A stretch of 64,000 nt of DNA from Arthrobacter sp. 135MFCol5.1. Its GTDB lineage: Bacteria; Actinomycetota; Actinomycetes; Actinomycetales; Micrococcaceae. The stretch spans positions 62,001-126,000 of the forward strand of contig NZ_KB895462.1 of the NCBI RefSeq assembly GCF_000374865.1, written 5' to 3'. Shown here piece after piece: positions 1 to 64,000 of the stretch; the stretch's first letter is position 1, and each line of letters starts with the position of its first letter. Under the pieces are notes generated by a model, which was not told where the DNA came from, did no database searches, and saw only the letters and a list, made by a program, of their open reading frames with translations. A program made the position numbers and the translations under genes.

Positions 1-736
1 AAATGCCGGGGACCGACGTGCGGAAGTCGCGGCTGATCACGATGCCGCCGCCGGCGGCCGTCCGCACCCCGGCCGTGGCGGCGAGGCTGTCACGGGAGAC
101 CCGTTCCTCGGCCAGGACCACCAGGTCTCCGGTCATGCTGCTGCCGTCCTCGAAGACGACGGCGGAGGAGGCCAGGCCGGAAGCGGATCCGCCCGGAACA
201 ACGGAAGGAACGACGGCGGCGGGCCGGGCCGTTGTGCGGATGGGCCGCACGCCTTTGGCCCGGAGGACGGCTTCGGCTTGTCCGGCGGCCGCGCCCGTGC
301 CGACAAGGATGCCGACGGGCCTGCGTCCCAGTTCACGGGTGACTTCCTGGACGCCTTCGGCGATGCGCGGGGCGTCGTCGATGGTGGAGTAGCTCAGGCA
401 CTGGGCGGCGCCGTCCACGGGGCTGGCAGCGGGGGCGGAGCCGGTGGCGATGACCAGCTGGTCGTAGGCGAACTCCATGCCGTCGGCGGTGGCCACGGTG
501 CGGTTGGCGGCGTCGATGTGGCTTGCGGGCTGGCCGAAGCGCACGGAAACCTGGGGCAGCATGGCCAGTTCCAGCAGTTCGGCGGGAGTGTCGTCCCGGT
601 TGCTCAGTACGGTAATGCTTCCGGTGAAACGGGCGCGGTCCAGCTGCGCAACCAGGGCTTGGGCGGCCGGTCCGGCCCCGGCGATGACGATGCGGGTTGC
701 CTCGGAGGTGGACGGGGAGGGTGCCGGAGCGGACAT
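1..736 (-). CDS. FAD-dependent oxidoreductase, NirB-N-terminus-like, partial (C-terminus beyond left edge)
   Basis: Read directly on the minus strand; about 245 codons are present before the window edge cuts the gene. The ATG at 736 has a GAAAGG ribosome-binding site about 8 bases upstream. A Rossmann FAD motif (VIAGAGPAAQALV, residues 16-28) and a second nucleotide-fold motif, VIATGSAP (95-102), place it in the pyridine-nucleotide-disulphide oxidoreductase family. The segment resembles the first module of NirB but lacks the LPYDRVALS motif seen in the NirB of this window. It lies downstream of hemD in the same direction, across a 201-bp gap, so it may belong to the nitrite/siroheme locus. 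Substrate and electron acceptor cannot be told. A redox partner of the nitrite or nitrate system is an inference. Confidence 0.75.
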   Translation of the reverse strand, partial: MSAPAPSPSTSEATRIVIAGAGPAAQALVAQLDRARFTGSITVLSNRDDTPAELLELAMLPQVSVRFGQPASHIDAANRTVATADGMEFAYDQLVIATGSAPAASPVDGAAQCLSYSTIDDAPRIAEGVQEVTRELGRRPVGILVGTGAAAGQAEAVLRAKGVRPIRTTARPAAVVPSVVPGGSASGLASSAVVFEDGSSMTGDLVVLAEERVSRDSLAATAGVRTAAGGGIVISRDFRTSVPGI

Positions 737-862
737 GTGCTGGCCCTTTCGCTGGTGGCCGTTAACCGGCCGGAACTTCGTGATGCACCCCAGCGTAGGG
801 GCCTGCTTTTTCGGTTGTGTTACCCGTCCATTGCTGTTTCGGAGGGTGCTGTTCGCCAGTAT

Positions 863-876
863 TTACCGGCCGGTAA
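863..876. promoter_or_regulatory. Perfect 14-bp palindrome upstream of the FAD oxidoreductase
   Basis: TTACCGGCCGGTAA is fully self-complementary and lies 127-140 bases upstream of the oxidoreductase start at 736. A related imperfect copy (TTAACCGGCCGGAA) lies about 100 bases closer to the gene. The layout suggests a repressor or activator operator. The protein that binds it is unknown. Confidence 0.35.
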
Positions 877-937
877 CAGAACCCGTGACGCACCTCTCAT
901 CCGGGAGCCGGCGGACACATTCGGCCGCCCCCGGACC

Positions 938-2086
938 TCAAACGCGGATCCGGTAGCCCCGCTTCACCACGGTTTCGATGAGCTTGCCGTCCGGCAGCGA
1001 CGACCGCAGCCGGCTCACGGTCATGTCCAGCGCGTGGACGGAACCACGGAGCTCCAGCAGGTCCGAAAGGGACTCGCGGGACAGGACCGCGCCCCCGGCA
1101 CCGAGCAGCGCCCGCAGGAGCAGCAGCGGGGCGGGGGCCAGTTCCACCTGCCGGCCATCGATGCGAAGGCTGCGGCCCCGGAGCTCGATGTTTCCGGAGC
1201 GGGTGTCGAGCCGCCGGACGTGGTTCAATGCCAGGTGCTCGCACACCAGGCGGATGAGGGCTCCCATCCGGAACCGTTCCGGGATCAGCGGGGTCACCCC
1301 GGCGTCCAGCAGGGGCTGCGCCGTGACGGGACCCACCACCGCGGTAGTGACATTCAGTTTCAGGCTCTCCACCAGCTGCTTGTACAGGCCCATCTCGTGG
1401 GCCGTGCTCCACATCGCGTCCACCGCGGGGGCACTGGTGAACGTGAGGACATCCAGGTTTCCGTTGCAGGCAGCCTCGATCAGCCGCGGCAGCTTGTCCT
1501 CGCCGTCGGGCTTGACCCAGCGGTAGGGCGTCACGGTCAGGACCGTGGCGCCGGACATCCGGAGCCGTTCGATCTGGCGGACGTCGGTGTAGCCGTGCAG
1601 CTGCATGGCGACGGTCTTGCCCCGGACGCCTTCGGTGAGCAGCATGTCCACCAGCGTGGCAGTGGTTTCGTCGCTGCTGATCCCGACGTCGGCGAGGCCG
1701 GCCGCACGCACGGCCCCGCGGGCCTTGGGTCCCCGGACGAACATCCGGCAGCTTCCCAGCGTTTCCAGCAGTTCGTCGCCGATTCCGAAGGAGTCAGCGG
1801 CCTCGCACCACCGGCGCATGCCGTAGGCGGTGGTGGCGATGCACAGGTCCGGTTTGGCGGCAATGATGGCCCGGGTGTCTTCGATCAGGCGCATGTCCTC
1901 CTGGACGGGGGCGATCTTCAGCGCCGGAGCATGCAGCACTTCGGCACCCCGTCGCTCCAGGGCCTCGATCAGGTCGCGTGACCGCCGGTCCGAGGTGACG
2001 CCGATGCGGAACCCCTCAAGCGGCGATTCCGCGGCATCTGTTGTTTCTTCAGCCTGCGTGGGTTCGGCCGGTGCAAGTGCAGTCAT
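938..2086 (-). CDS. hemD: Uroporphyrinogen-III synthase fused to an OmpR-type DNA-binding domain
   Basis: 382 residues. The first ~270 residues match the HemD fold, which closes hydroxymethylbilane into uroporphyrinogen III, the precursor of siroheme and heme. The last ~95 residues form a winged helix of the response-regulator Trans_reg_C type, ending in LIETVVKRGYRIRV. I chose the ATG at 2086 over the ATG at 2104 because AAAGGA lies 9 bases before it and the upstream start would overlap the end of cobA. It sits directly downstream of nirB and cobA, so it should help supply siroheme to NirB. The DNA-binding tail suggests it may also act as a regulator; this fusion type is known in actinobacteria but its DNA target is not visible here. 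Confidence 0.9.
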   Translation of the reverse strand: MTALAPAEPTQAEETTDAAESPLEGFRIGVTSDRRSRDLIEALERRGAEVLHAPALKIAPVQEDMRLIEDTRAIIAAKPDLCIATTAYGMRRWCEAADSFGIGDELLETLGSCRMFVRGPKARGAVRAAGLADVGISSDETTATLVDMLLTEGVRGKTVAMQLHGYTDVRQIERLRMSGATVLTVTPYRWVKPDGEDKLPRLIEAACNGNLDVLTFTSAPAVDAMWSTAHEMGLYKQLVESLKLNVTTAVVGPVTAQPLLDAGVTPLIPERFRMGALIRLVCEHLALNHVRRLDTRSGNIELRGRSLRIDGRQVELAPAPLLLLRALLGAGGAVLSRESLSDLLELRGSVHALDMTVSRLRSSLPDGKLIETVVKRGYRIRV

Positions 2087-2100
2087 GGGGGTCAATCCTT

Positions 2101-3132
2101 TCATGATCCCAGCAGCGAGGCCGCCAGCATGTCCAGGTCGGCGGCGGCTCCGGCGTGCTGCCGGTTGGCTTCGGCCACCCGGACCACCTCACCGATCACC
2201 AGTACTGCGGGATTGCTGCAGCCGGCAGCGGCGGAGGTGATGGTGCCCAGGTTTGCGATGGTGGTGCGCTGGCCCGGCCGGTAGCCGCGTTCCACCACGG
2301 CCATGGGCATGTCCGGGCGCATTCCGGCGCGGCGCAAGCCCGCTGCCAGCTGGTGCAGGGTGCCAATGCCCATGAGCACCACGATGGTCCCGCCCAGGCC
2401 GGCCAGGTGGTGGTGCTCCTTCTCAGTCAGCGGCGCGTGTCCGGAGACCACGGTGAACATGTGGCTGACCTCGCGGTGGGTGACCGGGATGCCTGCCGCG
2501 GCCGGGACCGAGATGGCGCTGGTAACGCCGGAGATGACGTGCACTTTGACACCGGCGGCCACGCACGCGGCAACTTCCTCCCCGCCCCGGCCGAAGACGT
2601 AGGGGTCCCCGCCCTTGAGGCGCACCACGTTGTTGCCGGCCAGGGCGCTTTCGACCATCAGTTTTTCAATGTCCGACTGGCTGACTTTGTGGTGGCCCGG
2701 TTTCTTTCCGACGTCCACCAGCTCCGCGGAGGTCAGCAGCGGCAGCTCCTGGTACGGGGCCAGCCGGTCGTAGAAGACGACGTCGGCGTCCCGGAGCGCC
2801 TTGACGGCAGCCACGGTGAGCAGGTCGCCCGTGCCGGGGCCGCCGCCCACCAGGGTGACGTGGCCGGCCGGGCCGGCGGCGGGCTCGGCAGCGACCGGGA
2901 TGCCGGCGTTCCGGCAGCGGTCAAGGAAAGCGCCCCAGCCGTTCTGTCCGTCCTCGACGGCGGCGACCAGGAACAGCCGCTCCGGCACGTGGACGAGCCG
3001 CGCCTCTTCGGGGCTGCCAACGCGGTGGACGACGGCGCCCGCGGCTTCGTACCGCCGCACCGCCTGCCGCGCGGCATCCGGGGCGCCGGCCACCAGGACG
3101 TTCCGGCCGGTGAGGTCGATACTGAGCTGCAT
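2101..3132 (-). CDS. cobA: Uroporphyrinogen-III C-methyltransferase (SUMT) with a short precorrin-2-dehydrogenase-like N-terminus
   Basis: 343 residues. From about residue 93 the protein is a canonical SAM-dependent SUMT: VGGGPGTGDLLT opens the domain and RLKGGDPYVFGRGGEE is the family signature. It methylates uroporphyrinogen III to precorrin-2. The first ~90 residues (DLTGRNVLVAGAPDAARQAV) look like a trimmed CysG/Met8 dehydrogenase Rossmann fold; the usual GxG spacing is imperfect, so its NAD activity is doubtful. I chose the ATG at 3132 because GAGG lies 8 bases upstream and it begins 2 bases after the nirB stop, which implies coupling. An upstream in-frame start would overlap nirB deeply. 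Function: siroheme synthesis for nitrite reductase. Confidence 0.93.
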   Translation of the reverse strand: MQLSIDLTGRNVLVAGAPDAARQAVRRYEAAGAVVHRVGSPEEARLVHVPERLFLVAAVEDGQNGWGAFLDRCRNAGIPVAAEPAAGPAGHVTLVGGGPGTGDLLTVAAVKALRDADVVFYDRLAPYQELPLLTSAELVDVGKKPGHHKVSQSDIEKLMVESALAGNNVVRLKGGDPYVFGRGGEEVAACVAAGVKVHVISGVTSAISVPAAAGIPVTHREVSHMFTVVSGHAPLTEKEHHHLAGLGGTIVVLMGIGTLHQLAAGLRRAGMRPDMPMAVVERGYRPGQRTTIANLGTITSAAAGCSNPAVLVIGEVVRVAEANRQHAGAAADLDMLAASLLGS

Positions 3133-3134
3133 GG

Positions 3135-5777
3135 CTATGCCTCGTTTCCAGGGGTTTCCGTGGTGGCGGCGCGGACCGGGATGGAAGCCCCGATCAGGAC
3201 CTTGCCTTTTTCCTCCGGGGTGGCGGGGCGCATCTGGCCGCGCTCGTCCGGGACGAAGGTGATGGAGTCGTCCTTCTGGTCGGGGGCATTGACGAAGGAG
3301 CGGAACCGGCGCAGGCGTTCGGGGTCCTTGAGGGTGTCTGCCCATTCATCCACGTACGTGTCCACGTGCTTGGCCATGGCGGCCTCAAGGTCCTCGGCGA
3401 TACCCAGGGTGTCCTTCACCACCACGTCCTCAACGTGCTTGATGCCGCCGTCGAGCTCCTCCTGCCAGCGGGCCGTGCGCTGCAGGCGGTCCGCCGTGCG
3501 GATGTAGTACATGAAGTAGCGGTCGATGTACTTGATCAGGGTTTCGTCGTCCAGGTCCTTGGCCAGCAGCTGGGCGTGGGCCGGGGTGGCTCCGCCGTTG
3601 CCGCCGACGTACAGGTTCCAGCCGTCGGCGGTGGCGATCACGCCCACGTCCTTGCCGCGTGCTTCGGCACACTCACGGGCGCAGCCGGAGACGCCCATCT
3701 TCAGCTTGTGCGGGCTGCGCAGGCCGCGGTAGCGCAGCTCCAGCTGGATGGCCATGGCCACCGAGTCCTGGACACCGAACCGGCACCAGGTGGACCCGAC
3801 GCACGACTTCACCGTGCGCAGGCTCTTGCCGTACGCCTGGCCGGACTCGAAGCCGGCGTCCACCAGTTCCTTCCAGATCTCCGGCAGCTGCTCCAGCCGG
3901 GCACCGAACATGTCGATCCGCTGGCCGCCGGTGATCTTGGTGTACAGGCCGTACTTTTCGGCGACGGCGGCGATCACGCCGAGCTTCCTGGGGGTGATCT
4001 CCCCGCCGGCGATGCGGGGGACCACCGAGTAGGTGCCATCCTTTTGCATGTTGGCCAGGGCGCGGTCGTTGGTGTCCTGCAGGGTGCCGCGGCCGGCGTC
4101 CAGCACGTAGGCGCTGTTCTGGCTGGCAAGGATGTTGGCGATGGTGGGCTTGCAGATGTCGCAGCCGGCCCCGGTGCCGTACTTGGCCATGATCTCCTCG
4201 AAGGAGGTCAGTCCCAGGACGCGGATGGCGTCGAAAAGTTCCTGGCGGGACAGTTCGATGTGCTCGCACAGGGCCTTGGAGACCTCGACGCCGGACTTGG
4301 TGAGTTCGGTTTCCAGCAGCTTCTTCAGCATGGGCACGCACGAACCGCACTGGGTGCCGGCACGGGTGCAGCCCTTCAGTTCGCCCAGTTCCTGGACCGG
4401 GGCGTTGCCGTCGCAGGCGCCGCAGCCGTTGATGGCGTCGCGGATGGTACCTGCCGTGACGTTGTTGCAGGAGCACAGGGTGGCGTCGTCCGGGAGCTCG
4501 GTTTCGGGAGCTTCGCCGCCGCCGGCCGCGGTCAGGAATGCGCCGGGCTCTGCGGGGAGTTCACGGCCCAGGAGAGGCCGCAGGCTCATGTAGGGAGAGG
4601 CATCGCCGACGAAGATGCCGCCCAGGAGGGTCTTGGCGTCGTCCGTGGTGACGATCTTCTGGTAGACGCCGCGGGCGGGGTCCGCGTAGACGATTTCGAG
4701 GGCGTGCTCGGTGCGGGCAAAAGCGTCACCGAAGCTGGCCACGTCCACGCCGGAGAGTTTCAGCTTGGTGGCGGTGTCGAAGCCGGGGAACGTGGCGTCG
4801 CCGCCGTGCAGCCGGTCGGCGACGATCTCGGCCATGGTGTTGGCGGGCGCCACCAGGCCAAGGCACATGCCCCCGAAGTTGGCTACCTCGCCAATGGCCC
4901 AGATGCCGGGGACTTCGGTGGCGCAGTAGTCGTTGATGACCACGCCGCCGCGCGGGCCCAGGCTGAAAAGCTGCTCTTCGCCGTCGGCGGCGCGGAAGAG
5001 TTCGTCACGGGGCTTGACGCCGACCGCGACGATGACCAGGTCGGCCGGGATGATCCTGTTGTCGGCCATCAGCACTCCGGTGACCTGGCCGTCGTCGTCC
5101 GCCAAAATCTCCGACGGGAAGACACCGCCGTGGACCTCGAAGCCCTTGGCTTCGATCAGGCGGCCCAAGGCCTGGCCCGCGCCCTCGTCCAGCTGGGTGT
5201 TCATGAGCCAGGGGGCGCCGTTGATGACCACAGGGGTGGCGCCGAGCTGTTCCGTGCCGGCTGCGGATTCCAGTCCCAGGAGCCCGCCGCCAATGGTGAC
5301 CGCGTTGATCTTGCGGCCGAGTTTCGCGGTGAGGTCGGCGACGGCCTTGTTGATGGCCCACACGTCCTCCAGCGTCCGGTAGACGTGGGCGTGCCCGGCG
5401 CCGGGGATGGGCAGGCGGACGGCGTCCGAACCCGTGGCCACGACCAGTTCGTCATATTCGTAGGTGTTGCCGGCGGCCGTCTCCACGGTCTTGGCCTCAG
5501 CGTTGACCTTCACGACGCGCTCGCCGGTCTTCAGGGTCAAGGAGCCGTGCTCCCACATGGAGGTCGTTCCCAGCGTCAGGTCCACACCGGTGTCCGTGAG
5601 GGCCTTCGAGAGGGCCACGCGGTCGTAGGGGAGGTGGGCTTCCTCGGTGAGGACCGTGACATCCCAGCCGTCGAGGCCGCGGGCATGCATGGCGTCCGCG
5701 AAACGGTGGGCCGCAGGGCCGCCGCCGGCGACGACGATGCGGCGCGGAGTCTCGGTGCTTGAAGTCTGTTCGGTCAC
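3135..5777 (-). CDS. nirB: Assimilatory nitrite reductase large subunit
   Basis: 880 residues, the usual NirB length. In order: FAD/NAD oxidoreductase module (VVAGGGPAAHRF near residue 15; LPYDRVALSK), a BFD-type [2Fe-2S] domain from about residue 434 (CSCNNVT, then CGSC near 482), a second Cys pair GCDICKP near 537, and the ferredoxin-type nitrite reductase half with siroheme/[4Fe-4S] ligands in KSCVGSTWCRFG (~657) and SGCARECAEA (~696). It reduces nitrite to ammonium with NAD(P)H in the cytoplasm. The start is a GTG at 5777 with GAAAGG 6 bases upstream. It heads an operon with cobA and hemD, which provide its cofactor. The upstream region carries a phased GlnR-like box. Confidence 0.97.
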   Translation of the reverse strand: MTEQTSSTETPRRIVVAGGGPAAHRFADAMHARGLDGWDVTVLTEEAHLPYDRVALSKALTDTGVDLTLGTTSMWEHGSLTLKTGERVVKVNAEAKTVETAAGNTYEYDELVVATGSDAVRLPIPGAGHAHVYRTLEDVWAINKAVADLTAKLGRKINAVTIGGGLLGLESAAGTEQLGATPVVINGAPWLMNTQLDEGAGQALGRLIEAKGFEVHGGVFPSEILADDDGQVTGVLMADNRIIPADLVIVAVGVKPRDELFRAADGEEQLFSLGPRGGVVINDYCATEVPGIWAIGEVANFGGMCLGLVAPANTMAEIVADRLHGGDATFPGFDTATKLKLSGVDVASFGDAFARTEHALEIVYADPARGVYQKIVTTDDAKTLLGGIFVGDASPYMSLRPLLGRELPAEPGAFLTAAGGGEAPETELPDDATLCSCNNVTAGTIRDAINGCGACDGNAPVQELGELKGCTRAGTQCGSCVPMLKKLLETELTKSGVEVSKALCEHIELSRQELFDAIRVLGLTSFEEIMAKYGTGAGCDICKPTIANILASQNSAYVLDAGRGTLQDTNDRALANMQKDGTYSVVPRIAGGEITPRKLGVIAAVAEKYGLYTKITGGQRIDMFGARLEQLPEIWKELVDAGFESGQAYGKSLRTVKSCVGSTWCRFGVQDSVAMAIQLELRYRGLRSPHKLKMGVSGCARECAEARGKDVGVIATADGWNLYVGGNGGATPAHAQLLAKDLDDETLIKYIDRYFMYYIRTADRLQRTARWQEELDGGIKHVEDVVVKDTLGIAEDLEAAMAKHVDTYVDEWADTLKDPERLRRFRSFVNAPDQKDDSITFVPDERGQMRPATPEEKGKVLIGASIPVRAATTETPGNEA

Positions 5778-5843
5778 TGTGGGCCTTTCGCATGGGCCGC
5801 AGACGGTGCTCTGCAGCTTGTGCTCCCAGCCTAGGGAGGGGCA

Positions 5844-5881
5844 GTTTCGCCTCAGTTTCCCTTTTGTTTCGTCAACTTAAC
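5844..5881 (-). promoter_or_regulatory. GlnR-like box upstream of nirB
   Basis: Reading the minus strand, four pentamers recur at exactly 11-base steps: GTTAA (5877-5881), GAAAC (5866-5870), GAAAC (5855-5859) and GAAAC (5844-5848). This matches the known actinobacterial GlnR pattern of gTnAC/GaAAC boxes separated by 6 bases. The array lies 67-104 bases upstream of nirB. GlnR activation under nitrogen limitation is an inference from the match and from known nirB regulation in Streptomyces. Confidence 0.7.
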
Positions 5882-6035
5882 TTCTGCATCACGAGCGCAT
5901 TTCCGGCCGCGTGAGGTCTCTTTTACCCGCCGGACACATTCACCGCACTCCTTTGAAACACCCGGAACCTAGCGTTGGACACGACATCACAAGCAGCCGC
6001 TTGCAGGGATGACAGGCACAGGAGAGGAGCCGGAC

Positions 6036-6416
6036 ATGACGGCAACACTGGAACTTGGGGCGTTCGCCGCCGAATCAGACACCGCCGGATCCGGGACCGG
6101 TTGGCACCGCGTCTGCGCGGTGGAGGACCTTGAGCCCGCCTGGGGCGAGGCAGCGCTGCTTGCCGGCCGCCAGGTGGCGCTGTTCCGCACCGGTCCACGC
6201 GAAGTCTTCGCCGTGGCGCATGAGGATCCGGCCACCGGAGCCCACGTCATGGCCCGCGGCATCCTGGGTTCCAAGGGCACGCGCCCCACGATCGCCTCGC
6301 CGCTGCATAAAGAGGTCTACGACCTCGAGACCGGTCAATGCTTCACCACTCCGGGCCTGCGCCTGGCCGCCTTCAACACCCGGATCACCGACGGGTTCGT
6401 CGAGGTGGAACTCTAG
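6036..6416 (+). CDS. nirD: Nitrite reductase small subunit (Rieske-like fold)
   Basis: 126 residues. It matches NirD, the small partner of NirB. The region around LHKEVYDLETGQCF corresponds to the second Rieske loop, but the Cys/His ligands are missing, as is normal in NirD. The ATG at 6036 is preferred over the one at 6009 because GGAGAGGAG ends 6 bases before it. It is transcribed away from nirB instead of following it, so the two subunits must be co-ordinated from the shared 258-bp intergenic region that carries the GlnR-like box. Confidence 0.9.
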   Translation: MTATLELGAFAAESDTAGSGTGWHRVCAVEDLEPAWGEAALLAGRQVALFRTGPREVFAVAHEDPATGAHVMARGILGSKGTRPTIASPLHKEVYDLETGQCFTTPGLRLAAFNTRITDGFVEVEL

Positions 6417-6431
6417 GACTTCCCGCACACA

Positions 6432-6461
6432 GGAAAGGGGCGCCAGGCGGCGCCCCTTTCC
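6432..6461. terminator. Bidirectional terminator between nirD and the phosphohexomutase gene
   Basis: A perfect 13-bp inverted repeat (GGAAAGGGGCGCC, 4-base loop AGGC, then its complement) lies between two convergent genes. There is no long T-run, common in high-GC actinobacteria. Confidence 0.75.
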
Positions 6462-6465
6462 GCGG

Positions 6466-8208
6466 TTAAAGTCCCAGTGCCTCGCTGACGTCGTGCAGGA
6501 CCTCGTCCAGGGAGGCACGCGCCGCCTGGCGCGCCTCCGGCAGTTCGGCGGCGGATCCCACGTGGTGGATCACTTCGAGGTAGCACTTGAGCTTGGGCTC
6601 CGTGCCGCTGGGCCGGATGATCACGCGGGTCAGGTCCCTGGTGATGTACAGCAGGCCCTCCGTGGGCGGCAGCTGGCCGCTTCCCTCTGCCAGGTCGGTG
6701 AAGACTTCCACCGCGGACTGCCCGAACGATTCCGGCGGCGAAACCCGCAACCGGTTCATCATGGCGTCCAGGAGGCCCAGGTCTGCGACCCGGATGCTCA
6801 GCTGGTCGCTGGCGTGCAGGCCGTGCTGGAGGTACAGCTCATCGAGGGTGTCGAAGACGGTCTTGCCGGCGGCCTTGGCGGCGGCAGCAAGTTCGGCGAT
6901 CAGCACGGCGGCGGAAATGCCGTCCTTGTCCTTCACCAGGTCCGGCGCGACGCAATAACCCAGCGCTTCCTCGTAGCCGTAGGTGAGGCCGGGAACCCGG
7001 GAGATCCATTTGAACCCGGTCAGGGTTACTTCATGGGCGAAGCCCGCGGCAGCGGCGACGCGCGCCAGCAGGCGGGAGGACACGATCGAGTTGGCAAAGA
7101 CACCCTGGTGGTCCGCTTCGGTGCCGGCGTCCGCGAGCCGGGCGGCGATGTGGGCCCCCAGGAGGGCGCCGACTTCGTCTCCGCGGAGCATCCGCCAGGC
7201 GCCGGTGTCCGGGTCCTTGGCGGCGACGGCAGCCCTGTCGGCGTCGGGATCGTTTGCGATGACCAGGTCGGCGTCGAGCCGTTCGGCCGCTTCGAGGGCG
7301 AGGTCGAGTGCCCCGGGTTCTTCCGGGTTGGGGAAGCTGACGGTGGGGAATTCGGGGTCCGGTTCGGCCTGTTCGGCCACCATGGTGACATCCGTGAAAC
7401 CTGCCGCGTTCAGGACCTCCAGTGCCGTCCCGCCACCCACGCCGTGCAGCGGGGTCAGGACGATCCGCAGGTCGCGGGCGGGGAAGCGGTCCGGCATGGC
7501 CAGTGCAGCAATCGCCCGCTGGTAGTCGGCGGCCAGCGAGCCGTCCAGCACGGTCCACCCGCCGTCCGCCAGTTCGATGGAGCCGACGGGGCCCACGGCG
7601 CTGATCCGCGCGGCGATGCGGGCGTCGTAGGGGGCCACGATCTGGGCGCCGTCGCCGTCGGCGGACACTGCGTGCCGGCCCAGGTAGACCTTGTACCCGT
7701 TGTCCTGCGGCGGGTTGTGGCTGGCGGTGACCATGACGCCGCCGTCGCATTCCAGGGCGCGGACGGCGTAGGCCAGCAGGGGAGTGGGGAGGGCTGCCGG
7801 GAGCAGGAAAGTCTCGATGCCGGCAGCGGTGAAGATGGCGGCCGTTTCGGCCGCGAAGACATCCGAGTTGTGCCGGGCGTCATAGCCGACGACGGCGCGC
7901 GGCCGGGTGCCGGACGCAGCTTCGGCCACGGCGTCCACCAGGAAGGCCGCCAGTCCGGCTGCGGCGCGGCGGACCACCACCCGGTTCATCCGGTTCGGCC
8001 CGGGTCCGAGGGCGGCGCGCAGGCCCGCCGTGCCAAACTGCAGCGTGCCGCGGAAGCTGTCTTCCAGCTCCTGCCGTGCCGCGGGGTCGCCCTCTTCAAC
8101 GAGCCCCACAAGCCCAAGCAGCGATGCTTGTGTTGCGGGATCCGGATCCAGGGCGGCCCATTCCCGGGCCTCGGCAAGCAGGCGAAGTTCGGCATCGGAA
8201 GACGTCAT
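6466..8208 (-). CDS. Phosphoglucomutase/phosphomannomutase family phosphohexomutase
   Basis: 580 residues, typical for this alpha-D-phosphohexomutase branch. The active-site loop TASHNPPQDNGYK holds the phosphorylated Ser at residue 163; the Mg loop DPDADRAAV and the C-terminal phosphate-binding RPSGTEPKLK are all present, so it should be active. It interconverts hexose 1- and 6-phosphates for glycogen, cell-wall or nucleotide-sugar supply. With a purine nucleoside phosphorylase next door in the same direction, a role as phosphopentomutase in nucleoside salvage is a fair alternative. A TAGCGT box ends 7 bases before the ATG, consistent with leaderless transcription. Confidence 0.9.
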   Translation of the reverse strand: MTSSDAELRLLAEAREWAALDPDPATQASLLGLVGLVEEGDPAARQELEDSFRGTLQFGTAGLRAALGPGPNRMNRVVVRRAAAGLAAFLVDAVAEAASGTRPRAVVGYDARHNSDVFAAETAAIFTAAGIETFLLPAALPTPLLAYAVRALECDGGVMVTASHNPPQDNGYKVYLGRHAVSADGDGAQIVAPYDARIAARISAVGPVGSIELADGGWTVLDGSLAADYQRAIAALAMPDRFPARDLRIVLTPLHGVGGGTALEVLNAAGFTDVTMVAEQAEPDPEFPTVSFPNPEEPGALDLALEAAERLDADLVIANDPDADRAAVAAKDPDTGAWRMLRGDEVGALLGAHIAARLADAGTEADHQGVFANSIVSSRLLARVAAAAGFAHEVTLTGFKWISRVPGLTYGYEEALGYCVAPDLVKDKDGISAAVLIAELAAAAKAAGKTVFDTLDELYLQHGLHASDQLSIRVADLGLLDAMMNRLRVSPPESFGQSAVEVFTDLAEGSGQLPPTEGLLYITRDLTRVIIRPSGTEPKLKCYLEVIHHVGSAAELPEARQAARASLDEVLHDVSEALGL

Positions 8209-8215
8209 GGGCCTA

Positions 8216-8221
8216 ACGCTA
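8216..8221 (-). promoter_or_regulatory. -10 box placed for leaderless transcription of the phosphohexomutase gene
   Basis: TAGCGT on the minus strand ends 7 bases before the ATG at 8208, with no ribosome-binding site between. TANNNT at this distance is the usual sign of a leaderless actinobacterial mRNA. Confidence 0.45.
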
Positions 8222-8266
8222 TCGTCATTGCAGGTCCGTTGCCCGCACCCCGGCGGTCAGGGGCGT

Positions 8267-9085
8267 TCAGAGCCGGGCGATGATGTCAGCCAGCAACCGG
8301 GAGATGCGCGGGCCCGCGGCCTGGCCGGATTCGATGACTTCCTGGTGGCTGAGCGGCTGGGGGCTGATGCCCGCTGCCAGGTTGGTGACCAGGGAGATGC
8401 CGAACACTTCCATTCCGGCGTGGCGGCCGGCAATGGCCTCCAGTGCCGTCGACATGCCGATCAGGTCCGCCCCGATCCGCTTGGCGTACTGCACTTCAGC
8501 CGGGGTTTCGTAGTGCGGGCCGGGGAACTGGGCGTAGATGCCCTCGTCCAGGGTGGGATCCACCTCGCGGGCCAGTCCACGGATGCGCGGTGAGTACAGG
8601 TCCGTCAGGTCCACGAACGTTGCGCCCTCCAGCGGGGACGCAGCGGTGAGGTTGATGTGGTCGCTGATCAACACGGGGGTGCCGGGCGTCCACGCCTCGT
8701 TGAGTCCGCCGCAGCCGTTGGTGAGTACCAGGGTCTTGCACCCGGCGGCCGCAGCGGCCCGGATCCCGTGCACCACTGCCCGGACGCCCCTGCCTTCGTA
8801 GTAGTGGGTCCGCGCACCCAGGACCAGGGCGCGTTTTCCGTCCTTGGCCAGTACGGACCGGATGGTTCCCACATGGCCTTCCACAGCGGGGGCATGGAAG
8901 CCGGGGACCTCCTCCGCGGAGAGGGTGGCGGTGGTCTCGCCGATCAGGTCGGCGGCCTCGCCCCAGCCGGAACCGAGGACCAGGGCGACGTCGTGGCGGT
9001 CCACCCCGGTCTCCTCGGCGATGTAGTCAGCGGCGGCCCGGGCGGCGGCAAACGGGTCAGTGTTCAGGAAGTCTGTTGTACTCAC
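8267..9085 (-). CDS. Purine-nucleoside phosphorylase (trimeric class)
   Basis: 272 residues, normal for trimeric PNP. LVLGSGWGE (residues ~35-43) is the N-terminal phosphate-binding loop. GPHYETPAEV near residue 190 and GMSTALEAI near 210 are family signatures of the purine and ribose pockets. It splits purine (deoxy)nucleosides with phosphate. The start is a GTG at 9085 preceded by TAACTT and six bases, a leaderless arrangement. It lies 58 bases before the phosphohexomutase gene, which could process the pentose-1-phosphate product. Confidence 0.93.
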   Translation of the reverse strand: MSTTDFLNTDPFAAARAAADYIAEETGVDRHDVALVLGSGWGEAADLIGETTATLSAEEVPGFHAPAVEGHVGTIRSVLAKDGKRALVLGARTHYYEGRGVRAVVHGIRAAAAAGCKTLVLTNGCGGLNEAWTPGTPVLISDHINLTAASPLEGATFVDLTDLYSPRIRGLAREVDPTLDEGIYAQFPGPHYETPAEVQYAKRIGADLIGMSTALEAIAGRHAGMEVFGISLVTNLAAGISPQPLSHQEVIESGQAAGPRISRLLADIIARL

Positions 9086-9091
9086 CAGTAC

Positions 9092-9097
9092 AAGTTA
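9092..9097 (-). promoter_or_regulatory. -10 box placed for leaderless transcription of the PNP gene
   Basis: TAACTT on the minus strand ends 6 bases before the GTG at 9085. No Shine-Dalgarno sequence is present in that interval. Confidence 0.5.
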
Positions 9098-9183
9098 TCC
9101 TGCCGCCACTGTTGCCCTCATCACGGCCGGCCCGGAAAACGCCCTGTTTTCTTGGTGGTCAGGCCGGAGATGGGCGAGAATGG

Positions 9184-10605
9184 ATGACTGTGACTACGCA
9201 TCCAGATTTCAGTTCCCCCCGAATCGCGATCCTGGGAGGCGGTCCCGGCGGATACGAGGCGGCCATGGTCGCCGCCTCGCTGGGGGCAACGGTCACCATC
9301 ATCGAACGTGCCGGGCTCGGCGGCTCCGCGGTGCTGACCGACGTCGTTCCCTCCAAGACCCTCATCGCCACGGCAGACCTCATGGCCCGGGTGGCCGAGG
9401 CGGGCGAGCTCGGCGTGAAATTCGACGTCGACGGCGGCGATTTCGTGCCGGTGATGCACGCTGACCTTAAGCACATCAATGACCGCCTCCTCACCCTGGC
9501 CCGCACCCAGTCCCATGACATCCGCGAGGGCCTGGAGAAGGTGGGTGTGCGGATCATTGCCGGGTCCGGCCGCCTCGTGGATAACCACACCATCGAGGTC
9601 CTGACCGCTGACGGCACCGAGACGGTGGAAGCCGACACCATCCTGCTGGCTGTTGGCGCGCACCCCCGCGAACTGGAAACTGCCCGCCCGGACGGTGAGC
9701 GGATCCTCAACTGGACCCAGATCTACGACCTTGACGAACTTCCCGAGGAACTGATCGTCGTCGGCTCCGGCGTGACGGGTGCCGAATTCGCCTCCGCCTA
9801 CAACGGCTTGGGATCAAAGGTCACCCTGGTCTCCAGCCGCGACCGCGTGCTGCCGGGCTCCGACGTCGACGCCGCGGTGGTACTGGAAGAAGTCTTCGAG
9901 CGCCGTGGGGTCCGGGTCCTGTCCCGCTCCCGCGCCCAGTCCGTGGAGCGTACGGACGACGGCGTCGTGGTGACCCTCGCCGATGGCTCCACCGTGACCG
10001 GCAGCCACTGCCTGCTCTGCCTGGGCTCCATCCCCAACACCGCCGGACTGGGCCTTGAAGAAGCCGGCGTGGCCGTCAGCGACAGCGGCCACATCAAGGT
10101 TGACGGGGTATCCCGCACCACGGCCCCGAACATCTACGCCGCCGGCGACTGCACCGGCGTCCTGCCGCTGGCCTCCGTGGCCGCCATGCAGGGCCGCATC
10201 GCTGTGGCGCACTTCATGGGCGACGGCGTGACCCCGCTCAAGCTCCACCAGGTGGCGTCGAACATCTTCACGTCCCCGGAAATCGCCAACGTGGGAGTGT
10301 CCGAGGCGGAGATCGAGTCCGGCAAATACCAGGCGGACATCATCAAGCTTTCGCTGCGCAGCAACGCCCGCGCCAAGATGCGCAACGCCAAGGACGGCTT
10401 CGTGAAGATCTTTGCCCGGAAGGGCTCCGGAACCGTCATCGGCGGCGTGGTGGTGGGGCCCAACGCGTCCGAGCTGATCTTCCCGATCGCCATCGCGGTC
10501 AAGCAGAAGCTGCACGTGGACGACCTCGCCAGCACCTTCACCGTGTACCCGTCGCTGACCGGCTCCATCTCCGAGGCCGCCCGCCGCCTGCACGTCCACA
10601 TGTAG
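9184..10605 (+). CDS. lpdA: NAD(P)H-quinone reductase of the LpdA type (lipoamide-dehydrogenase-like flavoprotein)
   Basis: 473 residues. FAD motif IAILGGGPGGYEA (residues ~14-26), central NAD fold LIVVGSGVTGAEFASAY, second FAD motif IYAAGDCTG and a C-terminal dimerisation domain. The redox-active Cys pair of true lipoamide dehydrogenases is absent: the CxxxxC positions are Ala49 and Val54 in GGSAVLTDVVPSK. That matches the mycobacterial LpdA (Rv3303c) class, which reduces quinones and not lipoamide. The ATG at 9184 was chosen because the FAD motif follows at the usual distance; its ribosome-binding site is weak and an in-frame GTG at 9190 is possible. Confidence 0.85.
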   Translation: MTVTTHPDFSSPRIAILGGGPGGYEAAMVAASLGATVTIIERAGLGGSAVLTDVVPSKTLIATADLMARVAEAGELGVKFDVDGGDFVPVMHADLKHINDRLLTLARTQSHDIREGLEKVGVRIIAGSGRLVDNHTIEVLTADGTETVEADTILLAVGAHPRELETARPDGERILNWTQIYDLDELPEELIVVGSGVTGAEFASAYNGLGSKVTLVSSRDRVLPGSDVDAAVVLEEVFERRGVRVLSRSRAQSVERTDDGVVVTLADGSTVTGSHCLLCLGSIPNTAGLGLEEAGVAVSDSGHIKVDGVSRTTAPNIYAAGDCTGVLPLASVAAMQGRIAVAHFMGDGVTPLKLHQVASNIFTSPEIANVGVSEAEIESGKYQADIIKLSLRSNARAKMRNAKDGFVKIFARKGSGTVIGGVVVGPNASELIFPIAIAVKQKLHVDDLASTFTVYPSLTGSISEAARRLHVHM

Positions 10606-10606
10606 G

Positions 10607-10634
10607 GCAAGGCCGGGGCCCCGTGTGGCCTTGC
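10607..10634. terminator. Hairpin between convergent lpdA and the nitrate-reductase operon
   Basis: GCAAGGCC and its complement GGCCTTGC are separated by 12 G/C-rich bases, right after the lpdA stop and before the end of the opposite operon. Probably a shared terminator. Confidence 0.5.
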
Positions 10635-10638
10635 GGGC

Positions 10639-12192
10639 TTAGGGGAGGGCCGGGGAGAAGTGCTTCTCGATAAGCCCCTTGATGTCCTCGTGACAGCCGC
10701 CGCAGCCGGTGCCTGCCCGGGTGGCCTTGGCCACGTCCGCCACCGTTGAGCAGCCGCCCTCCACAGCGCCCTGGATCGCCGCTCCGCTGACACCGGCGCA
10801 CCGGCAGACGGTGCCTGCGGGGTCGGCGGCGCCGGGGACCAGGTCCGGCCCGTCCAGGCGCAGGAGCAGGGAACGGTCGGCGGGCAGTTCGGCGCCGCGT
10901 TCAAAAAGGCCCACCAGTTCGGCCGCGGTCCGCGGCATTCCCACTGACACCAGGCCCTCCAGGACGCCGCCGCGGGTGGTCATCTTGACGTAGCGGCCGT
11001 GCTCCGGATCGGCCCACTGGGCGATTTGCAGGCGCGGCCTGCCGTTGACGGCACCTGCGGTGAGCGCTTCTTCGTCCCAGGGGTCGGCGCCGTTGTTCCC
11101 GGCCACCGCCATGTTCAGGCCACGGGCCTTCAGCACCACGACGGCCGGTTGTTCCGGTGGCAGGGCCGGCAGCAGGTCCGCCTCCGCCGCTGCCCCTTCG
11201 GCCAGCAGGGTGAGGTAGCCGCCCAACCATTCGGCCTGGCGCCAGCCGGGCCCTACCAGCCCGGACGGGCCCATGGCGTTCCTGCATGCGGCGCAGCCCG
11301 GATCCGGGCAGCGAACCTCCGCGCAGTCGCCGATGGCAAAGATGTGCGGTTCGTGGTGCGCCCGCAGCCGGTGGTCCACCAGGATCCCGGTGCCGGTGGA
11401 CAGTCCGCAGCCTTCGGCCAGTTCGGTTCGGGGACGGACCCCGCACGAGATGACCAGAAGGTCGCCGTCGATCGCGGACCCGTCGTCGAGCAGCAACGCC
11501 GAGAAGCCGCCGTCGGGCGCGTTGTGCTCAACGCCGGTGGAGCGGGCGTTGCCTGCCACCCTCACGCCGCACCGGCGCAGTCCGGCGGCCAGGACGGCGC
11601 CGCCGCCGCGGTCGATGTTGCGGCCCAAGGGGTGCGGCCCGTTGTGGACCACGGTGACCGTAGCTCCTTCTTCCGCGGCCGCGAGTGCCGTCTCCAGCCC
11701 GAGGACGCCGCCGCCCAGGACCACCACCCGTTTGCCGCCGTCCACCGCCTGCCGGAGCACGTCCGCGTCACGGAGGTCGCGCAAGGCCGTGACCCCGGCG
11801 GGAAGCACGGGGGAGGCCGGGTCGGGGTTGATGCCGGTGAGGTTGGGGATGACGGGCCGGGATCCGGTGGCAAACACCAGCCTGTCGTAGTGCACGGCGG
11901 TTCCGTCGGACAGCAGGACCTGCTGCCGCGCCCGGTCCACCCGTTTGACCCGCACGGACAGGCGGACATCCACCCCCTGGGCTGCCAGGTCGGCGGCGTC
12001 GGCGAGGGCCAGGGCGCCGGCGGTGGTGCGGCCGACGCCGAGGTCCGCCACCAGGACGCGGTTGTAGGCGGCCTCGGACTCCTCACCCACCACTGTGAGC
12101 CGGGCGTGCCCGCCGCGGACGGCGGGCAGGAGCTCGTCCACCAGCCTGGCGGCCACGGGGCCGAATCCCACGATCACAATCTGCTCGCTCAT
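10639..12192 (-). CDS. Assimilatory nitrate reductase electron-transfer subunit (FAD reductase with BFD [2Fe-2S] domain)
   Basis: 517 residues. N-terminal FAD motif IVIVGFGPVAARLV, a central NAD-binding fold VVVLGGGVLGLETALAA, and a C-terminal BFD-like [2Fe-2S] domain with CRCAGVSG and TGCGGC in the last ~60 residues. An extra Cys cluster, CPDPGCAAC, sits in the second FAD region. This is the NasB type of subunit that passes electrons from NAD(P)H to the molybdenum subunit. I chose the ATG at 12192 because it overlaps the stop of the upstream nitrate reductase gene by 4 bases (ATGA). Last gene of the narK operon. Confidence 0.88.
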   Translation of the reverse strand: MSEQIVIVGFGPVAARLVDELLPAVRGGHARLTVVGEESEAAYNRVLVADLGVGRTTAGALALADAADLAAQGVDVRLSVRVKRVDRARQQVLLSDGTAVHYDRLVFATGSRPVIPNLTGINPDPASPVLPAGVTALRDLRDADVLRQAVDGGKRVVVLGGGVLGLETALAAAEEGATVTVVHNGPHPLGRNIDRGGGAVLAAGLRRCGVRVAGNARSTGVEHNAPDGGFSALLLDDGSAIDGDLLVISCGVRPRTELAEGCGLSTGTGILVDHRLRAHHEPHIFAIGDCAEVRCPDPGCAACRNAMGPSGLVGPGWRQAEWLGGYLTLLAEGAAAEADLLPALPPEQPAVVVLKARGLNMAVAGNNGADPWDEEALTAGAVNGRPRLQIAQWADPEHGRYVKMTTRGGVLEGLVSVGMPRTAAELVGLFERGAELPADRSLLLRLDGPDLVPGAADPAGTVCRCAGVSGAAIQGAVEGGCSTVADVAKATRAGTGCGGCHEDIKGLIEKHFSPALP

Positions 12193-14396
12193 GAGGCCTC
12201 CGTCTTTTGCAGCATAAGGGCGGAATCGGGGGCGGCCACGGGCCGGACCCACACGGTGTTGAACTTGAATTCAGGCATCCCGGAGATGGGGTCGGTGGCG
12301 GCTTCGGTCAGCCGGTTGGCGCTTTCTGATCCCGGGAAGTGGAAGGGCAGGAAGACCGTTTCGGGCCGGATGGCGCTGGTGAGTTCCGCCCGGCAGACCA
12401 CCTCGCCGCGTGCGTTGGCCACGGAGAGCAGCGAGCCGGCGGTGATGCCGAGTGCCTCGGCGGCCGCGGGGTGGATCTGGGCCTTCGCTTCCGGCTGGGC
12501 GGCGAGAAGTTCCTGGACCCGCCGGGTCTGCGCGCCGGACTGGTAGTGCTCCAGGAGGCGCCCGGTGATGAGGGTCATTTCCTTGGCGCCGGCCGCCGCG
12601 TTTGCGCCGGGGTCCGCAGTGGAGGGGCGACGGCGGCGTGGAACCACCGGGACCATGACCGCCTTGCCGCCGGGGTGCGCGAAGCCGTCCCGGAAGAGCC
12701 GCGGCGTGCCGGTGCTGCCGGCAGGGTAGGGCCAGTAGGCGGCTTCGCCCCGGTCCAGCATGGCGTAGTCGATGCCCGAGTAGTCGGCAAGCCCGCCCGC
12801 GGAGGCAAGCCGCAGTTCCTCGAAGACCGTCTCAGGGTCCTCGCTGTAGGTGGAGGGGGCGTCCAACCGCTCAGCCAGCCGGGCCATGATCCACAGTTCG
12901 CTGCGGGCACCGGCGGGCGGGGAGATGGCGCGGCGCCGGCGCAGGACGCGACCTTCCAGGTTGGTCAGGGTGCCTTCCTCCTCGGCCCACTGGAGGACCG
13001 GAAGGATGAGGTCGGCCTCCGCAGCGGTTTCCGACATGAAGAAGTCGCACACCACCAGGAAGTCCAGGCTGCGCAGGCCCTTGATGACAGTGTTGGCGTC
13101 GGGGGCGGCCACGGCGATGTTGGAAGCGTGTACGAAAAGGCACCGTACGCCGTCGGGCTGTCCCAGCGACTTCAGCAACTGGACGGCGGGCAGGCCGGGC
13201 CCGGGGATCAGCGCTTCGGGCACGCCCCAGACAGTGGCGACGTGGGCCCGGGCGGCAGGGTCGGTGATCTTCCGGTAGCCGGGGAGCTGGTCCGCCTTCT
13301 GGCCGTGCTCGCGGCCGCCCTGGCCGTTGCCCTGGCCGGTGAGGGTTCCGTAGCCGCTGCGGGCAGAGCCCGGCAGGCCCAGCAGGAGGCTGAGGTTGAT
13401 GGCGGCCGTCGCGGTGTCGGTGCCGTCCACATGCTGTTCCACGCCGCGGCCGGTCAGGATGTAGCTGCCGCCTGCCTGCGCCCCGGCGGCCAGCCTGCGG
13501 GCGGTTTCCCGGATCAGGTCCGCGGGCACGCCGGTGAGGGATTGCACGCGCTCGGGCCAGAAGGCGTTGACGCTGCGGGCTACGGCGTCGTAGCCCGTGG
13601 TGCGCTCCCGCAGGTATACAGCGTCCGCCAGGCCTTCGTGGATGACCACGTGGGAGAGCCCGAGCAGCAGGGCCAGGTCAGTGCCCGGCAGTGGCTGGAG
13701 ATGGATGCCGCCGCCGTCGGCTGTGAAGGCTGCCGTGGCGGAGCGGCGCGGATCCACCACGATCAGTCCGCCGGCATTGCGGGCACCCTGCAGGTGCTGG
13801 ACGAAAGGCGGCATGGTCTCGGCGACGTTCGAACCCAGCATGAGGATGGTGCCGGCGGCATCCAGGGCCTCGAGCGGGAAGGGCAGGCCGCGGTCCACGC
13901 CGAAGGCGCGCATGCCGGCGGCCGCTGCCGAGGACATGCAGAACCTGCCGTTGTAGTCGATCCGGGAGGTCCCCAGTGCCAGCCGGGCGAACTTGCCCAG
14001 CTGGTAGGCCTTCTCGTTGGTGAGTCCGCCGCCCCCGAAAACACCTATGGAGTCGGCCCCGTGGCGGGCGCGGGCATCCCGGACTGCCGAGGCGGCCAGG
14101 TCCAGGGCCTGGTCCCAGCCGATCGGCCGGTGGACGCCGTCGGGACCCTTCAGGAGCGGCTCGGTGATCCTGCCCGCGTGGTTCAGGAGCGTGGGGGAGG
14201 TCCACCCCTTGCGGCAGAGTCCGCCGCGGTTGGTGGGGAAGTCCCGGCCGGCAACTTCCAGGGCTGCCGCGGGGTTCAGGGCAGGCACGGGGCCTGGCCC
14301 CGGCTGTTCAGCCGGGGCCAGGTCCGCGGGGGACGTGAGCGTCATGGCGCACTGCAGGGCGCAGTAGGGGCAGTGCGTGTCGGCGCTTTTGGTCAT
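12189..14396 (-). CDS. nasA: Assimilatory nitrate reductase catalytic subunit (molybdopterin, [4Fe-4S])
   Basis: 735 residues, the usual size of NasA/NarB enzymes. The N-terminal [4Fe-4S] ligands are Cys9, Cys12, Cys16 and Cys61 (CPYCALQC and GLCRKG). The bis-MGD oxidoreductase core follows, with a C-terminal molydopterin dinucleotide-binding domain (LITGRLLEHYQSG). It reduces nitrate to nitrite in the cytoplasm. No twin-arginine signal is present, which supports assimilation over respiration. The ATG at 14396 starts one base after the narK stop, so translation is likely coupled. Electrons should come from the FAD/[2Fe-2S] subunit encoded next. Confidence 0.93.
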   Translation of the reverse strand: MTKSADTHCPYCALQCAMTLTSPADLAPAEQPGPGPVPALNPAAALEVAGRDFPTNRGGLCRKGWTSPTLLNHAGRITEPLLKGPDGVHRPIGWDQALDLAASAVRDARARHGADSIGVFGGGGLTNEKAYQLGKFARLALGTSRIDYNGRFCMSSAAAAGMRAFGVDRGLPFPLEALDAAGTILMLGSNVAETMPPFVQHLQGARNAGGLIVVDPRRSATAAFTADGGGIHLQPLPGTDLALLLGLSHVVIHEGLADAVYLRERTTGYDAVARSVNAFWPERVQSLTGVPADLIRETARRLAAGAQAGGSYILTGRGVEQHVDGTDTATAAINLSLLLGLPGSARSGYGTLTGQGNGQGGREHGQKADQLPGYRKITDPAARAHVATVWGVPEALIPGPGLPAVQLLKSLGQPDGVRCLFVHASNIAVAAPDANTVIKGLRSLDFLVVCDFFMSETAAEADLILPVLQWAEEEGTLTNLEGRVLRRRRAISPPAGARSELWIMARLAERLDAPSTYSEDPETVFEELRLASAGGLADYSGIDYAMLDRGEAAYWPYPAGSTGTPRLFRDGFAHPGGKAVMVPVVPRRRRPSTADPGANAAAGAKEMTLITGRLLEHYQSGAQTRRVQELLAAQPEAKAQIHPAAAEALGITAGSLLSVANARGEVVCRAELTSAIRPETVFLPFHFPGSESANRLTEAATDPISGMPEFKFNTVWVRPVAAPDSALMLQKTEAS

Positions 14397-14397
14397 G

Positions 14398-15873
14398 TTA
14401 GACGTGCCCCATCGCGTTCCGGCCGGCGTTGCGGATGTAGCAGGTCCAGCAGACCACCAGCATGAGGACATACGCGCCGACGAATCCGTAGAAGGCCGGA
14501 GTGTAGGAGCCGCTGGCGGTGCTGGAGGCATTCAGCACCTGGGGGATCACGAAGCCCCCGTAGGCTCCGATCGCGGAGATCAGTCCGAGGGCCGAGGACG
14601 CCAGGCGCTGGGTGGCCACCGGGTTGGCACCGTTGCGGGCAGCCCGGCTGGAGGTGGCGAAGATGACCGGGATCATCCGGTAGGTGGCGCCGTTGCCGAA
14701 GCCGCTGGCGGTGAACAGCATCAGGAAAAGGACCAGAAAGAGCAGGAAGTTCTTCAGCGGGAGGGTCCAAACCATGGTCAGCGTGATCACGGCCATGGAG
14801 GCGAAGGCGGCAACGGTCATCCGGGCGCCGCCCATCCGGTCCGCCATGCGTCCGCCGTACGGGCGGGCCAGCGAACCCACCAGGGGGCCCAGGAAGGCCA
14901 GGGACAGGGCCACGGTCCCCACTCCGATGGAGGAGAACGCGGGGAAGTAGTCCTTGATGAGCTTGGGGAACACGCCGGCGAAGCCGATGAAGGAGCCAAA
15001 GGTGCCGATGTACAGCAGGGCCATGATCCACAGGTGCGGTTCCTTCAGCGCCGCGACCGAGCCGGCCACGTCGCCCTTGGCGCTGGTGAGGTTGTTCATG
15101 TACTTGAAGGCGCCGAATGCTGCCAGCAGGATGAACGGGACCCACATCCACCCGGCCATAGGCAGGTTGACGGTGCCGGCTGCGAGGAGGGTGATGACGA
15201 TCGGGACGGCAAGCTGTGCGACGGCGGCGCCCAGGTTTCCGCCGGCGGCGTTCAGGCCCAGCGCCCAGCCCTTTTCCCTCGCCGGGTAGAAGAACGTGAT
15301 GTTGGCCATGGAGCTGGCGAAGTTGCCGCCGCCGAAGCCGGCGAGGGCAGCCACCAGGAGCATGACGCCGAACGGCGTGTCCGGGTTGGAGACACACAGC
15401 GCCAGTCCGGTGGAGGGGATCAGGAGCAGCAGTGCGGAGACGATGGTCCAGTTCCGTCCGCCGAAGCGGGGGACCATGAACGTGTAGGGAATGCGGAGGG
15501 TGGCGCCCACGAGGCTGGGCATCGAGATGAGCCAGAAGATCTCCGAGGTGGAGAAGGTGAAGCCGGCGGCGGGAAGCTGGACCACCACGATGGACCACAG
15601 CTGCCACACCACGAAGCCGAGGAACTCGGCGAAGATGGACCAGTTCAGGTTGCGGCGGGCGATGGCGCGGCCGGCGGTTTCCCACTGCTCCTTGTTCTCG
15701 GCATCCCAGTTGGCGATCCAGCGGCCGGGGCGGAATTCAAGGGCAGGGGCGTCTGTGGTGCGGGTACGGCCGGGCTGTGCGCTGGCGGATGCGGCAACGG
15801 CTGCCGGTCCAGTGGCCTCTTCGAGGTCAAGGGTATTTCCGGCGCCGGCATCAACGGTGCGGTCAACAGTCAC
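14398..15873 (-). CDS. narK: Nitrate/nitrite transporter (MFS, NarK family)
   Basis: 491 residues with about 12 membrane helices. Two nitrate-porter signatures are seen: GFGGGNFASSMANITFFYP in helix 5 and GFGNGATYRMIPVIF in helix 11. The first ~60 residues are a polar cytoplasmic extension. The GTG start at 15873 follows a near-perfect ribosome-binding site, AAGGAGGTAA, with 6-base spacing from AGGAGG. It imports nitrate and may export nitrite. First gene of the nitrate-assimilation operon, so substrate entry and reduction are co-expressed. A GlnR-like box lies upstream. Confidence 0.95.
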   Translation of the reverse strand: MTVDRTVDAGAGNTLDLEEATGPAAVAASASAQPGRTRTTDAPALEFRPGRWIANWDAENKEQWETAGRAIARRNLNWSIFAEFLGFVVWQLWSIVVVQLPAAGFTFSTSEIFWLISMPSLVGATLRIPYTFMVPRFGGRNWTIVSALLLLIPSTGLALCVSNPDTPFGVMLLVAALAGFGGGNFASSMANITFFYPAREKGWALGLNAAGGNLGAAVAQLAVPIVITLLAAGTVNLPMAGWMWVPFILLAAFGAFKYMNNLTSAKGDVAGSVAALKEPHLWIMALLYIGTFGSFIGFAGVFPKLIKDYFPAFSSIGVGTVALSLAFLGPLVGSLARPYGGRMADRMGGARMTVAAFASMAVITLTMVWTLPLKNFLLFLVLFLMLFTASGFGNGATYRMIPVIFATSSRAARNGANPVATQRLASSALGLISAIGAYGGFVIPQVLNASSTASGSYTPAFYGFVGAYVLMLVVCWTCYIRNAGRNAMGHV

Positions 15874-15921
15874 GGGTTACCTCCTTCAGGGGATGTTGTT
15901 CCTCCAAGGTAGGGACGGCTC

Positions 15922-15959
15922 GTTTCGCGAACGGACGATGTTTGTTAACGCGCTGTGAC
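15922..15959 (-). promoter_or_regulatory. GlnR-like box upstream of narK
   Basis: On the minus strand GTCAC (15955-15959), TTAAC (15944-15948), CGTCC (15933-15937) and GAAAC (15922-15926) fall at 11-base steps. The outer boxes match the GlnR pattern fully, the second partly, the third poorly. The site lies 49-86 bases upstream of narK, close to the offset seen at nirB. Confidence 0.5.
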
Positions 15960-16041
15960 TTTTGCCTATCCGGGCCTGTACGCCGGCGTGAGGCCCGGTG
16001 TGGAGGCCCGCATGGTGAGACACACAACACGTGTCCGCATG

Positions 16042-16058
16042 ATGGACGATTCGTCCAT
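16042..16058. promoter_or_regulatory. Operator-like inverted repeat upstream of the MHS transporter gene
   Basis: ATGGACG-ATT-CGTCCAT is a perfect 7-bp inverted repeat overlapping a TTGACT (16058-16063) that could be a -35 element, 95-111 bases before the transporter start. Extra half-sites GTCCGCAT and TGGACGCA flank it. Probably a regulator binding site; the regulator is not in this window. Confidence 0.5.
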
Positions 16059-16152
16059 TGACTGGACGCAGCGAAGTAAGATCGAACTCTAATTATTCGA
16101 GCCGGGAGGCGGCCCCGCCTGTGCCCGGCCGGTCTCACGAAAGCGCTTACCT

Positions 16153-17562
16153 ATGTCATCCCCCGATACCACCACGGTGCCCGGTTCGCACCAGCCGGTG
16201 AACTCCCGCGGCCGCGTCATCGTGGCGAGCCTGATCGGCACCACCGTGGAGTTCTACGACTTCTACGTCTACGCCACTGCCGCCGTGCTCGTCTTCCCGA
16301 AGCTCTTCTTCCCGGGCCAGAACGAGACCACCCAGCTGCTGAGCTCCTTCGCCGTCTTTGGCGTGGCGTTCGTCGCACGTCCACTTGGCTCCATCGTGTT
16401 CGGCCACTTCGGTGACAAGTTTGGCCGCAAGGGAACCCTTGTGGCGTCATTGCTCACCATGGGCATTGCGACCTTCCTGATCGGTTGCCTCCCCACCGCC
16501 CTGGTACCGGGCTGGGAATTCTGGGCACCGGCCCTGCTCGTCATCATGCGCTTTGCCCAAGGCCTGGCCCTGGGCGGCGAATGGAGCGGCGCGGCCCTGC
16601 TGGCCACGGAAAACGCGCCCGCCAACAAGCGCGCCATCTACGGCACCTTCCCGCAACTGGGCGCCCCCATTGGCTTCATCATCGCCAACGTCATCTTCCT
16701 CGTGGCCAGCTACACGCTCTCGCCGGAGGCCTTCGCGGCCTGGGGCTGGCGCGTACCGTTCCTGCTCAGCGCCGTCATGGTCATCCTGGGCCTGTACGTC
16801 CGGCTCAAGCTGATCGAAACCCCCGCCTTTACCAAGGTGGTGCAATCCAACGAAGTGGCGAAACTTCCGCTGGGCCGCGTCTTCAAGACCAGCTGGCGCC
16901 AGCTGATCCTGGGCACCTTCATCATGCTGGCCACCTACGTGCTCTTCTACCTGATGACCACGTTCACCCTCACCTACGGCACCAAGCCCACGCTGGCCGG
17001 TGCGCAGGCGGCCGCCGAAAAGGCAGGAAAGCCCATGACGGAGGCGGCCGCTGCCGCGTTCGTCCCCGGCCTGGGCTACACCCGCAACGACTTCCTCTGG
17101 ATGCTGATCGCCGGCGTCGTCTTCTTCGGCATCTTCACCCTGGTCTCCGGCCCGCTCGCCGAGAAGTACGGCCGCCGCAAGATGCTGATGGCCGTCACCG
17201 CCGGCATCTTCGTGTTCGGCCTGCTGTTCGTCCCGCTGTTCAGCGGCGGGTTCGTGGGCACCATGGGCCTGCTGATCCTTGGTTTCTCCCTGATGGGCCT
17301 GACCTTCGGGCCCATGGGGGCGCTGCTGCCGGAACTGTTCCCCACAAACGTCCGCTACACCGGCTCTGCCATCAGCTACAACTTCTCCAGCATCCTGGGC
17401 GCAGCCGTGGCGCCGTTCATCGCCGTCGCGCTGTGGGAAGCGGCCAAGGGCAGCCCCGTCCTGGTGGGCCTGTACCTGACGTCCATGGCCGTGCTGACAC
17501 TGATCGCGCTGTTCCTCACGCGCGAAACCCGCGACCTTGACTACGAGAACAACGTGGCCTGA
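16153..17562 (+). CDS. MFS transporter, metabolite:H+ symporter (MHS) family
   Basis: 469 residues with about 12 membrane helices. The opening GTTVEFYDFYVYATAAVLVFP and the loop GHFGDKFGRKGTL are typical of the MHS branch (ShiA, ProP, KgtP relatives). A loop of about 45 residues around KPTLAGAQAAAEKAGKP separates helices 7 and 8. It likely brings in a small organic acid, osmolyte or shikimate-type compound with protons; the substrate cannot be read from sequence. The ATG at 16153 has no clear ribosome-binding site. The palindrome GAAAGCGCTT (16139-16148) lies immediately upstream, resembling a LacI-family half-operator. It is divergent from narK but not obviously part of nitrogen metabolism. 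Confidence 0.85.
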   Translation: MSSPDTTTVPGSHQPVNSRGRVIVASLIGTTVEFYDFYVYATAAVLVFPKLFFPGQNETTQLLSSFAVFGVAFVARPLGSIVFGHFGDKFGRKGTLVASLLTMGIATFLIGCLPTALVPGWEFWAPALLVIMRFAQGLALGGEWSGAALLATENAPANKRAIYGTFPQLGAPIGFIIANVIFLVASYTLSPEAFAAWGWRVPFLLSAVMVILGLYVRLKLIETPAFTKVVQSNEVAKLPLGRVFKTSWRQLILGTFIMLATYVLFYLMTTFTLTYGTKPTLAGAQAAAEKAGKPMTEAAAAAFVPGLGYTRNDFLWMLIAGVVFFGIFTLVSGPLAEKYGRRKMLMAVTAGIFVFGLLFVPLFSGGFVGTMGLLILGFSLMGLTFGPMGALLPELFPTNVRYTGSAISYNFSSILGAAVAPFIAVALWEAAKGSPVLVGLYLTSMAVLTLIALFLTRETRDLDYENNVA

Positions 17563-17578
17563 TTTCTCCAACGCCACG

Positions 17579-17611
17579 ATGCCCGGCGCGGCCATCCGGC
17601 CCGCCGGGCAT
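17579..17611. terminator. Bidirectional terminator between the MHS transporter and amidotransferase genes
   Basis: ATGCCCGGCG and its exact complement flank 13 bases that also contain a GGCC pair. It lies between two convergent genes. Confidence 0.7.
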
Positions 17612-17619
17612 TGTCATGC

Positions 17620-18351
17620 TCAGCGGGCGTAGCGTGCCACGAAGTTCTTCAGGACGGTCATGGGCTCGGTCACGGTGGACCGGCGTGCCGCCGCCATCAG
17701 TTCCCCGGCGGATTCCGGCGCGAAGTACCCGGCGTGCCGGTAGATGTCGATCCGGGTCACCAGCCCCTCCGCGTCCAGTTCGGGATGGAACTGGGTGGCG
17801 TAGAGGTTGGTCTTGACCCGGAACATGTGGACCGGGCAGGTGGCGGAGCGCGCCAGCAGCACCGCGTGCGGTGGCAGGGAACTGACCGCTTCCTTATGGC
17901 CGGTCAGGGCCTTGAAGGTCCGGGGCAGGCCGTGGAGGAGAGGATCTTGCATTCCCGCCTCCGTCAGCTCGATTTCTACGGCGCCCAGCGGCTCGCCGTA
18001 GGTCCGGTCGATCACCGCGCCCTGGTGTGTGCCCAGGGTTCCCACCCCGTAGCAGGCACCCAGGAACGGAAAGTCGAGCGACACGAGCTGGTCCAGGAGG
18101 CCCGAAAGTTCCCGTTCCACCCGGTGCTGCACCGCGCTCTTGTTCCCGGGCGGATCGCTGGAGGTGAACGGGCTGCCGCCGACGATCACCCCGGAGTACC
18201 GCGAAAGGTCCAGTGCGGGCAGCGGTGCGGCCTCCAGCCGGACCCGGTGAAGTTCGCGCTCTTCCAGTCCGCCGTACCGCAGGTAGGCCGCATATTCGTC
18301 GTCGGCGGCGGCATCCTCGGCCCGGGATGCGAGAAGCAGGAAAGGCAGCAT
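17620..18351 (-). CDS. Class I glutamine amidotransferase (GMP-synthase-like)
   Basis: 243 residues. The triad is visible: nucleophile Cys100 in LGACYGVG, His189 and Glu191 in QFHPE, so ammonia release from a glutamine or gamma-glutamyl substrate is plausible. There is no fused synthetase domain, which separates it from full-length GuaA. Stand-alone proteins of this kind include gamma-glutamyl hydrolases and GMP-synthase-like proteins of unknown partner. The ATG at 18351 has a poor ribosome-binding site. It follows the NTF2-like gene across a hairpin, so it may be its own unit. Confidence 0.8.
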   Translation of the reverse strand: MLPFLLLASRAEDAAADDEYAAYLRYGGLEERELHRVRLEAAPLPALDLSRYSGVIVGGSPFTSSDPPGNKSAVQHRVERELSGLLDQLVSLDFPFLGACYGVGTLGTHQGAVIDRTYGEPLGAVEIELTEAGMQDPLLHGLPRTFKALTGHKEAVSSLPPHAVLLARSATCPVHMFRVKTNLYATQFHPELDAEGLVTRIDIYRHAGYFAPESAGELMAAARRSTVTEPMTVLKNFVARYAR

Positions 18352-18386
18352 CTGCTAAGTCTGCCTGCTGGCGGCGCGCCCTGCCA

Positions 18387-18419
18387 GCACCCGGACCGTC
18401 CCGACGGCGAACCGGGTGC
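18387..18419 (-). terminator. Hairpin downstream of the NTF2-like gene
   Basis: GCACCCGG and its complement CCGGGTGC flank 17 bases, just after the stop of the NTF2-like gene. Probably a factor-independent terminator without T-run. Confidence 0.45.
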
Positions 18420-18428
18420 GGCGGCAGG

Positions 18429-18866
18429 TCAGGCGGCGGGCTGGGTCAGGGAGCGCCGGGACTGGGGCCGGGCGGCGGGGTCCGCGTGCCGGTGCACCAG
18501 CTTCCAGTAGCCTTCCTCGCGGCGGAAGATGCTGGTGACGCGCAGGGCAAATTCCTCCGTGGCGGACGCGGCGTCCAGCCGCGCCCGGAAGTGCTCGGTT
18601 TCCACCAGGTAGGCGGTGTCACGGGCGGTGTAGGAGGTGACGGTGTCGAAGCCCAGCATTTCGCCGTCGCGGAACTGCCGGGCCGCCTGGTCAAGGCGGG
18701 CCTCCACCTGGGCCCAGCCGCGGGCGATGCCGCCGAAAGGGTTGGCCAGGGTGACATCGTCCTGCCGGGAGTACAGGTCCTTGATCGGGGCCGGGTTGCC
18801 CCGGGTGATTTCGGGAACCGCCTGGTGGTAGCGGTCCACTTCTTCCTGGAAGCTTGGTGCGAGCAT
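18429..18866 (-). CDS. NTF2-like / SnoaL-type small protein
   Basis: 145 residues with the cone-shaped NTF2-fold signature of DUF4440/SnoaL-like proteins: an N-terminal helix pair (DRYHQAVPEI), a DDVTLANPFGG strand, and a C-terminal VTSIFRREEGYWKLVHRHAD strand. Members act as small-molecule isomerases, cyclases or binding proteins; no catalytic residue can be assigned. It ends a minus-strand run 17 bases after the carboxylase alpha-chain stop, so it may be co-transcribed with that gene. Confidence 0.7.
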   Translation of the reverse strand: MLAPSFQEEVDRYHQAVPEITRGNPAPIKDLYSRQDDVTLANPFGGIARGWAQVEARLDQAARQFRDGEMLGFDTVTSYTARDTAYLVETEHFRARLDAASATEEFALRVTSIFRREEGYWKLVHRHADPAARPQSRRSLTQPAA

Positions 18867-18883
18867 GTCCGGCGCAGCGCTTT

Positions 18884-20704
18884 CTAGTCTTCGATCGTGG
18901 CGATGATCGCGCCGGCGGACACAGTTTCGCCCGCCGTTGCCGTCAGTCCCGTGATGGTGCCGGAACGGTGCGCCGTCAGCGGCTGTTCCATCTTCATGGC
19001 CTCCAGGACCACCACCAGGTCGCCCTCGGATACCACGTCACCGTGCGAAACGGCGACCTTCACGATGGTTCCCTGCATTGGGGAAGTGAGGGCATTGCCC
19101 GTGGCTGCGGCGGGACCTGCTGATCGTGAGCGCTTCTTGGACTTGCCGGACTTGCCGGGCTTGCCGGCGGCTGCGGCGGTGCCGGGGACGCCGAGGGATG
19201 CGGGGAGCACCACTTCCAGGCGCTTGCCGCCCACCTCGACGACGACGCGCTGGCGTTCGCCGGCCTCCGACTCTTCTTCCGCGGTGCCGCTGGGTGTCCA
19301 GGCGGGGATGTCGTTGACGAAGGCGGTCTCGATCCAGCGGGTGTGGACCTTGAACGGGCCCTCCGCGGGGGCGAAGTCGGGGTTGCTGACCACGGCGAGA
19401 TCAAACGGGATGACGGTGGGAATGCCCTCGACCACCATTTCCTCCAGGGCACGCCGGGAGCGCTGCAGTGCCTGGGTGCGGGTGGCGCCGGTGACGATTA
19501 GCTTGGAGAGCATCGAATCGAAGTTGCCGCTGATGACATCGCCCTGCTCCACGCCGGAATCGATCCGCACGCCGGGCCCGGTGGGGTTCTTGAGGGCACT
19601 GATGGTGCCGGGGGAGGGCAGGAAGTTGCGGCCCGGGTCCTCGCCGGTGATGCGGAATTCAAAGGAGTGGCCGCGGACCTCGGGGTCGCCGTAGCCGAGT
19701 TCCTCGCCGCGGGCCAGCCGGAACTGTTCGCGGACCAGGTCGATTCCGGTGACTTCCTCGGAGACGCAGTGCTCCACCTGGAGGCGGGTGTTGACCTCAA
19801 GGAAGGAAATGGTGCCGTCCTGGCCCACCAGGAACTCGCAGGTCCCCGCGCCCAGGTAACCGGCTTCCTTCAGGATGGCCTTGGAGGATTCGTAGAGCCG
19901 CTGGTTCTGTTCCGGGGTGAGGAACGGGGCGGGCGCCTCTTCGACCAGTTTCTGGTTGCGGCGCTGCAGGGAGCAGTCGCGGGTCGAGACCACCACAACG
20001 TTGCCGTGTGCGTCGGCGAGGCATTGGGTCTCCACGTGCCGGGGAGCGTCCAGGAAGCGCTCGATGAAGCACTCGCCGCGGCCGAAGGCGGCGGTGGCTT
20101 CGCGGACGGCGGACTCGAAGAGTTCGGGGATTTCCTCGCGGGTGCGGGCCACCTTGATGCCGCGTCCACCGCCGCCGAAAGCCGCCTTGATGGCCACGGG
20201 CAGGCCGAACTTGTCCACGAATTCCAGGATTTCCTCGGCGGATTCCACGGGGTCGGCGGTGCCGGGGACCTGCGGGGCGCCGACCTTCTCGGCGATGTGG
20301 CGGGCCTGGACCTTGTCGCCCAGGGCGGAGATGGCCTCGGGGGAGGGGCCGATCCAGGTGATGCCGGCGGCGATGACCTTGGCGGCGAAGTCGGCGTTCT
20401 CGGCCAGGAACCCATAGCCGGGGTGGATGGCGTCGGCGCCGGACTGGCGGGCGGCGTCAAGAATCTTGTCCATCACCAGGTACGACTCGGCGGCCGTGGT
20501 GCCACCCAGGGCATAGGCCTCGTCGGCGAGTTTGACGTGCAGGGCGTCCCGGTCGGGGTCGGCGTAGACGGCCACCGAGGCGATGCCTTCGTCCCGGGCC
20601 GCACGGATGATGCGGACGGCGATTTCCCCGCGGTTGGCGATCAGCACCTTGGTGAGGGTCGTCGACTGCGTGGGACCTGCGGACTGCTCCAAATTTGCTG
20701 ACAA
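18884..20704 (-). CDS. Acyl-CoA carboxylase alpha chain: biotin carboxylase plus biotin carrier
   Basis: 606 residues. An N-terminal ATP-grasp biotin carboxylase ([34 protein letters not shown]) is joined by a Lys/Pro/Ala linker to a biotin carrier domain with the EAMKMEQP motif, biotinylated Lys571. It carboxylates biotin for acetyl- or propionyl-CoA carboxylation. The start is a TTG at 20704 with GGAG 5 bases upstream; no in-frame ATG fits better. The beta and epsilon chains lie 9 kb away at 29-31 kb, and biotin ligase at 32 kb. Its upstream region has a 17-bp palindrome nearly identical to one before the beta-chain gene, implying shared control. Confidence 0.95.
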
Positions 20705-20795
20705 GGCGTCTCCTTCTTTCCTTCAGGGAGCCTAGCGCGGTTTTGAGGGTTCCGCCGATATTACTTGCGGAATCCGCGTGTAAACCAGGCTTCCT

Positions 20796-20812
20796 TTGTA
20801 GGGAAGCTACAA
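20796..20812. promoter_or_regulatory. 17-bp palindrome upstream of the carboxylase alpha-chain gene
   Basis: TTGTAGGGAAGCTACAA: 6-bp arms around 5 bases, 92-108 bases before the TTG start at 20704. It differs at only two positions from the sequence at 31004-31020 before the beta-chain gene. Likely a common operator. Confidence 0.6.
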
Positions 20813-20833
20813 GGCGTCCCGAAAATGGAGGAC

Positions 20834-21478
20834 TTACCGCGCGGGCCAGAGATCCGTGATGCGCACATTGGCGGCGGCCAGGAGGCCACGGAGGGTGGAG
20901 ACGGACAGGCCGACGACGGCGTGCGGGTCGCCGTCGACCTTCCGGATGAAGGCCCCACCCAGGCCGTCGATGGTGAACGAACCGGCGCAGTGCAGCGGCT
21001 CGCCGGTGGCGATGTAGGCGTCGATTTCCGCCGGCTCCATGTCCATGAAGGTGACCTCGGCAGAGGCGACCGCCCCGAGCGTGGCGCCCGAACCGCGGCC
21101 GCCCGGGCCGTCGTCGTCCGTGTCCCTGCAGTCCACCAGCCAGTGTCCCGTGTGCAGCACCCCCGCGCTGCCGCTCATCCGGAGCATCCGGTCCCGGGCG
21201 ACGTCGGCCGTGTAGGGCTTGCCGTGCGCCTCGCCGTCGAACTCGAAGACCGAATCGCAGCCCAGTACCAGGGCACCCTCCGCTTCCGGCAGGGACGCCA
21301 CGGCCTCGGCCTTGGCCCTGGCGAGCAGCAGCGCGGTGTCATGCGGGTCGGTGACGCCGTACCGCTCCTGGACGGCTTCCTCGTCGACGTCGGACACCAG
21401 GACCGTGTGCCGGATGCCGGCCTCGGCCAGGAGCTTGGTGCGGGCGGGGGACTGGGACGCGAGAATCAGGTGGTGCAC
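20834..21478 (-). CDS. maf: Maf-family nucleotide pyrophosphatase
   Basis: 214 residues. The N-terminal LILASQSPARTKLLAEAG is the Maf phosphate-binding signature, followed by VSDVDEE and the LGCDSVFEFDG metal-binding motif. It hydrolyses non-canonical or methylated nucleoside triphosphates. The GTG start at 21478 lies 9 bases after the MMPL gene stop, and TAGGCT plus six bases precede it, suggesting an independent leaderless transcript that starts inside the MMPL stop region. Confidence 0.93.
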   Translation of the reverse strand: MHHLILASQSPARTKLLAEAGIRHTVLVSDVDEEAVQERYGVTDPHDTALLLARAKAEAVASLPEAEGALVLGCDSVFEFDGEAHGKPYTADVARDRMLRMSGSAGVLHTGHWLVDCRDTDDDGPGGRGSGATLGAVASAEVTFMDMEPAEIDAYIATGEPLHCAGSFTIDGLGGAFIRKVDGDPHAVVGLSVSTLRGLLAAANVRITDLWPAR

Positions 21479-21484
21479 GGTTCC

Positions 21485-21490
21485 AGCCTA
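21485..21490 (-). promoter_or_regulatory. -10 box placed for leaderless transcription of maf
   Basis: TAGGCT on the minus strand ends 6 bases before the GTG at 21478 and overlaps the stop codon of the upstream MMPL gene. Confidence 0.45.
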
Positions 21491-24010
21491 GTGGACCAGT
21501 TCGCCCGGGGTGGGGGCGGCCTGCCCGCGGTTGAGCTTGGCCCCTTCGACGTCCACGTCCGGCAGGATCCGGTCCAGCCAGCGCGGCAGCCACCAGGACT
21601 TGGCGCCCAGCAGGTACATCACGGCCGGGACAATGGTCATGCGGACCACGAAGGCGTCGAACAGGACGCCGAAGGCCATGGCAAAGCCCAGCGGCCGGAC
21701 CATGGTGAGGTGGCTGAAGATGAAGCCGGAGAACACGCTGACCATGATGATCGCGGCGGCCGTCACCACGGCGGCTGCGTGCCGGAAGCCCACCCGGACA
21801 GCTTCCTTGGCCTCGGAGCCGTGCATGTACGCCTCACGCATCCCGGAGGCGATGAACACTTGGTAGTCCATGGCCAGACCGAACAACACGCCGATCAGGA
21901 TGATGGGCAGGAAGCTGAGCACGGCTCCCGGGTTGGCGACGTCGAACACGCCACCCAGCCAGCCCCACTGGTACACCGCCACCACCGCGCCGAAGGCCGC
22001 GGACAGGGACAGCAGGAAGCCGCCGGTGGCCAGCAGCGGGACAACGATGGAGCGGAAGACCAGCAACAGCAGGATCAGGGAAAGCCCGACGACGATCGCC
22101 AGGTAGGGCGGCAGGGCGGCGCCGAGCTTGGTGGAGACATCCACGTTGCCGGCCGTCTGCCCGGTCAGGCCCATGGCCACGCCGTAGTCCGACTGGATTT
22201 CGCCGTTGAGTCCGCGCAGTTCGGCGACCACTTTGACGGTGCTCGCGCTGGCGGGGCCTTCCTTGGGGATGACCTGGAACACGGCGGTCCGGCGGTCATC
22301 GCTGAGGGCTACCGGCACGGCGGCCACCACGTTGTCAACGGCGCGGAGCTTGTCCGCGATGTCGTACTGCAGCTTCTGTGCTTGGGCCGCGTCGAGGTTC
22401 GCCGGGAATTCGCCCACCGCCACGATCGGACCTGTCACGCCCTCGCCGAAGCTGCGCGCCGTCAGGTCGTAGGCCTGGTAGGCCTCCGAGTCGACGGGCT
22501 CGGAGCCGCCGTCCGGCAGGGCCAGTTGCAGTTGGGTTGCCGGCAGCGCCAGGGTGCCGAGTACCAGGACGCCGGCCACCAGTGCCACCCACGGGTGCCG
22601 GGTGACGAGTCCGCCCCAGCCGCGGGTGCTGCGCTGGCGGTCGGTGGCGAGGTCCGCGGCTTCATGGCCCGGCTCGGCGTTGTGCGCCTCGGCCTTGGCC
22701 CACGCCCGCCGGGAGATGATGCGGCGGCCGATCAGGGACAGCATGGCGGGGGTCAGCGTGATGGCCACGAGCACGGCCACGGCTACGGTCCCTGCTGCGG
22801 CAAGGCCCATGACGGTGAGGAACGGCAGCCCGGGGACCACCAGGGCGGCCAGGGCGATGATCACGGTGAGGCCGGCGAAGACCACCGCGTTGCCCGAGGT
22901 GCCGTTGGCCCGGGCCACCGATTCCTCGGCGTCCATCCCGGCGAGGAGCTGGGTCCGGTGCCGATTGACGATGAACAGCGAGTAGTCGATGCCGACGGCG
23001 AGGCCGAGCATGAGGGCCAGCATGGGGGAGATGGAGCTCATGTCGAACAGGCCGGAGAGTGCGAAGGTGATGCCGACGCCAACTCCGACGCCGATGATGG
23101 CCATCAGCAGCGGGAGGCCGGCGGCGATCAGGGTACCCAGCATGAGGATCAGGACCAGCGCGGCGACGGCGATGCCCACGATCTCCGCCGTGCCGAACAG
23201 GGCCGAGATGTCCTCCGTAATCTCCTTGCTGGCCAGTGCCGTGACGCCGGCTGAGGACGTTTCATGGGCGATGTCCTGGACCTGTTTCCGGACCGCCGGG
23301 GAGAGCCCGTTGATGGAGGTGTTGAACTGGACCTGGGCGACGGCGGCCTGGTTGTCCTCCGAGACAAAGCGGATGGCGGAGGCCGCCTGGGCCTGGCGTT
23401 TGCCGAGCTCCAGCTTGGCCTTGCTGGCCTCCAGGTCCCGGGTTCCGGCGTCGAGCTTGGCCTGGCCTGCTGCCAGTGCCGCCTTCTGCTGGCCCAGTTG
23501 CGCGTCGATCACCGCAGCCGGTGCCCCTGCGGCCGTGAGCTGCTGCTCGGCCGCGGCCAGCTGGGCCTTGCCTGCCTCCAGCTGTGCCCGTGAGGAGTCC
23601 AGCTGGGCCTGGCCGGCGGCCAATTGCTGTTCACCGTCGGTGATCGCCTTGGCTGCCTGGTCCACCTGGGCCTGGGTGGCGAACGGGTCAACCGTGCCGC
23701 GGACCTCGGGCAGGGCCTGGAGCTTCTTCAGCGCGTCCGTGACGGCTGCGCGGCCCTGGTCCGTGAACCCGCCGGGCGGGGCTTCGAATACGATCGTGGC
23801 GCTGCCGCCGGAAGCCGACGGCAGGTCCTGCTTGAGCTTGTCAGCGATCCGCTGGGTCTCTGTGCCCGGGATCTGGAAGTTGTTGGACAAGGTGCCGTGG
23901 AACGCTGCGGCCGAGCCGCCAACGGCCACCAGCACGGCGAGCCACAAGGAGATGACAAGCCAGCGCCGGCGGTAGGAGAACTTGCCAAGGCGGTAGAGGA
24001 GGAGTGCCAT
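21488..24010 (-). CDS. MMPL/RND-family exporter with a coiled-coil insert
   Basis: 840 residues. Two repeats of the MMPL topology are seen: helix 1 at ~17-37, a large external loop, then a bundle of helices (GIDYSLFIVNRHR motif in repeat 1; GLAMDYQVFIASGMREAYMHG in repeat 2). Unusually, residues ~118-208 of the first external loop form a Gln/Ala/Leu-rich heptad stretch (QQLAAGQAQLDSSRAQLEAG and similar), predicted to be coiled coil. It likely exports lipids or hydrophobic toxins by proton motive force. I chose the ATG at 24010, since upstream starts would overlap tetR and the mature MMPL N-terminus begins MALLLYRLGKF. It lies 16 bases after the tetR stop, so TetR probably controls it. Confidence 0.88.
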   Translation of the reverse strand: MALLLYRLGKFSYRRRWLVISLWLAVLVAVGGSAAAFHGTLSNNFQIPGTETQRIADKLKQDLPSASGGSATIVFEAPPGGFTDQGRAAVTDALKKLQALPEVRGTVDPFATQAQVDQAAKAITDGEQQLAAGQAQLDSSRAQLEAGKAQLAAAEQQLTAAGAPAAVIDAQLGQQKAALAAGQAKLDAGTRDLEASKAKLELGKRQAQAASAIRFVSEDNQAAVAQVQFNTSINGLSPAVRKQVQDIAHETSSAGVTALASKEITEDISALFGTAEIVGIAVAALVLILMLGTLIAAGLPLLMAIIGVGVGVGITFALSGLFDMSSISPMLALMLGLAVGIDYSLFIVNRHRTQLLAGMDAEESVARANGTSGNAVVFAGLTVIIALAALVVPGLPFLTVMGLAAAGTVAVAVLVAITLTPAMLSLIGRRIISRRAWAKAEAHNAEPGHEAADLATDRQRSTRGWGGLVTRHPWVALVAGVLVLGTLALPATQLQLALPDGGSEPVDSEAYQAYDLTARSFGEGVTGPIVAVGEFPANLDAAQAQKLQYDIADKLRAVDNVVAAVPVALSDDRRTAVFQVIPKEGPASASTVKVVAELRGLNGEIQSDYGVAMGLTGQTAGNVDVSTKLGAALPPYLAIVVGLSLILLLLVFRSIVVPLLATGGFLLSLSAAFGAVVAVYQWGWLGGVFDVANPGAVLSFLPIILIGVLFGLAMDYQVFIASGMREAYMHGSEAKEAVRVGFRHAAAVVTAAAIIMVSVFSGFIFSHLTMVRPLGFAMAFGVLFDAFVVRMTIVPAVMYLLGAKSWWLPRWLDRILPDVDVEGAKLNRGQAAPTPGELVH

Positions 24011-24026
24011 GCGGGAACCGATCTGA

Positions 24027-24698
24027 TCAGGAGGAGCGGACAGCGGAAGGTGAAGCAGGGGGAGCGAAGCCTGTGCCCAGCAGGGCAATCGAATCAATTA
24101 ACAGTTGGCGCAGCTCGGTCAGGGACCCTGTCGTGAGGTCGGGGCCGCGCCGGCTGAACCAGACCTCCATGGCAGCTTTGCCGCAGGAGATGATGGAGCC
24201 GGCCAAGGCATGGACATAGAGTTCGTCCTGCCCGCCCGGGGTGCCGGCGAGGCGCTCGCGGGCGACGGCGAAGACCTGCGCCCGGCAGTGGTCCCATGCC
24301 TCCAGTTCGGAGTGGGCCATCAGGGAGCTTTGCTGGGTCAGGGTAAACAGTTCCGCCAGTGGAGCGACGGCCTCGGGATCGGCCAGGGCCGACAGGGCTG
24401 CCTGGGCCGATTCGAGCATGGGCTCCTCTGCCGGGCGGAGCCGGAACTGTTGGATGGCAGTGTCCAGGAAGCCGTGCACGATGGACGCCAGCGCGGCGTC
24501 GGTGCTGCTGAAGTAGTTGAAGAAGGTGCGGCGCGAGATCCCGGCGGCGTCGGCAATATCCTCCACTGTGAAGTTTCCCGGACCTTTTGTGCGCAGCAGT
24601 TCCAGGGCGGCGTCCGTGATGGCCTGCCTGGTGGCTGCCTTGTTCAGTTCCCGCCGTGATGGGGGTGCCTGCTGGTCGTGGGGGGAGGTGTTTGGCAC
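24027..24698 (-). CDS. TetR-family regulator, likely controls the MMPL exporter
   Basis: 223 residues. The N-terminal helix-turn-helix reads FTVEDIADAAGISRRTFFNYF, a strong TetR signature; the rest is a ligand-binding helical domain. It is followed directly by the MMPL gene. The start is GTG at 24698, with TAGTGT plus six bases before it (leaderless). A palindrome GTGCA-ACTT-TGCAC sits right upstream of that -10 box, the expected position for autorepression. The opposite gene, a secreted protein, shares this intergenic region. Confidence 0.92.
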   Translation of the reverse strand: MPNTSPHDQQAPPSRRELNKAATRQAITDAALELLRTKGPGNFTVEDIADAAGISRRTFFNYFSSTDAALASIVHGFLDTAIQQFRLRPAEEPMLESAQAALSALADPEAVAPLAELFTLTQQSSLMAHSELEAWDHCRAQVFAVARERLAGTPGGQDELYVHALAGSIISCGKAAMEVWFSRRGPDLTTGSLTELRQLLIDSIALLGTGFAPPASPSAVRSS

Positions 24699-24704
24699 AG
24701 GATT

Positions 24705-24710
24705 ACACTA
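24705..24710 (-). promoter_or_regulatory. -10 box placed for leaderless transcription of tetR
   Basis: TAGTGT on the minus strand ends 6 bases before the GTG at 24698. Confidence 0.5.
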
Positions 24711-24711
24711 C

Positions 24712-24725
24712 GTGCAACTTTGCAC
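24712..24725. promoter_or_regulatory. Probable TetR operator
   Basis: GTGCAACTTTGCAC has perfect 5-bp arms around ACTT and lies next to the tetR -10 box. Another TGCA copy follows at 24730-24733 and a CGTGCA at 24753-24758, so the full site may be larger. Position fits autorepression and control of the divergent secreted gene. Confidence 0.55.
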
Positions 24726-24805
24726 TACATGCAAGTATTTTTCACGTGCATTCACAGGAGATCGAAAGGTTCCCAACAGCCTTTCCTGAAGCTCGCGGTG
24801 GATGC

Positions 24806-24834
24806 TTGGTGTGTCTCAGTGAGAGAGGCATAAA
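24806..24834 (+). promoter_or_regulatory. Possible sigma-A promoter of the secreted protein gene
   Basis: TTGGTG (24806-24811) and CATAAA (24829-24834) are separated by 17 bases and lie about 40 bases before the ATG at 24874. Moderate match to consensus only. Confidence 0.35.
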
Positions 24835-24873
24835 CCTACAGCCGTCGCAGGACGGCGAATCAGGAGACGGAAG

Positions 24874-25434
24874 ATGTCACGTACCAAGAAGATGACCCTG
24901 GGCCTGTCAGCGGCTGCGCTGGTCCTCGGCGCCGGGATCGGGGTGGCCGGCATGGCCTCCGCAACCACCACGACACCCGCGCCCGCGCCCAGCGCGAGCT
25001 CAAGCGCCCCGGCTGACTCAGGTAATGGCGGGGCCCCCGACGGCATGGGCCGGCATGGTGGCCGTGGCGGACACGGCGAGGACCGGGCTGCTGCGCTGGC
25101 CGCGAAGCTCGGCGTGGACCAAACCAAAGTCCAGGACGCGCTGAAGGCCTTCCGCGATGCCAACAAGCCCACTGCCCCGGCCGAGGGGCAGAAACCGGAC
25201 CCGGCCGCCAGGGAAGCGGCGCTGGCGAAGTCGCTGGCCGGCGCGTTGGGCATCGACGAAGCGAAGGTGACGGCGGCCCTCCAGGAGATCCGCAGCGATG
25301 AGCAGTCTGAGCACGCTGCTGAGCTCAAGACCCGCCTGGACAAGGCTGTGACGGACGGGAAGCTGACGCAGGCTGAAGCCGATGCCGTGACCAAGGCGGT
25401 CCAGAATGGTGTGATCGGTGGCGGCGGGCGCTGA
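24874..25434 (+). CDS. Small secreted protein of unknown function with two helical repeats
   Basis: 186 residues. Residues 1-30 are a clear signal peptide (basic MSRTKK, hydrophobic core, cleavage after ASA). A Thr/Pro/Ser/Ala-rich and Gly/His-rich segment (DGMGRHGGRGGHGED) follows, perhaps metal-binding, then two similar helical units starting LAAKLGVDQTKVQDALK and LAGALGIDEAKVTAALQ, and a third helix pair with LTQAEADAVTKAV. The ribosome-binding site GGAG is 8-9 bases before the ATG. It is divergent from the TetR/MMPL pair and may be under the same regulator. I do not recognise a function. Confidence 0.75.
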   Translation: MSRTKKMTLGLSAAALVLGAGIGVAGMASATTTTPAPAPSASSSAPADSGNGGAPDGMGRHGGRGGHGEDRAAALAAKLGVDQTKVQDALKAFRDANKPTAPAEGQKPDPAAREAALAKSLAGALGIDEAKVTAALQEIRSDEQSEHAAELKTRLDKAVTDGKLTQAEADAVTKAVQNGVIGGGGR

Positions 25435-25495
25435 CTGATTCCTCCGGTCGGGCGGGCCTGCGTTTCCCTTGGCCGGTGGACGCCCCGGGCAGTAG

Positions 25496-25529
25496 GAAGC
25501 CCTTAACAGCATGAAGCCCTTAACGGCAT
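25496..25529. repeat. Tandem 17-bp repeat before the terminator
   Basis: Two copies of GAAGCCCTTAACRGCAT (25496-25512 and 25513-25529, one mismatch) stand head to tail. The second runs into the next hairpin, whose stem starts with the same GCATGAAG. Probably the product of slippage or stem duplication. Confidence 0.6.
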
Positions 25530-25566
25530 GAAGTCCCCCGGGAAGTTTTCCCGGGGGACTTCATGC
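25526..25566. terminator. Long bidirectional terminator between the secreted protein and symporter genes
   Basis: A perfect 19-bp inverted repeat, GCATGAAGTCCCCCGGGAA, with a 3-base GTT loop, between two convergent genes. No T-run. One of the strongest hairpins in the window. Confidence 0.8.
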
Positions 25567-25579
25567 TGTGCGGCTGCCC

Positions 25580-27019
25580 TTACGCCTTGGCGTCCTGCAG
25601 CTCGCGCGGTGCCGTGTCGGCAGTGGTGCCGTCGGTGGGCTCACCGGCTGCGGTTTCGTGGTCGTCCACGAACGGGGTGCCGTTGCGCGGTGCGTTGTAC
25701 AGCGACTCGTCGAGGATGCCCTGGCGCTTGGCCACGATGGTGGGAACCAGCGCCTGGCCCGCCACGTTCACCGCGGTCCGGCCCATGTCCAGGATGGGGT
25801 CGATGGCGAGGAGGAGTCCGACGCCGGCCAGCGGGAGTCCCAGCGTGGAGAGCGTCAGCGTGAGCATCACTACGGCGCCGGTGGTGCCTGCAGTCGCTGC
25901 GGAACCCAGCACGGAGACCAGGGCGATCAGCACGTACTGGCTGAAGTCCAGGTGGATGCCGAAGAACTGTGCCACGAAGATCGCGGAAACGGCCGGGTAG
26001 ATGGCGGCGCAGCCGTCCATCTTGGTGGTGGCGCCCAGCGGCACTGCGAAGGAAGCGTAGGCCCGGGGGACGCCCAGGCTGCGTTCGGTGACGCGCTGGG
26101 TCAGCGGCAGGGTACCCACCGAGGAGCGGGACACGAAGGCCAGCTGCACGGCCGGCCATACACCGGAGAAGTACTGCTTGATGGACAGGCCGTGGCTGCG
26201 GACCAGGATGGGGTAGACCACGAACAGGACCAGGGCCAGGCCCACGTAGATCGCGACGGCGAATTTGCCCAGGGAACCGATGGTGTCCCAGCCGTAGACT
26301 GCGACGGCGTTGCCGATCAGGCCGATGGTGCCAAGCGGGGCGATGCGGATGATCCACCACAGCACCTTCTGGATGACGGCAAGGGCCGAAGCGTTCAGGT
26401 TCAGGAAGGGTTCAGCGGCCTTGCCCACCTTGAGGGCCGCAACGCCCACGGCGATCGCGATCACCAGGATTTGGAGGACATTGAAGCTGACCGACGTGGT
26501 GACTGCGCCGGAGTCGGCAACCGTGGAGCTGGCGCCGAGGCCAAGGAAGTTCTTCGGGAAGAGGCCCACGAGGAATGCCCACCAGTCACCGGATTTGCCG
26601 GTGTATTTGGCTTCCTCGGTGATGCCGGTGTTGGCGCCGGGCTGCAGCAGCACGCCCAGGCCGATTCCGATCAGCACGGCGATCAGGGACGTGATGGCGA
26701 ACCACAGGAGCGTGTTCCATGCCAGCCTTGCCGCGTTGGATACCTGGCGCAGGTTGGAGATGGAGCTGACGACGGCGGTGAAGATCAGCGGAACAACGGC
26801 GGTCTGCAGCAGCGAGACGTAGCTCGAGCCGATGGTCTGCAGCGTGGCGCCGAGGGCGTTCGGGTTGGTCTTGGTGCTGCCGGTGTACTTGGCGAGCAGG
26901 CCGAGGCCCAAGCCCACGATGAGGGCGGCGATGATCTGGAAGCCGAAGGAGGAAGCCCACTTGGGCAACTGGAATCCGGTCTTCCCCGCGGAGGATGGGG
27001 TGCTTGTCTGAGTGGTCAC
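25580..27019 (-). CDS. Dicarboxylate/amino acid:cation symporter (DAACS family)
   Basis: 479 residues with about 8 membrane helices plus hairpin loops, the GltP/DctA layout. The HP1/Ser-rich loop (SRSSVGTLP) and the conserved helix 7 region are recognisable, but the usual NMDGT motif reads KMDGC, seen in a side branch of the family, so the cation or substrate may differ from classic glutamate carriers. It imports C4-dicarboxylates or acidic amino acids. The start is a GTG at 27019 without ribosome-binding site; TAGCTT plus six bases stands before it, suggesting a leaderless mRNA. Confidence 0.88.
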   Translation of the reverse strand: MTTQTSTPSSAGKTGFQLPKWASSFGFQIIAALIVGLGLGLLAKYTGSTKTNPNALGATLQTIGSSYVSLLQTAVVPLIFTAVVSSISNLRQVSNAARLAWNTLLWFAITSLIAVLIGIGLGVLLQPGANTGITEEAKYTGKSGDWWAFLVGLFPKNFLGLGASSTVADSGAVTTSVSFNVLQILVIAIAVGVAALKVGKAAEPFLNLNASALAVIQKVLWWIIRIAPLGTIGLIGNAVAVYGWDTIGSLGKFAVAIYVGLALVLFVVYPILVRSHGLSIKQYFSGVWPAVQLAFVSRSSVGTLPLTQRVTERSLGVPRAYASFAVPLGATTKMDGCAAIYPAVSAIFVAQFFGIHLDFSQYVLIALVSVLGSAATAGTTGAVVMLTLTLSTLGLPLAGVGLLLAIDPILDMGRTAVNVAGQALVPTIVAKRQGILDESLYNAPRNGTPFVDDHETAAGEPTDGTTADTAPRELQDAKA

Positions 27020-27025
27020 CAGAAC

Positions 27026-27031
27026 AAGCTA
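27026..27031 (-). promoter_or_regulatory. -10 box placed for leaderless transcription of the symporter gene
   Basis: TAGCTT on the minus strand ends 6 bases before the GTG at 27019. Confidence 0.45.
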
Positions 27032-27058
27032 GACCTGCACCGCATACCACGTCGAAAG

Positions 27059-27074
27059 AATATTGAGAAATATT
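27059..27074. promoter_or_regulatory. AT-rich paired palindrome upstream of the symporter gene
   Basis: AATATT-GAGA-AATATT stands out in GC-rich DNA, 40-55 bases upstream of the symporter start. Each AATATT is self-complementary. It could bind an Lrp-type regulator or a nucleoid protein such as Lsr2. Confidence 0.35.
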
Positions 27075-27270
27075 ACGCGGCAACAATTGTGCTATGCGCT
27101 GGAAACACCCGTGAACACAAGGCAGGCAGCGGTATTTGTTACTTATTCCCACGATGGGTGTGCTTAATGTCTCCCGCGGAGCCAGCAAGCGGCCCATCCG
27201 GCAGCGCGTGTCAAAGCGAGGAACGAGCAGCGCGCAGAGGATGGGCCCCTTGGGGCCGCGCAGTTCAGGG

Positions 27271-28956
27271 TCAAGACAAGAGCGCCCGGCGGAGGGTGTC
27301 CAGTCCTACGGAGCCGATGTTGAGGGCCTTGGTGTGGAACTCCTTCAGGTCGAACCCTGGGCGGGCTTCGAGCTCGGCGCGGATTTGTTCCCAGAGCCGC
27401 TGGCCCACCTTGTAGGAGGGTGCCTGGCCGGGCCAGCCAAGGTAGCGGGTGAACTCGAAGTTGAGCTGGCCCTCACTGATGGGGAGGTTTTCCTTGAGGA
27501 AGCCGTAGCCCGTCTCTGCTGTCCAGGTGCCGGATCCCCAGCGCCCGGGCATGTCCAGTTCGAGGTGGACGCCGATGTCGAAGACGACGCGGGCAGCCCG
27601 CATGCGCTGCATGTCCAGCATTCCCAGGTGGTCGCCGGGATCGGTGAGGTACCCCAGCTCCTGCATCAGTTTCTCCGCGTAGAGGGCCCAGCCTTCCCCG
27701 TGGCCCGAGGTCCAGCAGACGTTGCGCCGCCATTTGTTGAGCAGTTCGCGGCGGTAGGTGGCAGTGGCTACCTGGAGGTGGTGGCCGGGGACGCCCTCGT
27801 GGTAGACGGTGGTGGTCTCGGCCCAGGTGGTGAAGGTGTCCTCGCCGGCCGGGACGGACCACCACATGCGGCCGGGGCGGCTGAAGTCATCTGACGGGCC
27901 GGTGTAGTAGATGCCGCCCTCGTCCGTGGGGGCGATCCGGCATTCGAGGGTCTTCATGGCCTCGGGGATGTCGAAGTGGACGCCGGCGAGCCCGGCCATG
28001 GCCTTGTCCGAAAGATCCTGCATCCAGGCCTGCAGGGCATCGGTCCCCTTGAGCTGCCGGGCGGGATCGTTGTTGAGGATTTCCTTGGCCTCCGCGATGG
28101 TGGCACCGGGCTTGATGCTGTCGGCGACGCGTTCCTGTTCGGCGATGAGGCGCTCCAGTTCCTGGACGCCCCAGGCGTAGGTTTCTTCCAGGTCCACTTC
28201 GGCGCCGAGGAATGCACGCGAAGCCAGCGCGTACCGCGCCCTGCCCACTGCGTCCTTTTCGGGTGCTGCCGGGAGCAGTTCGGCGCGCAGGAACTCTGCC
28301 AGCCCCACGTAGGCGCTCCGGGCCGCGCCGGTTCCGGCGTCGAGCTTTTCCTGGAGCGGCGCGGGCAGGGGGCCGCCGGCGGTGGCTGCACCGGCGGCCA
28401 GCTTGGCGAAGAATCCGTCGTCGGCGGCGTACTTGGTGACCTGTTCAATGACGATCCGGACCTGCCTCGCGGCGGCCACTTTGCCGGCGTCCCTGGCGAC
28501 GCGGAGGGATTCGATGTAGCCGCTGATGGCCGCCGGCACGTTGCCGGCGCGGCCCGCGATGTGCTCCCAGTCCTGCGCGGTGGCGGTGGGCATGAGGTCG
28601 AAGATGGCCCGGATGTCCTGGGCGGGGGAGGCGATGTTGTTGAGCTCGGCATACTCCCAGCCGGAGGCGTGGATCAGCAGTTGCAGCCCGAGCCGCTCCC
28701 GCATCGCGTCCAGGGTGACGGCGTCGACGTCGTCTTCCGGCTGCAGGCCCTCCAGTGCGGCCAGCGCGTCTCGCGCGGCCTCGGCGAAACCTGCGATGCC
28801 GGCAGGAGAGAAGTCCTGGTATTCCGTCTCGTGGCCCGGCAGGCCGAGAGTCGTGGCGAAGGTCGGGTTGAGCCTGATGAGGGTGTCGGTGTAGTCATCG
28901 GCGACGGCGTCGATGCGGGTATGCGGGCGCGCGGCGGGTGCAGTGTCTGTAGTCAC
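27271..28956 (-). CDS. DUF885-family protein (putative zinc peptidase-like)
   Basis: 561 residues, typical for DUF885. The motif HEGVPGHH (His386, Glu387, His392, His393) matches the zinc-site region of this family, which is distantly related to metallopeptidases of the gluzincin type. No signal peptide, so it is probably cytoplasmic. The start is GTG at 28956 with TAGTCT and six bases ahead of it, again a leaderless arrangement. Standing alone between the symporter and carboxylase genes, it may hydrolyse imported peptides, but this is only inferred. Confidence 0.85.
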   Translation of the reverse strand: MTTDTAPAARPHTRIDAVADDYTDTLIRLNPTFATTLGLPGHETEYQDFSPAGIAGFAEAARDALAALEGLQPEDDVDAVTLDAMRERLGLQLLIHASGWEYAELNNIASPAQDIRAIFDLMPTATAQDWEHIAGRAGNVPAAISGYIESLRVARDAGKVAAARQVRIVIEQVTKYAADDGFFAKLAAGAATAGGPLPAPLQEKLDAGTGAARSAYVGLAEFLRAELLPAAPEKDAVGRARYALASRAFLGAEVDLEETYAWGVQELERLIAEQERVADSIKPGATIAEAKEILNNDPARQLKGTDALQAWMQDLSDKAMAGLAGVHFDIPEAMKTLECRIAPTDEGGIYYTGPSDDFSRPGRMWWSVPAGEDTFTTWAETTTVYHEGVPGHHLQVATATYRRELLNKWRRNVCWTSGHGEGWALYAEKLMQELGYLTDPGDHLGMLDMQRMRAARVVFDIGVHLELDMPGRWGSGTWTAETGYGFLKENLPISEGQLNFEFTRYLGWPGQAPSYKVGQRLWEQIRAELEARPGFDLKEFHTKALNIGSVGLDTLRRALLS

Positions 28957-28962
28957 ATTCCG

Positions 28963-28968
28963 AGACTA
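28963..28968 (-). promoter_or_regulatory. -10 box placed for leaderless transcription of the DUF885 gene
   Basis: TAGTCT on the minus strand ends 6 bases before the GTG at 28956. Confidence 0.5.
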
Positions 28969-29051
28969 CCCGGCCGGGCGGACAGGGCGGGCCCACGCGG
29001 CCGCGGGTTCCCTGGCCGAGCGAAGCGAGGTGAGGGAGGCGCTGGGGAGCG

Positions 29052-29294
29052 TCAGCCGTGGCTGCGCTTCCACGCGCCGGGGCCGGGCGACGGCGCGAGC
29101 CGCAACTGCTGCCGGCGCACCCAGTGCCGCACGCTGGGTGCGGCAGGCTTGGCAGGCGCCGGGCCGCCGAGGGTCAGGACGACGGCGGCCAGCGCGGCGA
29201 GTTCCTCGGCGTTCGGTTGTCCTTTGACGACAGAGAACAGCGGCGCGGTCGGGGTTTCGGCAGGCTCAACCACCGGCATCTGGTCGGGCGTCAC
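29052..29294 (-). CDS. accE: Acyl-CoA carboxylase epsilon subunit
   Basis: 80 residues. [22 protein letters not shown] and the C-terminal W...R pattern match the small epsilon subunit that stabilises actinobacterial acyl-CoA carboxylases. The start is GTG at 29294, overlapping the beta-chain stop by 4 bases (GTGA), so translation is coupled. The N-terminal VVEPAETP is encoded by a sequence (29253-29276) that resembles a repeat common between genes in Micrococcales. Confidence 0.88.
29253..29276. repeat. REP-like element fused into the 5' end of accE
   Basis: The stretch beginning GGTTTCGGCAGGCTCAACCA closely matches a repeat that I recognise as frequent in Arthrobacter-type intergenic DNA (GGTTTCGACAGGCTCAACC). 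It is in-frame in accE. A second element-like segment, GCCGAGCGAAGCGAGG, lies at 29011-29026 just beyond the accE stop. Confidence 0.4.
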
Positions 29295-30874
29295 AGCGGG
29301 ATGTTCCCATGCTTCTTGGCCGGGAGGCTGGCGCGTTTGTCGCGCAGTGCCCGCAGTCCCTTGATGATCTGGACCCGGGTGTCGGAGGGGGCGATCACGG
29401 CGTCCACGTAGCCCAGCTCTGCCGCCTGGTAGGGGTTGAGGAGTTCTTCCTCATACTGGCGGATGACCTCGGCGCGGCGCGCTTCGACGTCCCCGCCGTT
29501 TTCCGCAACGGCGGCAAGGTCGCGGCGGTAGAGGATGTTGACGGCACCCTGGGCGCCCATGACGCCGATTTGCGCGGTGGGCCATGCAAGGTTCAGGTCG
29601 GCGCCGAGCTTCTTGGAGCCCATCACGATGTAGGCGCCGCCGTAGGCCTTGCGCGTAATCACCGTGAGCTTGGGGACGGTCGCCTCGGCGTAGGCGTAGA
29701 GGAGCTTGGCGCCGCGGCGGATGATCCCCTGGAACTCCTGGTCCTTGCCCGGAAGGAAGCCGGGAACGTCCACCAGGGTGATGATGGGAATGTTGAAGGC
29801 GTCGCAGTGGCGCACGAACCGGGCCGCCTTTTCGGAGGCGGCGATGTCCAGGGTGCCGGCGAACTGGAGCGGCTGGTTGGCCACGATGCCCACCGTGTGG
29901 CCCTCGACGCGGCCGTAGCCGATCATCACGTTGGGGGCGTACAGGGCCTGCATCTCCAGGAAGTGCCCGTCGTCCACGATCTGTTCGACGACGGCCCGCA
30001 TGTCGTAGGGCTGGTTGGCGGAATCCGGAACCAGCGCATCCAGGGCGAGGTCGTCGTCGTCGACCTCCAACTCCTGCTGGTGTCCCAGCACGGGTGCCTC
30101 GGACAGGTTGTTGGAGGGCAGGAAGTCCAGCAGTTCGCGCACGAACTCGATGGCGTCGGTTTCGTCGGAGGCCAGGTAGGTGGACGTTCCTGTGGTGGCG
30201 TTGTGCTGCCGGGCACCGCCCAGCGTTTCCATGTCCACGTCCTCCCCGGTGACGGTCTTGATGACGTCCGGGCCGGTGATGAACATATGGGACGTCTTGT
30301 CCACCATCACCACATAGTCGGTGAGGGCGGGGGAGTAGGCGGCACCGCCGGCGGAGGGGCCCATGATGAGCGAGATCTGCGGCACGACGCCTGAGGCGTG
30401 CACGTTGTTGCGGAAGATGTCCGCGAACATGGCAAGGGATGCCACGCCTTCCTGGATGCGTGCGCCGCCGCCGTCCAGGATCCCCACCACGGGGCAGCCG
30501 TTGCGGAGGGCAAATTCCTGGACCTTGACGATCTTTTCGCCGTTGACCTGGCTCAGCGAGCCGCCGTAGACGCTGAAGTCCTGGCTGTAGACGGCCACCA
30601 GCCGGCCGTCCACGGTGCCGTAGCCAGAGACCAGGCCGTCGCCCAGCGGTTTCTTCTTTTCCATGCCGAATGCCGTGGAGCGGTGCACGGCGAGGGCATC
30701 GAATTCAACAAACGAGTCTTCGTCCAGCAGCAGCTCGATGCGTTCGCGGGCCGTGTTCTTGCCGCGGGCATGCTGCTTTTCGATGGCCTCGGGGCCGGAG
30801 GGCTGTGCGGCACGCGCCTGGCGGTCGCGGAAATCTGCGATCTTTCCCGCTGTCGTTGTCAGATCGTGGCTCAT
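29291..30874 (-). CDS. accD: Acyl-CoA carboxylase beta chain (carboxyltransferase)
   Basis: 527 residues, the size of actinobacterial AccD/PccB proteins. Both oxyanion-hole regions are visible: [20 protein letters not shown] in the N-half and the [13 protein letters not shown] region, plus [19 protein letters not shown] in the C-half. It transfers carboxyl from biotin to acetyl- or propionyl-CoA; specificity cannot be fixed. The ATG at 30874 has GGAGA about 7 bases upstream, so the longer frame from 30898 is rejected. accE overlaps its end. The upstream 215 bp, shared with a divergent SDR gene, carries the palindrome found also at the alpha-chain gene. Confidence 0.95.
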
Positions 30875-31003
30875 CAAGTGTCTCCGGCTCTGTAGCAAGT
30901 CAGTTCTGTTGGCAGTCGGTCCGCATTCGCAGGAGCTTTAAGTAGCATCCACACAAAAGAAGGACCCTGGTGGCAAGTCTAATGACGGTTTGTGCACCCG
31001 CAG

Positions 31004-31020
31004 CTGTAGGGAACCTACAA
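31004..31020. promoter_or_regulatory. 17-bp palindrome between accD and the SDR gene
   Basis: CTGTAGGGAACCTACAA, 130-146 bases before accD and 70-86 bases before the SDR start. It matches 15 of 17 positions of the palindrome before the carboxylase alpha-chain gene. Confidence 0.6.
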
Positions 31021-31051
31021 TTTTCTGCGGTTCCAGCACCCTCTCCGTTAT

Positions 31052-31067
31052 GTTACCCGCCAGTAAC
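31052..31067. promoter_or_regulatory. Inverted repeat upstream of the SDR gene
   Basis: GTTAC-CCGCCA-GTAAC has 5-bp arms and lies 23-38 bases before the SDR ATG, overlapping where a -35 element would be. TetR-like operators of lipid genes often look like this; the binder is unknown. Confidence 0.45.
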
Positions 31068-31077
31068 TTAGTTGGGC

Positions 31078-31083
31078 TACAGT
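31078..31083 (+). promoter_or_regulatory. -10 box placed for leaderless transcription of the SDR gene
   Basis: TACAGT ends 6 bases before the ATG at 31090, with no ribosome-binding site. Confidence 0.5.
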
Positions 31084-31089
31084 GTTTCC

Positions 31090-31977
31090 ATGACTTCAAG
31101 CGACGAGGCTTTGCAGGCACCCCGGAGCCCCTACCGGGCAGCCGGTTCCCTGGCAGGACGCACCATCCTCATCTCCGGCGGAAGCCGCGGAATCGGCCTG
31201 GCCATCGCCAAGAGGGCGGCCCGGGACGGCGCCAATATCGTGCTCCTGGCCAAGACCGGCACGCCCCACCCCAAACTGGCGGGCACGGTCTTTACCGCCG
31301 CCGAAGAACTGGTGGAGGCCGGCGGCCAGGCGCTGCCCCTGGTGGGCGACGTCCGCCGGGACGAGGACGTGGCCGGAGCCGTCGCTGCCGCCACGGAGCG
31401 CTTCGGCGGCATCGACGTCGTCATCAACAACGCCTCTGCCATCGACCTGTCCACCACGGACGCCGTCGACATGAAAAAGTACGACCTCATGCAGGACATC
31501 AACGTCCGCGGTACCTTCCTGCTCTCCAAGCTGGCGCTCCCCGCGCTCCGGGCCTCGGCGCACGGGCACATCCTGACGCTGTCCCCGCCGCTGAACCTCC
31601 ACCCCTCATGGGCGGGAAAGCACCTCGCCTACACCATGGCCAAGTACGGGATGAGCCTGACCACGCTGGGCCTGGCCGAGGAATTGAAGGCCGACGGTGT
31701 CCGGGTGAACTCGCTCTGGCCGTGCACCCTGATCGACACGGCCGCCATCCGCAACATGCCCCACGGCTCAACGATGGTGCTGGCCGCGCGGGGCCCGCAG
31801 ATCATGGCCGATGCTGCCCACGCCGTCCTGACCGGAAGCCACCTTGCCGCAGGAGATGCGGAATCGGGCAATTTCTACACGGACGAGCAGGTCCTGGCGG
31901 GCGCCGGCGTCACTGATTTCCGGCCCTACAGCCTCGGTGCGGCCGAGGACCAATTGGTTCCGGACATCTTCCTCTAG
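31090..31977 (+). CDS. Short-chain dehydrogenase/reductase, HSDL2-like
   Basis: 295 residues. Rossmann motif SGGSRGIG, NNAS motif, catalytic Ser in TLSPPLNLHP and YTMAK as the YxxxK motif. The SPPLNL and AYTMAKYGMS block is characteristic of hydroxysteroid-dehydrogenase-like 2 proteins, here without the SCP2 domain. It probably oxidises or reduces a lipid-derived hydroxyl or keto group with NAD(P). The ATG at 31090 is preferred over the TTG at 31072, since a -10 box fits a leaderless start. It is divergent from accD and may share its control. Confidence 0.88.
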   Translation: MTSSDEALQAPRSPYRAAGSLAGRTILISGGSRGIGLAIAKRAARDGANIVLLAKTGTPHPKLAGTVFTAAEELVEAGGQALPLVGDVRRDEDVAGAVAAATERFGGIDVVINNASAIDLSTTDAVDMKKYDLMQDINVRGTFLLSKLALPALRASAHGHILTLSPPLNLHPSWAGKHLAYTMAKYGMSLTTLGLAEELKADGVRVNSLWPCTLIDTAAIRNMPHGSTMVLAARGPQIMADAAHAVLTGSHLAAGDAESGNFYTDEQVLAGAGVTDFRPYSLGAAEDQLVPDIFL

Positions 31978-32084
31978 GGCCGGTTGGGTCCCGCCCGGAC
32001 CGCCCGGCCACCTCCCTGTTGTTGCGGGTGGTGGACGGTCCCGGGAGGAATCCGTGCTGATGGGTAGTCTCCAGCTTCGCTCGG

Positions 32085-32090
32085 TAGGAT
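32085..32090 (+). promoter_or_regulatory. -10 box placed for leaderless transcription of birA
   Basis: TAGGAT ends 6 bases before the ATG at 32097. Confidence 0.5.
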
Positions 32091-32096
32091 TCAGGT

Positions 32097-33005
32097 ATGG
32101 ATGACACGCACGTACCGGGCACCCCCCTGAACCGAGTGGACCTGGCCGACCAGCGTTTCCTCTCCGCCACAGGCATTTCCCGGATCGACGTCGTGGACTC
32201 GACGGGCTCCACCAACGCTGACCTTCTTCGTGCCGTCACGGTGGACCCTTCGGCCTGGCCGGACCTTTCAGTCCTGACGGCCGAATACCAGACCGCCGCC
32301 AGGGGCCGGCTGGACAGGCGCTGGGAAGCGCCGCCGCTGAGCTCGGTGTCCGTCTCCGTGGTGCTGCGTCCCGTCAACGCGGAGGGCCGGCCGCTCCCCA
32401 CCCAGAGCTACTCCTGGTTGTCCCTCATCGCCGCCCTCGCACTGCGCGAGACGCTGCTGGATACCGCCGGCATCCCGGCCGAGCTCAAATGGCCCAACGA
32501 CGTCCTGGTGCGCGGCCGGAAGATCGCCGGCATCCTGGCCCAGCTTGGTCCGATGGCTGACGGCAAGGTGCCCGCGGTGGTCCTGGGCACCGGCCTGAAC
32601 GTCACCCTCCGCGAACGCGAACTCCCGGTCCCCACCGCAACATCGGTGGCACTTGAAGGCGCCCGGACCACCGACCGCACCGTCCTGCTCAAGAGCTACC
32701 TCACCCACTTCGCCACCTTGTACCGCAGTTTCTGCAACGCCGACGGCGACCCCACGGCCGGGATGGCCGGCGGCCCTTCCCTGCACAAGCGGATAGAGGC
32801 GGTGATGGTCACGCTGGGCAAGCAGGTTCGTGCACAGCTGCCCGGCGACCACGAGATCATTGGACACGCTTCCCGGCTGGATGACTACGGCTCCCTGCTG
32901 GTGGTGGACCGCGATGGGCGGGAGCATGTGGTGACGGCCGGCGACGTGGTGCACCTGAGGCCGTGGACAGCACCGGAAGACTCCGGCCAAGGCGGTTATG
33001 CGTAA
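32097..33005 (+). CDS. birA: Biotin--[acetyl-CoA-carboxylase] ligase (monofunctional)
   Basis: 302 residues. VDSTGSTN near residue 36, ARGRLDRRWEAP (biotinyl-AMP loop) and LKWPNDVL with the catalytic Lys are all present, followed by a C-terminal SH3-like cap. There is no N-terminal HTH, so it is not a biotin-operon repressor. It biotinylates the carrier domain of the carboxylase alpha chain encoded at 18.9-20.7 kb. The next gene overlaps its end by 8 bases. Confidence 0.94.
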   Translation: MDDTHVPGTPLNRVDLADQRFLSATGISRIDVVDSTGSTNADLLRAVTVDPSAWPDLSVLTAEYQTAARGRLDRRWEAPPLSSVSVSVVLRPVNAEGRPLPTQSYSWLSLIAALALRETLLDTAGIPAELKWPNDVLVRGRKIAGILAQLGPMADGKVPAVVLGTGLNVTLRERELPVPTATSVALEGARTTDRTVLLKSYLTHFATLYRSFCNADGDPTAGMAGGPSLHKRIEAVMVTLGKQVRAQLPGDHEIIGHASRLDDYGSLLVVDRDGREHVVTAGDVVHLRPWTAPEDSGQGGYA

Positions 33006-33594
33006 GAGCCTCCTTCCCGGGGAACAAGTCATCGTCACCACCCGCCCGCAGCCTAGGAAGCTCGCCGGTGCCGCCGCAGCCTTCGTGCTCGCCCCCGCGC
33101 TGGCAGCCTTTGCCAGCGCCTGGATCATCCGCGGCGGCGCTGCCCGGGTGGCGCCGGTCCTGAACCGGCAATGGACATCATGGCTCGTGGCCGGCTGCGT
33201 CCTTGCTGTCGCCGCCGTGTGGCTGGGCTACTGCCTGCCGCGGCTCCTCCGCTGGCAGGGAACCCGGTACACCCTGACCAGCCAGCGGATGGTGGCCCGG
33301 TACGGCATGCTGAACAGGCGTGACCAACAAGTGAACCTGGTATCCGTGCGTAACCTGACCGTCCATGAATCGCTCCTTCAGCGGTTGGTGCGCTCCGGGA
33401 ATATATCCTTGGAAACCGGGTACCAGGGCGTGGTGACCTTTCCGGACGTGCCCGAGGTTGCCCGGTTCCGCGACTTTATCCTCGACGCCATCGGGGAACT
33501 GCCGGACCAGGCCGATGCCCTGCCGGATGCGACGTTTTATCCCGCCGGTGCTTTTCCGGAGGACATGAGAGAAGGTGGACGGGATGACCGATGA
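32998..33594 (+). CDS. Membrane PH-domain protein (bPH2/YdbS-like)
   Basis: 198 residues. Two membrane helices (~20-42 and ~62-84) are followed by a bacterial PH-like domain (TRYTLTSQRMVARYGMLNRRDQQVNL) typical of YdbS-type proteins. The function is unknown; members are linked to envelope stress. It overlaps birA by 8 bases and the cyclase gene by 11, so the three are probably one transcript. Confidence 0.83.
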   Translation: MRKSLLPGEQVIVTTRPQPRKLAGAAAAFVLAPALAAFASAWIIRGGAARVAPVLNRQWTSWLVAGCVLAVAAVWLGYCLPRLLRWQGTRYTLTSQRMVARYGMLNRRDQQVNLVSVRNLTVHESLLQRLVRSGNISLETGYQGVVTFPDVPEVARFRDFILDAIGELPDQADALPDATFYPAGAFPEDMREGGRDDR

Positions 33595-34786
33595 GGACCA
33601 GCAGGAACGCGTCAACAGCATCGATCCCGGCATCGGCGCCATCGACACCGCCGCCGCCGTCGACGCGGCCGCGCCCGGCACCTCCGCACCCGGCACCTCC
33701 GCTCCCGACACTGGCGCAGACAGGCACCCGCCCACCGGTGCCATGTCCGCCGAGCGCCTCGCCATGAAGGCCCTGGAAGCACGGCTCCTTGGCGGGGAAC
33801 GCAAGCTCCGTCGTCGTGAAGTGGCCGCCGGCGCCGGTCTTTCCCTCCTCTCCGCCCGCAAACTTTGGCGCGCCCTTGGCTTCCCGAACTTTGGCGACGA
33901 AGACGTTGCCTTCACCGAACGCGACCAGGCGGCTCTGTCCACCGTGGTGGACCTGGTCCGCGCCGGCAAACTCACCGAGGAAGCGGCGATTTCAGTCACC
34001 CGGGCAATCGGCCAAATGACGGATCGCATGGTCGTGTGGCAGATCGAGGCGCTGGTGGAGGACATGGTCCACGAACAGGGGGTCACGGACGCCGTGGCCC
34101 GCAAGCGCCTGGTCAACGAACTGCCGGCCCTCGTGGACGCGCTCGAGGAAGTGCTCGTGTACTCATGGCGCCGCCAGCTCAACGCAGGCGTCCAGCGGCT
34201 CGCCGTGCGCGCCGAGGCCGGCCTCCAGGCCAGCGAGGAAGGCCGGGAAGGCGACGAGGACGATGCGCCGCTGCCGCTGGCACGCGCGGTTGGCTTCGCC
34301 GACCTGGTGTCCTACACCAGCCTGTCCCGGCGGATGAACGAAAAAACCCTGGCCCGGCTGGTCCAGCGGTTCGAAAACAAATGCGCTGAAATCATCTCGG
34401 TGGGCGGCGGCCGGCTGGTCAAGACCGTGGGCGATGAAGTCCTGTACATTGCCGAAACACCCGCCGCTGGTGCAGAGATCTCCCTGGCGCTTGCCGAAGC
34501 CTTCACCGCGGACGAAATCCTCCCGGAAGCCCGGGTGGCCATGGTGTGGGGAAGGATCCTGTCCCGCCTCGGTGACATCTACGGCCCCACCGTCAACCTG
34601 GCAGCCAGACTGACCACGCTCGCGGACCCGGGAACCGTGCTGGTGGACTCGATGACCGCCTCCGCCCTGGAGCACGACGAGCGGTTCGTCATGATTCCCC
34701 AGGATCCGGAAAATGTCCGCGGTTTCGGCGAAATCAAACCCGTCCGCCTCACGCGCGGACGCGGCCAGGGTCTGGTCCTGGACTAG
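33584..34786 (+). CDS. Class III adenylyl cyclase with N-terminal HTH-like regulatory domain
   Basis: 400 residues. After a low-complexity Ala/Pro/Ser/Thr tail, residues ~50-130 resemble a MerR-like helical module (LRRREVAAGAGLSLLSARKLWRALGF). The catalytic domain begins at AVGFADLVSYT (metal Asp), then KTVGDEVLY (adenine-specifying Lys and second metal Asp) and GDIYGPTVNLAARL (Asp plus the transition-state Asn and Arg). All key residues are present, so it should make cAMP. The ATG at 33584 has GAAGG about 8 bases upstream; a GTG at 33575 is less well placed. It overlaps the PH-domain gene. Confidence 0.88.
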   Translation: MTDEDQQERVNSIDPGIGAIDTAAAVDAAAPGTSAPGTSAPDTGADRHPPTGAMSAERLAMKALEARLLGGERKLRRREVAAGAGLSLLSARKLWRALGFPNFGDEDVAFTERDQAALSTVVDLVRAGKLTEEAAISVTRAIGQMTDRMVVWQIEALVEDMVHEQGVTDAVARKRLVNELPALVDALEEVLVYSWRRQLNAGVQRLAVRAEAGLQASEEGREGDEDDAPLPLARAVGFADLVSYTSLSRRMNEKTLARLVQRFENKCAEIISVGGGRLVKTVGDEVLYIAETPAAGAEISLALAEAFTADEILPEARVAMVWGRILSRLGDIYGPTVNLAARLTTLADPGTVLVDSMTASALEHDERFVMIPQDPENVRGFGEIKPVRLTRGRGQGLVLD

Positions 34787-34792
34787 GGGCGC

Positions 34793-34808
34793 CACCCGGC
34801 GACGGGTG
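34793..34808 (+). terminator. Small hairpin after the cyclase gene
   Basis: CACCCG-GCGA-CGGGTG stands directly after the cyclase stop at 34786. Weak, short-stemmed. Confidence 0.35.
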
Positions 34809-34831
34809 ACCCGGGGCTGCCCGAAAACAAT

Positions 34832-34862
34832 TTGTCCACTTGTTGGCGGATAGCGGTATGGT
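34832..34862 (+). promoter_or_regulatory. Possible promoter of the first giant surface protein
   Basis: TTGTCC (34832-34837) and TATGGT (34857-34862) are 19 bases apart, a somewhat wide spacing. They are the best sigma-A-like pair in the 144-bp gap before the ATG at 34931. Confidence 0.3.
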
Positions 34863-34930
34863 TGTGATGCCCGGGGTCCTGTGCCACCGGCTGCCGGCAG
34901 GGGCAGAGAGCTATCGGGGGATAACACTTC

Positions 34931-37900
34931 ATGGAACGTCGCGACCAATCGCGCGCTGAAAACCTTGGTTCCGCCATGCCCTCGAAACGCCGGCTGCTGC
35001 GCTCGCGGTGGTCCGCCGGGGCTGCGTTTGGTGTGGTGGTGGCTGTGGTGGTGACGGGTGCGGTGTTGTATCCGGGGTTTAAGACCACTGAGGTTGAGTT
35101 GAATGATGGTGGCGTGTGGGTGGTGTCGAAGTCCAAGAATGCTGTTGGGCGGTTGAATTATCCTTCGCGGGTGCTTGATGGTGCGGTGACGCCGGCGTCG
35201 ACGACGTTTGATGTGTTGCAGCATGCGGGTGAGGTGTTTGTTGATGATGCGACTGGTTCGACGCTGAACCAGGTGTCGCCGGCGAATATGCGCCTGGGTG
35301 GGGATAAGCGGTTGCCGGGTTCTGCTGCGGTGAGTTTTGGGGCGCAGACGATTTCGGTGACGGATCCGGCGTCGGGCAAGGTGTGGGCGGTGTCGCCGTC
35401 GACGGTGAATGGTTTTGATGAGGAAGCGTCGGAGCCTGTCATGGTGGGTTCTGAGGGGATTGTTTCCGCGGTGGGGTCTGATGACCGGATTTATTCGGCG
35501 GATCCGAAGTCCGGGGTGGTGTCCGTGACGGGGGTGGATGCCAATGGTGCGGTGATGTCCTCGGAGTCCAGTACCTGGGAGGGGTTGAAGGGTTCCGGGG
35601 ATCTGCAGATGACGGTGGTGGGGGATAAGCCGGTGGTGTTGGATGCTGCGGCGGGGAACCTGTTCTTGCCCGGCGGTAAGCGGCTGGTGTTGGAGAATGC
35701 GCGGGATGCGAAGTTGCAGCAGGCGGGGCCGGGCAGTGATTTTGTTGCCGTTGCGACGCGGAAGGCGTTGTTGAAGCAGCCCCTGGACGGGGCGGCGGCG
35801 AAGACGGTCTCGTTTGATGGTGAGGGCGTGCCTGCGGCTCCGGTGCAGTTGGGCGGGTGTGTGCATGCGGCGTGGTCGGGTGCGAACAAGTACATCCGGG
35901 ACTGCACCAATGATGCGGATGATAAGAATGTTGCGGTGCCGAAGGCGAGTGCGTCGCCGTCGTATGTGTTCCGGGTGAACCGGGACCTGGTGGTCCTGAA
36001 TGATGTGAATTCGGGCAATGTGTGGCTGGTGAACCAGAACATGCAGCTGGTCAACAACTGGGACGACGTCATCCCGCCGCAACAGACCTCGGACGACGCC
36101 GACAAGGACTCGGCCGATGAGGTGCAGCAGACCGTCCTGCCGGACCGCACCAAACCCAACAACGCCCCCGTGGCCAAACCGGACACCTTTGGCGTGCGCG
36201 CCGGCAAGACCACCGTCCTTCCCGTGCTGGACAACGACTCGGACCCCGACGGCGACGTCCTCACCGTTCGCACGCCCGACCCCCTGAAGTCAGGCCTGCT
36301 CGCGCCGATCTACGGCGCCACCGGGTTCCAGGTCAGCGTCGGCGCCGACAAAACGGGCTCTGAGGCGTTCAAATACACGGTGGACGACGGCCGCGGCCTT
36401 TCCGGTTCCGCCGATGTCACGTTGAACGTCGTCCCGCCGGGGGAGAACTCGGCACCGCGGCAAAAGCCCAACCGCAACACCACCCTGGTGGTGCAGGCAG
36501 GCAAGGTCGTCAGCCAAAACATCCTCACCGATTGGATCGACCCCGACGGCGACGACCTCTTCGTGGTCGGTGCCAGCGGCAGCGACCCCCGCGACCAAGT
36601 CCGGGTCCGGCCTGACGGCCTGCTCAGCTTTCAGGATTCCGGTGCTGAACCGGGACGCAAAACCGTCACCGTCACCGTCTCGGATGGCCGGGCCACCACC
36701 GAGGGAAAGGTCACCGTCGACGTCCGCGCGCCCGGGGCGCTGCCGCCGATCGCCAACGCGGACCACGTCGTCGCCGTCGCCGGGGTGGACACGGTGATCG
36801 CGCCGCTGAAGAACGACTCAGACCCGCAAGGCGGGGCGCTGCGCCTGGCCCAGGCCACCCCGGACGGTAATTCCACCGCCACCATGGGCGCCGACCAACA
36901 AACCTTCACGTTCAATTCCACCGCCGAGGGCGCGCACTACGTCACCTACCTGGCCACCAACGGACCGGCCAGCGCCCAGCAACTGGTGCGTGTCGACGTC
37001 GTGCCCGGGAACGGCGACGGCGCCCCCGTCGCCGTGCGCGACACCGCACTGCTGCCCAGTGGCGGCAACGTGCTGGTGGACGTGCTCGGCAATGACTCCG
37101 ACCCCTCCGGCGGCGTGCTGGTGGTCCAGTCCGTGACGGCCGCGGACGGCCTGCCCATCAGCGTCTCCGTGCTGGACCATTCCGTTGTCCGGATCACCGA
37201 CATCCGCGCCCAGGGCCAGCTCACCGTCAAATACACCATCTCCAACGGCAAAGCCTCGGCCACCGGCGAGATCGCCGTGCTGGTGGTCCCCGCACCGGCG
37301 AAACTCCAGGCCCCCCAGGCCAAGCCGGATGAGGCCACCGTCCGTGCCGGCGACGTCGTCACCATCCCCGTGCTGGCCAACGACACCGATCCCAACGGCG
37401 GCGCCCTCACCCTTGACCCGCAGCTGGCCCAGCAGCCGGACCCGGCGGACGGGCGCATCTTCACGGCAGGCGGAACTGTGCGGTTCATCGCCGGCGACGT
37501 ACCCAAAACCGTCTACGCGATCTACAAGGTCACCAACGAATCAGGCCAGTCCGACTCACAGCAGGTCACGATCCGGATCCGGGCCCGCGACGACCAACTC
37601 AATACCCGGCCAGAACCAAGAAACCTCACCGCCCGGGTGGTGGCGGGCATGACCGTCCGCATCCCGGTACCCCTCGATGGCGTGGACAGCGACGGCGACT
37701 CCGTCCAGCTGACCGGGGTGGACAAGGCTCCCGCCATGGGCACGGCCGTTGTCAAGGACGGCTACCTCGAATTCACCGCAGCGGGCAATGCAGCCGGCAC
37801 TGACACCTTCACCTACCGGGTCCGCGACCGGGTCGGGGCCGAGAACACCGGAACTGTGATCGTCGGCATCGCACCCGCGGAAGCCACCAACCAGAAGCCC

Positions 37901-40900
37901 ATCGCAGTCGACGACGCCATTGAAGTCCGGCCCGGACGCAAGATCGCCGTTGAAGCCCTCGCCAACGATTCAGATCCGGACGGTGACCCGATCACCCTGG
38001 TGTCCAACGGCTTCGAGGCCCGCCCGGACCTCGCCGTGGAGGCAGCCGAAGGCGGCAAGGTGCTGCTCACGGCCCCGAACGCTGCCGGCAATGACAGCGT
38101 CAGCTACAAGATCCAGGACGACAAGAAAGCCCAGTCCGGTGCAGTGATCCGGGTTAAGGCCAGCCCTGATGCCGCACTGAAGGCCCCGGTTGCCAAAGAC
38201 GATGTGGTCACCCCCGCAGAGACGCTGGGCAAGTCCGCCGTGGACGTGCCGGTCCTCAAGAACGACTCAGACCCCGACGGCGTGGCCTCCGAACTGAAGA
38301 TCGGCCTGCCGGACGGGAACCCCAACGCCCGCGTCACCGGCGACGGCACCGTGCGCGTCAGGCTTGGGCCGGCCGACCAGCTGGTTCCCTACACTGTCAC
38401 CGATGTTGACGGCCAAAGCGCGACGGCGGTCATCTGGGTGCCCGGGCAGGGGGAGCAACACCCCACGCTGGCCAAGACCGAGACCGTGGAAGTCATGTCC
38501 GGGAAGGACATTACCCTCAACCTGGCGGACTACGTCCGGGTGCGGGAAGGCCGCACGCCCCGGATCACCCAGGTGGACAGGGTCCGCATCCTGGGCGGGG
38601 AACCGGACAACGTGGTGGCCGGAAACGGCAATGCCCTGCGTTATGCCGCCCTCAAGGACTACGTGGGTCCAGGCTCCATCACCTTCGAGGTGACGGACGG
38701 CACCGGGCCGGACGACCCCGCCGGCCTCAAGTCAACGCTGAGCATCATTACCAAAGTCATCCCGGACCCCAACGCCAACCATCCGCCCACCTTCAGCGGA
38801 GCCACCCTCGACGTTCCCGCCGGCGAGTCGGCCACCCTGGACCTGAGCGACCTGGCCAAGGACGTTGACGCCGGCGACCAGGACAAGCTCGCCTTCGCTC
38901 TCGACGGCGCGCTCCCCGAGGGCTTCAACGCAACAGTGGACAAGGCAACCCTCAAGGTCACCCCCGATTCAGCCCGGGCAGCCGGCTGGAAAGGCAGCAT
39001 CCCGCTCAAAGTCACCGACGGCCGCTCAGATCCGGTCCGCGCCACCATCACCGCCACCGTGGTGGCCTCCAACCGGCCGCTTCCCACAGCCAACGAGGAC
39101 GTGGTGGACAAAGCGAACGCCGGCACGTCCGAGACCGTCAACGTCCTCGCCAACGACTACAACCCCTTCCCGGAGACGCCCCTCAGGATCACCTCCGCCA
39201 CCGTGGAGACCGGATCGGCCGCAGGGCAGCCCGCCGTGGCGGGGGACTCGATCACCGTCACACCGGCCAGCGGGTTCAAAGGCGTGATGGTGGTGCGCTA
39301 CACCATCATGGACAAGACCGGAGACGTATCCCGGCAGACCGACGGACGGGTCCGGATCACCGTCCGTGACCGGCCCGACGCGCCCTCCGCGCCCACGGCC
39401 ACGGATGTCCGGAGCCGGACGGCCGTGCTCAAGTGGACACCGCCGTCGGATAACGGCGCGGCCATCACCAAATACACCGTGCACTCCACCAGCGGCTTCA
39501 GCCAGGAGTGTGCCACCACCACCTGCACGCTGACCGGCCTGACCAACGACGTCAAGTACGTCTTCACCGTCACCGCCACGAACGAGGTCAGGGAATCCGA
39601 CCCGTCGCCGGCCTCCAATGAGATCCGGCCGGACGAAAAGCCGTCGCCGCCGGACGCGCCTGCCGTCAAGGCCGGCGACAAGACCATGGAAATCACGTGG
39701 CCGACAGCCAAAACCGAGGGTTCGGCCGTCAAGAACTACAACCTTGAGATCTCACCGCCGCCCGCGAATGGGGCGGCGGTCAAGAACGGCGTGACCGGGC
39801 TGAACTACACCTGGCCCGGGCTGACCAACGGCGTCCGGTACAAGGTGCGCGCCCAGGCAGTCAACGAACTGGGCCCCTCAGACTGGAGCCCGTACTCCGC
39901 CGAGGACAATCCTGCCGGTGTCCCCGCCGCACCCGCCGCTCCGACGTCGTCCGTGGCATCTTCCGTGGGAACCTCGAACCAGCTCAAGGTGGACTGGAAC
40001 GAGCCAAACACCAACGGTGACGCCATCAGGAACTACTACGTCACCATGAGCGGCGGCGGCGGGGCAGCCCAAACCCAGATGGTGGCCGGCACCGTCCGGA
40101 CAGCCAACTTCACCGCCAACAACTCCGAAGCGGCCTACACCTTCACCGTGCAGGCCGAGAACAAGGCCGGGAAGGGCGCGGTCAGTGCGGCGTCCGCCCC
40201 GCGCCGCGCCACCGGCAAGCTCGCGCAAGTCTCCGGCGTGAGCGCCACGGAAGCCAACACCGGCGGAGCCGGGCGCTCCGTCACCATCGACTTCCGCGAA
40301 CTTACCGCCGCCGAACGCAACGGCTCAACGTACGCCGAAGTCAGCTACACCTACCGGGCCAGCACGGGACAGGCCGGTCCGATCAGGCCAGGGCAAACCG
40401 TCGGAGGATTCGCCAACGGCAGTTCCACGGCCATCACCGTCATCGCCAACTCTTCGGTGGCCCCCAGTTCCGACGCCAGCACGCCGGCCACCGCCAACCC
40501 GTACGGTTCTCCTGGCACGCCGTCGGCCGCCGGGCAGGACGGCGCGGAGAACCAGAAGAACCTCACCTTGAGCTGGGCATCCCCGGCGGCGGGCAGCCAC
40601 GACATCGCCTACACCCAGATCAGGATCGACGGCGGGGGCTGGGAACGGGTGGCTGCCTCCGGCAACCGCACCATCAACACCGCCGGATTCAACGAGCGGC
40701 ATTCGATCGACGTACAAACGGTCAATTCGCGCGGCACCGGTGGCCCGGTCGCGTCTGCCTCCGCGCAGTCGGGTGCCGCGAAAACCCGTTGGACCACGCG
40801 GCTTGGTCCCGGCATGGACCGCAGCTGCACCGACCTGCCCGGCGCCACGTCATATGACCCGTCGAGGAATACCTGCGATGGCCAAGGCGGCTACGACCGG

Positions 40901-41104
40901 CCCTGGATGTCGCACCTGGACACGTTCGATGTCATGTGCTGGAAGCCGCACGGCACCACATACAGCGGAGACGGACAGTGGTACTACATCATGCGCGGCT
41001 CGCCCAACGCCACCCGCTGGATCCAGTCGCTGCACACCACCCTGGGCTCTCCCGCGCAAAGCGGTGTACCGCTGTGCACCTTCCCGACAGGGGCAACGCC
41101 ATAG
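34931..41104 (+). CDS. Giant membrane-anchored Ig/cadherin-like and FN3 repeat surface protein, copy 1
   Basis: 2,057 residues. Basic N-tail, one membrane helix (~29-48), then a region of ~345 residues rich in short hydrophobic strands (GGVWVVSKSKNAVGRL; GNVWLVNQN), probably a beta-propeller. From ~410 to ~1,483 follow about 11 Ig/cadherin-like repeats marked by variants of VLxNDSDPDGDxLT; from ~1,485 to ~1,945 come about five FN3-like units; a Cys-bearing C-terminal domain ends the chain. No LPxTG motif is present, so anchoring is by the N-terminal helix with the body outside. GGGGGA lies about 9-11 bases before the ATG. It is paired with a homologue just downstream. Likely an adhesin or cell-surface scaffold; partner unknown. 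Confidence 0.85.
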   Translation: MERRDQSRAENLGSAMPSKRRLLRSRWSAGAAFGVVVAVVVTGAVLYPGFKTTEVELNDGGVWVVSKSKNAVGRLNYPSRVLDGAVTPASTTFDVLQHAGEVFVDDATGSTLNQVSPANMRLGGDKRLPGSAAVSFGAQTISVTDPASGKVWAVSPSTVNGFDEEASEPVMVGSEGIVSAVGSDDRIYSADPKSGVVSVTGVDANGAVMSSESSTWEGLKGSGDLQMTVVGDKPVVLDAAAGNLFLPGGKRLVLENARDAKLQQAGPGSDFVAVATRKALLKQPLDGAAAKTVSFDGEGVPAAPVQLGGCVHAAWSGANKYIRDCTNDADDKNVAVPKASASPSYVFRVNRDLVVLNDVNSGNVWLVNQNMQLVNNWDDVIPPQQTSDDADKDSADEVQQTVLPDRTKPNNAPVAKPDTFGVRAGKTTVLPVLDNDSDPDGDVLTVRTPDPLKSGLLAPIYGATGFQVSVGADKTGSEAFKYTVDDGRGLSGSADVTLNVVPPGENSAPRQKPNRNTTLVVQAGKVVSQNILTDWIDPDGDDLFVVGASGSDPRDQVRVRPDGLLSFQDSGAEPGRKTVTVTVSDGRATTEGKVTVDVRAPGALPPIANADHVVAVAGVDTVIAPLKNDSDPQGGALRLAQATPDGNSTATMGADQQTFTFNSTAEGAHYVTYLATNGPASAQQLVRVDVVPGNGDGAPVAVRDTALLPSGGNVLVDVLGNDSDPSGGVLVVQSVTAADGLPISVSVLDHSVVRITDIRAQGQLTVKYTISNGKASATGEIAVLVVPAPAKLQAPQAKPDEATVRAGDVVTIPVLANDTDPNGGALTLDPQLAQQPDPADGRIFTAGGTVRFIAGDVPKTVYAIYKVTNESGQSDSQQVTIRIRARDDQLNTRPEPRNLTARVVAGMTVRIPVPLDGVDSDGDSVQLTGVDKAPAMGTAVVKDGYLEFTAAGNAAGTDTFTYRVRDRVGAENTGTVIVGIAPAEATNQKPIAVDDAIEVRPGRKIAVEALANDSDPDGDPITLVSNGFEARPDLAVEAAEGGKVLLTAPNAAGNDSVSYKIQDDKKAQSGAVIRVKASPDAALKAPVAKDDVVTPAETLGKSAVDVPVLKNDSDPDGVASELKIGLPDGNPNARVTGDGTVRVRLGPADQLVPYTVTDVDGQSATAVIWVPGQGEQHPTLAKTETVEVMSGKDITLNLADYVRVREGRTPRITQVDRVRILGGEPDNVVAGNGNALRYAALKDYVGPGSITFEVTDGTGPDDPAGLKSTLSIITKVIPDPNANHPPTFSGATLDVPAGESATLDLSDLAKDVDAGDQDKLAFALDGALPEGFNATVDKATLKVTPDSARAAGWKGSIPLKVTDGRSDPVRATITATVVASNRPLPTANEDVVDKANAGTSETVNVLANDYNPFPETPLRITSATVETGSAAGQPAVAGDSITVTPASGFKGVMVVRYTIMDKTGDVSRQTDGRVRITVRDRPDAPSAPTATDVRSRTAVLKWTPPSDNGAAITKYTVHSTSGFSQECATTTCTLTGLTNDVKYVFTVTATNEVRESDPSPASNEIRPDEKPSPPDAPAVKAGDKTMEITWPTAKTEGSAVKNYNLEISPPPANGAAVKNGVTGLNYTWPGLTNGVRYKVRAQAVNELGPSDWSPYSAEDNPAGVPAAPAAPTSSVASSVGTSNQLKVDWNEPNTNGDAIRNYYVTMSGGGGAAQTQMVAGTVRTANFTANNSEAAYTFTVQAENKAGKGAVSAASAPRRATGKLAQVSGVSATEANTGGAGRSVTIDFRELTAAERNGSTYAEVSYTYRASTGQAGPIRPGQTVGGFANGSSTAITVIANSSVAPSSDASTPATANPYGSPGTPSAAGQDGAENQKNLTLSWASPAAGSHDIAYTQIRIDGGGWERVAASGNRTINTAGFNERHSIDVQTVNSRGTGGPVASASAQSGAAKTRWTTRLGPGMDRSCTDLPGATSYDPSRNTCDGQGGYDRPWMSHLDTFDVMCWKPHGTTYSGDGQWYYIMRGSPNATRWIQSLHTTLGSPAQSGVPLCTFPTGATP
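35015..36078 (+). repeat. Near-identical 1.06-kb block, copy A (matches 41328-42391)
   Basis: This block covers the membrane helix and propeller-like region of giant protein 1. It aligns without gaps at a fixed offset of 6,313 bases to the second giant gene. Encoded residues are nearly identical; outside the block the proteins are clearly diverged. Third codon positions here are mainly G or T, while flanking DNA prefers C. Confidence 0.85.
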
Positions 41105-41273
41105 CCGCCGCGGCGCCGGGCAAGTGCCCCGGAATGAGCGGTACACGGGATAGAGGTCCCCATCGCGGGGTCTTGCGGGGCTTCGGTAGGCTTGGCCCGG
41201 GGAAAGAAAGCCTACTGCCTGTCCCGCGAACAGGACCGTATCTGGCAACACAATCTGAGGGAAAAGTAACGCT

Positions 41274-44200
41274 GTGACAACTCTGCTGGGGAAGCTTGGG
41301 CTGAAGAAGCGACACAAGAAGGCCGCCGCCGGGACTGCGTTTGGTGTGGCGGTGGCAGTGGTGGTGACCGGTGCGGTGTTGTACCCGGGGTTCAAGACCA
41401 CTGAGGTTGAGCTGAACGATGGCGGCGTGTGGGTGGTGTCAAAGTCCAAGAACGCTGTTGGGCGGTTGAATTATCCTTCGCGGGTGCTTGATGGTGCTGT
41501 GACGCCGGCGTCCACCACGTTTGATGTGTTGCAGCATGCAGGCGAGGTGTTTGTTGACGACGCGACCGGTTCGACGCTGAACCAGGTGTCCCCGGCGAAT
41601 ATGCGCCTGGGTGGAGACAAGCAGCTGCCGGGTTCTGCTGCGGTGAGTTTTGGTGCGCAGACAATTTCGGTGACGGATCCGGCGTCGGGCAAGGTCTGGG
41701 CCGTGTCGCCATCGACGGTGAATGGTTTTGATGAGGAAGCATCGGAGCCCGTCATGGTGGGTTCTGAGGGGATTGTTTCCGCGGTGGGGTCTGATGACCG
41801 GATTTATTCGGCGGACCCGAAGTCCGGCGTGGTGTCCGTGACGGGGGTGGATGCCAATGGCGCGGTGACGTCGTCGGAGTCCAGTACCTGGGAGGGGCTT
41901 AAGGGTTCCGGCGATCTGCAGATGACGGTGGTGGGGGATAAGCCGGTGGTGTTGGATGCTGCGGCGGGGAACCTGTTCTTGCCCGGCGGTAAGCGGCTGG
42001 TGTTGGAGAATGCGCGGGATGCGAAGTTGCAGCAGTCAGGGCCGGGCAGTGATTTTGTTGCCGTTGCGACGCGGAAGGCGTTGTTGAAGCAGCCCCTGGA
42101 CGGGGCGACGGCGAAGACGGTCTCGTTCGATGGTGAGGGCGTGCCTGCGGCTCCGGTGCAGTTGGGCGGGTGTGTGCACGCGGCGTGGTCGGGAGCCAAC
42201 AAGTACATCCGGGACTGCACCAATGATGCGGATGACAAGAATGTTGCGGTGCCGAAGGCGAGTGCGTCGCCGTCGTATGTGTTCCGGGTGAACCGGGACC
42301 TGGTGGTCCTGAATGATGTGAATTCGGGCAACGTGTGGCTGGTGAACCAGAACATGCAGCTGGTCAACAACTGGGACGACGTCGTCCCGCCCAAGAACCA
42401 GTCCGATGACCAGGACCAGGAATCGGCGGACAACAACACCATCAACGTCCTGCCTGACCGCACTAAACCCAACCGGCCACCGGAAACCAAGCCCGACGCC
42501 ATCGGCGTCCGGCCTGGACGCACTACGATCCTCAGCGTCCTGGACAACGACTCGGACCCCGACGGCGACGTCCTGACCGCTGCCGTGGCGCCGGAAGCCG
42601 CACCCAAATCGGGCACCCTCGAAAGCATCTACGGCGGCACTGCCTTCCAGATCACCGTTCCGGCGGATGCCAAACCAGGCACTGAGACCTTTAACTACAG
42701 CGCCTCCGACGGCCGCGGGCTCTCCGCCACCGGGCAGGTCACGCTCAGCGTTGTGGGGCCTGACGAAAACAAGCCGCCCAAGTTCAAGCGCGGCGAGGAC
42801 ACCACCATGCTGGTGGAGCAGGGCAAGACGGTCAGCCAGAACATCCTGACGGACTGGATCGACCCCGACGGCGATGATCTGGTCCTCCTCGACGCGAAGG
42901 CCGACAACGACCAGGACCAGGTCAAGGTCCGGCGCGACGGCCTGCTCACCTTCCAGGATTCCGGTGCGACCGCCGGCAAGAAGAACGTCCAGGTCACCAT
43001 CTGGGACGGCCGCGCCACGGTCACCGGCAAGGTGGTGGTCAACGTCCAGCCCCCCGGCGCCCTGGCGCCGGTGGTCAACGCGGACCATGTCACCGCCGTC
43101 GTGGGCCAGGACCTGGTCATCTCGCCGTTGAAGAACGACGTCGACCCGAACGGCGGTGCCCTCCGGCTGGCCCAGGTGGAAGCCAACGGACCGGCCGAAC
43201 TCGGGCCCGTCACGGACGGCGGCACCTTCACGTTCCGCAGCAGCACCCCCGGGCCGGTGTACCTGACGTACATTGCCAGCAACGGGCCGCAGAGCAGCCA
43301 GGGGCTGATCCGTGTCGACGTCGAATCCGGCAACGACGGCGGCGATCCCGTCGCGGTCCACGACGTGGCACTGATGCCCACCGGCGGCAGTGTCCTGCTG
43401 GACCCCCTGGCCAATGACTCCGACCCCTCCGGCGGCGTCCTGGTGCTGCAGTCCGTCAAAATCCCGGACAACGCCCCGGTATCGGTCAGCGTGATCAACC
43501 ACAGCGTCCTGCGGATCACCGACATCCTGGGTACCAAGGACCCCCTGATGTTCGAATACACCATGTCCAACGGCAAGAAATCCGCCACGGGCAGTGTCTC
43601 GGTCGTGCCCGTGCCGGCGCCGGCCGTGCTCGAAGCACCCCAGCCCAAACCGGACGAGGTGAACGTCCGGGTCAACGACGTCGTCACCATTCCCGTCCTT
43701 GACAACGACACCCACCCGCAGGGGCAGGAACTGACCGTGGACCCCGTCCTGCCGCAGGCCGTGGACCCGGCTGACGGCAAGAGCTTCGTTTCCGAGAACA
43801 CCGTCCGCTTTATTGCCGGCAGCCAGCCCAAGACGGTGCGCGCCATCTACAACGCCGTCGATCCGCAGGGCCAGAAGAGTGCCGCCGCGGTGACCATCCA
43901 CATCCTTCCCCTGGAAGGTGCGGAGAATTCCCGGCCCCAGCCGCGGAACCTTACCGCCCGGGTGGTGGCTGCCGGGACGGTCCGGATCCCGGTTCCCCTC
44001 GACGGCATCGACCCCGACGGCGACTCCGTCCAGCTCACGGGCATCGACAGCACCCCCGCCATGGGCACCGCGACGGTAGGCAGCAACTTCATCGACTTCA
44101 CGGCGGCCGGCGACGGCGCCGGTACGGACACGTTCCGCTACAAGGTGGTTGACCGCCAGGGTGCCGTGAACACAGGCACCGTAACAGTTGGCATCGCCCC

Positions 44201-47200
44201 GCGCGGAGAGGTGAACCAGAAGCCCACGCCCGTGGACGACGAAGTCCGGGTCCGTCCCGGCCGCCAGATCGCCGTCGACGCCACCGCTAACGACACCGAT
44301 CCCGACGGCGACCGCATCCGCATCCTCACCGACGGCATCGAAGCCGATCCCGCACTCCAGGCGACAGTCAGCAGGAACAGCGGCCGCATCATCCTCCTGG
44401 CCCCGAACGAGGCAGGAACCGTCAACGTGCGCTACACCATCGCCGATGACCGGGACGCCACCGCCCAGGCCACCATCCGCCTGGTCGTCGATAACAACGT
44501 GCCCCTGAAGGCGCCGATCGCCCGTGACGACAGGGTGACCTCAGCCCAGGCAATGGGCAAGACCGCCGTCGACGTCCCGGTCCTGAAGAATGACGAGGAC
44601 CCGGACGGCGTGGGCGAGAACCTCAAGATCAGCACGGAGGCCACCACCGCCAGGCCCGGCGGCAACGGCAATGTCCTGGTAGACCTGACCAAGGATCCCC
44701 AGCTCATCCCGTACACCGTGGAAGACGTGGACGGACTGCAGTCCACCGCGGTCATCTGGGTACCGGGCCTCGGCCAGCAGGTTCCCACCCTGGCCAAGGA
44801 CGACGTCATCGAGGTGGTAGCGGGCCAGTCCGTCGACGTAAACCTCAACGAATGGGTAAAGGTCCGCGAGGGCAGGTCGCCCCGGCTGACCCAGGCGGAC
44901 CGGATCAAGCTCATCGGCGCCGACGGCGGCAACCCCGTCATTGGCGACGGCACCGGCCTGAAATACACCGCGGGAACAGACTACGTGGGCCCCGGGTCCC
45001 TGACGTTCGAGGTGACGGACGGAACCGGACCGGACGATCCCGCCGGCCTGAAGTCCACCCTCAGCATCCGCACCAAGGTGCTTCCGGACCCCAACAAGAA
45101 CAACCCGCCCGAGCTGCTTGGCTCGGACGTGGACGTTCCCAAGGGCGACACTGCCAGCACGGACCTGGGCAAGCTGACTTCCGATCCGGACCAGGGCGAC
45201 CTCGAAAAGATGAAGTATGAACTGGTGGGCGGAGCGCCCGGCGGCTTCAACGTCAGCATCGACGGCAAGACCCTGAAGGCTTCGGCGGCGGACTCCACCG
45301 CCACCGGGACCAGGGCCGCCGTCCAGGTCAAGGCCAGGGATCCGCGCGGGCTTGAGGCAACGGCCACGTACCAGCTTTCGGTGACCGCCTCGAACCGGCC
45401 CAAGCCGGTGGCCAACGACGACGTCGAAGCGAACGCCGCCGCGGGCAAGCCCGTCACCATCAACGTGCTCGCCAACGACGCCAACCCGTTCCCGGAGACC
45501 CCGCTGAAGATCATTGCCGCAAACACCGAAACGGGCACCGGCAACGTAGGCGTCAATGGCGACTCGGTGACCGTCACTCCGGCGCCCGGTTTTACCGGGA
45601 CCATGGTGGTGGCCTACACCGTGGAGGACAAGACCGGTGACGCGTCCCGGCATGCCACGGCGCGCATCCGCTTGACCGTCAAGGACAAGCCCGCGGCCCC
45701 CACCACGGCGCAGGCACAGAGCGTGGGTGACCGCACGGCGCTGCTAAACTGGACCGCCCCGGCCGACAGGGGCTCGCCCATCACCAAGTACACGGTGTAT
45801 GGCGAGGGCGGGTTCCGCCAGGATTGCCCGGCCAACACCTGCACCCTTAATGGCCTGACCAACAACACCACCTACCACTTCCAGGTGACGGCCACGAACG
45901 AGTTCGGCGAGTCCGACCGCTCGCCGGCCTCGGCCGATGTCCGGCCGGACGTGAAGCCGGATACCCCTTTGGCGCCCTCGCTGAAATTTGGCGACAAGCA
46001 GCTGACCGTCAACTGGACCCAGCCCGCCAGCAAGGGATCGCCGGTGAAGTCCTACGACCTGGAAATCTCGCCGGCACCGGCAGGCCAGAACGCACAGATC
46101 CAGGGCCTGACGTCGGTCAGCTATGTCTGGAAGGGGCTGCAGAACGGCGTTTCCTACAAGGTCCGGGTCCTGGCACGCAACGACGCCAAGGAACCCTCCG
46201 AATGGAGCCCGTACTCGGCAGCGGAGGTGCCCGCGGGTGTTCCCGCGACGCCCACCGCGCCGAGCGTGTCGCAGGCAACTCCGGTGGGCTCGCAGAGCCA
46301 GCTGCGGGTGGTCTGGTCCGCGCCGAACAACAATGGTGACCCTGTCTCGTCCTACACCTTGACCACCCTCCGCGGCGGTGCGGCGGTGGCCAGCCAGCAG
46401 GTATCCGGAACGTCGCAGAACGTCACCGTGGATAATTCGGAAACGAACTACACCTTCACGGTCTCGGCCACCAACAAGGCCGGAACAGGCGGCACGAGTG
46501 CCCAGTCCGCCCCCATCCGGGCAGCAGGCAAACCGGGCCAGGTGAGCAGCGGGACAGTCGCGGAAACGGGAACCAGCGGACAGCTGAAAGTGACGTTCAC
46601 GCCGCTGAGCGAGGCGCAGCGGAACGGGTCCACCGCGAGTGAAATGACCTATTCGTACAACGCTGACGGCAAGAGCGGCCCGATCCCAGCCGGCGGTGGA
46701 ACCATCGGCGGCATGACCAACGGCAGGGACATCACGGTGACCATCATCGCGACGTCCACGAAAAACACCATGTCCGGCGATGCCAAGGCGATCGGGACAG
46801 CCAACCCGTATGGGCCGGCAAGCGCCCCCAACGTCAACGGCACCACGTCAACGAAGGGCGACGGCCAGGTGCACTGGACCTGGAACGATCCGAGCACGAA
46901 CGGCCGGCCCCTGAGCTACTACGAGGTCAGTTACGAGGGCGGTGGCTGGGTCAACGTTGGAAAGGCCAACCGCTTTGACCGCGACGCTGGTGGCTGGAAC
47001 CAAAGCCGTCAGTTGCGGGTTCGGGCGGTCACGGTGACCGACGGCGCGATCGGGTCGGCCACCTCCAAGTCCGGTGCAGACCCAACCCCGCCGCCGCCCA
47101 CGGAGTGGAACGTCACGGCCAGCCCCACACGCAGCTGCACGGAGCCTCGCAAGGGGACGGACAGCTTCGTTGACGGCAACCCGTCCCAATGCACGGGCGC

Positions 47201-47384
47201 GGGCAAATGGCTCGACGCCGGTGCCCCGTCCACGGCCGACCGCTACCAGGTCTGGTACAAGACCTCGAACAACCCCAGCGGTATCTGGTACCACCTGAAC
47301 TCGGGTATGGCCTCGGGCAACTGGCTCCGCTGTGACACGTCCAACGTCGGCTGCAACCCGCCGAACGGCATGCCGAACCGCTAG
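41274..47384 (+). CDS. Giant membrane-anchored Ig/cadherin-like and FN3 repeat surface protein, copy 2
   Basis: 2,036 residues; start GTG at 41274 with GAGGGA about 10 bases upstream. It has the same order of parts as copy 1: basic tail (GLKKRHKKAAAG), membrane helix ~19-38, propeller-like region to ~385, about 11 Ig/cadherin-like repeats (VLDNDSDPDGDVLTA; VLDNDTHPQGQELTV; VLANDANPFPETPLK), FN3-like units from ~1,475, and a C-terminal domain with Cys pairs (RSCTEP; WLRCDTSNVGC). The N-terminal ~350 residues are almost identical to copy 1, the rest is only moderately similar. It is 169 bp downstream of copy 1 and directly before the moxR gene, so it matches the position of the fn3 gene in bifidobacterial PFNA clusters. 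Confidence 0.85.
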   Translation: MTTLLGKLGLKKRHKKAAAGTAFGVAVAVVVTGAVLYPGFKTTEVELNDGGVWVVSKSKNAVGRLNYPSRVLDGAVTPASTTFDVLQHAGEVFVDDATGSTLNQVSPANMRLGGDKQLPGSAAVSFGAQTISVTDPASGKVWAVSPSTVNGFDEEASEPVMVGSEGIVSAVGSDDRIYSADPKSGVVSVTGVDANGAVTSSESSTWEGLKGSGDLQMTVVGDKPVVLDAAAGNLFLPGGKRLVLENARDAKLQQSGPGSDFVAVATRKALLKQPLDGATAKTVSFDGEGVPAAPVQLGGCVHAAWSGANKYIRDCTNDADDKNVAVPKASASPSYVFRVNRDLVVLNDVNSGNVWLVNQNMQLVNNWDDVVPPKNQSDDQDQESADNNTINVLPDRTKPNRPPETKPDAIGVRPGRTTILSVLDNDSDPDGDVLTAAVAPEAAPKSGTLESIYGGTAFQITVPADAKPGTETFNYSASDGRGLSATGQVTLSVVGPDENKPPKFKRGEDTTMLVEQGKTVSQNILTDWIDPDGDDLVLLDAKADNDQDQVKVRRDGLLTFQDSGATAGKKNVQVTIWDGRATVTGKVVVNVQPPGALAPVVNADHVTAVVGQDLVISPLKNDVDPNGGALRLAQVEANGPAELGPVTDGGTFTFRSSTPGPVYLTYIASNGPQSSQGLIRVDVESGNDGGDPVAVHDVALMPTGGSVLLDPLANDSDPSGGVLVLQSVKIPDNAPVSVSVINHSVLRITDILGTKDPLMFEYTMSNGKKSATGSVSVVPVPAPAVLEAPQPKPDEVNVRVNDVVTIPVLDNDTHPQGQELTVDPVLPQAVDPADGKSFVSENTVRFIAGSQPKTVRAIYNAVDPQGQKSAAAVTIHILPLEGAENSRPQPRNLTARVVAAGTVRIPVPLDGIDPDGDSVQLTGIDSTPAMGTATVGSNFIDFTAAGDGAGTDTFRYKVVDRQGAVNTGTVTVGIAPRGEVNQKPTPVDDEVRVRPGRQIAVDATANDTDPDGDRIRILTDGIEADPALQATVSRNSGRIILLAPNEAGTVNVRYTIADDRDATAQATIRLVVDNNVPLKAPIARDDRVTSAQAMGKTAVDVPVLKNDEDPDGVGENLKISTEATTARPGGNGNVLVDLTKDPQLIPYTVEDVDGLQSTAVIWVPGLGQQVPTLAKDDVIEVVAGQSVDVNLNEWVKVREGRSPRLTQADRIKLIGADGGNPVIGDGTGLKYTAGTDYVGPGSLTFEVTDGTGPDDPAGLKSTLSIRTKVLPDPNKNNPPELLGSDVDVPKGDTASTDLGKLTSDPDQGDLEKMKYELVGGAPGGFNVSIDGKTLKASAADSTATGTRAAVQVKARDPRGLEATATYQLSVTASNRPKPVANDDVEANAAAGKPVTINVLANDANPFPETPLKIIAANTETGTGNVGVNGDSVTVTPAPGFTGTMVVAYTVEDKTGDASRHATARIRLTVKDKPAAPTTAQAQSVGDRTALLNWTAPADRGSPITKYTVYGEGGFRQDCPANTCTLNGLTNNTTYHFQVTATNEFGESDRSPASADVRPDVKPDTPLAPSLKFGDKQLTVNWTQPASKGSPVKSYDLEISPAPAGQNAQIQGLTSVSYVWKGLQNGVSYKVRVLARNDAKEPSEWSPYSAAEVPAGVPATPTAPSVSQATPVGSQSQLRVVWSAPNNNGDPVSSYTLTTLRGGAAVASQQVSGTSQNVTVDNSETNYTFTVSATNKAGTGGTSAQSAPIRAAGKPGQVSSGTVAETGTSGQLKVTFTPLSEAQRNGSTASEMTYSYNADGKSGPIPAGGGTIGGMTNGRDITVTIIATSTKNTMSGDAKAIGTANPYGPASAPNVNGTTSTKGDGQVHWTWNDPSTNGRPLSYYEVSYEGGGWVNVGKANRFDRDAGGWNQSRQLRVRAVTVTDGAIGSATSKSGADPTPPPPTEWNVTASPTRSCTEPRKGTDSFVDGNPSQCTGAGKWLDAGAPSTADRYQVWYKTSNNPSGIWYHLNSGMASGNWLRCDTSNVGCNPPNGMPNR
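41328..42391 (+). repeat. Near-identical 1.06-kb block, copy B (matches 35015-36078)
   Basis: Second copy of the shared block. Differences from copy A are scattered and mostly synonymous, with a few substitutions (Arg to Gln, Met to Thr, Ala to Ser). It has regained some C-ending codons, so it is less extreme in codon style than copy A. Confidence 0.85.
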
Positions 47385-47397
47385 CAACCGCATCCAT

Positions 47398-47428
47398 CTT
47401 GTGGGCCCGGGTTTCCCGGGCCCACAAG
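47398..47428 (+). terminator. Strong hairpin between the second giant gene and moxR
   Basis: CTTGTGGGCCCGGG, a TTT loop and the exact 14-bp complement stand 13 bases after the giant-gene stop and 34 bases before the moxR start. No T-run follows. It may terminate or attenuate transcription into the downstream operon, or mark an mRNA processing point. Confidence 0.65.
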
Positions 47429-47462
47429 GCAACTTTCGATCCATCTAAAGGAAGCACATTTC

Positions 47463-48434
47463 ATGACCATGACCATGGAGCAGGCCGAATGGTTTGCCGG
47501 TACGTTCGAAAAGCTGGTTGCCAACGTGGGGCAGGCGGTGCTGGGCAAGGAACACGTCATCAGGCTGACCTTCACGGCCATGCTGGCCGAGGGCCACGTC
47601 TTGTTCGAGGACGCGCCCGGAACCGGCAAGACCTCCCTGGCCCGGGCCCTCGCGGCCACCGTGCAGGGGTCCAACAACCGCATCCAGTTCACCCCTGACT
47701 TGCTTCCTTCCGACGTCACCGGCGTGACCATCTACGACCAGAAGACGCAGAAGTTCGAGTTCCACAAGGGCCCGATCTTCAACAACATCGTCCTGGCCGA
47801 CGAAATCAACCGTGCCTCGCCCAAGACCCAGTCCGCGCTGCTTGAGGTCATGGAAGAGTCACGGGTCACCGTGGACGGCGTGACCTACTCCGCCGGCCGG
47901 CCGTTCATGGTCATGGCAACCCAGAACCCGATCGAGCAGGCGGGTACCTACCGCCTCCCCGAAGCCCAGCTGGACCGGTTCCTGATCAAGACCTCCATCG
48001 GGTATCCGGACCACGCCTCCACGGTCCGTCTGCTCGGCGGCAACAACCTGAAGGACCGCTCCAAGGAACTCTCCGCCGTCATCACCACCCAGGCCGTGGC
48101 GGACATGGCAGACCTCGCCGCCACCGCGCACGTGGACACCGCGGTGCTGGAGTACATTTCGCGGCTGTGCGAGGAAACCCGCAGCGCCCCCGAGACCCGG
48201 CTGGGCGTGTCCGTGCGCGGCGCGCTGGCCATGGTCCGGGCCGCCAAGGTCTGGGCTGCCTCGCAGGGACGGAACTTCGTCCTGCCGGATGACATCAAGG
48301 AACTGGCACCCGTGGTGTGGACGCACCGGTTCGTGATGGACCCTGAGGCGGAATTCTCCGGCGCCACCGCAGAGGCCGTCCTGGCCAGGATCCTGGCCGA
48401 CGTCGCCGCCCCGCAGCAGCGCACCAACGCCTGA
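47463..48434 (+). CDS. MoxR-family AAA+ ATPase
   Basis: 323 residues. Walker A APGTGKTS (51-58), Walker B VLADEINRA with Asp113 and Glu114, and the MoxR-specific ATQNPIEQAGTYRLPEAQLDRF segment are intact. MoxR ATPases act as chaperones that help assemble or activate protein complexes, usually with a DUF58 partner, which is encoded next. AAGGA is about 11 bases before the ATG at 47463; ATGs at 47469 and 47475 are alternatives. Here it may help fold or install the giant surface proteins or the membrane proteins of the operon. Confidence 0.93.
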   Translation: MTMTMEQAEWFAGTFEKLVANVGQAVLGKEHVIRLTFTAMLAEGHVLFEDAPGTGKTSLARALAATVQGSNNRIQFTPDLLPSDVTGVTIYDQKTQKFEFHKGPIFNNIVLADEINRASPKTQSALLEVMEESRVTVDGVTYSAGRPFMVMATQNPIEQAGTYRLPEAQLDRFLIKTSIGYPDHASTVRLLGGNNLKDRSKELSAVITTQAVADMADLAATAHVDTAVLEYISRLCEETRSAPETRLGVSVRGALAMVRAAKVWAASQGRNFVLPDDIKELAPVVWTHRFVMDPEAEFSGATAEAVLARILADVAAPQQRTNA

Positions 48435-48508
48435 CCGGTCCGGCGCGCAACCAACGGCTGCACGCCGGCCCCTTTTCCTTTCCACCGCAACAACGAAGGC
48501 ACACCCAC

Positions 48509-49852
48509 ATGTCCGACGGCACGTCCACCGGCACCCCGTTGACCCGGTTCGCGGAGCGGTTCCGGCTCCTTTTCCACCGGAACGGCCGCCCCACCCGCCT
48601 GCACCCTGCAGCGGTGTGGTCTGAAGCCAGCAACACGGCCCTCCTTGCCCTTACCCCGGCCTGGCGGACCATCCGGACCACCTGGCTGACGTACGTTTGG
48701 CCGGTGCTGTCCGTGGTCAGCATCCTGGGCTGGTCCGTCCTCGCCGCCTCGGTCCTGCTGTGGATTACCGGCCAGGCGTTCGGCTGGCAGGAAGCCACGG
48801 CAGCCGCCATCGCCGCCTTCGCCATGTTCGTGATCGCGGTCGCCTTCATCCTCGGCCGGTCCTCCTATGGCGTGGTCCTGGACCTTGCCCGGACCCGCGT
48901 GGCGGTGGGGGACAGCGCCGTCGGAAGCATCGCCGTCTCCAATACTTCCGCCCGGCCGCTGCTGCCAGCCGCGCTGGAACTTCCGGTGGGCAGCACCACC
49001 GCCGTGTTCCACCTGCCCAGGATGAAGCCAGGCCAGGTCCACGAGGACCTCTTCACCATCCCCACCGCCCGGCGCGCCGTCATCGTGGTGGGACCGGTCC
49101 GCTCCGTCCGGGCCGACCCGCTGCACCTCCTGCGCCGGCAGGTCCTCTGGACCGAGCCGGAAGACCTGTTCGTGCATCCCCGGACCGTAGCCCTGGCCGG
49201 TTCGGCGGCGGGCTTCATCCGCGACCTGGAGGGCATGCCAACCACGGACCTGTCCAGCGCCGACGTCTCCTTCCACGCCCTGCGCGACTACGTGCCCGGG
49301 GACGACCGCAGGCACATCCACTGGAAGACCACCGCCCGGACCAACAAGCTGATGGTACGCCAGTTCGAGGAAACCCGCCGCGCCCACCTGGCCATATCGC
49401 TGTCCATCAACACGGAGGAATACGCCTCCGAGAACGAATTCGAGCTGGCTATCTCGGTGGCAGGGTCCATCGGCCGGCAGGCCATCCGCGAACAGCGGGA
49501 ACTGGACGTCCTCACCCAGAAAGGCCCGCTGCGCTGCGAAACCGGCCGCAACCTGTTGGATGACATGACCCGGATCGTCGGCGCCCCGATGCGCCGCACC
49601 GCCGTCGACCTTGCCCGGACCCTGGCGGACACCGTCCCCAACGCGTCCGTGGTGTTCTTCGTGGTGGGAAGCAACGTGACCGCCACCCAGCTCCGCTCCG
49701 CAGCCGCTTCCGTCCCGCCGGGAGTCCGCAGCCTGGCCGTCCGGGTGGAAGCCGGCGCAGCGCCCACCCGGGCCAACATCGCAGACCTGACCGTCCTGAC
49801 CCTCGGCGACCTGGCCGACCTTGCCATCGTGCTGAGAAAGGCCGCCGCATGA
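48509..49852 (+). CDS. DUF58 membrane protein, MoxR partner
   Basis: 447 residues. Two membrane helices lie at ~65-115 (SVVSILGWSVLAASVLLW and AAIAAFAMFVIAVAFILG). The signature DUF58 motif, YVPGDDRRHIHWKTTARTNKL, occurs near residue 265-285 (given here in part: GDDRRHIHWKTTAR). The C-terminal part has a von-Willebrand-like fold in the family. It pairs with the MoxR ATPase just before it and overlaps the next gene by 4 bases (ATGA). Confidence 0.9.
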   Translation: MSDGTSTGTPLTRFAERFRLLFHRNGRPTRLHPAAVWSEASNTALLALTPAWRTIRTTWLTYVWPVLSVVSILGWSVLAASVLLWITGQAFGWQEATAAAIAAFAMFVIAVAFILGRSSYGVVLDLARTRVAVGDSAVGSIAVSNTSARPLLPAALELPVGSTTAVFHLPRMKPGQVHEDLFTIPTARRAVIVVGPVRSVRADPLHLLRRQVLWTEPEDLFVHPRTVALAGSAAGFIRDLEGMPTTDLSSADVSFHALRDYVPGDDRRHIHWKTTARTNKLMVRQFEETRRAHLAISLSINTEEYASENEFELAISVAGSIGRQAIREQRELDVLTQKGPLRCETGRNLLDDMTRIVGAPMRRTAVDLARTLADTVPNASVVFFVVGSNVTATQLRSAAASVPPGVRSLAVRVEAGAAPTRANIADLTVLTLGDLADLAIVLRKAAA

Positions 49853-52509
49853 GCACCGCACCGGGCCAGATCCCGCAAACCCGTACACGCCGCAAAGCCC
49901 CCAGCCCGGAGTCCGCCTTCGCCCACGGCCGGCCGTGGCACTTCCTGCTCGACGCCGGCGCCCTGGTTGTCCTCCTGGGGCTGGGCCTGCTCGGCTTCGG
50001 TTTGAGCTTCGGCGGCGATCCCTACTACCTGCTGTCCGGATTCGGCGGCATCATCCTTGGCCTGGGCATTGGCGCCGCCAACGCGCACCTGCGCCTGGGC
50101 CTGCTGATCACCACGGCCCTGGCGCTGGCAGCTTACCTGGTCTTCGGGACTTGGCTGGCGGTGCCGGACTCGGCCATCGCCGGTTTCGTCCCCTCCCTGG
50201 ATTCCCTGCGGACCCTGCTCCTGGGCGTCGTGTTCGCCTGGAAGGACATGCTCACCGTCGGGGTGCCGGTGGGAACTGCCGGCGGCGTGCTCATCGTGCC
50301 CTTCCTCAGCTCGCTTATCACCGCACTCGTGGCCGCGCTCCTGACGTGGCGCGCGCGGAGCCCCTACCTGCCCCTGCTGCCGGTCCTGGTCCTGTTCGTC
50401 GCCGGCATTGCCTTCAGCACCAACGCGGCGTTCCTGACCCTGGAACGCGGCATCGGCCTGACAGTCCTCGGCATAGCCTGGGCCACGTTCCGCCGGGACA
50501 TCCTGCGGCGGGACAGCACCCGAAGGGTTGCCGTTAACACCCCGCAGGCCGACAGCGGCACGGCCCGGCGTGCCCAAATCCGGCGGCTGGGAATGGCAGC
50601 GGGCGTGATTGCCCTCAGCGTGGGCGTCACCGCCGTGGCTGCGCCCCTGGTCAACGCCGGCGAGGACCGCAAAGTCCTCCGCAACGTGGTGGTCCCGCCG
50701 TTCGACCCCAAGGACTATGTCACGCCGCTGGCGAGTTTCCGGACCTACGTCAAAGACAAGAAGGACGACACCCTGTTCGTGGTCAAGGGGCTGCCGCGGG
50801 ACGGCCGGGTACGGCTGGGTGCCTTGGACGCCTTCAACGGGACCAACTACAACATGGATCCCAACGGCTCCGGTAACTTCAGCAAGGTGGGCGACGCCAA
50901 GTCCATCAACACCCTTGCCGATTCGGCCGGGGTAGTGCCCACCAACGACTACTCGATCAGCATCAACATCGAGGACTACCAGGGCTTCTTCGTCCCCGGC
51001 GGGCGGAAGACCACCGGCATCAGTTTTGACCAGTCCGGTTCCGCCGCGGCTGCAGGCCTCTACTTCAACCCCGGGACGGACACCGCCGTCACCACCAACG
51101 GCCTCACCCGCGGCGATTCGTACAGCGTGCAGGTTTCGGATCCCGTCAAGCTTGAGCACGGCCAGCTGACCCAGTACGACTTCGCGAAAGTCTCCCTCCC
51201 GGATCCACTGGAGGTGCCGCCCGTCGTAGGCTCCCAGGCCAACGACCTTTCCGCGGACGCCCCCACGGCGATCGACCGGGTCCGCCAGATCGAGGCCCAT
51301 TTCCAGAAGACAGGTGCGTTCAGTAACGGCCTGGTCAGCGAAGGACAGCTGCCCAGCGTTTCCGGCCACGGCTCGGCCCGGATCCGGAACCTGCTCACCG
51401 CCAAGCAGATGCTCGGCGACGACGAGCAGTACGCCGTGGCGATGTCCCTGATGCTCCGGCACCTGGGCATCCCGTCCCGGGTGGTGATGGGCTTCTATCC
51501 TGAGCCCACCAGCCCGGAAAACGGTGCCGGCGAAGTGAAGATCACCGGAAAGGACGTCCACGCCTGGGTGGAGGTTGCGTTCGAGCGCGTCGGCTGGGTC
51601 AGCTTCGATCCCACCCCGCCCAAGGACAACATCCCCATTCCGCCGGACCCGGAAAGCAAGTCAAAGCCCAAACCGCAGGTGCTGCAGCCGCCGCCCCCGC
51701 CACAGGAGCCCGCGGACCTGCCGCCGGACTCGTCGCCGGACGCGCTGGACGCTGACCAGAAGAAGAACAATCCGTGGTTGTTCTGGGGCGCACTGCTGGG
51801 TGCCCTGGGCGTCGTCGCCATCCCCGTGGTGATCCTTGCGCTCCCGTTGCTGCTGATCGCCTTGCTGAAGACACGACGCCGGAAACAGCGTTTCCGGGAC
51901 GGCCATCCGGCCCAGCGCGTCGGCGGAGGCTGGAGCGAAGTGGTGAGCCTGGCAACGGACATGGGCGCCGCCGTCGACACCCGGTCGACACGCCGGGAAA
52001 GCGCCGCCGTGCTGGCCGAGGCGTTCCCTGCCAGCCAGGGAACCACAACGCTCCTGGCCCGCCGGGCCGATGCCTCCATCTTCGGCGCCGGCCAGCCCAC
52101 GGAAGAGGAGGTCAAAGAGTACTGGACCATCGTGGACGGCTCGCTCAAGGAGATGACCGCCACCGTGGGGTTCTGGCGCCGGCAACAGGCACGTTTCTCG
52201 CCCCGTTCCCTGCTCAGCGACGCCCGGACCGCGATGAACTCCGGCGGCGGGCTTTCCCTTCGCCGCCTCCGGGCGGGACTGCCTGCGCTGGCAGCCCTGT
52301 CCGCCGCCGGCCGTCGCCGCCCCGGCACCGGAGGTACTGACACGCCCGGCACGCCGGCAGGTGACCAACAAGGCCCCGGGGCGCCCGCAAGCGAACCGCA
52401 GGGCCCCGGCGCGCCGGAGGCCAACCAGCAGGAAACCAGCCAGCAAGGAACGAACCAGCAGGGAACCAGCCAGCAAGGAACGAACCAGCAAGGACCAAGC
52501 CAGCAGTGA
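49849..52509 (+). CDS. TgpA-like transglutaminase-fold membrane protein lacking the catalytic Cys
   Basis: 886 residues. Five to six helices in the first ~220 residues, a large external domain with a transglutaminase-like core, one helix near ~650 and a cytosolic tail. In the core, the position of the nucleophile Cys (normally G-x-C-x-x-[FY]-A) is Asp525 in GDDEQYAVA; His571 (HAWVEV) and Asp587 (FDPTP) remain. So cross-linking or protease activity is unlikely and binding is more plausible. The tail ends in Gln/Ser/Thr/Asn repeats (QQGTNQQGTSQQG). It overlaps DUF58 by 4 bases (ATGA) and the next gene by 4 (GTGA). The trio MoxR-DUF58-TgpA is a known conserved arrangement. Confidence 0.88.
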   Translation: MSTAPGQIPQTRTRRKAPSPESAFAHGRPWHFLLDAGALVVLLGLGLLGFGLSFGGDPYYLLSGFGGIILGLGIGAANAHLRLGLLITTALALAAYLVFGTWLAVPDSAIAGFVPSLDSLRTLLLGVVFAWKDMLTVGVPVGTAGGVLIVPFLSSLITALVAALLTWRARSPYLPLLPVLVLFVAGIAFSTNAAFLTLERGIGLTVLGIAWATFRRDILRRDSTRRVAVNTPQADSGTARRAQIRRLGMAAGVIALSVGVTAVAAPLVNAGEDRKVLRNVVVPPFDPKDYVTPLASFRTYVKDKKDDTLFVVKGLPRDGRVRLGALDAFNGTNYNMDPNGSGNFSKVGDAKSINTLADSAGVVPTNDYSISINIEDYQGFFVPGGRKTTGISFDQSGSAAAAGLYFNPGTDTAVTTNGLTRGDSYSVQVSDPVKLEHGQLTQYDFAKVSLPDPLEVPPVVGSQANDLSADAPTAIDRVRQIEAHFQKTGAFSNGLVSEGQLPSVSGHGSARIRNLLTAKQMLGDDEQYAVAMSLMLRHLGIPSRVVMGFYPEPTSPENGAGEVKITGKDVHAWVEVAFERVGWVSFDPTPPKDNIPIPPDPESKSKPKPQVLQPPPPPQEPADLPPDSSPDALDADQKKNNPWLFWGALLGALGVVAIPVVILALPLLLIALLKTRRRKQRFRDGHPAQRVGGGWSEVVSLATDMGAAVDTRSTRRESAAVLAEAFPASQGTTTLLARRADASIFGAGQPTEEEVKEYWTIVDGSLKEMTATVGFWRRQQARFSPRSLLSDARTAMNSGGGLSLRRLRAGLPALAALSAAGRRRPGTGGTDTPGTPAGDQQGPGAPASEPQGPGAPEANQQETSQQGTNQQGTSQQGTNQQGPSQQ

Positions 52510-54344
52510 CCTCCGACGTCGACCGTTGCCCGCGCTGCCAACAAACCGTCCGCGCGGGAGCCACCTTTTGCGCGGCCTGCGGTGCGCCGCTTCCCAACCG
52601 GGCGGCGCGCCGCAACCGCGGCCAGGGCCCTGGCCCGCACGATGACCAGGCCGGCGCCCGGGACGGGCATGCCGCGCATGCGCCGGGGATTCCCGGTACT
52701 ATCCCGGTAGTAGAAAGGCCTCCGGCAGCACAGCCGGCGGGCATCGCATATCCGGGTACCGCTCCTGCGGGCACCGATCCGGGCAGTGCCGGCGGTTCCA
52801 CCAGGGTGGGGGCCGCTCCAGGGGGAGGAACGGGAATGGCAGTAAACCTCGAGCTTGTTCCGGCTGCGGCGGGCAAGCGGTTGGGCGCTGCCGTCATCGA
52901 CTGGCTGCCCGGCGTGGCAGTGCTGGTGGTGACGTTCGCCATCGGCTTCGCCGGGATCACCCGTTCCCGAAGCGGCGGCTTCATTGTCTACGACACCTCG
53001 TCCCTGGTGCTGTTCGGCGGCATCGGCCTCGGGCTGACCCTTGCCTACCTTTTTGTGGTGCTGGGCCTGGAAGCCCGTACCGGCAGGACCCCCGGCAACC
53101 TGCTCATGGGCATCCGCAGCGCGGACCAGGACGGCTACGCGCCCGGGGCCGGAGGTGTCTTCCTTCGGGGCGCGATCACCGGCGCGGGCATCCTGCTGTC
53201 CCTGGTGGCTGCGGTCCTGGTGGTGGTGTTCAAGTGGTTTGATGCCGCCATGTTCATCCTCGGCCCGCTGCTCCTGCTGGGTGCTGTGTGGGCGGTGCTG
53301 GTAGTGGTTTCGAGCCAGTGGGACAAAAACGGCGGGCTGCGGGCCTGGAACGACACCGCCGCCAAGACCCTCGTGTTCGACGTCAAGGCGGGGCGCGACC
53401 CCATCACCACGGGGGGCATCCAGGGCCCGTACAGCTTCGCGCCACTGGACCTTCCGCCCGTTCAGCAGGTCCTGTCTCCGGTAGCCGGGGCCAGGACGGC
53501 CACCACCGCGGCCGCCCGGCAGCCCACGCCACAGCCTGCCCCGGGGCTGGCCGCCCAGGCCCCGCAGCCGCCGGCCGCCCAGGCCCCGCAGCCGCCGGCC
53601 GCCCAGGCGCCGCTGCCGCCATCCGCCCAGCCGCAGACAGCCCTTCCCCAGGCAGTCCCGCTGCCGCCAGCAGCCCAGGCCCCGGCATCCCAATTCGCTC
53701 CACCCCAGGCGGCGGCACCCCAGGCTCCTGCACCGGCCGCTGCGGCTCCATCGCAGACCATGCCCTACACCAGCCCTGCCTCCTTCGCGCCGCCATCCGT
53801 GCAGGACGCCCCGTATCCCGCCACCGCCTATCCCGCAGCGACCCAGAACCCGCAGCCCGTCACGCCGCACGCCGCCCAGCCGGCGGCCGGCAGCCACGGG
53901 TTCGCCCCGGGCGCCCAGGCGTCCACGGCAGGCCACCGGGTGCCCGGGCCGCACCTTGACGACGACGTCGAACGTACCCAGGTGCGTTCGGATACCGGCG
54001 GGCCCGCCCCCGTGGCGGTCCTGCGGATCCGCCTGGACGACGGCCGCGACTTCCAGCTGGACCGCAGCGTCCTGGTGGGCCGCAACCCGGTAGGCCAGCC
54101 CGGGGAACAGCATGCCCAACTGCTGGCCGTGGATGATCCCGGACGCTCCATCTCAAAAACCCACCTGCATCTGCTCACCGATGGTGCGGGGATATGGGTT
54201 ACGGACCGGCAGTCCACCAACGGCAGCGCCGTGACCACCCCTGACGGCCTGCGCACCCCCTTGGCGCCGGGCGTCCCAACGTTTGTTACCCCCGGCTCCA
54301 GTGTGCATTTTGGAGACCGCACCTTTTACCTAGGACAGGCATGA
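52506..54344 (+). CDS. Zinc-ribbon / RDD membrane / FHA-domain protein
   Basis: 612 residues from a GTG at 52506. N-terminal zinc ribbon (CPRCQQTVRAGATFCAACGAP), then an RDD membrane domain from ~115 to ~290 with several helices, a Pro/Ala/Gln-rich linker with tandem AQAPQPPA units, and a C-terminal FHA domain (~500-612: LVGRNPVG, SKTHLHL, TNGSAV). The FHA domain should bind phosphothreonine, likely on substrates of the kinase encoded downstream. The zinc ribbon and RDD suggest a membrane platform. It overlaps its neighbours on both sides by 4 bases. Confidence 0.88.
   Translation: MTSDVDRCPRCQQTVRAGATFCAACGAPLPNRAARRNRGQGPGPHDDQAGARDGHAAHAPGIPGTIPVVERPPAAQPAGIAYPGTAPAGTDPGSAGGSTRVGAAPGGGTGMAVNLELVPAAAGKRLGAAVIDWLPGVAVLVVTFAIGFAGITRSRSGGFIVYDTSSLVLFGGIGLGLTLAYLFVVLGLEARTGRTPGNLLMGIRSADQDGYAPGAGGVFLRGAITGAGILLSLVAAVLVVVFKWFDAAMFILGPLLLLGAVWAVLVVVSSQWDKNGGLRAWNDTAAKTLVFDVKAGRDPITTGGIQGPYSFAPLDLPPVQQVLSPVAGARTATTAAARQPTPQPAPGLAAQAPQPPAAQAPQPPAAQAPLPPSAQPQTALPQAVPLPPAAQAPASQFAPPQAAAPQAPAPAAAAPSQTMPYTSPASFAPPSVQDAPYPATAYPAATQNPQPVTPHAAQPAAGSHGFAPGAQASTAGHRVPGPHLDDDVERTQVRSDTGGPAPVAVLRIRLDDGRDFQLDRSVLVGRNPVGQPGEQHAQLLAVDDPGRSISKTHLHLLTDGAGIWVTDRQSTNGSAVTTPDGLRTPLAPGVPTFVTPGSSVHFGDRTFYLGQA
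53556..53627 (+). repeat. 24-bp tandem repeat coding for AQAPQPPA units
   Basis: Two exact 24-bp copies (53556-53579, 53580-53603) and a third diverged one (53604-53627) in the linker of the RDD/FHA protein. Likely length-variable between strains. Confidence 0.65.
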
Positions 54345-55276
54345 ACCAGCACCCCGCCAGTGTTTCCTCCACCATCCAGCCGGGGCCGGGCCTTAGCCTC
54401 ACCTACGGCTACGGGACGGACAGGGGACTCCGCAGGGAGCTGAACGAGGATTCCTACATTGCGGCGGATCCCGTCTTCGCGGTGGCCGACGGCATGGGCG
54501 GCCACGAGGCCGGCGAGATCGCCAGCGGCCTGTGCGTAAGGGCCTTGGCCGGGATTCCGCAGCTCGCCACCGGTGAGCGGAGCATTACGGCCGCGGTCCT
54601 GCAGCAGTACCTTGTGCGGGCGGACAACTCGATCCGTGAGGCCGCGGGAGCCCGCGCCGGCACCACCCTCACGGGCGCGGTGGTGGTGGAACAGATGGGC
54701 ATGCCGTACTGGCTGGTGCTGAACATCGGCGACTCCCGCACCTACCGGCTCAGCCAGGGCCGGTTCGAGCAGATCAGCGTGGACCACTCAGAGGTCCAGG
54801 AACTCGTTGATGCGGGCGAGATCACCGCCCAGGAAGCCACCGTGCATCCCCGCCGGCACGTGGTCACCCGGGCCCTGGGCACGGGGGATGAGACGGAGGC
54901 TGACTACTGGCTCCTCCCAGTCGAGGAAGGAGACCGGGTCCTGGTCTGCTCGGACGGGCTGACCGGTGAACTGGCGGACGAGGACATCCTCCGCATCCTC
55001 AGCACCGTGGCCCAACCGCAGGACGCCGTGGACGCCCTGATCCAGGCTGCCCTGCGCAGCGGCGGCAGGGACAACGTCACGGCCATCGTGGTGGACGCCA
55101 AGAACGTGGCGAACGACGACGGCGCCGGCACCACCGCGCCACGCTACAGCCCGGCGGACCGGGACGAGGAGACGCTGCCGCGTCCGCTGGCCAACGGCGC
55201 GGTGACGCAGCCCTTGCCTGAGCAGCCGGAGGCCGGCACGGACGCCGAGGGGGAGGGCGACAATGACCGCCGCTAG
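54341..55276 (+). CDS. PP2C-family Ser/Thr phosphatase
   Basis: 311 residues. Metal ligands and signatures of PP2C are all present: RRELNEDSY (Asp37), VADGMGGHE (Asp50), GDSRTYR, SDGLT and GGRDNVT. It should remove phosphate from targets of the Ser/Thr kinase two genes on. No membrane segment is seen, so it is cytoplasmic. It starts with an ATGA overlap with the RDD/FHA gene and overlaps the next gene by 14 bases. Confidence 0.95.
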   Translation: MNQHPASVSSTIQPGPGLSLTYGYGTDRGLRRELNEDSYIAADPVFAVADGMGGHEAGEIASGLCVRALAGIPQLATGERSITAAVLQQYLVRADNSIREAAGARAGTTLTGAVVVEQMGMPYWLVLNIGDSRTYRLSQGRFEQISVDHSEVQELVDAGEITAQEATVHPRRHVVTRALGTGDETEADYWLLPVEEGDRVLVCSDGLTGELADEDILRILSTVAQPQDAVDALIQAALRSGGRDNVTAIVVDAKNVANDDGAGTTAPRYSPADRDEETLPRPLANGAVTQPLPEQPEAGTDAEGEGDNDRR

Positions 55277-57307
55277 CTACATTCCGGGTAGCTGGCTTGG
55301 TGTCGTCCGGTCCGGCACGGCCGTCCTCCTGGGCCCCGAATCACCGGCCGAACTTGCCGGTGCCCTCTGGGAACTCCTGGCAGCCCGGCCGGAACCGCAT
55401 GAGGTCCTTGCTGCCGTGACCAGCAGCTCGGGCGGGTCGCTGGCCCGCATACCCTCCTTCGGCATCCTGGACTTCAACGGTTCGCTGAGGGTCTTCCTGC
55501 GCGGCAACCTCGACCTTCGCGTGGAGCAGCCCGGCGGAGCCGTGGACCTGGACGGCCGTGACGTCACCACCTGGAACGAACGCCGGTTTGTCGTCCCCGG
55601 GATGTGCCGGCTGGACATCGCTGACGCCGGCGGAGACCAGCCCGAGCTGCCGCTCGGCGAGGGGGTGGTTTTGCTGCAGGCGCTGACGCTCGGCGTCCCG
55701 TCCGGGCCAGCCGCCGTTGCAGCCCCCGCTGCCAAGGAACGGGCCGCAACAACGGAACACCCGGCTGCAGCGGAAAGTCCTGTCGAGGCACAGGGCCCGG
55801 ACCAAGCCGAAAACCCGGTTGTCGTCGAAAGCGTGGTTGCGGTCGCAAACCCCGTGGTCGTCGAAAGCGTGGTTGCGCTGGATTCTCCAGGCACGGCCGG
55901 GGACCCGGGCGCAGAAGCCCGCTCCACCCTGACCGACTTTGCCGGGGAGGACGAGCTCCCCGGCACCCCCACTCCTGAGCACGGGGCATCCGCCGAGACG
56001 GTTCTGGCAGTGATCGATGAAGACCAGGAGGGGCTCCCCGCGGATACCGCAGACGCCGCGGAGGCCGTGGGGGAAGCCGCCGACCCTGATGCCACGATTG
56101 CCCCCGGCACCATCATCCCCCCTGACCCGGCGGACGCGTCCGGCGCGGGGGAAGACGATGGGCCGGAGGAAGATGCGCCGCCGGCCGGTGACACCGCATC
56201 GGCTGAAGCGGGTCCCGCGGTGGAAATGACCACGTCCTACGACCACCTGTGGGACCGCACCGTGATGCGGAACATCGAGGACGCGGCAGTCCGTGAGGAC
56301 CCGGACGCCGACTCCGGCCTCATCGCTGTCAGCCCGCAGCCCGCCCTGCCTGCGGCCGAACAGCCCGCCGCCCTGGGCCCGGCCGACGACGCGTCCACGG
56401 CCGGACAGCAGTCCGGTTCCGATGCCGGGCCGGGCGCCGGGCCGGGCGCCGGGGCGGACGGTTCCGCGGGCAGCGACCCAGCCTGGGGCGCCAGGCGGAG
56501 CCCCAACCCCACCCCGGATCCCGGGCCGGAAGCGCAGGCTCCCGCCGGCGGCCTCATCGATTCCGTACCGTGGCGCACCGGCGGAAACGCGGCCGCTCCG
56601 TCGTCGGCCCCGTCCGGCCCATCCTTGGGGACACCTCCTGCCGTCACCCGACCGGCAGGCCCTGAAGCATCTGCGAACCGTGCTCCCGCGCCGGCCTTCC
56701 CCGCAAGCCAGGCCCCTGCGGCAGGAACTCCCGACCAGGCCCCTGCCGCCGGCTTCGATCCCGACCATGACGGCGAGACTGTCATGAAGAGCAGCCTCCC
56801 CGGAATGGCTCCGCATCCAGCGGCTCCGGCCGCCGTCCAGGACCCCGCCAATGGACCAATGGTGCTGGCCCGCGTCTGCGCCCAGGGCCACGCCAACCCA
56901 CCCACCCGTGCCCTCTGCAGCGCCTGCGGGGGCAGCCTGCTGCCGGACGCCGTCCAGGTGGCGCGCCCCAGGCTGGGGCGGGTGCGCCTGTCCACCGGCG
57001 ATGTGCTGGACCTCGACCAGTCGATGGTCATCGGGCGGCAACCGTCGGTATCCCGCGTCCAGGGCGGTGTGATGCCGCGCCTGGTGCAGGTTGCGAGCCC
57101 GGGCGGTGACATTTCCAGGTCCCACGTCGAAGTCCGGCTCGAAGGCTGGCACGTCATGCTCTGCGACCTGAAGGCCACCAACGGCACCGTGTTGGTGCGT
57201 GAGGGCCAGCCGCCGCGCCGCCTGGCCCAGAACGAGATGGCCATCCTGCTCGATGGCGACATCGCGGAACTGGGCGACAACATCTCACTGCGTTTTGAGG
57301 AGATTCC

Positions 57308-57311
<4 letters not shown>
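55263..57311 (+). CDS. Zinc-ribbon/FHA protein with long acidic Pro/Ala linker
   Basis: 682 residues; ATG at 55263 with GGGGGAGGG upstream. The N-terminal ~145 residues form a globular domain of unknown type (SWLGVVRSGTAVLLGPE). Residues ~150-530 are a disordered Ala/Pro/Glu/Asp linker with a 12-residue duplication (VVVESVVA twice). The C-terminus has a zinc ribbon (CAQGHANPPTRALCSACGG) and an FHA domain (VIGRQPSV, SRSHVEV, TNGTVLV). It probably scaffolds phosphorylated partners of the kinase, whose gene overlaps its stop (TTGA). Confidence 0.82.
55821..55877 (+). repeat. Duplicated 21-bp segment in the linker of the FHA protein
   Basis: The same 21 bases (starting GTCGTCGAAAGCGTGG) occur at 55821-55841 and 55857-55877, 36 bases apart, coding VVESVVA twice. 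Confidence 0.7.
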
Positions 57312-59062
<1,751 letters not shown>

Positions 59063-59150
59063 GCGGCCTGCACGCACCGGCGGGGCGGCCGCTCCGCACC
59101 ACCAGCACTGACGGTTACCGCAACACTTCTGCCTTGAGGAGGCACAGATC

Positions 59151-59855
59151 ATGGGGGATCTAGCAATAGATTTCTGTGGCGAATGGTACGAGCCATCCGA
59201 CGAGGACATCTTCAACATCGGCCGCGAAGGCGACCTTGAAGTGGACGACAACCCGTACCTGCACCGGCAGTTCCTGCAGGTTGCCCGCTACGACGGCATC
59301 TGGTGGCTCAGCAACGTCGGCAGCATGCTCTCCGCCACGGTGGCCGACGCTTCCGGTGGCATGCAGGCGTGGCTTTCCCCCGGCGCCCGGATCCCGCTGG
59401 TGTTCAGCCACACGAACATTATTTTTACGGCCGGCCCGACCACCTATGAGTTCGCCGTGCACTTGAAGACGCCATCCTTCCGGCAGGAAGCCCGTGAGGA
59501 CAGCAGCGGCGGCGACACGACGATTGGACCGGTGGTCTTCACGGATGCCCAGAAGGCCCTGATCGTGGCGCTCGCCGAGCCGGTCCTCCGGCGCGAAGGC
59601 ACCGGCTTCAGCACCATTCCGTCCTCGGCCGCGGCCGCGAAGACGCTGGGCTGGGCGCTGACCCGCTTCAACCGGAAGCTGGACAACGTCTGCGACAAGC
59701 TGGACAGGGTGGGCGTCGTCGGGCTGCGCGGAGGCGGCGGCAAACTGGCGACCAACCGCCGTGCCCGGCTGGTGGAGCACGCCGTCACCACGCACCTGGT
59801 AACACCCGATGACCTGTACCTGCTGGAGAAGATGAGGGGCGTGGACGAAGGATGA
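59151..59855 (+). CDS. FHA-like protein with C-terminal HTH-like region
   Basis: 234 residues; ATG at 59151 with GAGGAGG 8 bases upstream. The N-terminal ~105 residues look like an FHA domain (FNIGREGDLEV, NPYLHRQFLQV, WWLSNVGS). Residues ~130-230 are helical with a wing-like stretch (RVGVVGLRGGGGKLATNRR), reminiscent of a winged helix, perhaps binding nucleic acid or protein. It follows the kinase gene by 88 bases and overlaps the ATPase gene by 4 (ATGA). A coupling factor between kinase and secretion ATPase is a guess. Confidence 0.7.
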   Translation: MGDLAIDFCGEWYEPSDEDIFNIGREGDLEVDDNPYLHRQFLQVARYDGIWWLSNVGSMLSATVADASGGMQAWLSPGARIPLVFSHTNIIFTAGPTTYEFAVHLKTPSFRQEAREDSSGGDTTIGPVVFTDAQKALIVALAEPVLRREGTGFSTIPSSAAAAKTLGWALTRFNRKLDNVCDKLDRVGVVGLRGGGGKLATNRRARLVEHAVTTHLVTPDDLYLLEKMRGVDEG

Positions 59856-62800
59856 GGATCCGCCTGACACTCCGCCGCGAGCCCGCCGACGCCAAGGATC
59901 TGGCCGTCACGGTGGACGGCCTGGCCACTGTGGCCGACATCGCCACCGTGTTGTGGGCTGCTGATCCGGACCGGAAAGGAACGCCCCCTCCGGAGAACCT
60001 CTCGCTGCGCATCGATGAAGCGTTCGTCGGTGCCGGCATCAGCGGAAATGTCCTGGCCCGCCAGGACAACCTGCTCGAATCAGGCCTGCGCCCCGGCTCG
60101 GTGGTATCGCTGGCCCAGGTCAGCGAGCAATTCCATGAGCCCGGCGCCGGCCGCGGACCGGCTGCGGCCACCTTGCGTGTCCTGTCAGGGCCCGACGTCG
60201 GCCGTGAATTTTCGCTGCCCACCGGCACCAGCTACATCGGCCGGGACCGGGACGTCGATATCCGCCTCACGGACCCCCTCACCTCCAAGCGGCATGCCCG
60301 GATCACCGTGGCGGAGGGCATCGAGATCGTGGACACGAACTCCGCCAACGGCCTGTTGATGGACGGACTTCCCGTCACGCGCGCAACCCTGAACTCCTCC
60401 GACACGGTGACGCTGGGGGACACCACGGTCACCGTGGTTCCGCTGGGCCACAACCATGCGGCAGCGCCGACGTCGCCCCTGGTGGACTTCAACCGTTCCC
60501 CGCGGGTGGTGCCCCGCTTCGAGGTGCCCAAACGGGTCCTGCCCTCTGGCCCCAAACGCCCCGAAGACCACCCCTTCCCGTACATCATGCTGGTGGCGCC
60601 GCTGATGATGGGCGCCGTGATCTTCGCGGTCACGCAAAACGTGCTGTCCATGGTGTTCATGCTGATGATGCCGTTGTTCATCGTGGGCCATTACGTGGAC
60701 CAGAAGATGCGGACCAGGAAGCAGCAGAAGGAGCAGCTCAAGCAGTTCCGGGCGTCCATGGCGGCGCTCCGGCAGGACCTGACGGAACTGCAGCAGGTGG
60801 AGCGGGCTGTCCGGCTGCAGGAAGCACCGTCGGTCAGTGACACGGTGGATGCCATCTATAAGCTGGGCCCGCTGCTGTGGACCCACCGCCCGGAGCATTC
60901 CTCGTTCCTGGGCCTCCGGTTTGGGCTGGGCACGGCGCCGTCCCGGGTCCCGCTGGAGGAACCCTCCAGCAATGACACCGAAGTACAGTACAGCCGCGAA
61001 ATCCAAGACTGCATCAAGCAGTTCAGCGAGATCGAAGGCGTTCCGGTTGTCTCCCAGCTGCGGACCTCCGGTGCCTTGGGCATCGCCGGTGCCCGCGGCC
61101 TGGTGGACGATGTGGCCCGGGGAATGGTGCTGCAACTGGTAGGCCTGCATTCCCCGGCCGAGGTTGTCCTCACCGCCATCACATCCGCCCAGTCGCGCGG
61201 GCGCTGGGATTGGCTGCAGTGGCTGCCGCACGTCGGCTCCGGCCACAGCCCGCTGGGCGGGGACCACCTTGCGGCGGGCTCGGCCGGCGGATCCTCCCTG
61301 CTGGCCCGGCTTGAGGACCTGGTGGACGCCCGCGAAGCCGCGGCCAAGCGGTCGGGTCCGGAGCTGCGCCCGGGCATCGACCCCGACAAGCACGACCTCG
61401 AAGAGCCTGTCCTGCCCGCCGTGCTGGTGGTCGTGGAGGATGACGCGCCCGTCGACCGCGGCCGGCTGACCCGGCTGGCCGAGCGGGGACCCGATGCCGG
61501 CGTCCACGTCCTGTGGGTGGCCACGGACATCCAGGCGCTGCCGGCCGCCTGCCGCGACTTCATGGTGGTGGACGGCGAGCACGGCACCACCACCGGACAG
61601 GTGCGCCTGGGCCGGCACACCTACCCGGTCAGCTGTGAGAGCGTGGACGCGGAGCTGGCGGCCCAGCTCGCGCGGATGCTGGCTCCCGTGGTGGATGTGG
61701 GCAAGCCGGTCAACGACGACTCCGACCTGCCGCGGGCCGTTTCGTATGCCACCCTGATCGGCAAGGACTTCCTGGACAACCCGCAGGCGGTGGCCGAGCG
61801 CTGGACCGAAAACAACTCCGTGCACGCCACCGCCGTGGCGAACCGCAAGGACAACGGCACCCTCCGCGCACTCGTGGGTTCCAAAGGCATCGAACCGCTC
61901 TACCTCGACCTGAAGAATGAGGGCCCGCACGCCCTGGTGGGCGGTACCACCGGTGCAGGAAAGTCCGAGTTCCTGCAGTCCTGGGTCATGGGCATGGCCG
62001 CCGCCTACAGCCCGGACCGGGTGAGCTTCCTGTTCGTCGACTACAAGGGCGGCGCCGCGTTCGCGGACTGCATCAACCTGCCGCACACCGTGGGACTGGT
62101 CACCGACCTTTCCCCGCACCTGGTGCGCCGGGCCCTGACGTCCCTGCGCGCCGAGTTGCACTACCGCGAACAGCTGCTGAACCGGAAGAAGGCCAAGGAC
62201 CTGCTGGCACTGCAGCGGGAAGCCGACCCGGACGCACCGCCCTACCTGATCATCATCGTGGACGAGTTCGCCGCCCTGGCCAACGAGGTTCCCGAGTTCG
62301 TTGACGGCGTGGTGGACGTGGCGGCCCGCGGACGGTCCCTGGGCCTGCACCTCATCCTGGCCACCCAGCGGCCGGCCGGTGTCATCAAGGACAACCTCCG
62401 CGCCAACACCAACCTTCGCGTGGCCCTCCGCATGGCCGACGAGGAGGACGCCACGGACATCCTGGGCGTCCCGGACGCTGCCTATTTCGATCCCGCCATC
62501 CCCGGCCGCGGCGCAGCCAAGACCGGCCCGGGCAGGATCCAAGGGTTCCAAACCGGTTACGCGGGCGGCTGGACCACGGACAAGCCGCAGCGGCCGCAGA
62601 TCGACATCGTGGAGATGGCCTTCGGTTCCGGTCCCAGCTGGGAGGCGCCCGCGCCCGACAAGCCCCTGGCGCAGGAGCCTGCCGGCCCCAATGACATTGC
62701 ACGGATGACGTCCACGATCGTGCACGCGGCGGACTCGCTGGACATCAGGGCGCCCCGCAAGCCGTGGCTGGATGAGCTGGCCAAGACCTACGACTTCTCC

Positions 62801-64000
62801 AAGCTGCCGAATCCCCGCACGGACGAACAGCTGCTGCTGGGCGTTGCCGACGACCCCGTGCACCAGGAGCAGCCCACCGTGTTCTACGAACCGGACAGGG
62901 ACGGCAACATGGCCATTTACGGCACGGGCGGCTCCGGCAAGTCGGCCGCACTGCGGGGCATCGCCATTGCCGCCGCGGTGACTCCGCGCGGCGGACCGGT
63001 CCACGTCTACGGCATCGATTGCGGCTCTGCGGGATTGCGGATGCTCGAGGAGCTTCCGCACGTCGGTGAAATCATCAACGGCGACGACGTCGAACGCGTG
63101 GGGCGCCTGCTGCGGCTCCTGCGCGACATCGCCGAGCTGCGGTCAGCGCAGTTCGCCGAGGTACGTGCGTCCACCATCGTCGAATACCGGAAGCTCGCGA
63201 ACCGGCCGGATGAGAAGCGGATCTTCGTGCTGGTGGACGGCATGTCGGCGTTCCGTGAGGCATACGAGCACAGCAAGCTCTCCGGACTGTGGGACATCTT
63301 CCTCCAGCTGGCCACCGACGGCCGCACCCTGGGCATCCACCTGGTGGTGACGGGCGACCGGCCAAACGCCGTGCCGGCCTCCCTGCTGGCCTCGATCCAG
63401 CGCAGGCTGGTCCTGCGACTGTCCTCCGAGGACGACTACATCTCCCTGGATGTGCCCAGGGACGTCCTTACCGCCACCTCGCCCCCTGGGCGCGGTCTCC
63501 TCGACGGCCTCGAAGTCCAGCTGGCAGTCCTGGGCGGTAACTCGAACCTGGCCCTGCAGGCCCGCGAAGTCCACAAACTCAGCGAAGCCATGCAGCGCCA
63601 GGGCCTGGACACCGCCCCCGGAATCGAACGGCTCCCGGACCAAGTGGACCTGGACGTCCTGCCCGCCGGCAGCCCGGACCTGCCCGTCATCGGCGTGGAC
63701 GACGAATCGCTGCAGCCGGCCGAGGTCATGGCCCGCGGCCCGCTGCTCCTGGCGGGCCCGCCAGGGTCCGGGCGTACCGTTGCACTGGTCACCCTGGCCT
63801 ACGCGCTGCGCCGGTCCAACCCCGCCACCGAGCTGATCTACCTCGGCTCCCGCCGCTCCGCCGTCGCGTCCCTGCCCATCTGGAACCGTTCCGTGGTGGG
63901 CCCGGATGATCTCGCCGAGGTGGTGGAGGACCTGGTGGAGCACTCAACCGGAAACCCCGGTTCGGTGGCCATCTTCATCGAGGGCCTCACCGAGTTCACG
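59852..64000 (+). CDS. FHA-domain FtsK/SpoIIIE ATPase, EssC/EccC-like, partial (runs off right edge)
   Basis: 1,383 codons are in the window; the end is missing. In order: an N-terminal ubiquitin-like segment (~1-95), an FHA domain (~105-195, YIGRDRDVDI at 128, SKRHARI), two membrane helices (~242-282), then three P-loop domains. Domain 1 has Walker A GGTTGAGKS (697-705) and Walker B Asp804/Glu805. Domain 2 has Walker A GTGGSGKS (1024-1031) but Asp1129 is followed by Gly, not Glu. Domain 3 has GPPGSGRT, with Arg1308 in place of the Lys. This is the layout of type VII secretion motor proteins. The ATG overlaps the previous stop. Export of WXG100-like or larger proteins is inferred; no WXG100 gene is in the window. 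Confidence 0.9.
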   Translation, partial: MRIRLTLRREPADAKDLAVTVDGLATVADIATVLWAADPDRKGTPPPENLSLRIDEAFVGAGISGNVLARQDNLLESGLRPGSVVSLAQVSEQFHEPGAGRGPAAATLRVLSGPDVGREFSLPTGTSYIGRDRDVDIRLTDPLTSKRHARITVAEGIEIVDTNSANGLLMDGLPVTRATLNSSDTVTLGDTTVTVVPLGHNHAAAPTSPLVDFNRSPRVVPRFEVPKRVLPSGPKRPEDHPFPYIMLVAPLMMGAVIFAVTQNVLSMVFMLMMPLFIVGHYVDQKMRTRKQQKEQLKQFRASMAALRQDLTELQQVERAVRLQEAPSVSDTVDAIYKLGPLLWTHRPEHSSFLGLRFGLGTAPSRVPLEEPSSNDTEVQYSREIQDCIKQFSEIEGVPVVSQLRTSGALGIAGARGLVDDVARGMVLQLVGLHSPAEVVLTAITSAQSRGRWDWLQWLPHVGSGHSPLGGDHLAAGSAGGSSLLARLEDLVDAREAAAKRSGPELRPGIDPDKHDLEEPVLPAVLVVVEDDAPVDRGRLTRLAERGPDAGVHVLWVATDIQALPAACRDFMVVDGEHGTTTGQVRLGRHTYPVSCESVDAELAAQLARMLAPVVDVGKPVNDDSDLPRAVSYATLIGKDFLDNPQAVAERWTENNSVHATAVANRKDNGTLRALVGSKGIEPLYLDLKNEGPHALVGGTTGAGKSEFLQSWVMGMAAAYSPDRVSFLFVDYKGGAAFADCINLPHTVGLVTDLSPHLVRRALTSLRAELHYREQLLNRKKAKDLLALQREADPDAPPYLIIIVDEFAALANEVPEFVDGVVDVAARGRSLGLHLILATQRPAGVIKDNLRANTNLRVALRMADEEDATDILGVPDAAYFDPAIPGRGAAKTGPGRIQGFQTGYAGGWTTDKPQRPQIDIVEMAFGSGPSWEAPAPDKPLAQEPAGPNDIARMTSTIVHAADSLDIRAPRKPWLDELAKTYDFSKLPNPRTDEQLLLGVADDPVHQEQPTVFYEPDRDGNMAIYGTGGSGKSAALRGIAIAAAVTPRGGPVHVYGIDCGSAGLRMLEELPHVGEIINGDDVERVGRLLRLLRDIAELRSAQFAEVRASTIVEYRKLANRPDEKRIFVLVDGMSAFREAYEHSKLSGLWDIFLQLATDGRTLGIHLVVTGDRPNAVPASLLASIQRRLVLRLSSEDDYISLDVPRDVLTATSPPGRGLLDGLEVQLAVLGGNSNLALQAREVHKLSEAMQRQGLDTAPGIERLPDQVDLDVLPAGSPDLPVIGVDDESLQPAEVMARGPLLLAGPPGSGRTVALVTLAYALRRSNPATELIYLGSRRSAVASLPIWNRSVVGPDDLAEVVEDLVEHSTGNPGSVAIFIEGLTEFT

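Follow-up and report, generated by a model that had tools for sequence, protein, structure and literature searches.

We found that in soil bacteria two adjacent giant genes for surface proteins, A and B, carry a shared block that is kept nearly identical between them, and that this block has shifted in base make-up from A and C toward G and T on the coding strand. From sequence comparison, we propose keto-biased ectopic gene conversion that recurs between the tandem genes, a reading to which we assign a probability of roughly 0.7.

In the window, i.e. the whole 64-kb stretch of DNA analysed, gene A (34931..41104, open frame of 2057 aa) and its paralogue gene B (41274..47384, 2036 aa) lie in tandem on the + strand, both with open frames. 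Gene A comprises a tail, a TM helix, a propeller-like block and a Big_9/cadherin/fn3 array, and the repeats of both genes are named by Pfam and NCBIfam. As delimited by identity bins and base make-up, the homogenised block, which spans the end of the TM helix and the propeller, occupies 35013..36070 of the + strand in A, where it is keto-rich, and 41326..42383 in B, where it has in part drifted back toward amino bases. The blocks are preceded by type-specific N-terminal tails, the A-type tail (34931..35012, +) lying beyond the homogenised stretch and serving as a marker of crossover fusions in relatives, the B-type tail covering 41274..41325 (+). They are followed by the Ig/cadherin/fn3 parts, which show the usual C-rich codon style (36071..41101 in A and 42384..47381 in B, both +). 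Nothing within the block was named in the Pfam search. A propeller-like fold, suggested from the sequence in the first-pass annotation of this DNA, is supported by a partial AlphaFold2 model for which most of the best matches in the PDB are beta-propellers.

The gap-free alignment of the two blocks at an offset of 6,313 bases, also reported in that annotation, was borne out. Between 35051 and 36070, all 60-nt bins are identical at 54-60 of 60 positions and identity drops on either side; over 352 codons, 346 residues are identical, with 6 residue changes and 40 further synonymous changes. The Ig parts in A-B pairs share about 51% of their residues. A near-absence of C at third codon positions of copy A (about 2 in some 58 codons from 35120 on), ending abruptly, had likewise been described; we counted 3/60 in codons 60-119 (35111-35290), 11/60 in codons 300-359, 30/60 in codons 360-419 and between 24 and 40 per full 60-codon bin thereafter, which places the switch near 36070. 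The description of this style as poor in C holds as far as it goes, but more exactly A and C are both depleted and G and T both enriched. The unusual codon usage amounts to an amino-to-keto shift of the coding strand, with G+C hardly changed. Block A has a GC skew of +0.37 and an AT skew of -0.23, versus -0.11 and +0.23 in the remainder of the gene. The five most keto-skewed 1-kb windows on either strand of the 64 kb start at 34701-35101 and the next one, at 41301, is block B, whose keto fraction (0.619) is weaker than that of copy A (0.659). One copy may even remain keto-pure while its donor drifts, the counts being 39 to 1 here and, in G099, 37 to 2.

Comparison with relatives shows that conversion takes place and that it is linked to base make-up. 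Loci were taken from 100 Arthrobacter-type genomes, that of the window included, drawn from the best 48 of 61 and the best 150 of 193 matching genomes (overlapping sets); both lists were ordered by likeness to the window, and Paenarthrobacter-like genomes are therefore under-sampled. In 73 of 104 genes, the block had as its nearest relative the partner copy in its own genome; for the Ig parts this was so in none of the 104, their nearest relative being of the same type, A or B, in every case and their tree separating A from B. The paralogous blocks are thus closer within than between genomes though the genes were duplicated earlier. Mosaic tracts with sharp edges were also present: all 37 differing codons of G124 fall in the first 80, and those of G020 and G027 are likewise one-sided. 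Gene conversion had been one of three readings offered in the first-pass annotation, and it is the one that these counts support. Two observations that would have spoken against it did not appear, as the blocks are not as alike between species as within the genome, and no single codon style runs through the family, the style occurring where copies are homogenised or seemingly were so recently.

Among the relatives, 54 genus pairs were read, of which G026 (81 comparable codons) and G058 (17) were dropped, leaving 52; three pairs read later (G135, G080 and G171) agree with them. The pair and single-copy tests both omit G128 and G161, each with a broken second gene, as well as the third paralogue in G002. 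Keto excess at 4-fold sites was 0.24-0.55 in the 36 pairs with block identity of at least 95% and absent in the 7 pairs below 70%, and it rose with A-B block identity across the 52 pairs (Spearman 0.69). Independent contrasts favoured the relation in 16 of 19 cases, with 3 against, one of them a two-decimal tie; the gain of the keto style inside the genus may have been one ancestral event. The relation also holds at a finer scale. In the TM segment keto follows A-B identity with a rho of 0.84 (38 pairs), and the position-corrected test within blocks gave a Stouffer Z of 5.05 (13 pairs, with G035, G006 and G057 opposite in direction). Within one single gene, keto reached 0.97 where the copies are identical and 0.42-0.48 where they have diverged. 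Style edges shift between genomes, and within genes, along with A-B identity, as in the mosaics of G027 and G020. Codon style and homogenisation appear, from these sequences, to be one phenomenon in which style follows conversion.

Single-copy genes have a lower keto excess than pairs, and many lack the style. Seven of them look like A/B crossover fusions with an A-type tail and a B-type body, and have a keto excess of 0.33-0.49. G110, where the contig ends at the block, was excluded from these tests. Eight genomes counted as single have an unplaced second match (G074, G091, G113, G120, G150, G159, G185 and G193) and showed no second copy in the roughly 7 kb flanking each side; the fusion result holds when these eight and G002 are left out (6 against 27, p 0.001).

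In 72 genes, GC4 was 0.824 in the block versus 0.862 in the rest. In pooled data, G rose from 0.33 to 0.67 and T from 0.07 to 0.17, the chief gain being G at the expense of C. Replacement sites were shifted as well (keto at codon position 1, 0.654 versus 0.568). Among homogenised pairs, silent turnover in the block was 0.67-0.76 of that in the rest for five bins, and the ratio exceeded 1 for the closest comparisons (n=3 and n=2). Since silent turnover was not raised, these few closest comparisons excepted, biased fixation probably fits better than hypermutation; it is from make-up and turnover that we infer the bias itself.

Is the coupling of keto richness to homogenisation found in other families? 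In G356, which belongs to another family, the pattern was repeated strongly, with GC4 showing no trend with identity (rho 0.06), and another genome repeated it weakly. Of 149 genomes searched in the genus of G356, 13 further ones with two to four tandem copies were read. Nine of these had at most one window at 93% identity or more and were hence uninformative; G875, G872 (3 of 4 copies compared) and G929 showed no clear keto trend. An island of 150 identical codons in G448 and six converted 50-codon windows in G878 (keto 0.46) had no keto excess, which speaks against a keto-biased conversion. Beyond the order, the class-wide search of 393 genomes brought no new tandem pair to light.

We propose that the propeller block is exchanged between A and B by repeated ectopic conversion, and that at differing sites the coding-strand keto allele tends to beat the amino allele. 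A converted stretch would then gain G and T over time and drift back once its partner is lost or conversion stops. A tentative candidate for the agent of this bias, at somewhat below even odds, is NucS/EndoMS, a mismatch repair enzyme found in the same class of organisms and a barrier to recombination of unlike DNA, which in M. smegmatis is reported to repair only G-G, G-T and T-T mismatches (PMC5290159, PMC11551767, PMC11551744, PMC8228993). If NucS acted on these at the expense of the incoming base and ignored other mismatches, an incoming A or C allele would form a keto-keto mismatch and be rejected, and an incoming G or T allele would form an amino-amino mismatch and be accepted. The mismatch menu, which like the strand acted on is taken from published M. 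smegmatis work, matches the keto direction; the portions of those papers drawn on here describe no gene-conversion bias, and the link is our own. NucS was present in 19 of 19 genomes tested and MutS in none, with controls as expected (G356 lies outside this survey). The locus is co-directional with replication in all 21 genomes placed (from dnaA and gene positions, the terminus taken as opposite), and no homogenised pair opposed to replication was found. More tentatively still, the keto-keto-only menu could turn ectopic recombination at the fork into a directional drive, pushing repeated genes in actinobacteria, and perhaps in archaea that carry NucS, toward leading-strand-sense G and T at silent and replacement sites.

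Keto richness and homogenisation would also occur together if keto-rich DNA were itself more recombinogenic, RecA or another pairing protein favouring G/T-rich strands so that keto alleles enrich themselves and NucS plays no part. RecA is indeed reported to bind TGG repeats preferentially (PMC3763553). We nevertheless consider this unlikely: when 3-, 6- and 8-base words were scored in 23 blocks against synonymous shuffles, TGG was not enriched (820 seen, 825 expected) and only sites seemingly shared by descent emerged, with no Chi-like word; G448 and G878 are homogenised in parts that are not keto-rich; and keto declines in single-copy genes. Quite improbable, in our view, is amino-to-keto mutation of a coding strand left single-stranded during recombination, by deamination of C and A or bypass at lost bases. 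The directions C to T and A to G, the shift at codon position 1 and the greater block divergence of the closest pairs would fit, but the main gain is G at C's cost, silent turnover is below or like that of the rest in most bins, and residual C follows no single deaminase-like context rule. Selection acting at the 5' end of giant mRNAs, whether on codons or on mRNA structure, was one of the readings offered earlier and is very improbable. The block does lie near the 5' end and its protein is conserved, yet style edges follow A-B identity inside single genes and between genomes, a pattern that such selection does not account for; unhomogenised and many single-copy orthologues lack the style, the islands of G356 lie deep in the Ig part, and replacement sites are shifted. 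Import of a foreign block, the third of those readings, might account for sharp edges and unusual make-up but is barely credible, as throughout the genus and order the same gene carries homologous blocks of graded make-up, with edges that differ between genomes.

Keto-biased conversion between A and B may be compared with known systems. Biased gene conversion is chiefly familiar as a force acting on G+C; GC-biased gene conversion shifts silent and replacement base make-up where recombination is frequent. The present case may likewise alter both kinds of site, but the favoured bases are G and T on one strand, and G+C is not raised (GC4 of 0.82 in the block versus 0.86). In the concerted evolution of duplicated bacterial genes, copies are kept alike within a genome by conversion, as here; the present case differs in that homogenisation affects one domain of a 2000-residue protein and comes with a directional change in bases. 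In Borrelia vls, where silent cassettes create variation, AT skew is near zero in most of the rows reported and G+C is raised (PMC11499132); here both keto bases are raised and G+C is not, and, rather than cassettes varying one expressed gene, two full, open, expressed-looking genes have a block made alike. If true, strand-specific keto conversion would be a further non-adaptive genome drive, able to alter protein sequence and to mimic codon selection or foreign origin, and the skew would be a sequence sign of long-lasting ectopic recombination. Keto drift where copying lasted would point to a built-in direction in the acceptance of copied DNA in these bacteria. The NucS reading would join a narrow mismatch menu to strand skew at a converting locus, and by it skew should differ in sign between the two strands of replication and vanish without nucS.

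Three further observations concern the blocks themselves. G-quadruplex motifs number 13 in 23 kb, versus 6.8 in shuffles. A is depleted more strongly than C, the C/A ratio rising 2.5-fold, a difference not expected of an even keto/amino filter. The residual C is retained most before A.

Giant genes A (34931-41104) and B (41274-47384) of the window share one layout: the N-terminal tail is followed by a TM helix, then by a propeller-like block (35013-36070 in A, 41326-42383 in B) and long Big_9/cadherin/fn3 arrays. The two blocks are identical at 346 of 352 residues and carry 40 synonymous differences. The best structural matches to a partial model built for the block (pTM 0.68; pLDDT 65 on average, about 90 mid-model) include NHL, Pizza and virginiamycin-lyase propellers. 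Downstream, a gene run at 47463-59062 with MoxR ATPase, DUF58, TgpA-type transglutaminase, RDD, PP2C, FHA and Ser/Thr kinase domains perhaps forms a single system with the giant proteins. A further long open frame of at least 1383 aa lies at 59852-64000 and continues beyond the window edge.

Is the unusual codon style of the block linked to the homogenisation of the two copies? Among the matches listed in two surveys, the block occurred in 48 of 61 genus genomes and in 150 of 193, and we compared the loci of 100 genomes, window included. In a tree of the Ig parts, A and B form separate groups. Across the 104 genes of 52 A-B pairs, the nearest Ig neighbour was always of the same type (104/104) and never the own genomic partner (0/104), with a mean within-genome A-B identity of 0.51; the nearest block was that of the own partner in 73 of the 104. 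The excess of keto bases (G or T on the coding strand, 4-fold sites) in the block over the rest of the gene was 0.24 to 0.55 at 95% block identity or more (n=36), 0.19 to 0.49 at 85-95% (n=7), 0.08 to 0.15 at 78% (n=2) and -0.12 to -0.03 below 70% (n=7). Keto style thus tracks homogenisation from genome to genome (Spearman 0.69, 52 pairs), and 16 of 19 phylogenetically independent contrasts run in the same direction (p 0.004). Pooled over the 36 homogenised pairs (72 genes), the block has A 0.008, C 0.155, G 0.670 and T 0.168 at 4-fold sites; the remainder of the genes has A 0.067, C 0.529, G 0.334 and T 0.070. This is a 7.6-fold rise in keto/amino odds, while 4-fold G+C is 0.824 vs 0.862. TTG makes up 0.50 of leucine codons within the block, against 0.04 elsewhere in the genes.

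The same relation is found within genes. The TM segment is homogenised in some genomes and diverged in others, and its identity follows keto content with a rho of 0.84 (38 pairs, kinship ignored). In G052, G055 and G038, near-identical blocks have a keto content of 0.92-0.93 and diverged TM segments one of 0.30-0.38. Mosaic pairs repeat this, with 0.42 and 0.48 in diverged parts and 0.97 in the identical part of G027, and 0.57 and 0.40 against 0.86 in G020. A position-corrected test was positive in 10 of 13 pairs (Stouffer Z 5.05), the exceptions being G035, G006 and G057. Two A genes, G013_A (locus L039) and G049_A (L052), carry a B-like tail, which implies that conversion tracts can extend beyond the TM helix in the direction of the start codon.

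Keto style is weaker once the partner gene is gone. The 44 genomes with one gene hold 43 B-type bodies and one A-type body (G119). Seven singles (G003, G007, G009, G071, G098, G183, G193) combine an A-type tail with a B-type body, the product to be expected from crossing-over between the blocks; in these seven the keto excess averages 0.40, vs 0.19 in 35 other B singles (p 3e-4; G110 omitted), or 0.42 (n=6) vs 0.23 (n=27) without genomes holding an unplaced second match (p 0.001). Flank comparison, which assigned all 106 of the pair flanks to their correct type, gave many other singles a composite flank, B-type beside the gene and A-type further upstream. Some non-fusion singles still reach an excess of up to 0.46. 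Draft contigs of G014, G037, G046, G109, G110 and G111 terminate within the block or at its edge, a pattern that assembler collapse of identical copies would produce, so that pairs are undercounted. In L048 (G058), L061 (G026), L091 (G128) and L094 (G161) one pair member is apparently broken, really or by assembly error: either its block is detached from the body, or its reading frame is disrupted or interrupted by a stop. A distant third paralogue, its block 46-50% identical, lies elsewhere in the genomes of G002 (L063), G013, G020, G036 and G049; that of G002 has ordinary codon style.

Could conversion-linked mutation produce the keto style? Estimated from base frequencies, it would raise silent turnover about twofold, whereas biased fixation would lower it. 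The block/rest p4 ratio, from non-independent pairs, was 0.67-0.76 in five bins above 0.1 for homogenised pairs and 0.70-1.17 across bins for other classes; in the least diverged comparisons (3 of homogenised pairs, 2 of singles) the turnover pattern is reversed.

For recurrent ectopic conversion with a keto bias, we infer NucS filtering of incoming amino (A or C) alleles as a candidate source of the direction. With working controls, all 19 genomes searched (the window's own plus 18 relatives) proved to carry NucS, and none of them MutS. Published work describes the mismatch menu of M. smegmatis NucS, confined to G-G, G-T and T-T, and its strand (PMC11551744), and tenfold lower recombination between 90% identical sequences with NucS (PMC5290159). 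The locus is co-directional with replication in all 21 genus genomes placed by dnaA; the coding strand would then be the lagging template, and accepted changes would run from amino to keto.

The window's blocks show 40 amino/keto differences, and at 39 of these A has the keto base and B the amino base. G099 is similarly lopsided (37 to 2), G020 (50 to 26) and G189 (5 to 15) lean more weakly, and the remaining pairs show no significant lean. At 44 A/B differences the outgroup state is A-like in 38, B-like in 4 and tied in 2, so B drifted and A hardly did. Plain, unfiltered conversion would have carried B's changes into A. Mainly B to A conversion under a filter, by which A would take keto changes only and B would never be corrected, would yield the lopsided pattern and is one possible cause of it. 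A purely synonymous cause of the keto shift is at odds with codon position 1 (keto 0.654 in homogenised vs 0.568 in unhomogenised pairs) and with residue make-up, Val and Gly being commoner and Ile, Lys, Thr and Asn rarer in homogenised than in unhomogenised blocks.

Among the papers that targeted searches of an open-access library listed, no title or visible abstract start describes keto-biased conversion in tandem genes. In Haloferax, gene conversion is impaired upon nucS deletion (PMC11276520); for the converting Borrelia vls locus, GC skew is described as unexplained and probably selected (PMC11499132). Beyond the genus, an order-wide search of 297 genomes gave, among the matches listed, seven tandem pairs for comparison. 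G356, from another family, has several islands, with keto4 (the 4-fold keto share) 0.75 at 93% copy identity or more and 0.50 below 80% (rho 0.57, p 3e-8), GC4 having no trend against identity; in three single-copy relatives keto is flat at matching positions (0.47 and 0.46). The trend in G452 is positive but weak (rho 0.30 and 0.26), and in G233, G378, G417 and G485 no window reaches 93% identity. About 150 identical codons in G448 show no keto excess, nor do the converted islands of G878, one of 13 further genomes compared in the genus of G356, 9 of which have at most one window of 93% identity. Identity alone is therefore insufficient for keto style; presumably conversion has to recur over time. 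Relatives of G356 also carry three (L219, G929) and four (L220-L221, G872) tandem giant-gene copies.
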